A stretch of 30,264 nt of DNA from a virus: positions 1 through 30,264 of IMG/VR virus record IMGVR_UViG_3300032304_000470, one strand, 5' to 3'. The notes beneath the pieces are model-generated. The model was given only the letters and a program-made list of their open reading frames with translations, did not search any database and had not been told where the DNA came from. Of the stretch, positions 1 to 30,264 are shown one piece after another (position 1 is the first letter of the stretch; each line of letters begins with the position of its first letter). The position numbers and the translations under genes were made by a program.

Positions 1-92
1 CGTAATTGCTCAACGTCCTCGCCAAGCTCACGCAGCTCGCGCTTAATCGCCTTGATGCGTTCGGAAACTTCATCGTCCACAGCCAGCCCCAT
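1..92 (-). CDS. Partial small helical protein (N-terminus only)
   Basis: The visible reading frame begins with ATG at 92 and runs off the left edge, so about 30 residues are seen. They are charged and strongly helical, with a Lys/Arg/Glu pattern (ERIKAIKRELRELGED) that could form a short coiled coil. An in-frame stop lies a little upstream of the ATG. The ribosome binding site is weak. It follows the ribbon-helix-helix-like gene on the same strand after a gap of about 58 bases, so the two could be co-transcribed. I do not recognise a family. It is called coding only from its residue pattern and its position. Confidence 0.4.
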   Translation of the reverse strand, partial: MGLAVDDEVSERIKAIKRELRELGEDVEQL

Positions 93-150
93 AACGCTCT
101 GAAACCGTTTACCCGATTGCTGTGCGTGGGTCTATGCGGGGCGGGGAAAA

Positions 151-366
151 CTAAGCCGTGTGCTCCCGTATCCAGCGAAGCACCTCGGTCTGCGTTAGGT
201 CGTTCTGGCCTAGGTAAGCCCGCCCAGCGACGGCAATAGCCTCGGCATAGGTGCCCCCAGCTCTGGCCTTGATCGCTTCCAGCACCTTCAGCTCGTCATC
301 TGTGAGCCGGATTGTTTTTGCCGTCCCTGCGTGACGGTCGCCGGTTCGTGCTTTTGCTTTGCCCAT
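151..366 (-). CDS. Small ribbon-helix-helix-like DNA-binding protein
   Basis: This 71-residue protein has a basic N-terminal tail (about residues 1-16), then KTIRLTDDELKVLEAIKAR, which looks like the beta-strand plus first helix of a ribbon-helix-helix (CopG/Arc-type) fold, then a second helix around TYAEAIAVAGRAY. Proteins of this kind usually dimerise and bind short repeated operators, often their own. The start at 366 is supported by AAGGAG seven bases upstream of the ATG. Directly upstream lie several copies of a GTGGCAA repeat, and on the other side a plus-strand gene pair starts, so this protein may control both directions. The fold assignment comes from pattern only; it might instead be an unrelated small helical protein. 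Confidence 0.6.
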   Translation of the reverse strand: MGKAKARTGDRHAGTAKTIRLTDDELKVLEAIKARAGGTYAEAIAVAGRAYLGQNDLTQTEVLRWIREHTA

Positions 367-410
367 GGGTCAATCTCCTTATTGTGATGAAGGCTAACCC
401 GGATGCCGTA

Positions 411-489
411 TGGTGGCAAGCTGGTGGCAATCACGAAGAGTTGATCAATGGTGGCAATCATGAGGCTTGCCATAATGGTGGATTGCCAC
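411..489. repeat. Cluster of GTGGCAA repeats, candidate operator
   Basis: Five copies of the core occur in 79 bases. Direct copies TGGTGGCAA are at 411-419, 422-430 and 449-457; the last two extend to TGGTGGCAATCA and are 27 bases apart. Inverted copies are CTTGCCAT at 466-473 (one mismatch) and ATTGCCAC at 482-489. The copy at 449 and the copy at 466 form an inverted pair. The cluster lies just upstream of the ribbon-helix-helix-like gene and before the plus-strand operon, where an autoregulatory operator would be expected. Confidence 0.6.
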
Positions 490-610
490 TAGATTTCCAT
501 TACTAAGATGTTTGACATTGCAGAATATGTCCCTCGAAAGAGCCGCCTCCGCGTGGCGAGGGATGGAAACGGGCCAAATGGCCCGGCCAAGCGCTCTTAG
601 GACCCCTGAA
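490..610 (+). other. Non-coding or leader stretch before the 65-aa gene
   Basis: This stretch contains TTGACA at 512-517 but no convincing -10 box at the right distance. It also has a short palindrome, GGGCC AAAT GGCCC, at 571-584. The frame of the downstream gene stays open back to 512, with an ATG at 527, so a longer protein is possible, but no ribosome binding site supports those earlier starts. It is most simply a promoter and leader region. Confidence 0.3.
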
Positions 611-808
611 ATGTACATGATTACAGACGCACACGGAAACGAGCTTGCTGCCGGACTGCAAGGGCCTGAGGTCAGCGATGAGTTGCACCAAATCGCCCAG
701 AGAATGGCCAACGAGCGGGGCCAGAAAGTCTACGCCTCTCTCAGCATTCGCCCCAGCGACGAAAGCGAAGAACTAGACGACGAAATCGAATTTACCCCCC
801 AAGCCTAG
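611..808 (+). CDS. Small acidic protein of unknown function
   Basis: From ATG 611 the product is 65 residues and ends in a very acidic segment (DESEELDDEIEF). The first part, MITDAHGNELAAGL, looks like a small beta-hairpin, followed by a helix around ELHQIAQRMANERGQ. I recognise no family. The start is chosen because AGGA sits about eight bases ahead. ATG 617 is an alternative, and the frame stays open upstream to 512. It is the first gene of a two-gene plus-strand unit that ends at the terminator near 1400, and it is divergent from the ribbon-helix-helix-like gene. The acidic tail would suit a DNA-mimic or protein-binding role, but that is speculation. Confidence 0.55.
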   Translation: MYMITDAHGNELAAGLQGPEVSDELHQIAQRMANERGQKVYASLSIRPSDESEELDDEIEFTPQA

Positions 809-818
809 CCGAAACCTA

Positions 819-834
819 GAGGCCTCCGGGCCTC
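819..834 (+). terminator. Short GC hairpin between the two plus-strand genes
   Basis: GAGGCC (819-824) pairs with GGCCTC (829-834) around the loop TCCG, ten bases after the stop of the 65-aa gene. There is no T-run after it, so it is at most a weak attenuator or an mRNA-stabilising end. Confidence 0.3.
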
Positions 835-900
835 GACGGTCTGCCAGAGATGATCGCCTGGCACTGATGATGGCAGATCAACTGAGAAGGACCCTCAGAT

Positions 901-1362
901 ATGTACGACACGCAATTTCGCGCGCTCGCCGCCTCTAATGTTTTGATGTGGCTGGCGATTGGTTTCGGTGCTTTGCCTTGGTGGTTGAATGCTACCGAAC
1001 CTCTCGATTGGATTGTCGCCGCTGGAATGTCAGCCGCGCTGGTTTCAGTCAGCCTGATCCTCTCCGGATGCGTCACCCGGTTCGGTGAAGCAACGGAGCA
1101 CCAGCACTACCTCACCGCAGGCCTCACGATCGGCCTCGGCGCGGTGCTGGTCTTGATCGAGGCAGCCATGACCCACCAAGGTCTGGCCTGGCTCGATGCC
1201 CGCAAGGACCTCGGTCCTGATTGGGCGCTCTGGGCGGTAAGCTTCGGCCTCTCGTTCTTCAATGTCTTCTCGCTCTACACTTTCGCGCGGGACATGAAAC
1301 GGAAGCCGGTTGTGAACCCTGCCCGCCAGCTCGCCAGCATGCGCTGGAACAAGGTCGCCTAA
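901..1362 (+). CDS. Four-helix integral membrane protein, unknown function
   Basis: The 153-residue product has four likely membrane helices at about residues 12-29, 36-57, 70-92 and 107-128, followed by a basic C-terminal tail (RDMKRKPVVNPARQ) that should stay in the cytoplasm. A short charged loop with a His/Glu cluster (EATEHQHY) lies between helices 2 and 3. AGAAGGA precedes the ATG at a good distance. It is the last gene before a strong terminator and lies outside the late operon, on the opposite strand. Possible roles are superinfection exclusion, another lysogenic-conversion (moron) function, or a holin. No sequence family was recognised, and no endolysin is nearby to support the holin idea. 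Confidence 0.7.
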   Translation: MYDTQFRALAASNVLMWLAIGFGALPWWLNATEPLDWIVAAGMSAALVSVSLILSGCVTRFGEATEHQHYLTAGLTIGLGAVLVLIEAAMTHQGLAWLDARKDLGPDWALWAVSFGLSFFNVFSLYTFARDMKRKPVVNPARQLASMRWNKVA

Positions 1363-1366
1363 CGAG

Positions 1367-1401
1367 AAACCCCTCGCCCTAACACGGCGGGGGGTTTTTT
1401 T
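1367..1401 (+). terminator. Intrinsic terminator of the plus-strand unit
   Basis: The arm AAACCCCTCGCC (1367-1378), a seven-base loop, and GGCGGGGGGTTT form a GC-rich stem followed by seven Ts (1395-1401). This is a classic Rho-independent terminator for the membrane-protein gene. Its T-run overlaps the stop codon of the convergent gene at 1400-1402. On the minus strand the same stem is followed only by TTTCTCG, so it would end late transcription less efficiently. Confidence 0.9.
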
Positions 1402-1969
1402 ATGCCTGCAGCCATGTCTGAAATTTGGGATGCTCCAGCGCTTGCAGTCGCGCGAGTTGTTCCATCGTCATGGGGATATGTCCGACGAGCATGTTCCGCA
1501 GGGACGCAAACTCAGCCAGGACGCGCGCCTTCAGGGCAACATGGTCTTCGTCTGGGTAGGCTTCCATTAACGCCTCGGTCGGCGGATCGTTGGATAGCTC
1601 AAGGACGGGGGCAGCTTCCAGTTCTGCGATGCGTGCGCGAAGAGCGTCCAGTTCGGCATCCCGCGGATCGATCAGAGCAGGCGTCGGCTCCTCAAACACC
1701 GGCGCCGCAACAGCATCTACCAGCGTGCCAGACGTCACCGCTTCCCAATGCGCTTCGTATGGATCAACAAGGGCGACCACTGGCTCAACCGCCACCGGAT
1801 CGATCGGCGTTTTCGCAATCCTGGCAAGATCGCGCGCTAGGCTGATCCCGTCAGCCCTTGCGCCGCTGTGCGCCACGCCACGATAGACGCCTGCAATCGC
1901 AACCAGGTCAGTGTAGTACGTGACGCGGACGCTGTCCCAGTCCGACAGTATGGCTTCGATCTCAATCAT
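1400..1969 (-). CDS. Putative tail fibre assembly or associated protein
   Basis: This 189-residue protein is the last gene of the late operon. It starts within the stop codon of the tail fibre gene (ATGA overlap), so the two are translationally coupled. The C-terminal half has a short coiled-coil segment (AELDALRARIAELEAA, about 105-120) and ends in a helical region. The middle (about 55-100) is rich in Pro, Val and Ala and is probably extended. Small proteins encoded right after fibre genes are often chaperones or fibre-tip partners. No sequence motif proves this here, so the role rests on position alone. Confidence 0.6.
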   Translation of the reverse strand: MIEIEAILSDWDSVRVTYYTDLVAIAGVYRGVAHSGARADGISLARDLARIAKTPIDPVAVEPVVALVDPYEAHWEAVTSGTLVDAVAAPVFEEPTPALIDPRDAELDALRARIAELEAAPVLELSNDPPTEALMEAYPDEDHVALKARVLAEFASLRNMLVGHIPMTMEQLARLQALEHPKFQTWLQA

Positions 1970-3366
1970 GATGCCAGTATCCCCAAATTCTTCAGCGCCT
2001 TGACAACGTCACTGAGGCGATAGGCCGTTGCGCCGACGTTTCCGGTGAATGTGCTGGCATCCGTGACAGCAGTGCCGCCGCCGGCGGTGAAGCCGACCGT
2101 CTCTCCCGTTCCCGCCTGCTGCGCAACCGGCGTTGCGTTGAAGAGGCCCAACTTCTGGTTCGTCGCCGTGCCGATCTTGGTGCCGGTGCCTGTCGCAAGG
2201 ACAATGTTCCCGGTGTCTGAAATCGTCAGGCCCGCGAATGTCGGGCTGTCCCCCGTCCCCACGCCCAGCGTCGTGCGCTGCGCCGCGGCTGATGCATCGT
2301 CCATCAATGCCCGACCGGCGGCCGTAAAGTCCGCCTGGCTAAAGGTGTCCGTGCCCGTGCTGTACGCCAGTTTGTCCGCGCCCGTAGCGAGAGCCGCAAG
2401 AGCTGTCAGCGTGGCGTCCAGAGGCTGGCCGCCCAGAGCTGTCAGGGCTGCGCCTGCCGTCGTAGCGCCCGTGCCGCCATTGGCGATCGGGAGGGGCGAA
2501 TTGATCACCGCCAGCGATCCAAGACCAAGCGTCGTCCTGCCCGCCGTTGCATCCGCATCGTCTACTAGGGTCGCGCCGAACGCGCTGACACTTGCCGCAG
2601 GGAAAGCGGCGATCGGCACGACACTGGCGAGAACATTGACAACAAACGTCACCAGATCGCCCGACGCCAGGCCACTGTTGAACGTGACTGTCGTGGTGTT
2701 GGTCTCCACCCAATCCAGCCCCGCGCCCTGCTCGACGCGGATGCCGTTGACAAACGCTTCAATGGCTGAAGCGTTGACGACATACGGGATTGGCAAGGTA
2801 AAAGCCGTCTGGCTGGCTGTCGCCACAACCCGGTGGATGTAACGATAAGACGTTGATCCAACGATCGTCGTCGCATTGTAATTGACGATCTCCGTTGCGC
2901 CGCCGTTCCAGCCCAGCAGAGCGCCGCTCTGCGGAGTTGGCAATTGCGTGCTTGCAGTTGATGACACCGGGATCACCAGCGCCCGATCCAGCCGTTCGTC
3001 CAGCTGCTGGATCTGGATTGTCGCCCTGTCTAGGCTGTCGTTGATCACCTCGGGATAGAACCCGCCAAGGTTGGCGATCGCCGTGGGCTGGAGGTTGGCC
3101 ACGTTCGACGTGATCGTGATAGATTGCCCATTTGCAGGAGCAGTAAGCATTGTCACCGTACCGCCCGGGTTGGCGTTCTGGTTGGCGTTCAGGGTGACCG
3201 TGTAGTTAGTGGTCAGCGTCAACGTCGTCTCAACGCCGGTGGCGACCACCGTACGCGTCACGACTACCTGCGCCGTTGTGAATACTTTGAACGCAAAAGC
3301 AAAAGTGGTCGTTGAGCCATTGCCAGAATAAGGGCCAGCGCGCCGGACCTCTGAGCTTATCGACAT
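1966..3366 (-). CDS. T7 gp17-like tail fibre protein
   Basis: The 466-residue product begins like the virion-attachment domain of T7-type fibres: GPYSGNGSTTTFAFAFKVF near residues 11-29, then a beta-rich domain, then a helical linker SLDRATIQIQQLDERLDRAL at about 111-130. The rest is shaft-like, with the degenerate repeat DDADATAGRTTLGLG (about 269-283) and DDASAAAQRTTLGVG (about 356-370), and ANGGTGATTAGAALTALG at about 296-312. The C-terminus, FTGNVGATAYRLSDVVKALKNL, resembles the ends of many phage fibres. It trimerises on the tail and binds the host. The start is backed by CAGGAGAG upstream of ATG 3366. It follows the giant ejection protein by about 50 bases and overlaps the next gene by four. 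Confidence 0.85.
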   Translation of the reverse strand: MSISSEVRRAGPYSGNGSTTTFAFAFKVFTTAQVVVTRTVVATGVETTLTLTTNYTVTLNANQNANPGGTVTMLTAPANGQSITITSNVANLQPTAIANLGGFYPEVINDSLDRATIQIQQLDERLDRALVIPVSSTASTQLPTPQSGALLGWNGGATEIVNYNATTIVGSTSYRYIHRVVATASQTAFTLPIPYVVNASAIEAFVNGIRVEQGAGLDWVETNTTTVTFNSGLASGDLVTFVVNVLASVVPIAAFPAASVSAFGATLVDDADATAGRTTLGLGSLAVINSPLPIANGGTGATTAGAALTALGGQPLDATLTALAALATGADKLAYSTGTDTFSQADFTAAGRALMDDASAAAQRTTLGVGTGDSPTFAGLTISDTGNIVLATGTGTKIGTATNQKLGLFNATPVAQQAGTGETVGFTAGGGTAVTDASTFTGNVGATAYRLSDVVKALKNLGILAS

Positions 3367-3415
3367 GCGTCACTCTCCTGGCGCAGCTTATAAAAGGGTT
3401 TGGGGTGGCTGTACA

Positions 3416-6400
3416 TTACCGGGATGCCTGCGATGCGGAGCCAGTGACCAGGCCGCGGACATAGTCCTCCACGCTGGTCGGGGTGATATCGCCCTCGGCA
3501 ACGTCCACCGCGTAGCCGACGGGGCGTGACAGGGCTTGGAAGGGAATGCCGGTGGCAAGGGTCATGAGAGACAGCACGTCCTTAATAGCTTTTGATTTGT
3601 CGCCGTCTTCGGAGATAGCGTCGTACACGGTTTTACCAGAGATGGTACGCACGGCTCCTTCGATTGCGCTGATAGCGGGCGATCCCGCAATGCGGTCATC
3701 GTAAGGCACGCTCGTATAAGCGCCGCCGATGGCATTGATTGCCTGGCCGACGATCGGCGCAAAAGCGGTTGCGGTCTTGGCCTGCGTTCCAAAAAACCAC
3801 GACATCCATTCGTCAAGCCAGCCGTCGTCGTCCTCGTCCTCCGGAAATTGGCCGCGCAACCCGTCGGCGATCATCTGCGCCAGAAGCGCCGGGATCGCAA
3901 AACCCGCAATATAGACAAACATCAACCGGCCAGCGCCCTTCCTGAGCCCCAGTTCGCTGACCGCTGTCCGCATCTCGGTAGACAACAAATTGCCCCACAT
4001 GTTGAAGTAGCCGTACATGTGCACGAACGACCGGAGCATTGGCGTCCCGGTCTCGATCCGGCTGACATCCTCCGCAAACGTCGAGCCCTGCGTCTGGCGC
4101 ACGGCAGCATCGCCCTGCCTGGCCGCTTCTGTTTCCGTGGATCCGCCAGCAAGCGCCTGATCGTAAGCGCCCGCCCAGACGATCACGTCCATTACATTCT
4201 GGACGCCCTGCTGCATGAAATAGGTATGCCGCCCGAACCAGTCGCGCGCCTGTCCGTACTTGTCGTTCTTGTCGATGATCTTGTCGATCGCGCCATACAT
4301 GGACGCAAGCTGGTTGTCGCCGCGATCAGCCATCATCGGCGATGCCTGCCGGATAGCTTTGGTTATCGCCATGGGATTGCGCGTGTAGCGAATAAGACCA
4401 GACGCCAGATACTTGGGCTTGACCGTCAGGGCAGCCAGCGAAAAGCCGGTCACCTGCTGGGCAACGTTTACGACGTTTGCAAACATCAGGCCCATGCCAG
4501 AGCGCTGGCGGATGGCGCGGAAGAAGCCGTCCACCATCGGCGCGTACTGACCTTTGCTCGGCTCTTCGGTGATCTGTCGTGCAGCCCTTGTCAGCCACGG
4601 CAGCAGCATGTCGCTTTGCGCTGTCGGATCCACGCTTTCCAGCATGGCCGAGAAGCTCTTGTTGCGCAGGATCTTCAGCACGTCACGCACGGGTGATGCG
4701 AGGTGCGCAAACTTGAGGACCTTGTCGATGTGGCTCGACATGATCATGAGATCAAGCGCCAGCTCGCGATTGTACTCGACGCGCGACTTGGTGAAGCCTG
4801 ACGCCGGCGACGGGAACATCGTGCTGTCGTTTGCCTCGACGGCTTCCTGCTGCGCACGCAGCGCCGCGTCCTGCACGTTGTACGTGTCGTAAACCGCTGG
4901 CACGTAGCCGCCCTTGTATGTCCCGAACGGCGTCTGCACAGCTTCAGCCGTGATCTCCGCAAAGTAGCTGCCGAAAACTTTCTTGTGCGTGGCCTGTGCC
5001 AGAGGCTTGATCTCATCAAGCAGGTCCCAGACGCTTTGGGCAAAGTCAAAGTCGGCTTTGTTTATGACGCCTTCCTGCGACAGGCGGTTGATCAGGTTCT
5101 GCCATGCGTTGTCGATCAGGTTACCGTCCTGGTCCTCGGTGCCCCAGCCGCGGCCAAGCAGAAGCTTGCGGTAGTTGGAGCCGTTGCCGGTGTGCAGGAT
5201 TGCGTGCAGCAGTTCGGACTTGTTTTTGAACGTGTAGTTGATTTCGGGCGCGTTGATCTTGCCGCCACCCATGGTCGGCTCGATGGCGCGGAACAGTTCG
5301 CGGAAGCGCAGGATGTACGTGTTGCGATCGGTGCGGTAACGATCGGCAGCTTCGCTGACAGGACGCCAGATAAATCGTGTGAACGCGCCCACCTTGCCGC
5401 GATCGAACAGCCTCGCCCACGTCTCGACCCTGCGCATGCTGGCCTTGAGGCCGGCAAACTGGCGCAACCGTTGCTGCCATTCAGTGGGTGCCTCGGTTGA
5501 CGGACCCTTCGGAGCAGCGCCCTGCGTCTCGAGCTGACCATTCAGGTCCTGAACAATGTCTTCCAGGTCAAGCTGGCGGCCCTCGATGTCGATCTTCATC
5601 TCTTGGCGCGAGAGGTCCCAGAACTGCCGCACCGTGTCGCGTAGCCCCATGAACTCCGTGACGGTCAGCTGATCAAGCGTCTTGCCTGCCGTCACAGCTG
5701 CAATAATTGTGGGCTCCAGCGCCGAGTATAGCGCAGGGTCGTAAGCCTTGACGGCAACCATGTAGTCGATCGGCTGGTTCTTGACCGACCCGAACCCGTA
5801 TGCCGCCAGCACTGCCCGCGCTGCCTGCACCAGGTCATAGTTCCGCGTCTTCGCGACCGTCTCGCGCTTGGCCTTGTTGATGCGTGAGAACAGATCCAGC
5901 GCCTTGTCGCGCTCCTTCAGGACGCGCTGCGCTTCGCGGACGACTTCGAAGTTGAGAAGCTGGTCGCGCTTGGCTGACGCTGCGGCGGCAAAGTCGCCCG
6001 ATCGCATGGCTGCCTCTGCCTTGCGGCCAGCGGCACGCTCTGCAGCCAGATACTTGTTGAGATTGAGCTTGGACGCCAGTTGCCGGCCAACGATCTCCCT
6101 GGCGATCTCCTTGGCTGCAATCACCAGCGGTTTGGTTTGCTTGGAGGCCTTGATCAGGGCAGCATACTCAGCCTGCAGGACCTTCGCACGCATGGCGCTG
6201 TGGATCACATCGTCCGCAGCCTTGCTCATCTTCACTTCGTCGGTGAGATCGCCAAACCGCTCAAGCATCCTGCGATCGGTTTCGGTGTCGATCTCCGGTT
6301 CCGCAGGAACGGCGGACAGCAGGCTCGTAACCAGCGCATCGCCAGAGGGATAGCCAAGCATCTCTGCAGCCATGTCCGGATCGATGCCATCCTTCGCAAA

Positions 6401-9400
6401 CATGCCGTACTGGCCGTAGCCCAGGCGCTTCCAGTCAACGCCAGATATGTCAGGGTAGCGCGCCTTGAGCAGGTCGATGTTGAGCTTGTGAGCCCCGGTG
6501 ACGGGCTCGCCATTGGGCGCGATGCCACGCCGCAGGAAGCTGCGGGCGACGTTGACCGGGCGGGCCATCACCTCGGCGGCGACCTCTGCACGCACCAGCT
6601 TGCGCTTGTCGGCATTGTCGCGCTGCATGTCGCGCAGGACGCGCGCACGTGCGCCCGAGAGCCACTGCATGTCCCTCAACGATCGGGCGGTCAGGTCGTC
6701 CTGAGCATCGCTTGTCGCCTGCGCTGCGATCTGCTGGTAGGCTGTCCATTCCTGATCCGTCATCGCCTCTGGCTTTTCGCGGAACAGCGCGACCAGCTTG
6801 CGATTGTACTCTGCCGTCCTCACTGTTTCGTGGGCTGCATACATGCGATCCATCACGCCGCGAACCTCTGGCGTAAGCTCGACCTTGAGCGCAGTCAGGT
6901 TCTTGTACACGTCAAGCAGCCAGGTCTTGAAGCGATCGAACAGCGCTTGCAGCTCCGGTACGGGAGCCTTGCCCTCCATAAAATACTTTTCAGTGGCTTC
7001 GGCGTACTTCTCGTGTACCGGCGTGCGGCCGGCGAGGGGCGTGTTAGCCCACCATTGCAACACGTCACCTATGATCTGCACGTCTGCCTGACGCGCCATG
7101 TCGGTAAGCAGAATGCGCATATCATCGACGATCTTTTGCTCGTCCGGTGTGCGATCGGCTTCGGGTATCTTCTCGATCTGCAGCGCAGCGTTGTTGTAGA
7201 CCTCAAGGAAATGGTGACCCATCTCGTGCAGGTAGGACGACCAGTCTGCCTTGGGCAGCATGCGGATCGTGTTCAGGTTGGGGACGTACTCGCCGCGGCG
7301 CTCTTGGAATAGCGAAAAGCCCTCAACCAGGATTTCTTCGCGGATCGCGGGGGTGAGGTCGAGGATGTAGGCGGATGCATCATTATTAGAGACGGTGTAC
7401 CCCTCGCCCATGGCTTTGGCAGATTGCAGCGCCTGATCCCTTGAGTTGAAAGCATCGTAACGCCTCCCCAAAGGATCAAGCACGATATACTTAAGGTCGC
7501 CAAACTCATCATATACGACCTCGCCTCTCCGCACCTCCCCGCCGAACTGCTTCGCGATCTTCTCCAGCGCGCCCTTGACGTTGGTCTCATAGTGCAAGAC
7601 CGCTTCGTCATTGCCTTGAATAATTGCGCTCGTTTTGCCAGTCGGGAAGCTGATGGATTGAAAGCCTTGGCGGGCAGCGCGGTAGACCATCGCGCGCACG
7701 GCAACGTTCGTCCATTCGGAGGTGGTGAGAAGGGGGGCGTCGAGAGCTTTTAATCTGTTGCTGTCACGCTCATTGATGTAAGAAAACTGAGCGTAGTTGT
7801 AGGAATAGCCGTTCATGCCAGCCCAGTTCTGGCGAGCAAAACCGATCAGATCCGCGTCATTGAACTGGGCAACCCCTGCGTCCGTCGCTCCGGTTGATTT
7901 CATCCAAGCGGCGGCAGTTGCGCGATCCACGATGCCGCTGCGCTCAATGACAAGCTCTAGGCTGCGCTTCTGCGCCTCTTGCTCGACCTTCAGCTCACGC
8001 GCCTGCTGCGCCATGTCCGACTGCACCTGCCCCACGAAGATCGTGCGCTGGCCTTTGTCGTCTACACGCTCCTCGCCGTGTGCCGTGACCAGCGTGCCCT
8101 TGGCCTTGCCGCCTACGTGGCTGATGGGGGCTTGATAGTCAGCGCCCGGCACGCCCTTGGGCAAGCCGATGACGGCTTCGAACAGGGGAATGTCTTCGCC
8201 GGGAAGGCGGATGTCGCCGGGACCGCGGACAAGACCAGCGCTCTCTGTCGTGCGCGATCCTTCCCAGTAATCCCGCATCGTTTCTGCGCTGATCTTGCGC
8301 ATGACGAGGCTGCGGTTCTCGTTCAAGATGATCCGTGCCGCCTTGCCGAGAAGGTCGCCAATGACGCCCGTGGCAACCAGCTCGCGCTTGCCGGGAATGT
8401 TCAGGCCACGGTACAGGTTGTACGTGCGCCTCGGCATATCGTAGCGCTTGACGGGGTCGTCAGAGACTTCCTGTTTGTTGGCGCGGACAAACAGGCCCGT
8501 GTGAAACTCGTCTGCGCCATCAAGATCAGACGCAATGATTCGGCCTTCTTCAAAGCCCATAGACACTTCGCCAACACCCAGCATGTTGCCCAGCGTGTCG
8601 TCGTCGATCTCGTCCAGTATCTGAGCCTTGGTCGGGGCTTTGACGTTCGGATCAAACCGCGTGAAAATCTCCACCAGCGACAGCCGCTTCGCAGCGATGT
8701 GCTCAAGCACAGCTTCCTTGAGCGCAGCGCCCTTCATCTTCGCGTCGCCAAACATGGCGTCGAGGCCAAGGTACTCCATCTCCGTCCTGCGCGGAGGAAC
8801 GCCGCCCCTACCCTTCGCAATTGCGTTGCGCGCAGCGTTCCAGCCGAGTTGCCAGATGCCATCGGGGACGCGCAGCGCAGCTTCCTGCACCGCGCTGTAG
8901 AAGCCTAGGGCGTCGAGGTTGCGTTTGGTTTGGGCTAGGACATCCTGCCCGAGGTTTTCTGTATCTCCAACGGCAGCTGCGCTTCCAATTCCGCCCCCCA
9001 TTCCTTCGGCAGGCCTTCTGGATAGGCGATCGCGAGGTACTTCTCCCTCGTAAGTGGAATACCCAGACGCCGCATCATCGCCAGTATCGGGTCGCGTGTT
9101 GACCCAGGCGGGAGGCTCAATTCCTCCGGCGAGGGCTGAGATCCGGTTGCGGGCCTCTTCTGCGGTGATCGCGCCATCGCGGTGTTCCTTCCAGATTGCG
9201 TCGACTTTAGCCGCATTGGTTTTGGTTTTGAAGCGCGGCTTGAACAATGTTCGCACCGCTTCCCAGGTTATTGACTGCATCTGGCGCGGCAAGATGTTGC
9301 GTTGCTGCGCGGCACGGCGGTAGGCCTCCGCATGTATGCCGTAGGTGCCGATGGTCCCGGTGGCCGCGCTGGTGGGCGGGCCGTTCAGGTTCTGATCGAC

Positions 9401-12400
9401 TTCTGGTGACGCTGCGGAATGTGGGCGGATGTGCGCGGCAGCAACAGCGTGGGTGTCAATCGTGACATCGCCGTGCGGAGCATTGGGCGCAAGGATGTTG
9501 TTGTAGAAATTGCGGACTTTGTGTTGCGCACCCAAGGCGGCGGACGCGGCGTTGCGGTCGGGATTGCGGATCATCGAAACCGCTTTGGCGATTTCCGTTA
9601 GCGAACCCCACTGCACGCGCGATCGCGAGACGCCGTCCTGGTTGACGACATAATCGCCAAACCTTCCCTCCGGCGTGAGAATGCGAAAACCGGGTTCGTT
9701 GTAGGTCTGATCGTAAATACGGATCCAGGCGGCCACGAAACCGTCGGCGTCTTCGCCGAACTCAGCCTCAAGATCGGCGATTGTCTTGCCATCAATGGCG
9801 TTGCGGATTTCTTCGTAGCCCTGAACCTCGCCCTTCTTGTTGGCGACAGGTTCGCCCGTTTTGGCGTCGATCTTTATGCGCGGGAAAATGCGATCTGCGG
9901 TCGCCTGCATTTCCGGCGACCAGGGCGTCTCGCGCTGTGTCGTATAAATGTCGAGCACACGTTCAGCCATCGAGACGTTCTGGAACCAGTCCTTCTGCGG
10001 CGACAACGCCGCGATGACGCCGGCAATCACGAGATCGGGCAGGTCGTAGCGCGCCATCCATGCGTCGGTAATTGCCCGCGCGCCGTTGTACCATTCGTCG
10101 GCACGATCGCGTGTCTCGGCGTCGTAGCTGTCGTGCAGCCAGAGCAGGTTCTCAACGACGTGCTCGATGTACCGCTCAAGCGTCTGCTCGGTTGTCTCGC
10201 CTTCGACCGCCGGAAAATTGACGTACTCGCGCACCGTGGAAGCGATCTTGTCGGCGAATTTAGGATCCGCCAGGGTTGAGTCGAGCCCGACAATCAGGTT
10301 GTCGGTAAGCGCATTTTCTTGCGATTTGACGGACCAGGGCTGGCGCGTCGATACGCGCATCGGGCTGTCGCCGTCCGGCTGAACAGACGATTGCTGTTTG
10401 GGTATTTCATCCTGCGCCAGCGTGCCAGGAGCCGGTTGCGCCGGAACCCGCCCGGCGTTTTCGGGTATCTGGATGTACTCAACACCGTTTGTCGTTGTGA
10501 AGCTAACACCGTCATAGCCTTGGTCGCGGGCGGCCGTGACAAGATCCTGCATTGTTGCTGCGGGCGTGAGGCCAAGCTGCTCCTTGGCCTGCATCCAGTT
10601 TTGTGTTTCCAGCAGATTGGTGAAGGTCACTTGTTCTTCAGCGATTGTCCCGCCTTCGCCGGCATAGTTCTCTGCCACAGCACGATCCGGCGAGAGGAAC
10701 CTGCCAACATCTGTTGAAGCACCAACATCCCTGCCAGTCGCCACGCCCCGGTAAAGGGTGACTGTGCGTTGTGGCTGCTGGGGCGCGCCCTGCGCCTGCT
10801 CCATGACGGGCTGGCCCACGCCCTCGACAGGCCCCGCCTGGCGCTCGATCTTCAGAGGACCGCGCTGGTACCTTTCGTAAGCCTCGCGTGGGCTGATGCC
10901 CAGACGCCGGGCCAGCGAGACGTAGGTTTGCGTGGTGATTGTCGTGTAGGCGCGGCTGACTTCGGGGGTGAAGACCTCGCCGCCTTCGATCGAGCGGAAC
11001 TGCTGCAGCACCTCGTCCTGTATGGATTGCGCTTCTGCTGCAAAGGTCTCGTCCGTCAAAGCCTCCTGCACCAGGCGGTCGGCTTCTGCGATGACGTCCG
11101 CTCTGCCGTTGGAGGAAAATGCCTCCTGCTCCATGCGGTTCAGAAGAAAAGGGTTGGTCTTGATCACCTGCGTCAGCGGTGCTGCCAGGTCCGTGCCGGC
11201 GACGGTGGCAATAAATTTGCCGATGGGCATTTCAAGAAGGCTATTTGTCGTTGACGCCGTCTGGATCTGGTCAGCCACGCCAAGCTGCTGTGCAAGCTGC
11301 CGGGGCTCAAGGCCCGCCGTCGTGGCAACAGAGGCAAGGTCCTCAGCAGACAGGTAAATGGTCGAGACGGGACCGTCGGCTGCAGCCTCGTCCACGAAGC
11401 GCTCGAGCTCGCCGCGATCGCGAGCGACAAGCTTGGTTTCGGCCGTGGCGGCAATAGCAGCCTCAATGCGGTTGATCGTGCCTTCTGATGTGCTGAGTGC
11501 AATGTCAGCCTTGCGTAGTTCGCGGTTTTCTATCATCACCTGCAGAGGAGCAGCAGCTCCGACAATCGCGCCGCCAGCCACGCCGCCCGCAGCGGCGGAT
11601 TCACCAATCCGCGCCAAAGCTTCCTGAGTTGTAACAGGCGCGAACTCTCCCGGCGTTACGATCTTCAATGTTTCGCCTGTAACGATTTGCGAAAGCGCCT
11701 GAAAACCTTCTGTTACGGCTTCAGTAATCGCACCAGTGGCAACCTTCTTGCCGATGCGAAGCATGGTGTCGCGACCTGCCTGCGTCTGCAGCAGCTTCTT
11801 TACAACGTCCTTGCCGCCCATCAGCTTGTCGATGCCGGGTATGCTTTTGAGCTGGGCGCGTTCGCCGGCGACCTCCAGGCCAACGCTCAAAACCGCATTG
11901 ACGTAAGCTGCACCGCGCGCAGCGTCCTCATCTATCAGCTTACCAGTATCATCGCGGAAATTTATGTATTCGTCAAAACTGTCGCCTGCGATCTGGTCAA
12001 AGTTGTAAGAAATTTGCCCCGCTGCAACGCCAGCGACTGGCATGCCGAAAAGCGCACCAACAAAACCATAGGTCGCCATCTCTGGCACACCAAGCGCCAA
12101 GTCAGTGACGGCACTGGCGATGGCATTGGTAGTCCACGTCACGCCATTTTCAGTTGATTGTTGCTGTTGCTGGAGAATGGAGTTGCGGATCTTGAGGCTC
12201 TCGTATTCCATGATCTCGGTCGGCAGCAGAGGCTTGCCGTCAAGTCTCTTTTTACTCAGCTTTGAAATCTTTGCCTGATTGGCCGATATTTCGCCGCCAA
12301 CAAATGCTTCGCGCAAAACGCGCTCAACTCCTGACAGGCTCTTCAGATCATCGGCGGCCAGGCTAACGAAGTCAGGGCGCGAAAAAGCCTTAACGAGCGC

Positions 12401-12988
12401 TGGCGACATGGTGAGTGTCTGTTGCGCTTGTCGCTTTGTCAGTTGGTTGGTTGCTTCAGTAACGCCAATTGCCCGCACCATGGCCGGCGGCATTTGCAGC
12501 TTTCCCGCAAGATCGCGGATCCTGGCTTCCTCATCCGGATTTGCGCGAATAGCCTGATCGATCGCCAGATTGCGCTGCACATCATTGAGTATCGCCGCTT
12601 GCGAAGCTGGCGTTGCCTTGGGCAGGAAGCCGGGCTGCAAGGCGAGTTGAGCAATAGTGTCAGCATATTCAGATTTTGTGCGCGCCTCTGGCGCTTTATC
12701 GACATCCGTCAAGCGTTGAGGAAAACCAAAGTTCTCCATCTTTGCATAAAAAGGTTCTTCCGTCTCAGGCACGGGAAACATGCCGAAAGATGACCCGGCG
12801 GCGACGGCCTCTGCTTCGCTTTGTGAAATACCAAGATTTTTTGCAATCTTGCCAGCGCGGTCATCTTCCGGACGATCAATGGCGGCAAGAAATTTGGCGC
12901 GTTCATCTTCCCCCTTGGCCAGCCTTTCTTCGCGCGCAAGGCGTTCTGCGCGTTCCTGACGTTTTTTCAGTGTTTCAGGAACAAGCAT
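3416..12988 (-). CDS. Giant polyvalent internal virion (ejection) protein
   Basis: The gene encodes 3190 residues in one open frame, starting at ATG 12988 immediately after the stop of the preceding gene (TAGATG), so translation is probably coupled. Visible parts in order: a charged helical N-terminus; Gly/Ala-rich hydrophobic stretches near 295-325 and 460-485; an ADP-ribosyltransferase-like domain at about 741-840 (LYRG with R747, FLSP with S766, VEY with E837); a helical domain at about 890-1250 with AALSPQKDWFQN and VTIDTHAVAAA; polyvalent-protein modules at about 1355-1890 (FYSAVQEAAL, FVGQVQSD, LTPAIREEILVEGFSLFQ); a zincin HEMGH at 1921-1925 with a candidate third ligand near E1997; long helical regions; and a C-terminal large-polyvalent-protein-like domain at about 2500-3190 with a hydrophobic segment at 3019-3045. 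The position matches T7 gp16 (1318 residues), which is ejected into the cell. Domain names rest on motif recognition only. Confidence 0.85.
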   Translation of the reverse strand: MLVPETLKKRQERAERLAREERLAKGEDERAKFLAAIDRPEDDRAGKIAKNLGISQSEAEAVAAGSSFGMFPVPETEEPFYAKMENFGFPQRLTDVDKAPEARTKSEYADTIAQLALQPGFLPKATPASQAAILNDVQRNLAIDQAIRANPDEEARIRDLAGKLQMPPAMVRAIGVTEATNQLTKRQAQQTLTMSPALVKAFSRPDFVSLAADDLKSLSGVERVLREAFVGGEISANQAKISKLSKKRLDGKPLLPTEIMEYESLKIRNSILQQQQQSTENGVTWTTNAIASAVTDLALGVPEMATYGFVGALFGMPVAGVAAGQISYNFDQIAGDSFDEYINFRDDTGKLIDEDAARGAAYVNAVLSVGLEVAGERAQLKSIPGIDKLMGGKDVVKKLLQTQAGRDTMLRIGKKVATGAITEAVTEGFQALSQIVTGETLKIVTPGEFAPVTTQEALARIGESAAAGGVAGGAIVGAAAPLQVMIENRELRKADIALSTSEGTINRIEAAIAATAETKLVARDRGELERFVDEAAADGPVSTIYLSAEDLASVATTAGLEPRQLAQQLGVADQIQTASTTNSLLEMPIGKFIATVAGTDLAAPLTQVIKTNPFLLNRMEQEAFSSNGRADVIAEADRLVQEALTDETFAAEAQSIQDEVLQQFRSIEGGEVFTPEVSRAYTTITTQTYVSLARRLGISPREAYERYQRGPLKIERQAGPVEGVGQPVMEQAQGAPQQPQRTVTLYRGVATGRDVGASTDVGRFLSPDRAVAENYAGEGGTIAEEQVTFTNLLETQNWMQAKEQLGLTPAATMQDLVTAARDQGYDGVSFTTTNGVEYIQIPENAGRVPAQPAPGTLAQDEIPKQQSSVQPDGDSPMRVSTRQPWSVKSQENALTDNLIVGLDSTLADPKFADKIASTVREYVNFPAVEGETTEQTLERYIEHVVENLLWLHDSYDAETRDRADEWYNGARAITDAWMARYDLPDLVIAGVIAALSPQKDWFQNVSMAERVLDIYTTQRETPWSPEMQATADRIFPRIKIDAKTGEPVANKKGEVQGYEEIRNAIDGKTIADLEAEFGEDADGFVAAWIRIYDQTYNEPGFRILTPEGRFGDYVVNQDGVSRSRVQWGSLTEIAKAVSMIRNPDRNAASAALGAQHKVRNFYNNILAPNAPHGDVTIDTHAVAAAHIRPHSAASPEVDQNLNGPPTSAATGTIGTYGIHAEAYRRAAQQRNILPRQMQSITWEAVRTLFKPRFKTKTNAAKVDAIWKEHRDGAITAEEARNRISALAGGIEPPAWVNTRPDTGDDAASGYSTYEGEVPRDRLSRRPAEGMGGGIGSAAAVGDTENLGQDVLAQTKRNLDALGFYSAVQEAALRVPDGIWQLGWNAARNAIAKGRGGVPPRRTEMEYLGLDAMFGDAKMKGAALKEAVLEHIAAKRLSLVEIFTRFDPNVKAPTKAQILDEIDDDTLGNMLGVGEVSMGFEEGRIIASDLDGADEFHTGLFVRANKQEVSDDPVKRYDMPRRTYNLYRGLNIPGKRELVATGVIGDLLGKAARIILNENRSLVMRKISAETMRDYWEGSRTTESAGLVRGPGDIRLPGEDIPLFEAVIGLPKGVPGADYQAPISHVGGKAKGTLVTAHGEERVDDKGQRTIFVGQVQSDMAQQARELKVEQEAQKRSLELVIERSGIVDRATAAAWMKSTGATDAGVAQFNDADLIGFARQNWAGMNGYSYNYAQFSYINERDSNRLKALDAPLLTTSEWTNVAVRAMVYRAARQGFQSISFPTGKTSAIIQGNDEAVLHYETNVKGALEKIAKQFGGEVRRGEVVYDEFGDLKYIVLDPLGRRYDAFNSRDQALQSAKAMGEGYTVSNNDASAYILDLTPAIREEILVEGFSLFQERRGEYVPNLNTIRMLPKADWSSYLHEMGHHFLEVYNNAALQIEKIPEADRTPDEQKIVDDMRILLTDMARQADVQIIGDVLQWWANTPLAGRTPVHEKYAEATEKYFMEGKAPVPELQALFDRFKTWLLDVYKNLTALKVELTPEVRGVMDRMYAAHETVRTAEYNRKLVALFREKPEAMTDQEWTAYQQIAAQATSDAQDDLTARSLRDMQWLSGARARVLRDMQRDNADKRKLVRAEVAAEVMARPVNVARSFLRRGIAPNGEPVTGAHKLNIDLLKARYPDISGVDWKRLGYGQYGMFAKDGIDPDMAAEMLGYPSGDALVTSLLSAVPAEPEIDTETDRRMLERFGDLTDEVKMSKAADDVIHSAMRAKVLQAEYAALIKASKQTKPLVIAAKEIAREIVGRQLASKLNLNKYLAAERAAGRKAEAAMRSGDFAAAASAKRDQLLNFEVVREAQRVLKERDKALDLFSRINKAKRETVAKTRNYDLVQAARAVLAAYGFGSVKNQPIDYMVAVKAYDPALYSALEPTIIAAVTAGKTLDQLTVTEFMGLRDTVRQFWDLSRQEMKIDIEGRQLDLEDIVQDLNGQLETQGAAPKGPSTEAPTEWQQRLRQFAGLKASMRRVETWARLFDRGKVGAFTRFIWRPVSEAADRYRTDRNTYILRFRELFRAIEPTMGGGKINAPEINYTFKNKSELLHAILHTGNGSNYRKLLLGRGWGTEDQDGNLIDNAWQNLINRLSQEGVINKADFDFAQSVWDLLDEIKPLAQATHKKVFGSYFAEITAEAVQTPFGTYKGGYVPAVYDTYNVQDAALRAQQEAVEANDSTMFPSPASGFTKSRVEYNRELALDLMIMSSHIDKVLKFAHLASPVRDVLKILRNKSFSAMLESVDPTAQSDMLLPWLTRAARQITEEPSKGQYAPMVDGFFRAIRQRSGMGLMFANVVNVAQQVTGFSLAALTVKPKYLASGLIRYTRNPMAITKAIRQASPMMADRGDNQLASMYGAIDKIIDKNDKYGQARDWFGRHTYFMQQGVQNVMDVIVWAGAYDQALAGGSTETEAARQGDAAVRQTQGSTFAEDVSRIETGTPMLRSFVHMYGYFNMWGNLLSTEMRTAVSELGLRKGAGRLMFVYIAGFAIPALLAQMIADGLRGQFPEDEDDDGWLDEWMSWFFGTQAKTATAFAPIVGQAINAIGGAYTSVPYDDRIAGSPAISAIEGAVRTISGKTVYDAISEDGDKSKAIKDVLSLMTLATGIPFQALSRPVGYAVDVAEGDITPTSVEDYVRGLVTGSASQASR

Positions 12989-14755
12989 CTACTGTTGGTT
13001 CCATGTGCCAGTGTAAACAGCCACGACGCGAGCAGAGTATTCAGCGCTGCTCATTGTGCCGGGAGTAACACCCAAGAGACGCAGGTCCTCGACAATACGA
13101 TCATATTTGGCTTTGGGAATATTTACGATGCCAGCGGGAGACTGAATGGATACGGCTTGCGCAGATGGTCCGGGCTCAATTGCCTGTGCTGACATTGGTG
13201 CTGGCGTCGAACCAGGCTCAATCATCGTAGACCACGAAGGCATTGCTTTCGCCCATTGCTTGAACACAGCATTGCGCATTTCTTCGGGGCTCAGATAGCC
13301 ATTGGGGCGATTGAGACGATCGCGTTCGATCGTCAGGGCTGTGTTCATTTGGTCGCGGAATATGTACTTGGTGCTTGGATCGAGTTTGCTTTGCTGCGCT
13401 TTGTCAATGCCGATTGCATCAAGCAGAAAAGAAAACTCCTGCTCGTCTGCCTCTGCGCGCTTTTGAGCTTTCGGATCCTTCCTGTACTCATCGCGCAACT
13501 TGGAAAGGCTGGCAAAGTTGGCCTCGCCTACCGATGATCGCAGCATCCTGAAATTGCCGTCTGGCATATCCGCCAGCACCCTTGGATCGCCGTAGGCAAG
13601 ATCGTAATAACGCCTTGCATACTCTTCGTTCCTGCGCTCGTCGGCCTTGCCCTTAAAATGAGACTTGAGAGCTTCCTGATCTTTGGGCCTGAGAGATTGA
13701 AACGCAGAACTGCGCATCATCTCAGCCCATGACTTCTGACCCAGGCGAAACGCGGTGTCGTAATTGTCAGCGACCTGATTGTTGTGCTGCTGTTGAAAGC
13801 GAGCCACGCGATAGTCGAGTTCTCCGCGAGCGGCATCGCGGCGGGCGGGATCATCGCCGGCAAGCTTTGTTATCTCTGCCTGCATGTCAAACACGGGTAT
13901 GCTGTCGCCTTCCCATTTGAATTTATCCCAGACAGCATCGACATCAATCAACGCCTGATTGGCCGAAACGCTTTTCTCCAGGCCCTTCTCAACGGTGGCT
14001 GCATCAGCAGCCATGAAGTCGTCGCGGTTCCGGTCGAAGTAGGCCTTCGCCTGCATCACCTGTCCGCTGTTGACCATGCTCTCGATGATTACCGCGTGAC
14101 TTTTGCCGAGGTCTTCCTTGAGCCTCAGCTCGATCTGGTCCTTGTCGAAGCCTGAATTGTCGTACTTGGTGCGCAGGGCGTCCTTGGCCCGCACCAGGTT
14201 CCACTTCTCGGCAAACGTGTTGCCGGGGTTTGCGGCAATCAGGTTCATGGACGTGACGACAGTGTCGTCCAGTATGCGTGCCTGATAAATCTCGTTCTGT
14301 TCTGCCATGTGGGCGACAGCTTCGCCGCGAAAGCGCACCGACATGTCGTCTGCAAGCAGAGAAAACTGGTCGCGCACGGCTGGCGCTTGCAGGCTGCCGG
14401 CGATCGTGCTGATGCCGCGCTTCAGTTCAGCGTCAAAGTAATCGTCAAGCGCAAGACCGTTTATGCCGTTGGCTGCGTCCACCCCCTGCAGCTTCTTCAT
14501 GTTCGCGCGCAGATCCTGCGCAAGACGCTCGGCCTGGTTGTAGGCGTCGTTCAGCCGGGCCTTGTTGACCTTGTCCTGTTCTTTGAGGGCGTAGTCGCCG
14601 ATCGCCGTGCCAATGGCCGTAGCCGCACGTCCGGCTTCCTGCATCTGCCTGCCAGGCAGGCCCGCCATATCCGGAGACAGGACGGGCTGCGCGCGTCCTT
14701 GACGGACGGTGGGCAGGACATCTCCAAAGCCTTCAGGTTGCGGAACGCGGGGCAT
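12989..14755 (-). CDS. Internal virion protein, T7 gp15-like position
   Basis: The product is 588 residues from ATG 14755, almost wholly alpha-helical, soluble and charged. Its first ATG overlaps the stop of the gp14-like gene by one base (TAATG), and AAGGGA lies upstream. The frame stays open about 84 codons further back, but that stretch is Arg/Gly-rich out-of-frame shadow of the neighbour and is excluded. Residues around 230-250 (MVNSGQVMQAKAYFDRNRDDF) show the helical-hairpin style common in core proteins of podoviruses. Such proteins form the internal core and, after ejection, part of the channel across the periplasm. The assignment is mainly by synteny: it lies between the gp14-like gene and the giant protein. 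T7 gp15 is longer (747 residues). Confidence 0.7.
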   Translation of the reverse strand: MPRVPQPEGFGDVLPTVRQGRAQPVLSPDMAGLPGRQMQEAGRAATAIGTAIGDYALKEQDKVNKARLNDAYNQAERLAQDLRANMKKLQGVDAANGINGLALDDYFDAELKRGISTIAGSLQAPAVRDQFSLLADDMSVRFRGEAVAHMAEQNEIYQARILDDTVVTSMNLIAANPGNTFAEKWNLVRAKDALRTKYDNSGFDKDQIELRLKEDLGKSHAVIIESMVNSGQVMQAKAYFDRNRDDFMAADAATVEKGLEKSVSANQALIDVDAVWDKFKWEGDSIPVFDMQAEITKLAGDDPARRDAARGELDYRVARFQQQHNNQVADNYDTAFRLGQKSWAEMMRSSAFQSLRPKDQEALKSHFKGKADERRNEEYARRYYDLAYGDPRVLADMPDGNFRMLRSSVGEANFASLSKLRDEYRKDPKAQKRAEADEQEFSFLLDAIGIDKAQQSKLDPSTKYIFRDQMNTALTIERDRLNRPNGYLSPEEMRNAVFKQWAKAMPSWSTMIEPGSTPAPMSAQAIEPGPSAQAVSIQSPAGIVNIPKAKYDRIVEDLRLLGVTPGTMSSAEYSARVVAVYTGTWNQQ

Positions 14756-15354
14756 TAGAATGGTCCCTTTGGAACGGTGCCGCGAAGGGCCTGGCCAATC
14801 TTTACATTCGCGCCTGTAACGCCCGTGCCTTTCGCCCCACTCCCCAGCGCCCCCGATGCCTTGAACGTGGCGTAGCTTCCCGCCACCTGCGCAGCGCTGG
14901 TCAGCAGCGTGCTGAGGGCGGCCCCCGCAGGGCTGATGCCGCGAGCTGTCGCGCGCTCGACGGCGGCCGAACCGCGAAGGTTTGTCCCCTCCATGCGGTA
15001 ACCCCATGCCTCGCGCAGGGCATTAGCCTTGATCTGGTTGACGTCCATTTCGGATATGTAGTCTGTCGTCGATTGCAGGGCGATCGCGCTTTCTGATCCA
15101 AGCTCGATGCCGCTGGCGGCGATGGTTGCCCGCTGCCGGCTCTTGAGCTGGGCCGCACCCATCATGGCGCCCTGCTGCTGGCGCTCGCCGCGCAGGAGCA
15201 CGTCGCGGGCCTGGCCCTCTGCGATGCGGGCATTGATTTCGTTCATGCGTGCGCGCAGCTTCAGGGCGGTCTTCTCGCCCTCGGCTTGGTAGTACGCTCC
15301 GACCGTGCTGCCGATCCCGCCTGCAACCTGTGCTGTCAGCGATGATATAGCCAT
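14755..15354 (-). CDS. Internal virion protein, T7 gp14-like
   Basis: The 199-residue product is close to the size of T7 gp14 (196). It has a Gly/Ala-rich N-terminus (QVAGGIGSTVGAYYQAEG), a long charged helix with RARMNEINARIAEGQARDVL, the segment QRATIAASGIELGSES, which is characteristic of many podovirus internal proteins, and an Ala/Gly/Ser-rich C-terminus with a hydrophobic stretch around residues 143-165. Proteins of this family are ejected first and insert in the outer membrane. The start ATG 15354 is preferred over an in-frame ATG 39 bases upstream because it sits right after the nozzle gene stop, with GGCGGG ahead and a typical N-terminus. Confidence 0.8.
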   Translation of the reverse strand: MAISSLTAQVAGGIGSTVGAYYQAEGEKTALKLRARMNEINARIAEGQARDVLLRGERQQQGAMMGAAQLKSRQRATIAASGIELGSESAIALQSTTDYISEMDVNQIKANALREAWGYRMEGTNLRGSAAVERATARGISPAGAALSTLLTSAAQVAGSYATFKASGALGSGAKGTGVTGANVKIGQALRGTVPKGPF

Positions 15355-15355
15355 C

Positions 15356-17794
15356 TTACCCGCCGAACTGGACTTCGATCGTCGCGCTGACAATGGTCAA
15401 CGGGACAGGATCAGATTGACGTACTACTATTTGCCCGTCCCGTGTCCACGACGGGCTGATCATTATGTCAATTTCTTCCGTCTTGAGGTTGGGCGGCTTG
15501 CCGTAAACCTCGCTTGTGCGGATCTTGGCTTCCGTAAGGGTGTTCTCGTCTGGCCCCACGAAGATACCGCTTGATCGATAGACGCGCAGGTAGACCTGGT
15601 TGACGTTCTTGGCGCGGCCTTGGCCGTAGCCGTCCACGCCCTCAAGCGACATTGGAAGCGTCTGCAGGTCGCTGACGATCGGCAGGCCGACATGGACGAG
15701 GCTGGCAGCCTTTTCCAGCGTGATGGCCCCGCCGGTGACTGTCTTGGGCTCCATCACCGCCCCATCGGCGAGGATGTAGACCTCCTTGCCTTCAAGGTGC
15801 GACAGGCCGCTGATGGTGGTGGCCGCGGCGCCGGAATAGGTCACGCCGCAGTCAACGAAGAACCCGTCCTTCAGCTCGGCAAAGTACCGGCTCGCCAGCC
15901 GCTCAACGTAGCGGACGGTGGATCCGCCGATCGTCCGCGAGATGACGGCGTACAGGATGTCGTCGTTGCCCTCTCCGACCACGGCTATGCTCTCGATCAG
16001 GCCGTCGGTGTCGTGGGTATGCCAGGCGTAGACTTGCTGCTCTGGCACGTATGTCAGGCCCAGCAGGCTGCCATCGGACGACACCGCCCAGACGATCGGG
16101 ATCGGACCCTTGGCATAATCCATGTCCCTGATGGTCTTAAAGTCAAACAAATGGCCAGCGCGCAGGGACAGATCGATCGAGACGTAGCTCTGCACGTCGA
16201 AGTCAAAGCCCACAGCACGAACGTGGCCACCGCGATTGGCCGGATAGATTGCAGTGTTATTCACCGTCACGGGCTGGACGTTGCTGATACCGATATAGGA
16301 TTGCGGCCTGGCTGTAATCGTCGCAGGCGTGAGGATGTCGCCGGCAGACGATATCCGCCACTCTGCGTGATCCGTTAGCAGCAGCAGATCGCCAATCACG
16401 ACCGCGTGCCGGATCGCATTGGCCTCGCGCGATGCGATCTTGATGCTGATGCCGTCGTCGTCCCGCACCGGGATAGAGTAATCCAGGTTGCTTTCTGTTC
16501 CCGTTTTGGTCATCCAGACCGTCTGTGGCAAGTTTGACGTGCCCGCGAACACCCGCCGCTGCTCGTAATAGCACACCGCAGAGGGGTAATTTCCCGCGCT
16601 TGCAAAGGGGTTCTGGTTGAGGGGCGGCGTCCTTGAGACGTCCGGTGCGATGTTGTCATCCACCAGGCTGGTCCCGGTTGACTGGCCGATAAATCCATAC
16701 AGGCCGCCGGACTGGCGGTAGACATTGCGCCGTGCGCTTGTCGAAAAGTTGATTGTGTTGAGGGCGCCTGTGTCGAACAGCTGGTTGCTGGCCGTCACTG
16801 CGGCCGAGGCGACACTTTCGTCCAGCTGGTCGTCAGAAATCCGCGTGGCGACGTAGCTGTAGGTCTGCGCCAGAGATGGCGATGCCCCCAGAGTAGCTCC
16901 CACGCTCGAGATCGTCGGCGCTGCCAGCGTCGATCCGAAGGTGATCACTGACAGCGTCCACTTTGTCGCGCTCAATCGCCTCAACTCGCGCGGCGCGTAG
17001 TTGGGGTGAACGATTGTCATGATATCGGCAGACTGCACATAGCGCAGGTCGGCCAGGTCGCCTTCAGCATAGGGCGAGGGTATCTGGTAAGGCACCGGCA
17101 TTTCGTACCAGAAGCCCGACGGGGAGGTGTTCGCCGTGCCCGTGTAGCCAATGAAGACCGTCGTCTCGATCGGCTCAAGGCCGATCCGGCCTAGTTCAGG
17201 GTCGTAGATCTCTGTCCAATTGTAGCTTGTCTGGCTGATGTAGACCAGTTGCCCGATGACTGCTGAGGTCGGCAGCTCCGTACCCACATTCGTGTATCCG
17301 GCGGGCGGGGTCGCCTGCGCGGGCACCGTCTCCACCCACGTCGCCGTGATCACCGGCGCGGATCCGTACTGGTTTGCGCTTGTTTCCGGGTCGTTGTTGG
17401 TGCTGTTGACAACGCAATACCACGTTTTGCCGCCCTTTGTTGCGAGGTCGCCGGGGACGTAGGAGGTAACGTTGCTCCACGCCGTCAGGCCCGTCGTGGG
17501 CGTGAGGAGCGTCCCGCCAAAGGTGTGGAAGCGGAAGTAAGCCTCGCCAGCCTCGATCACGGTTGTTTGCGTAGCGGAGAACCTGAAAGGCAGGACGCGC
17601 GTGAACTTGCTGTTGTACCTGACCCCGCGCACGAACTGAAAGCCGGGGCGATTGACGACGGGACCCTGCGGCAGCGGGATGAAATTACGGCACACCGCCA
17701 GGCCGGTGTTGGCCTTGATGTCGTCGATGCGGCCAAGCATTTCCGGCGTAATCACGCCGCCGTTAAATGACCTGACGTAAACCTTGCTGGCCAT
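15356..17794 (-). CDS. Tail nozzle protein (T7 gp12-like, tail tubular protein B)
   Basis: The 812-residue product starts MASKVYVRSFNGGVITPEML, the standard opening of podovirus tail nozzle proteins (SFNGGVxSP/TEMxGR), followed by CRNFIPLPQGPVVNRPGFQFV, another family hallmark. The rest is beta-rich, as expected for the propeller and platform of the nozzle. T7 gp12 is 794 residues, a close match. It forms a hexamer at the tip of the short tail, below the adaptor ring, and gates DNA exit. The gene starts two bases after the adaptor gene stop and ends directly before the gp14-like gene, the same order as in T7-like phages. Confidence 0.92.
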   Translation of the reverse strand: MASKVYVRSFNGGVITPEMLGRIDDIKANTGLAVCRNFIPLPQGPVVNRPGFQFVRGVRYNSKFTRVLPFRFSATQTTVIEAGEAYFRFHTFGGTLLTPTTGLTAWSNVTSYVPGDLATKGGKTWYCVVNSTNNDPETSANQYGSAPVITATWVETVPAQATPPAGYTNVGTELPTSAVIGQLVYISQTSYNWTEIYDPELGRIGLEPIETTVFIGYTGTANTSPSGFWYEMPVPYQIPSPYAEGDLADLRYVQSADIMTIVHPNYAPRELRRLSATKWTLSVITFGSTLAAPTISSVGATLGASPSLAQTYSYVATRISDDQLDESVASAAVTASNQLFDTGALNTINFSTSARRNVYRQSGGLYGFIGQSTGTSLVDDNIAPDVSRTPPLNQNPFASAGNYPSAVCYYEQRRVFAGTSNLPQTVWMTKTGTESNLDYSIPVRDDDGISIKIASREANAIRHAVVIGDLLLLTDHAEWRISSAGDILTPATITARPQSYIGISNVQPVTVNNTAIYPANRGGHVRAVGFDFDVQSYVSIDLSLRAGHLFDFKTIRDMDYAKGPIPIVWAVSSDGSLLGLTYVPEQQVYAWHTHDTDGLIESIAVVGEGNDDILYAVISRTIGGSTVRYVERLASRYFAELKDGFFVDCGVTYSGAAATTISGLSHLEGKEVYILADGAVMEPKTVTGGAITLEKAASLVHVGLPIVSDLQTLPMSLEGVDGYGQGRAKNVNQVYLRVYRSSGIFVGPDENTLTEAKIRTSEVYGKPPNLKTEEIDIMISPSWTRDGQIVVRQSDPVPLTIVSATIEVQFGG

Positions 17795-17796
17795 CG

Positions 17797-18480
17797 CTAT
17801 TGTCCGTCAGGGTACCAGGGGTCGTCCTCGTAAGGCCACAGGCTGCCCCGGTTAGCAATCCAGCTGGGGCTATGGCGGGTGTCGCGCCTGACGGACGCGC
17901 GGTTGCGCTGGTTGGCATCCTCGACCCGTGCCCGCTCAACGTAGCTGAGAGCCATTTTGAGAGCCTCGCCAGACACCCTCATGCCTTCCGTGCCCTTGAT
18001 GACCGGGCCTGCCAGATAGCTTGCCAGCAGCCAGGCAAGCCCCTCCGTAAAGATCGGCGGGAAGCGGGCAGCGTCGGTCACATATGCCACGTAGCGGACG
18101 ACTGCGTCCTCAGGGTTGGCGTAGATGACCCGCGTGCCGCTGCTGTCTGCACTTAGCTCAAACTCATATTCGGCCTTGTTCTCGTCGTACATCGCGTTGG
18201 GGTCGTAGACCCCAAGGATCTTCATGAAGTCCCCCGGCGCCGTGTAGCTGTACTGCCACTTGGCCGGCGGGACGACGGTGGCAGAGATATCCGCCAGCAC
18301 CGCACGCTTTACCGCAAAGCTCCACGGGTGCATGTTCAGCAGAACGTCGCGCGCCATCGGGTAGAACCGTGCGCAGTGTTCAGCCTGCGCCGAACCTTCG
18401 GGCGGGTCGATCGACGTGACGTTCGCCCTGTCTCCGATGTGAGCCAGCGCTAGGTTGCAGATATCTATGACGCTGGCCAT
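17797..18480 (-). CDS. Head-to-tail adaptor (T7 gp11-like, tail tubular protein A)
   Basis: The 227-residue product begins MASVIDICNLALAHIGD, followed by AEHCARFYPMARDVLLNMHPWSFA. The pattern CNxALxxIG...Y...R...L..HPWxFA is diagnostic for T7 gp11-type adaptors, which form the dodecameric ring joining portal to nozzle. It is slightly longer than T7 gp11 (196 residues), with a basic C-terminal extension from about residue 187. ATG 18480 follows a strong AGGAGG. The neighbours (nozzle downstream) fit perfectly. Confidence 0.92.
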   Translation of the reverse strand: MASVIDICNLALAHIGDRANVTSIDPPEGSAQAEHCARFYPMARDVLLNMHPWSFAVKRAVLADISATVVPPAKWQYSYTAPGDFMKILGVYDPNAMYDENKAEYEFELSADSSGTRVIYANPEDAVVRYVAYVTDAARFPPIFTEGLAWLLASYLAGPVIKGTEGMRVSGEALKMALSYVERARVEDANQRNRASVRRDTRHSPSWIANRGSLWPYEDDPWYPDGQ

Positions 18481-18484
18481 CGGG

Positions 18485-18490
18485 CCTCCT
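18485..18490 (-). promoter_or_regulatory. Strong Shine-Dalgarno for the adaptor gene
   Basis: The minus strand reads AGGAGG four bases before ATG 18480, a perfect match to the anti-SD sequence. It overlaps the stop codon of the 61-aa gene. It fixes the start of the adaptor gene and suggests independent, strong initiation there. Confidence 0.85.
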
Positions 18491-18674
18491 AAACGGGACT
18501 GGCTTCAAGAACGGGAGCTTCCCGCTGCTTGCGGGGCTGTCTTTCCATCTTTTGCCTGGGCTCAACGTCCTCGATCCACGAGGCGCTGAAGCTGTCGGCG
18601 ACCGTCAAAACGGTACCCGGGCGAACCCGGGTACCATCATGAAAGGCCAGTTCAGTTACTCTGACCTGCTTCAT
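18489..18674 (-). CDS. Small protein between cement and adaptor genes
   Basis: The product is 61 residues. The first half (VRVTELAFHDGTRVRPGTVLTVAD) looks like a small beta-barrel of the kind seen in minor head proteins, and the second half is basic and charged (QKMERQPRKQR). It starts three bases after the cement gene stop, with no clear ribosome binding site of its own, so it probably relies on coupling. The coding sequence contains a perfect 10-bp inverted repeat. The position suggests a minor head or head-completion factor, but I do not recognise the family. Confidence 0.6.
   Translation of the reverse strand: MKQVRVTELAFHDGTRVRPGTVLTVADSFSASWIEDVEPRQKMERQPRKQREAPVLEASPV
18612..18635 (-). 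terminator. Perfect 10-bp hairpin with UUCG loop, possible attenuator
   Basis: GGTACCCGGG (18612-18621) and CCCGGGTACC (18626-18635) are exact inverted repeats separated by four bases. In the late transcript the loop is UUCG and the stem is followed by GUUUUG. It lies inside the 61-aa gene, just after the capsid and cement genes. T7 places its partial terminator at the same point, after the capsid gene, to lower expression of tail genes. It could act as an attenuator, an RNA processing site or an mRNA 3'-end stabiliser. The T-run is short, so full termination is unlikely. Confidence 0.5.
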
Positions 18675-18677
18675 GGC

Positions 18678-19160
18678 TTAGAGCGATGCTCCAGCCGCGT
18701 CAGCTGTGGCCAGCCACTTCGACGGATCCTTTGTCAGGAAGGCGTCGATCGTGCCGGCTGTCGTCGTCGTCGTCGCCGTGATGCAGAGGATGCCAAGGTA
18801 CCGCTCGTAAGTGCCGAGCGGCAGGGCAACCATGGCAATCGTGGCGCCGGCGTTGAGCAGTGCGCTGTTGGCGGCGGCGTCATCGGTGACGATCGTGCCG
18901 GTGTCGAAGTGGACAGTGGCCGTTCCGTCAGTCGCAATCGCTGCCTGGGCATCAGAGGCCAGCTGGAAACGGATCGTACCAGCGGAACCGCCGGTGATGA
19001 TCTCGGTCGCGCCAGTCTTGATGACCAGGTACAGCTGCTCTCCGTTTCCGATGTCGGAAGTCGTTGAGCCAAGGTCGATAACGTCGGCGATCAAGGCCGT
19101 ACCCGCTGCCGCAGCGACGGACACGTTGTCGGCAAACTCAGTTCTCTCGTCCATAATCAT
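18678..19160 (-). CDS. Bbp16-like capsid cement/decoration protein
   Basis: From ATG 19160 the protein has 160 residues. It opens MIMDERTEFADN, then ALIADVIDLG...DIGNGEQLYLVI, and later MVALPLGTYERYLGILC followed by a Thr/Gly run and GTIDAFLTKDP. This order (DxxxxFsd, xxDIGxGxxLyLvv, LPxGxxeRYLxl, GxxxAFLxxdp) matches the Bbp16 cement protein family of BPP-1-type phages, which decorate and stabilise the capsid. The start is chosen because AAGGAG lies eight bases upstream; the open frame continues 20 codons further but those residues look non-coding. It follows the major capsid gene by 25 bases. Confidence 0.85.
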   Translation of the reverse strand: MIMDERTEFADNVSVAAAAGTALIADVIDLGSTTSDIGNGEQLYLVIKTGATEIITGGSAGTIRFQLASDAQAAIATDGTATVHFDTGTIVTDDAAANSALLNAGATIAMVALPLGTYERYLGILCITATTTTTAGTIDAFLTKDPSKWLATADAAGASL

Positions 19161-19185
19161 GTGATGTTCTCCTTCAGTTTGCCGA

Positions 19186-20184
19186 TTAAGCGACAGCGGT
19201 TTCAGTGTTGAGCAGCGCATCGCAACGACGCACCGGGATACCGGCGAACATCATTACCATCTTTCCGCCGATCTGCTCCATCGTCAGGGTCGAGCCGGCG
19301 ATCTTTTCCAGCATCTGACGACGCAGGAACGAACGCGCGCGGCGGTTCATGTAGAACGCCGGGCGGCCAGCCGTCAGGTTTGGTGGAGCATCAAGCGCCT
19401 GCGTCATCAGGTCGATGAGTTTGGGGCCGGAAGCAGCGTCACCCTTGAGGTCTTCCTGGTCGTACTGAATACGCACGACATAGCGCCAGTCGCGGACAGA
19501 GAGGCCGCAATCCCAGCGATAGTGCGTGCGGTATGCTTCCATACGCCCGCCGGAACCATCAACATTCTCGATCGTCACCTGGCCCTTGTCGGACATTTGC
19601 AGGCCGCCGACGCTGCCTTTGGGGTAGATGCCGTGGACAGTGTTGGAGCCCCAGCAGATCAGGTACATCGAAGCGTTGTCCGAACCGTCGATCGATGCAT
19701 TCTGGATGATGTTCTGGGCGTTCTCGGCGGCGAGGCTGTTGAAGCGCGGGGCAAAGCCCGTGATCTCCTCGGGCGCGGTCGCTTCAGAAGCGTAGAACAG
19801 CGAGCTTGCGAACTCGATGTTCATGCCTTCGATGTGAGCGCGGTCCTCGGAAAGGCGGAACGCAGCCGTGTTGCCGTTGAGGTCGGCGAGAGCCTTGTCA
19901 ACTTCAGCATAAGCTTCAAGCATGCCGCAGGTATCCGTGACTTGCACGGTGCGGCTCTTGGCCGGCTGAACGCCGCCGTAGAGCTTGCGCCATGTCGGTG
20001 TTGGGAGACCGGAGCGGATCGTCGTGCGGTGGCCGGTGGGGAGGTTACCCTCCATCCAGACCATGTCCTCAAGGACCTCATTTGTTTCCGAAAGGATCTC
20101 GACGATCGTATCGACTTTTCCATCAGGATCGAGGCGCTTGGCCACGTCCAGCAGTGTGGGGTGAATAACAGAGAGGGTTGCCAT
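19186..20184 (-). CDS. Major capsid protein, BPP-1 (Bbp17) type
   Basis: The 332-residue protein carries VAKRLDPDGK near residue 14, MEGNLPTGHRTTIRSGLPT at about 44-62, GMLEAYAEVDKALADLNGN, FRLSEDRAHIEGMN, CWGSNTVHGIYPKGS and GLSVRDWRYVVRI. These are hallmark segments of the major capsid family found in Bordetella phage BPP-1 and many related podoviruses and siphoviruses, thought to have the HK97 fold. Several hundred copies form the icosahedral shell. TAAGGAT precedes ATG 20184. The scaffold gene is immediately upstream and the cement gene immediately downstream, which is the BPP-1 order. Confidence 0.93.
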   Translation of the reverse strand: MATLSVIHPTLLDVAKRLDPDGKVDTIVEILSETNEVLEDMVWMEGNLPTGHRTTIRSGLPTPTWRKLYGGVQPAKSRTVQVTDTCGMLEAYAEVDKALADLNGNTAAFRLSEDRAHIEGMNIEFASSLFYASEATAPEEITGFAPRFNSLAAENAQNIIQNASIDGSDNASMYLICWGSNTVHGIYPKGSVGGLQMSDKGQVTIENVDGSGGRMEAYRTHYRWDCGLSVRDWRYVVRIQYDQEDLKGDAASGPKLIDLMTQALDAPPNLTAGRPAFYMNRRARSFLRRQMLEKIAGSTLTMEQIGGKMVMMFAGIPVRRCDALLNTETAVA

Positions 20185-20196
20185 TAGGCGATATCC

Positions 20197-20874
20197 TTAT
20201 GCGAGATTTGATTTGTCATATAGCCGCTGCGCCGGGTCGGAGGGTCGGTTGGTTGACCTCTCTCCGGGCACGATAGTGTCGTCAGCGATGGCCCTGCCAA
20301 TCCTGTGAAACGCCCTGATGAGTTCAGGATGATTACCCAGGCGGCTGTCATTCAGCAGCGCAGTCAACTCAGGGCTGCCGAACTTGTCCAAGGCGCGCTT
20401 GGCTACTGCCATGTTCTCGGCAAGCTTGTCGCCGCCGATCTCTTTGTCGCCTTTGACTTGTTCGATCCATGAAGCGCTGGCTTCTGCGATCGCGGTTTGC
20501 TGCATCTCAACCCATTTCTGGGCCTGCTTTGCACCAAGGTCCGCAACACGTTGAGCTTGCTCCTTCGAAAGACCAAGGTCCTTTGACAGACCCTTGAGAT
20601 CGCCAAGCGTTTCAGCGTCAACCTCGACGCCTTCGGCAAAAGCGAACTCATATTCCTCGGTGGTCGCGGGCTTGTTTTCCGCGGCCGGGGTTTCTTCAGC
20701 CGGAGCCGGCTGCTGATCGCCAGTCGCCTTGGCATCCGTCGATGCTTCTGGCGGGCTGGCCGTCGTGGACGACGCGCCTTCAGTGGTTTGTGCGGCGGTC
20801 ATCAACGTTTCTGTAGCTGCAGGCGCGGGTGCTTGTTCCGGCGCCGCTGCAACGGTATCTGTTGTCTCATTCAT
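20197..20874 (-). CDS. Capsid assembly scaffold protein
   Basis: The protein has 225 residues. The N-terminal third (about 1-72) is Ala/Thr/Pro/Glu-rich and looks disordered; a conserved-looking acidic segment follows (EEYEFAFAEGVEVDAETL, about 73-90), then long amphipathic helices (KDLGLSKEQAQRVADLGAKQAQKW). The segment with EYEF, then LSKEQAQ, is typical of phage scaffold proteins. These guide procapsid assembly and then leave. The start ATG 20874 overlaps the previous gene by eight bases. The next gene is the major capsid protein. Confidence 0.85.
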   Translation of the reverse strand: MNETTDTVAAAPEQAPAPAATETLMTAAQTTEGASSTTASPPEASTDAKATGDQQPAPAEETPAAENKPATTEEYEFAFAEGVEVDAETLGDLKGLSKDLGLSKEQAQRVADLGAKQAQKWVEMQQTAIAEASASWIEQVKGDKEIGGDKLAENMAVAKRALDKFGSPELTALLNDSRLGNHPELIRAFHRIGRAIADDTIVPGERSTNRPSDPAQRLYDKSNLA

Positions 20875-21166
20875 CTTTCATCATCTCCAGACAGCTGGCG
20901 GGAGCGTGCGTCCATGCCTGGCGCATGACGTACAGGCCCACCGCCCTTTGACCCTCGCGAAAGAACGTCTCGCTCGAGCCGGTAAAGCTTGACCGCGTCA
21001 CGCCGCAATACGTCAGCAGCTCGCGCACAATCTTGCGACCACGCTTCGATGTCATCAGCCAGGCCCAGTCCTCGGCCTCGGCCTTGCGATCAATGGCAGC
21101 GACATGGCGCTTGTCATTGTCGCGGCCCTGCTGGCTGGCGATATCGAAGGGGTCAAAGTCAATCAT
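20867..21166 (-). CDS. Bbp19-like phage protein
   Basis: The 99-residue protein has the pattern [20 protein letters not shown], then [21 protein letters not shown], which matches the Bbp19-like family of BPP-1-type phages (GRrilwxlLexcGv...F......FxEGxRnvGL). The biochemical role is not established to my knowledge; the gene regularly lies next to the scaffold and capsid genes, so a head-assembly role is inferred. ATG 21166 overlaps the stop of the 42-aa gene (ATGA), and its own end overlaps the scaffold start by eight bases, so this is a tightly coupled trio. Confidence 0.8.
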
Positions 21167-21291
21167 TTCTTCTTCTTGCCCGCCTTGCTGAGGGCGATGG
21201 CGATCGCCTGTTTCTGCGGACGGCCCGCCTTCATCTCCGTGCGGATGTTGGAGCTGACAGTCTTCTGGGAGGAGCCTTTCTTAAGGGGCAT
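21163..21291 (-). CDS. 42-residue basic protein, DUF6496-like
   Basis: The product begins [16 protein letters not shown] and continues [18 protein letters not shown], ending in a Lys-rich tail (SKAGKKKK). The motif S-x-x-T-V-S-x-N-I-R...E...G-x-P-x-x-Q-A-x-A-I-A is common in small phage and bacterial proteins of the DUF6496 type. AAGGA lies seven bases before ATG 21291, and its stop overlaps the start of the Bbp19-like gene. With a strongly positive charge it may bind nucleic acid or an acidic protein partner. No function is known. Confidence 0.8.
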
Positions 21292-21393
21292 GGTTGGTCC
21301 TTGGTTTTGCGTTTCCGTCGCTGTAGGCGCCAGAGAGGATGGGGATTTGCACGTTTTATATTGCCTTGTCTGATTTGCCGGTGGCGAAGAGCA
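21292..21393. other. Short intergenic gap after the tailspike
   Basis: This 102-base gap is one of the few real gaps in the late operon. On the minus strand it holds the AT-rich box TATAAA (21355-21360), a possible -10 element, but no good -35 sequence is seen upstream of it. It could hold a promoter that drives the head genes separately from the packaging block. No convincing terminator was found. Confidence 0.3.
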
Positions 21394-23499
21394 TCAGGGC
21401 ACACCTGTTGCCGGCTTGCGGATAAACATCAGCAAAGGTTCGCGTATTTCACTGCGTGCAGCGTTACCTCCAAGGGTGATTGTGCCGACGCTTTGATCGC
21501 GTGCAGTCACCTTGGTGCTTGCCGGTGCAATCCAACGGTTCGACGTTTCATCGACAAAAACCCAGTCATCAACGGAGATTTCCGCGTCGTACCAAAGCGC
21601 CGAACCAGTATCAGTCGCGCAATTTGTCAGTGTGTTATTTCCACTCGTACTGTCCCCGCGCAGATAATATGGCAGCACAAAGAAGCGCGAATTTATGATA
21701 TAAAATTGGTCAGTCGTCAGACTGATTGGAACGAGTGTCTGCCAACCGCCAGAGCCGTTGCTTTTGTAATTGTTCTGCAATTCCGCCGTCACGGTCAAAG
21801 AAGACCTGTTTCTGACAAAGAACGTGGATCCAGTTATGCGGTCAACCAGCACGTCCCCGACATCAGGACCAAGGTACGCAAAAGCAAAATCAGACCTGGA
21901 GGAAAACACCAGAGTAAGGGTTTTTCCTGTCAATGTGCATGATGACAAAGTGGATTTGGCAATTACAGAAAAACGTTCAGGCACATGAACTGGCATTCCG
22001 TATGAGTTATAAAATTTTGCGAACTTTGTAAGGTACGGAAGCACGCTAAAACCAGCGCGCGTTGGCAGGTTTTCAGTGTTTGCAACACTTAGGAATGCAG
22101 AAGTAGCGGTGTTCCATTCTCGGAAATAGAGGTTCTGCTCAAGAGGCGCATTTATTTGGTTGGGAACAATGACGCCGTCGCATGTTCCATTGCTTGCGTA
22201 AGCAACATACTGCCTCGTAACCCCGTTTGCATCAGTGGCTGAATTGCTTGAGCCTCGTTCCGCTGAACTAAATTTGCAGCTGTCAAACACGGAATTTCCG
22301 CCAAAAACTGCAACGGATTTATAGAATGAAAACAAACACGCAATGAATTTACAGGTTTGGCCGCCTCCGACAGTCATGTCTCCGGTTGCACTATTGGAAA
22401 GAAGATAAGGCGGAATTCCTTTGTTGTTTGTTTGCGTGTTTAATCCAAAATAGCATGTCTGGAAAATAACAGACAATTCGTTTGGTCCGGCCGCTATTAT
22501 TTCGCCTAGCTGCCAAAGTGACTCGGAATAGCAATTGATAAACGAGATGGACTTAGACCACACCGTAATAAGTGTGCAAATCTTGATGTTAAAGCTGAAG
22601 TGGGTATTGATAATTGATCCGCCAAAGCTTCCGAGCTGCCGTCCATGTTGATTGTTAATTAGCGCGACGTAACAGAAATCAACTAGGCTATTAAGGATGC
22701 CAGTGCAGCGACCTTGCGAGTTGCCGACAGAAATTCCATATTTACATTCGGCAATGGTTACAGCACTAAAAGTAATAAAATCTCCATTTCCATCCGCATC
22801 GCACGGCTGAACAACAGCTCCAACAACAAAACCATCTATATAAAGATTGTGAAAAATGATTTTGCTGCTGAAGCCTTTTCCGTACTGCGGGATAGATGGC
22901 CCAAGAAATGCGGGATAGTTGACAGTTGGATAAGACGGCGTTGGGGCAGCCCCCGAATACGCATCAATGGATATGCCGGCATGAGGCGCATACCGGCTGT
23001 CCATATTTGGATTTGACGCCAGAAGCGCCGGGTCAACCCAGTTCGCCGGGTTAAGATCGTCTATGGCTGGGTTTTCCTGTCCGAAAGCATTCGACGCTAT
23101 ATATTCAAACATAGTCCCGCGAATGGATAAATTCTCAAGGCGCGAATTTCTTAAGCCTTGCATATTTATCGCGGGACGATCGGATTTAGTGGTGATAATT
23201 GCGGTGCCGGAAAAATTGGTATCTGACCTGTATCTGGGCCCATCGCCAAAAACATGCGCCGCTTGAAAAGATGTCCCGTAACCTAGGTGCAGCGTGTCGC
23301 TGGTGAGATAGCGCCCAGATGGAATATATAAAGCCTTTTTTTCAGTATAGATTGCGGCGTTTATAGCTGCCTGAAGAGCTGCCGTGTCATCCGTTACGCC
23401 GTCGCCCTTGGCGCCGTAGTTCTTGGCGTTGATGAACTGGCTGGGGAAGGCGATGTCGAGATCATTCAGCAGATCAACGTTGGTGCGTGCTTTGCTCAT
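21394..23499 (-). CDS. Tailspike-like protein with pectate-lyase-type beta-helix
   Basis: The product has 701 residues. The N-terminal head (1-25) is followed by NAKNYGAKGDGVTDDTAAL (about 25-43), the signature of pectate-lyase-superfamily tailspikes, then a long region rich in Ser, Asn, Phe, Cys and Ile with repeating short strands (FHNLYIDGF, FINCYSESL, FIACLFSF), as expected of a right-handed parallel beta-helix. The C-terminal part (about 500-701) is beta-rich and may be a trimerisation or receptor tip. Such spikes bind and often cleave host surface polysaccharide. The DNA is clearly more AT-rich than the neighbours except at the very 5' end, which suggests the receptor part was acquired separately. 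It overlaps the lipoprotein gene by four bases. Confidence 0.85.
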   Translation of the reverse strand: MSKARTNVDLLNDLDIAFPSQFINAKNYGAKGDGVTDDTAALQAAINAAIYTEKKALYIPSGRYLTSDTLHLGYGTSFQAAHVFGDGPRYRSDTNFSGTAIITTKSDRPAINMQGLRNSRLENLSIRGTMFEYIASNAFGQENPAIDDLNPANWVDPALLASNPNMDSRYAPHAGISIDAYSGAAPTPSYPTVNYPAFLGPSIPQYGKGFSSKIIFHNLYIDGFVVGAVVQPCDADGNGDFITFSAVTIAECKYGISVGNSQGRCTGILNSLVDFCYVALINNQHGRQLGSFGGSIINTHFSFNIKICTLITVWSKSISFINCYSESLWQLGEIIAAGPNELSVIFQTCYFGLNTQTNNKGIPPYLLSNSATGDMTVGGGQTCKFIACLFSFYKSVAVFGGNSVFDSCKFSSAERGSSNSATDANGVTRQYVAYASNGTCDGVIVPNQINAPLEQNLYFREWNTATSAFLSVANTENLPTRAGFSVLPYLTKFAKFYNSYGMPVHVPERFSVIAKSTLSSCTLTGKTLTLVFSSRSDFAFAYLGPDVGDVLVDRITGSTFFVRNRSSLTVTAELQNNYKSNGSGGWQTLVPISLTTDQFYIINSRFFVLPYYLRGDSTSGNNTLTNCATDTGSALWYDAEISVDDWVFVDETSNRWIAPASTKVTARDQSVGTITLGGNAARSEIREPLLMFIRKPATGVP

Positions 23500-23870
23500 T
23501 GCAGTAATGCCTTTGCTTGCGGACTATCACTAGCCAGCGGAATGTTCCGGTGTTCTGCGTCCCATCCATTGATATGTCCCAGCTCATGACACAGCCGCTT
23601 TGCGTAGCTCTCGCCCTGATAGGCGCATGGGTTGGTGATGGTGATCAGCTCGCGATCAGCGCAGGCATTAGCCAGCACAGCGGTTCCGCGTTCAATGCAC
23701 CGAGGCATGATGCGCTCTGCTGCGAGGAACTCCACGGATGCGGTGGTGTCGCTCTGGAAGCGCGCGGGAGGCGCCTGCACTGGGTCAATGCTCTGCATGG
23801 TGGCGCAGGCAGTCACAGCCAGGCCGATCAGCGCCAGCAGAAAGACATCCTTGGCGCGTTCAGAAATCAC
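23496..23870 (-). CDS. Lipoprotein with HExxH motif, possible metallopeptidase
   Basis: The 124-residue product has a typical lipoprotein signal: SERAKDVFLLALIGLAVTAC, with the lipobox ending at Cys22. The mature part contains Cys58, Cys70, Cys82 and Cys94, which may form disulfides, and the motif CHELGHINGWDAEH at 94-107. HELGH fits a zinc-binding HExxH site, and H107 is a candidate third ligand, although the spacing differs from classical metzincins (HExxHxxGxxH). It should sit on the periplasmic face of a membrane. The start is GTG 23870, with TAAGG just upstream, three bases after the previous stop. Its place among fibre genes is unusual; lysis or envelope modification are possible roles. 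Confidence 0.8.
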   Translation of the reverse strand: MISERAKDVFLLALIGLAVTACATMQSIDPVQAPPARFQSDTTASVEFLAAERIMPRCIERGTAVLANACADRELITITNPCAYQGESYAKRLCHELGHINGWDAEHRNIPLASDSPQAKALLQ

Positions 23871-23873
23871 GCC

Positions 23874-24896
23874 TTACCCCACATTCCAGGCTGCGCCGGT
23901 TGAGTAAACGGGAACAGTTACCGCGCCGCTGCCAGCGACTGCGCTGCCGAACACGGGGGCTAGTGCGTCACTGACCATCATGCGAGCGCCTGCGCCTGCT
24001 GTGGCGGCTGCGGGCAGGCTGGCAACGGTGGTAACCGCCATCCTGATCCACGAACCCATGTAGAGATTGCGCGGCCTCGTCGCCGCCGCTGCGCCGATGT
24101 CGTAGGTGTTGTCGGCTTCGGCGAGGAAGTGGCCGGCTCCAGATACATTCCAACGAATATTGCCAGCAGTGCCAAATTGTATGCTACTGGAACCACTAGT
24201 ATAAATGCGGATTGGTTTCGTAACGCCAGTGCCAGAAAAATCAGTCCAAATATCAAACTGCCCGCCAGTGCCGCCTACATTCAGCCGCTCATAATTGCTC
24301 GAATTCGTATACGTGTTGTAAATGCGGAACGCCTGCGCGTTCGTGCTGTTGTGCATTGCGATGACGTTTGCGGCGTCTCGGCGAAGCCAAGCATCCTGAG
24401 ACACCCCCATCGTAATAGTGCCGTTATCTGAAGCAGACCAGAAACCGCCACTATTAGCGATGATAAAACTATTAGACGTAACCCGACCATCTTTGCGGAC
24501 GCTGAACTTGCTGCTTGCCCCCTCTTGCAAATCCATCAGCAGCGAGCCCGACGCGGAGGCGGTGTCGGTGATGTTCAGCTTGAAAGCAGTCGGCGTGCCG
24601 CTCGTGTTCCACGTTCCGGCAAGGTCAAACATGCTCGTGGCGTCCGAGCCTGTCAGGCTGTAGTTGCTGACCAGAATGGAGGCCGCGTTTGTGTTGGTAA
24701 TGTTGTAGTTTGACCGCTTGCTATGGATAGCGCCGCTTTTGAGGACGTGGAACTGCGTTGTTCCACCGACCTGAAGATCGATCAGCATCGACGTCGCAGC
24801 CGACGCCGTGTCGGTGACGTTCATCTTGATGGCCGTGAACGTGGTCGCGACGTTGTTCCAGGTAGCCGTCAGATCACTAAGCGGTTTGGTCGCCAT
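23874..24896 (-). CDS. Fibre-like structural protein with N-terminal repeats
   Basis: The product has 340 residues. Two related segments at about 12-56 and 95-137 share the pattern TWN...TAxKxNxTDTASAxxSxLxDLQ.GxxxxFxVxKxG. Further on are FDIWTDFSGTGVTKPIRI, then ADNTYDIGAAAATRPRNLYMGS (about 262-283), and a C-terminal cap DALAPVFGSAVAGSGAVTVPV. These are typical of phage appendage or virion-surface proteins and are Thr/Ser/Asn-rich and beta-structured. It probably forms a trimeric fibre or a spike-connecting element. It lies upstream of the lipoprotein and tailspike and downstream of two small genes. Confidence 0.8.
   Translation of the reverse strand: MATKPLSDLTATWNNVATTFTAIKMNVTDTASAATSMLIDLQVGGTTQFHVLKSGAIHSKRSNYNITNTNAASILVSNYSLTGSDATSMFDLAGTWNTSGTPTAFKLNITDTASASGSLLMDLQEGASSKFSVRKDGRVTSNSFIIANSGGFWSASDNGTITMGVSQDAWLRRDAANVIAMHNSTNAQAFRIYNTYTNSSNYERLNVGGTGGQFDIWTDFSGTGVTKPIRIYTSGSSSIQFGTAGNIRWNVSGAGHFLAEADNTYDIGAAAATRPRNLYMGSWIRMAVTTVASLPAAATAGAGARMMVSDALAPVFGSAVAGSGAVTVPVYSTGAAWNVG
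24486..24863 (-). repeat. Two diverged repeats within the fibre-like gene
   Basis: The units cover about 24729-24863 (residues 12-56) and 24486-24614 (residues 95-137). They align at TWN, TDTAS, LxDLQ and FxVxKxG, with about half of the residues shared by eye. They are separated by a linker with TNTNAASILVSNYSLTGSDAT. Confidence 0.7.
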
Positions 24897-24899
24897 GTC

Positions 24900-25040
24900 T
24901 TACCCCAGAACTACGGTTTCATCGTTGTCAGTGACGACATATTCGCCAGCGTCGGTCACCACTTCGGTGAGCAGCGTGGTGCCGCCGCTGGTTGCAGCGC
25001 CGATCGCACCACGCTTGATCCAGAGCTGCAGGATACTCAC
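24900..25040 (-). CDS. 46-residue protein, possible small structural protein
   Basis: The start is GTG 25040, overlapping the previous stop as GTGA, which gives MSILQLWIKRGA and 46 residues in total. The second half is a beta-hairpin-like TEVVTDAGEYVVTDNDETVV, similar to short segments in phage virion proteins. The longer open frame upstream is a shadow of the previous gene. It has no recognisable family, and the tight coupling on both sides supports a real gene. Confidence 0.6.
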   Translation of the reverse strand: MSILQLWIKRGAIGAATSGGTTLLTEVVTDAGEYVVTDNDETVVLG

Positions 25041-25390
25041 GGCTGCATCACCAGTGTGAGCACACGCGCGCCGCCCTGGTTGACCGCTGACGCTGCCGTG
25101 CCCGACCGGATCTTCAGATACCGAACGCCAATCCAATCGCCAATGTTGAGCATTGAATAATAAGACGCCGCAACCACAACCGCGCGCTCGGTTGCTCCGT
25201 CGTACATGTTGTCAAAGTTTGTTCCATCAATCGACGCCTGGAAGGTCAGCGAGGCTGCCGTCCAGCTCGCTGGCATGTCGATTGCCACCAGTTTGCGCCC
25301 GCCGAGATCAACAACGCCAGACAGGCTGGCGCCGTTGGCAATGGTTGCGGTCGTTGTCTCAATTGCTTCTGATACGACGGGCGCGCCCAT
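25037..25390 (-). CDS. Small beta-rich virion protein
   Basis: The 117-residue product contains SGVVDLGGRKLVAIDMPASW, then LTFQASIDGTNFDNMYD, and later IGVRYLKIRSG. This pattern (overall beta sandwich with ASxDGxxFxxxYD and RYLKIRSG) is often seen in small phage proteins encoded near portal or fibre genes. It could decorate the virion or join a fibre. GAAGGG precedes ATG 25390 at a long spacing. Its stop overlaps the GTG of the next gene. Confidence 0.7.
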   Translation of the reverse strand: MGAPVVSEAIETTTATIANGASLSGVVDLGGRKLVAIDMPASWTAASLTFQASIDGTNFDNMYDGATERAVVVAASYYSMLNIGDWIGVRYLKIRSGTAASAVNQGGARVLTLVMQP

Positions 25391-25393
25391 GGG

Positions 25394-25483
25394 TTACTTG
25401 CCCTTCTTCTTGGCTGTCTTCTTGGCCGGCGGCATCGTCATCTTGCCGGCGGGCTTTGCGCCGTAGGGTTTCATGCTTGGCAT
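25394..25483 (-). CDS. 29-residue Lys/Pro/Ala-rich basic peptide
   Basis: The product begins MPSMKPYGAKPAGKM and ends in a K/A/P tail (PPAKKTAKKKGK). GGAGAG lies five bases before ATG 25483; an upstream ATG at 25495 would add four residues. It fits between the portal stop and the next start with no spare room, which supports it being translated. It resembles histone H1-like tails and could bind DNA or be a minor virion component. Its small size leaves doubt. Confidence 0.6.
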   Translation of the reverse strand: MPSMKPYGAKPAGKMTMPPAKKTAKKKGK

Positions 25484-25505
25484 AGGTCTCTCCATTGTTG
25501 AATGT

Positions 25506-27200
25506 TCATAGCTCAGTACCCGCGGGCGACTGATACCCCGAGAAGAGATTGATGATATCAGACGCCGCGTTGGGTTCGTTGGTTTTGACCGTGCCAAGCT
25601 TCTGCGCAGCGTTGGCCTGGCGCTCGACGCTCTCGAGCTGTGCCTGCCGCTGCTGCATCTCCGCTCGCTGCTGGCGGACGATCGCCACGTCCTCGCCAGA
25701 CACGATAAGGTCGGGATCGACGCCCAGCATGTCGCCGTAGGCGTCAGCCCACTTGTCGCTGTCCAGCTTGTCAAGCACGTCCGGTTTCATTTGAGCGATC
25801 ATGCCCATACTCGCCACGTAACGATCGACGCTGTTGACGCCCACAGCGCGCTGCGCCTGTGCCAGCATCGAGACGAACTCGACGTCCAGTTCGACGCCTT
25901 GCAGCTCTTCGGGCGGCGGGGGCAGCACCCCGGCACCGATCATCTTCGCGAACGTCTCGTCGATCAGCGGTTTCAGCAGTTCGTTGTGCAGGCGCTCAAG
26001 GACTGGCCCCAGCATCAGGAGCTTCTCTTCGTGACGCTCGGCGACCTCAGTCGCGGTCATGTTGGTGTTGGTTGACTGCGCCAGCATCAGGAACAGGTCG
26101 GCGTAGAACGCGCCATTGATGCGTTGCCGCACGTCCTGAATGTCAATCAGCAGATGTTCCAGGTTGAGGTTGACGTTGAACAGCGTGCTGACAGCGTTGT
26201 TGGTGCCTGGCGCGTCCACATAAGTGACGCCGCCAGGCAGGTAATCGATGTCGCGACCCTTCATGGACGCTGGCACTTGCAGCGGGGGCTTGGTCATGTA
26301 GTCGATGCCATTGGCCTTGCGCAGCTGCTCGTGCTGCAGCTGCTTGATGTCGCCGAGGGCCTCCATGCCCGGGCTGGATCCGTAAATGTCGCCCCCCGAT
26401 TTGTGCCACCGCGGCGCCAGCGCGGGGAAGCGATCAAACCCACCCTCACGCAGGAACTTGTTGTTGGCACCGTCGCTGCCAGGCTCAAAATAGACAGACC
26501 GCCAGGGTTTGTTCTTGCCGTCCTTCATGCGCGGATCGCGGTCCACGCGCGGTTCGATCGCGTGTATCACCGGCACCCATGCATCAAGGTTGCCAGACGT
26601 GTGCAGGTTCTGGACGGTACGTGAGCAGTTCTCGTAGCCAAACTCGCCCACCATCTCGCCGACCGTCTTCTCGAACTCGCGGTACAAGGTGTTCACGCGA
26701 CCGCGATAGTCGGATGCGATCGCGAACTCGCCGACGGGAGCCTGGTAGTGGTGGATCACGCTGTCGAAATCGTCGAGCATGATCGACGTTGAGGTGCCAA
26801 ACGCGCCCAGTTCCTCGTAGATTGCGTGCAGGGACAGGTAGGTATTGGAGCGCGCGAACACGTTGAGCATTCGCCTCTGCGTGTCCGCCAGCCATTCCTT
26901 GACCGGACCGTAGTCCATCAGGTCTTCGTCTGGCAGGGCAAGGCGGAACCACGGCCGCGCCGGCGACGTCATGCCCGACATCATGCCAGCTGCCAGCACA
27001 CGCAGGGCGCGTGAGGCCGTGTTGTCGAAGATGGCGTTGTGTTTCTTCGTGCCCTTGTTGCGGTCGGATCGATAGAACCGCGCCGATCGTGGCATCAGGT
27101 AGTCAGACAGTTCGCGCCAGTGCGTAATCCAGCTTGAGCGTTCGCTCTGCAGGCTGACCCACCGGGTCTGTAGCTGGCTGCGCTGGCGAACAATATCCAT
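25506..27200 (-). CDS. Portal protein (head-to-tail connector)
   Basis: The product has 564 residues, compared with 536 for T7 gp8. It starts with helices RSQLQTRWVSLQSERSSWITHWRE..., then LSDYLMPRSARF, RALRVLAAGMMSGMTSPARPWF, and later TKPPLQVPASMKGRDIDYLPGG and NTNMTATEVAERHEEK (about 375-390). These are family hallmarks of bacteriophage head-to-tail connecting proteins. The C-terminus is Gln-rich helical (about 505-535). Twelve copies form the DNA gate at one vertex and bind TerL and the adaptor ring. ATG 27200 overlaps the previous stop by one base (TGATG). Confidence 0.94.
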   Translation of the reverse strand: MDIVRQRSQLQTRWVSLQSERSSWITHWRELSDYLMPRSARFYRSDRNKGTKKHNAIFDNTASRALRVLAAGMMSGMTSPARPWFRLALPDEDLMDYGPVKEWLADTQRRMLNVFARSNTYLSLHAIYEELGAFGTSTSIMLDDFDSVIHHYQAPVGEFAIASDYRGRVNTLYREFEKTVGEMVGEFGYENCSRTVQNLHTSGNLDAWVPVIHAIEPRVDRDPRMKDGKNKPWRSVYFEPGSDGANNKFLREGGFDRFPALAPRWHKSGGDIYGSSPGMEALGDIKQLQHEQLRKANGIDYMTKPPLQVPASMKGRDIDYLPGGVTYVDAPGTNNAVSTLFNVNLNLEHLLIDIQDVRQRINGAFYADLFLMLAQSTNTNMTATEVAERHEEKLLMLGPVLERLHNELLKPLIDETFAKMIGAGVLPPPPEELQGVELDVEFVSMLAQAQRAVGVNSVDRYVASMGMIAQMKPDVLDKLDSDKWADAYGDMLGVDPDLIVSGEDVAIVRQQRAEMQQRQAQLESVERQANAAQKLGTVKTNEPNAASDIINLFSGYQSPAGTEL

Positions 27201-27511
27201 CAGGACCCCAGCACGCTGGTTCTGCCCAGCATTCCGCCAGACACAGGTGCACCGCCAGCGCCGGTGAGGAACGTACCGCCTGGCCCGCCGCTTGACGCCG
27301 TACGGTTGCGGGCCATGATCGCTGCCACGTTGGGCGCTTTCTGGTTCATGCGGTTGAAGTCGCGCTCAGACTGGCGCTGCTGCGTCTCTGCCTGCTGCGC
27401 AGCTGTGCGTGCAGCGTTCTTCTGCATCCGTGACGATTTCTGGCCAGAATAGACGCTGTACGCGGTGTTCGCGACCGTGGCTGCTGCGATGACGGCTGCT
27501 GAAACACCCAT
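27200..27511 (-). CDS. Small helical phage protein before the portal
   Basis: The 103-residue protein from ATG 27511 has an Ala/Val-rich hydrophobic N-terminus (MGVSAAVIAAATVANTAYSVYSG), an Arg/Gln/Lys-rich helix (about 25-62) and a Gly/Ser-rich C-terminus. The start is set by AAGGGTG nearby and the one-base overlap with the acetyltransferase stop. The longer open frame upstream is Arg/Ala-rich and lies in the shadow of the neighbouring gene. Similar small proteins are common next to portal genes of podoviruses; a role in head-tail joining or as a minor ejected component is inferred from position only. Confidence 0.75.
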   Translation of the reverse strand: MGVSAAVIAAATVANTAYSVYSGQKSSRMQKNAARTAAQQAETQQRQSERDFNRMNQKAPNVAAIMARNRTASSGGPGGTFLTGAGGAPVSGGMLGRTSVLGS

Positions 27512-27960
27512 CAGAGCACCCTTGTGTAGACAACGTCCTGCACGCGATAGCCCATGCGCGGCAGGATCTGGTCGAGGTTGGTGTCGGGCTTGGCATGCCA
27601 CAGCATCATCTGCGCCCCGCGTTCCTTTGCCAGGCGCTCGGTCTCGCGCATCAGCTTGAGGCCAGCTGGCCCCTGGCGCTTGTCCTCGCGCACGTACAGC
27701 ACGTCGCTTTGGCACATCATCAGGTCGCTGTAGTGCAGGTTGTGCGCCATGATGTTGACGCTGTAGCCGACGATCTCGTCGCCGTCGAACGCGCCAAGGG
27801 ACAGCAGGGCGTTCTTGCTCTCAAGCATTTCGTATGTCGAAATGTCCGGCTTCAAGATCATCAAGCCCTTATTCGTCGTCAGTTCCTCGCGGTGAGCTTC
27901 GAGCAGACGCCAAGCCTGCTCGATCCACTCAGTGGCTCGGATCTCGCGTATTGCTACCAT
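27511..27960 (-). CDS. GNAT-family N-acetyltransferase
   Basis: The 149-residue product has the GNAT layout: an N-terminal helix EWIEQAWRLLEAHREEL, strands with LLSLGAFDGDEIVGYSVNI (about 52-70), DVLYVREDKRQGPAGLKLM (about 86-104), where R95-QGPAG100 forms the acetyl-CoA pyrophosphate loop, and a C-terminal LPRMGYRVQDVVYTR. It transfers an acetyl group from acetyl-CoA to an amine. The substrate is unknown. Similar genes occur between terminase and portal genes in many BPP-1-like and other podovirus genomes, so it may modify a virion or host protein. It lies 20 bases downstream of terL and overlaps the next gene by one base. Confidence 0.85.
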   Translation of the reverse strand: MVAIREIRATEWIEQAWRLLEAHREELTTNKGLMILKPDISTYEMLESKNALLSLGAFDGDEIVGYSVNIMAHNLHYSDLMMCQSDVLYVREDKRQGPAGLKLMRETERLAKERGAQMMLWHAKPDTNLDQILPRMGYRVQDVVYTRVL

Positions 27961-27980
27961 TTGCGTCCCAGATCAATAGA

Positions 27981-29321
27981 TCACACAAGATCAAGTGGAT
28001 TATACTCGTGCGCGACCTTGCGGCTGTGCTGCTCAAAGAACCGTTCGCGCTCGCTCTTAGGGGCGATCGGCGAGGAGAATGTGAGGGCGAGGGCATCGCC
28101 CAGGTCGGGCGAAGGCAGGCCGCGCTCCTTCAGTTCGTCCTTGCTTTCGAGCACTTTCTTGCCCGCCAGGTTGTAGCTGTAGATGGGCGCAGCGAGGTCC
28201 TGCTTGAGCGCCACATCGTCCGGAATGGCCCCGCCCAGGCGTATCCAGTCAGCCATCACGCACCAGATCTCGGTGCGCTTGTTGATGTACTGGTCGTCGA
28301 TCGGCTTGCCACCAAAGGGCACCTCGATCACCGAATGCCTTAGCTGGCGCAGGCGATCAATGACGCCTGAGCCCGCGCCAGCATCGCAGAACACGGCGTC
28401 GGGCTTCCACTCGTCGATCTTGGACGCCACGCGCGCAGCGAGTTCCATGTTATCCACGCCACGCAGGACGATCGGGGGGAACGCAACCAGCCCCTGGCGT
28501 GGGAAGATCACGCTGCGATCGTCGCCAAAGCGCGCAGGATCCACGCCAAGGATCTTGGAAGCGTACTGGTAATCGGGCAGTTTGACCTGCCTGCGTGAGG
28601 CGTCCTGCACGTCTGACAGGGAGATCAGCTGGTTGTCGCCAGCGGCGCTGAAATCGCACAGGTATTCGCGCGAAAAGCTGGTCTCGTGCATGTCTCGCCG
28701 CAGGCGCTCGACCTCATCGGGATCCAGGCTGCCGGTGTCGTACACCGTGTAGCGTGCTGACTGCCACTCTGGCAGCCGCTCGGCGCGGAAGAACAGCTCC
28801 GAAAACAGGTTGACGCCGGCCGGCGTGCCGATGAACAGCGACCATCCTTTGCGGTCGGACAGCGCGGGCTGCAAGATGTCCTGCCACACCTCGGGCTTGA
28901 TCTGGGCAACCTCGTCCATCACCACGCCATCAAGGCGCACACCACGCAAAGCGTCGGGATTGTCGCCGCCAAATATGCGGATTACCGCTTTGTTGTGCCT
29001 GAACACAACCGACAGGTCGCTCTCGTTGACCGTCAAAGCATTGTGCATGATCAGGGGAGCGAGGCGCTGCTTGAGGCGCGACCAGGCGATCGTCTTCGCC
29101 TGTTTCAGGTAGGGTGCAACGTAGACGAAATAGGGCAGCTCGAGCTGGCACTTCAGGGCTGCATCGATCAACTCCATGATCGCGAGTTCAGTCTTGCCCG
29201 CCCGTCGGTGCAGCGCCAGGACCGTGAACCGCTTGCGCGATCGGTGGCACTCTGCCTGCCACTCGCGTGGGTAGTAGCCGAGGCTAACTTCCTGCGCCAC
29301 TGGGCACACCAGTCGAGACAA
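27981..29321 (-). CDS. terL: Terminase large subunit (packaging ATPase and nuclease)
   Basis: The product has 446 residues. The ATPase domain shows Walker A HRRAGKT (38-44), Walker B VVMDE (133-137) and a coupling motif FIGTPAG (163-169). The nuclease domain has acidic residues in GVDPARFGDDRS (D261), FCDAGAG (D313) and SPDLGDALALTF (D406 or D409). It pumps DNA into the procapsid through the portal and cuts it. No ATG exists ahead of Walker A, so the start must be TTG or GTG; TTG 29321 gives the longest product, while GTG codons nearby (29306 or 29297) are alternatives. It overlaps the 3' end of terS by 38 bases, so its translation is likely coupled. Confidence 0.95.
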   Translation of the reverse strand: MSRLVCPVAQEVSLGYYPREWQAECHRSRKRFTVLALHRRAGKTELAIMELIDAALKCQLELPYFVYVAPYLKQAKTIAWSRLKQRLAPLIMHNALTVNESDLSVVFRHNKAVIRIFGGDNPDALRGVRLDGVVMDEVAQIKPEVWQDILQPALSDRKGWSLFIGTPAGVNLFSELFFRAERLPEWQSARYTVYDTGSLDPDEVERLRRDMHETSFSREYLCDFSAAGDNQLISLSDVQDASRRQVKLPDYQYASKILGVDPARFGDDRSVIFPRQGLVAFPPIVLRGVDNMELAARVASKIDEWKPDAVFCDAGAGSGVIDRLRQLRHSVIEVPFGGKPIDDQYINKRTEIWCVMADWIRLGGAIPDDVALKQDLAAPIYSYNLAGKKVLESKDELKERGLPSPDLGDALALTFSSPIAPKSERERFFEQHSRKVAHEYNPLDLV

Positions 29322-29622
29322 CGAGAGTTCCGCTCACCTCGTGCTGCTGCTTTTCAGTCCACCCCGCGCGTGAGGACAGAAAAAACTTCTGCGCCTGGAC
29401 ATCGCCATGCATCGCATTGCGCTTCAGGCTGTTGGCCACCTGCTCGACCACCTTGGCTTTGCCGATGTCGCATTCCTCGCGATAATACTTGGTCAGGGTG
29501 TCGTGGCTGAACCCGCAAATACGCGCGATCGTAACGTGATCCATGCCGTAGGCAACGAGATGCTCGACCCTGTCGGCAATCTCCTGACATCTAACGTGAG
29601 GTGGTCTGCCTGCTTTCTTCAT
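29284..29622 (-). CDS. terS: Terminase small subunit
   Basis: The product has 112 residues. It contains a helix-turn-helix (about 26-48: GMDHVTIARICGFSHDTLTK), then a helical oligomerisation stretch, and GDVQAQKFFLSSRAGWTEKQ at about 73-92. This layout, especially GDxxAxxFxLxxRxGWxxK, is standard for phage small terminases. It should recognise the packaging start site and recruit TerL. The start is ATG 29622, with only a weak GGAT upstream. The gene overlaps terL by 38 bases. Confidence 0.9.
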   Translation of the reverse strand: MKKAGRPPHVRCQEIADRVEHLVAYGMDHVTIARICGFSHDTLTKYYREECDIGKAKVVEQVANSLKRNAMHGDVQAQKFFLSSRAGWTEKQQHEVSGTLVVSTGVPSGAGS

Positions 29623-29647
29623 ATCCGCGCGCGTGAACTACGGTAAA

Positions 29648-29791
29648 TCACGACTTGCTTTTGTTCGCCGTCTTCGCAGCAGCCTTAAAAGCCGCGGCGG
29701 TCGGTGCGCCTTTGGTGCCGGGCTTGCGCATGGTCTCGCCGCGTGCGCGCTTGGCGTGGATGTTGGCGTAGAGGCCGGGTTTACTCGCCAT
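29648..29791 (-). CDS. 47-residue basic protein (KPGLYANIHAKR type)
   Basis: The product starts MASKPGLYANIHAKR, then RKPGTKGAPTAAAFKAAAKT, and is rich in Lys, Ala and Arg. Short proteins with KPGLYANIHAKR...MRKPGxKGAPT are widely found in phage and bacterial genomes, with unknown function. ATG 29791 overlaps the 3' end of the upstream gene by 11 bases, and the stop is 25 bases before terS. Its high charge suggests DNA binding, which would fit its position next to the packaging genes. Confidence 0.8.
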   Translation of the reverse strand: MASKPGLYANIHAKRARGETMRKPGTKGAPTAAAFKAAAKTANKSKS

Positions 29792-30122
29792 CAAGAAAAA
29801 CCTCTATCGGGTCAGGGATATCGGCGTTGTGATATTCGTGTCCTATCCACAACTCCAGCACAACGCGGGCTGGATTGTCAAGCAGTATGGCGGTTGCTTG
29901 TGGCCAAGTCCGCGTAACGCGGAACTCCTTGCGGAATGCTCCGCTCCACATCTCGGCGATAGCCTGGCAGGCCGTGGCCTCGATGAGGCGCTGGGCTTTC
30001 CGGCGCCGCATGTCGGTAACGTCCAGCTCGCGCACCGCCTCGATGACGTGCGCGACAATGGCATCCACGAAAGCGTCGTCAATGATGTGGGGGAAGAAAA
30101 TCGCTTGAATGAGATTAGCCAT
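29781..30122 (-). CDS. Hypothetical protein upstream of terS
   Basis: The product has 113 residues from ATG 30122. A hydrophobic N-terminus (MANLIQAIFFPHIIDDAFVDAIV) is followed by charged helices (about 33-60), ending in a beta/loop part with LELWIGHEYHNADIPDP. I recognise no family. The upstream part of the open frame (to 30194) is not used, as it contains a strong inverted repeat. No clear ribosome binding site was found. It overlaps the 47-aa gene by 11 bases and is the first complete gene of the late block in this window. Confidence 0.65.
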   Translation of the reverse strand: MANLIQAIFFPHIIDDAFVDAIVAHVIEAVRELDVTDMRRRKAQRLIEATACQAIAEMWSGAFRKEFRVTRTWPQATAILLDNPARVVLELWIGHEYHNADIPDPIEVFLDGE

Positions 30123-30130
30123 TGGGAAGG

Positions 30131-30169
30131 ACCCGCCAGAGACCAGGGGGGTGGTTAACTCTGGCGGGT
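30131..30169. promoter_or_regulatory. Inverted repeat upstream of the first late gene
   Basis: ACCCGCCAGAG (30131-30141) and CTCTGGCGGGT (30159-30169) are perfect 11-base inverted arms with a 17-base loop. There is no T-run on either side, so it is not a plain intrinsic terminator. It sits only eight bases before ATG 30122, so a folded leader could influence translation, or the site may bind a protein. Confidence 0.55.
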
Positions 30170-30199
30170 GGACCCCTCGTCGCGCTAGCGACATCCCGC

Positions 30200-30228
30200 A
30201 AGATTGATCAATCCGCCGCAGGTGTCAA
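30200..30228 (-). promoter_or_regulatory. Weak promoter-like sequence
   Basis: The minus strand reads TTGACA (30223-30228), a 17-base spacer, then AATCTT (30200-30205). The -35 match is perfect but the -10 matches only three of six positions. It would place transcription through the inverted repeat and into the late genes. The -35 lies inside a possible upstream coding end. Confidence 0.25.
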
Positions 30229-30264
30229 CACCACCGACGCCATGGTGCGGACCTTGGCCAGCTC
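30208..30264 (-). CDS. Possible 3' end of an upstream gene
   Basis: On the minus strand an open frame enters from the right edge and stops at TGA 30208, giving 18 residues, ELAKVRTMASVVLTPAAD. Codon choice looks natural but the fragment is too short to identify. It leaves an 85-base gap before ATG 30122 that holds the inverted repeat. Confidence 0.3.
   Translation of the reverse strand, partial: ELAKVRTMASVVLTPAAD

Follow-up and report, generated by a model that had tools for sequence, protein, structure and literature searches.

The window analysed here as a whole is the 30,264-base viral contig of IMG/VR record IMGVR_UViG_3300032304_000470, which is probably a fragment. An earlier note on this DNA had described an open frame at 3416-12988 without giving its strand. 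The frame is real and lies on the minus strand, running from an ATG at 12988 to a stop at 3416 and encoding a protein of 3190 amino acids (here called the giant). Across the same positions the plus strand has abundant stops, and because relatives of the giant exist at full length, the frame is not a chance one. The minus-strand order in the head part is terminase, portal, protease-like protein (in the scaffold position), GP7 major capsid and Bbp16-like cement protein, followed in the tail part by the gp11-like, gp12-like, gp14-like and gp15-like genes, the giant and a tail fibre (Table 1). Bordetella phage BPP-1 has its genes bbp21 to bbp9 in this same order.

Table 1. Genes of the tail and ejection region of the window and the parts of the giant protein (residues are those of the giant)
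Feature	Residues	Positions	Strand	Basis
gp11-like tail tubular protein		17797..18480	-	PHROG 394, E 6.5e-45
gp12-like tail nozzle protein		15356..17794	-	PHROG 376, E 8e-201
gp14-like internal virion protein		14755..15354 (ORF opens 15393)	-	PHROG 418 'internal virion protein', E 7e-23; synteny with bbp12
gp15-like ejection gene, 588 aa		12989..14755	-	PHROG 10475, E 2.5e-30; synteny with bbp11
Giant Bbp10-family polyvalent protein	1-3190	3416..12988	-	ORF; homology to BPP-1 Bbp10 and other phage giants
LPD22 domain	139-227	12308..12574	-	Pfam PF18834, E 2.7e-11, above cut-off
N-block, left wall of the cargo bay	519-707	10868..11434	-	profile present in all 125 giants used
Cargo bay	708-1892	7313..10867	-	length-variable, 19-1520 aa in relatives
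ART-PolyVal-like domain	741-845	10454..10768	-	hhalign to sibling bays; strand/helix order of the model; below Pfam threshold
DUF7178 module, predicted HhH-glycosylase fold	865-1300	9089..10396	-	Pfam PF23802, E 2.4e-23; model; VIA; conservation
'QSD' module	1346-1895	7304..8953	-	copies in relatives; no Pfam family
Zincin metallopeptidase domain, HEMGH at 1921-1925	1898-2030	6899..7297	-	HExxH in relatives; CLCA_X family
All-helical C-block, hydrophobic segment 3018-3042	2031-3190	3419..6898	-	PHROG 9880; model; hydropathy
Tail fibre, bbp9 position		1966..3366	-	PHROG 1640, E 1.3e-25

The BPP-1-like head genes to which the earlier note had drawn attention were recovered, namely the GP7 major capsid protein (E 3e-130), the Head-tail_con portal (PF12236, 2e-185), the Bbp16 cement protein and Bbp19. 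The giant is indeed the third gene, after the gp14-like (PHROG 418) and gp15-like (PHROG 10475) genes, with gp11- and gp12-like tail genes also present. The true start of the gp15-like gene is likely at 14755, overlapping the stop of the preceding gene, which gives 588 aa. Its product had no Pfam match and a transglycosylase domain was absent from its matches, unlike BPP-1 bbp11, whose annotation includes one. Neither in this protein (Pfam) nor in the giant (Pfam, NCBIfam) was a peptidoglycan hydrolase recognised. Elsewhere in the window, a 124-aa lipoprotein-like ORF at 23496-23870 (minus strand), flanked by a pectate-lyase-type tail spike and a fibre-like ORF, carries a zincin-type motif, HELGHINGWDAEH, and has no Pfam family; a GNAT-like acetyltransferase ORF at 27511-27960 (minus strand) adjoins the portal, as bbp24 does in BPP-1.

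A translated search of 50,697 phage records found 45 that match the giant, with identity never above 60%. Giants were aligned from BPP-1 (Bbp10), Caulobacter phage Jess A, Cobetia phage Carin1, Limnohabitans phage DC33, Acinetobacter phage Ab9, Pseudomonas phage AF and two Manatee Spring podoviruses, and their similarity to the window's protein is confined to an N-part (mainly about residues 519-720) and a C-part (about 1880-3190), the latter reaching an E value of about 1e-119 with BPP-1 Bbp10. PHROG 9880 matches residues 1895-3185 with 1131 bits, while Pfam recognised only LPD22 (139-227) and DUF7178 on the whole giant. In the nearest relative, L094, identity is 54% in the N-part and 64% in the last ~1340 residues. 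The similarity of both the N-block and the C-block, together with the shared operon order, places the giant in the Bbp10 family. Of 61 long relatives searched with the profiles of the two blocks, 58 carried both, and after loci from bacterial genomes were added the set comprised 125 giants with both blocks, including that of the window. Among the 117 relatives whose flanking sequence was long enough, 105 have a gp14-like gene upstream. Judged by their record titles, almost all of the bacterial-genome loci come from Proteobacteria, a distribution fitting for a trans-envelope injector, and since many of them sit in long chromosomal contigs they are probably prophages. Three further observations were made among the relatives. 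The C-block is present and the N-block absent in L067 and L076, and thus other left ends occur; phage DC33 (L004, PQ492659.1) is filed under Inoviridae yet bears this podovirus operon; and a second, smaller insertion place is found just after the zincin, at about window residues 1975-2196, in L144, L146, L147, L152, L155, L171 and L173.

Between the two blocks lies the region that we call the cargo bay. Among the 58 relatives its length ranged from 35 to 1457 aa, with a coefficient of variation of 0.55 against 0.08 and 0.05 for the lengths of the N-side and C-side, and among the 125 giants it ranged from 19 to 1520 aa, with a coefficient of variation of 0.80 against 0.10 and 0.11 for the flanks. 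Of 47 non-redundant bays that were defined, 45 were scanned with Pfam, which identified ART-PolyVal in 24, DUF7178 in 10, GNAT in 4, PBECR5 in 3, and PBECR1 and LPD23 in 2 each, in addition to DUF3990, PARP and others. For instance, the bay of BPP-1 is a PBECR1 RNase domain and that of JessA is an ART-PolyVal. The order of modules on the common scaffold also varies, being ART-DUF7178 in L168, GNAT-DUF7178-ART in L014 and DUF7178-PBECR5 in L015. The bay of the window holds three modules, an ART-PolyVal-like domain, DUF7178 and the 'QSD' module. The bay of L094 ends in the same QSD module but has a different ART and lacks DUF7178, and therefore cargo is swapped between close relatives. These data show that a constant N-block and a constant zincin/helical C-block enclose a bay of exchangeable content and length. 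Short bays (19-200 aa) are frequent in giants from bacterial assemblies (L204, L205, L212, L246, L252 and others) and giants from IMG/VR are often long-bayed, a contrast that is only a lead as the two sources are sampled differently.

Some relatives, in BPP-1 and in Caulobacter phages, are annotated as 'lysis protein' or 'crystallin beta/gamma motif'. These annotations would suit a giant that is a structural or lysis protein, its middle being a passive spacer made up of dead domains, and the near absence of a bay in some relatives (19-40 aa) would suit a spacer as well. This explanation is very unlikely in our judgement: bays carry many unrelated enzyme families, and the searches with Pfam and NCBIfam found no muralytic domain in the giant, so that its identity as a lysis protein was rejected. 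The crystallin product name was set aside as a propagated motif label.

The first module of the bay, residues 741-845, is probably an ADP-ribosyltransferase as judged from its sequence. Aligned by hhalign with six ART-PolyVal domains from sibling bays, it gave a P value of 1.9e-6, compared with 0.3-0.7 for eight shuffled decoys. The Pfam profile alone stays under threshold for this stretch, and we therefore name it ART-PolyVal-like and not a member of the family. Arg747 stands in place of the His of the sibling domains, and the His-Tyr-Asp/Glu active site is accordingly incomplete; the site is perhaps of another type (an Arg-Ser-Glu variant) or dead. The altered first catalytic residue is also what a passive spacer would allow. 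Used by itself to scan IMG/VR, the ART-like stretch gave no relatives. ARTs were reported in 3% of podoviruses in 2022 (PMC9503650), and the finding of one in 24 of 45 sampled bays suggests that they are commoner in this group of podoviruses.

The second module, DUF7178, could be modelled with AlphaFold2 at a pLDDT mostly above 90. The top six rows of VIA-align with this model were QNG1/DUF2419 (Z 9.4 and 8.4), archaeal AGOG and relatives (7.3, 5.6 and 4.6; 1xg7, the Pyrococcus relative of AGOG, was among the matches) and human OGG1 (6.8), after which the next row fell to Z 3.2. QNG1, AGOG and OGG1 are all enzymes of the helix-hairpin-helix (HhH) glycosylase fold. Within the module, a helix and a short hairpin (LGAQ) are followed by a helix that starts with HKVRNF and bears Lys1157 (LGxxHKVRNF), and Asp1178 (VTIDTH) begins the next helix 21 residues further on. 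The sequence GVGRKTA...VDTH is the signature of endonuclease III-type glycosylases, which the Lys/Asp motif of DUF7178 recalls. By motif only, the module has the catalytic Asp and, at the HhH, the Lys that goes with lyase activity. Both Lys1157 and Asp1178 are invariant in all aligned rows of DUF7178, which argues against the dead domains of a passive spacer. Foldseek alone against the PDB gave no significant match for the model, and the fold call consequently rests on VIA together with the motif; a profile search of DUF7178 against PDB sequences also gave no match, nor did Pfam HhH-GPD match the giant. With the HhH-GPD superfamily (AGOG, OGG1, QNG1/DUF2419) the module thus shares the fold and the Lys/Asp motif, but it has no sequence match to any PDB chain and sits in a protein in an ejection place. 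On the model, it very likely has the HhH glycosylase fold, and for nucleic-acid base excision as its activity we would put the chances at about even.

DUF7178 is found well beyond giants of this kind. A scan of IMG/VR with the bay gave 367 encoding stretches, from which 80 loci were kept, and all 80 match the DUF7178 part of the bay. In 27 of these the protein has 1000 aa or more and the place of the module in it varies, and in the other 53 the protein is smaller; in L067, L070, L071 and L076 it starts near residue 70. A gp14-like gene is located 1742-2080 bp upstream of the smaller proteins, on the same strand, in 35 of the 39 cases with enough upstream sequence, and each of the five gaps examined is taken up by a single open frame of about 580-610 aa, which matches the window's gp15-like protein in size. 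This spacing and the single frame in the gap indicate that the smaller DUF7178 proteins also hold the third place of the ejection operon. We propose, tentatively and with slightly less than even confidence, that DUF7178 may be an injected base- or nucleoside-excising glycosylase encoded in the third ejection gene of many podoviruses, either within the bay of a giant or as the C-terminal part of a protein of ~750 aa. The enzyme would act within minutes of the start of infection, either on incoming nucleic acid or on that of the host.

The third module was named 'QSD'; it has no Pfam family, and a profile search against PDB sequences gave no match. Its copy in L094 is 57% identical, and distant copies occur in at least seven other loci, namely L131, L145 (twice), L165, L162, L130, L127 and L091, among which QSD..Q is invariant.

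At the start of the C-block, each of the nine giants compared has an HExxH motif at the same position. A 2013 study used residues 700-1000 of Bbp10 as a seed of its CLCA_X zincin family (PMC3650047). The HEMGH of the window's giant is accompanied by a match to the lethal-factor zincin (VIA Z 4.6, model residues 1-138), and the domain is assigned as a zincin on both grounds. The model of residues 1893-3092 had a mean pLDDT of 80 and is helical beyond the zincin. Its best VIA match was the phiM1 pre-infection ejectosome (8vb2, Z 6.7 over 223 residues), with the cyanophage A4 pre-ejectosome (3.7) and N4 gp50 (3.2) lower; for a helical model a Z of 6.7 is within the range of chance, and such values may mean a common helical arrangement only. 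Foldseek alone gave no significant match for this model in the PDB, and the profile of the C-block matched no PDB sequence. In hhalign, the C-block profile aligned with T7 gp16 at E 0.04 over 59 columns, which does not support homology, gave no homology to the phiM1 core protein, and aligned weakly with N4 gp50 over the zincin only (E 0.006-0.025). The C-block resembles many predicted viral structures named polyvalent or ART-PolyVal-like, including those from contigs labelled Siphoviridae and Myoviridae. It is therefore not tied to short tails, and seems to be a scaffold in general use among phage polyvalent proteins.

These results allow the giant to be compared with known systems. It shares with BPP-1 Bbp10 (PHROG 9880; CLCA_X) homologous ends, gene order and the position of HExxH, but the bay of Bbp10 has 183 aa with one PBECR1 RNase, whereas that of the window has ~1190 aa with the ART-like domain, DUF7178 and QSD. 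The polyvalent proteins of Iyer et al. (2017) likewise have LPD22, ART and zincin domains, many domains per chain and adjoining virion genes, and the giant combines several domains of that inventory (LPD22, ART-like, HExxH zincin) in one chain in a virion-gene setting; the DUF7178 glycosylase fold, however, is undescribed there, the word 'glycosylase' being absent (PMC5512222). N4 gp50, the last of three ejection genes, also has an N-domain, cargo, a zincin and a helical C-domain of ~1100 aa (PMC12633501), but its cargo is an RNA polymerase, and sequence kinship to the giant was undetected beyond the weak zincin alignment. With T7 gp16 and the tetrameric ejection protein of phiM1 the giant has in common the third place in the ejection operon and, for phiM1, the weak structural match of the C-block (Z 6.7); T7 gp16 differs in its annotated endolysin domain, of which none was found in the giant, and has no sequence homology to the C-block.

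The earlier note had placed the giant in the slot of T7 gp16, and the third-gene position holds. By hhalign, the C-block showed no homology to gp16 itself. The giant is, as claimed, more than twice the length of T7 gp16 (2.4 times its 1318 aa). The note had also seen enzymatic-looking modules and called the protein polyvalent, and LPD22 above the Pfam cut-off, the ART-PolyVal-like domain, the zincin and DUF7178 bear this out; that the modules might be unrelated to polyvalent-protein domains, which the note had named as counting against it, was examined, and they were found to be related. Its comparison with P1 DarB holds in idea only, because a DarB-type methylase/helicase module was undetected. 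A polyvalent virion-borne effector in the place of gp16 is well supported by position and content, whereas its packaging, injection and enzyme activity are inferred. Proteins of this kind are already known; the novelty seems to lie in the bay as measured here, in the fold of DUF7178 and in the way this family recurs within the third ejection gene.

On the whole, we consider it likely that the giant is a Bbp10-family polyvalent protein in the place of gp16, whose constant ends would deliver, whose zincin may free and whose bay cargo would act. By analogy with N4 gp50 and its partners gp51 and gp52, the constant blocks would carry the giant into the head and then out via the tail, together with the gp14- and gp15-like partners. 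N4 gp50 is ejected, and a beads-on-a-string form was proposed for it (PMC12633501). The zincin at the boundary between bay and C-block would release the cargo by cleavage, either inside the host or earlier, and the enzymes set free could at an early stage of infection modify nucleic acid and host macromolecules. Release by a zincin was proposed by Iyer et al. for polyvalent proteins generally (PMC5512222). We found no published mass spectrometry of Bbp10 in the literature, and in the BPP-1 head paper Bbp16 and Bbp17 are the only two identified. Alternatively, the giant might be packaged but cleaved by its zincin during assembly, as for P1 DdrB, which has a C-terminal zincin and is reported to be cleaved before packaging (PMC5512222); only some pieces would then enter the virion, and the bay would act in the producing cell or the head. 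The universal HExxH of the nine giants compared favours such cleavage, but N4 gp50, which has the same plan, is packaged whole (PMC5512222; PMC12633501), and bay contents such as ART, RNase, GNAT and the glycosylase fold belong to conflict effectors and change fast, unlike assembly factors. We therefore regard cleavage during assembly as unlikely and prefer delivery of the cargo to the host.

With this explanation, a 'giant hypothetical protein' becomes a testable plan of constant delivery ends, a boundary protease and an exchangeable bay. The bay is a catalogue of candidate injected effectors, and some of the phages have laboratory hosts (Caulobacter, Limnohabitans, Cobetia). DUF7178, which Pfam lists as of 'unknown function' and which is found in hundreds of viral contigs, now has a predicted fold and a candidate active site, and conserved gene order places the family in the ejection operon.
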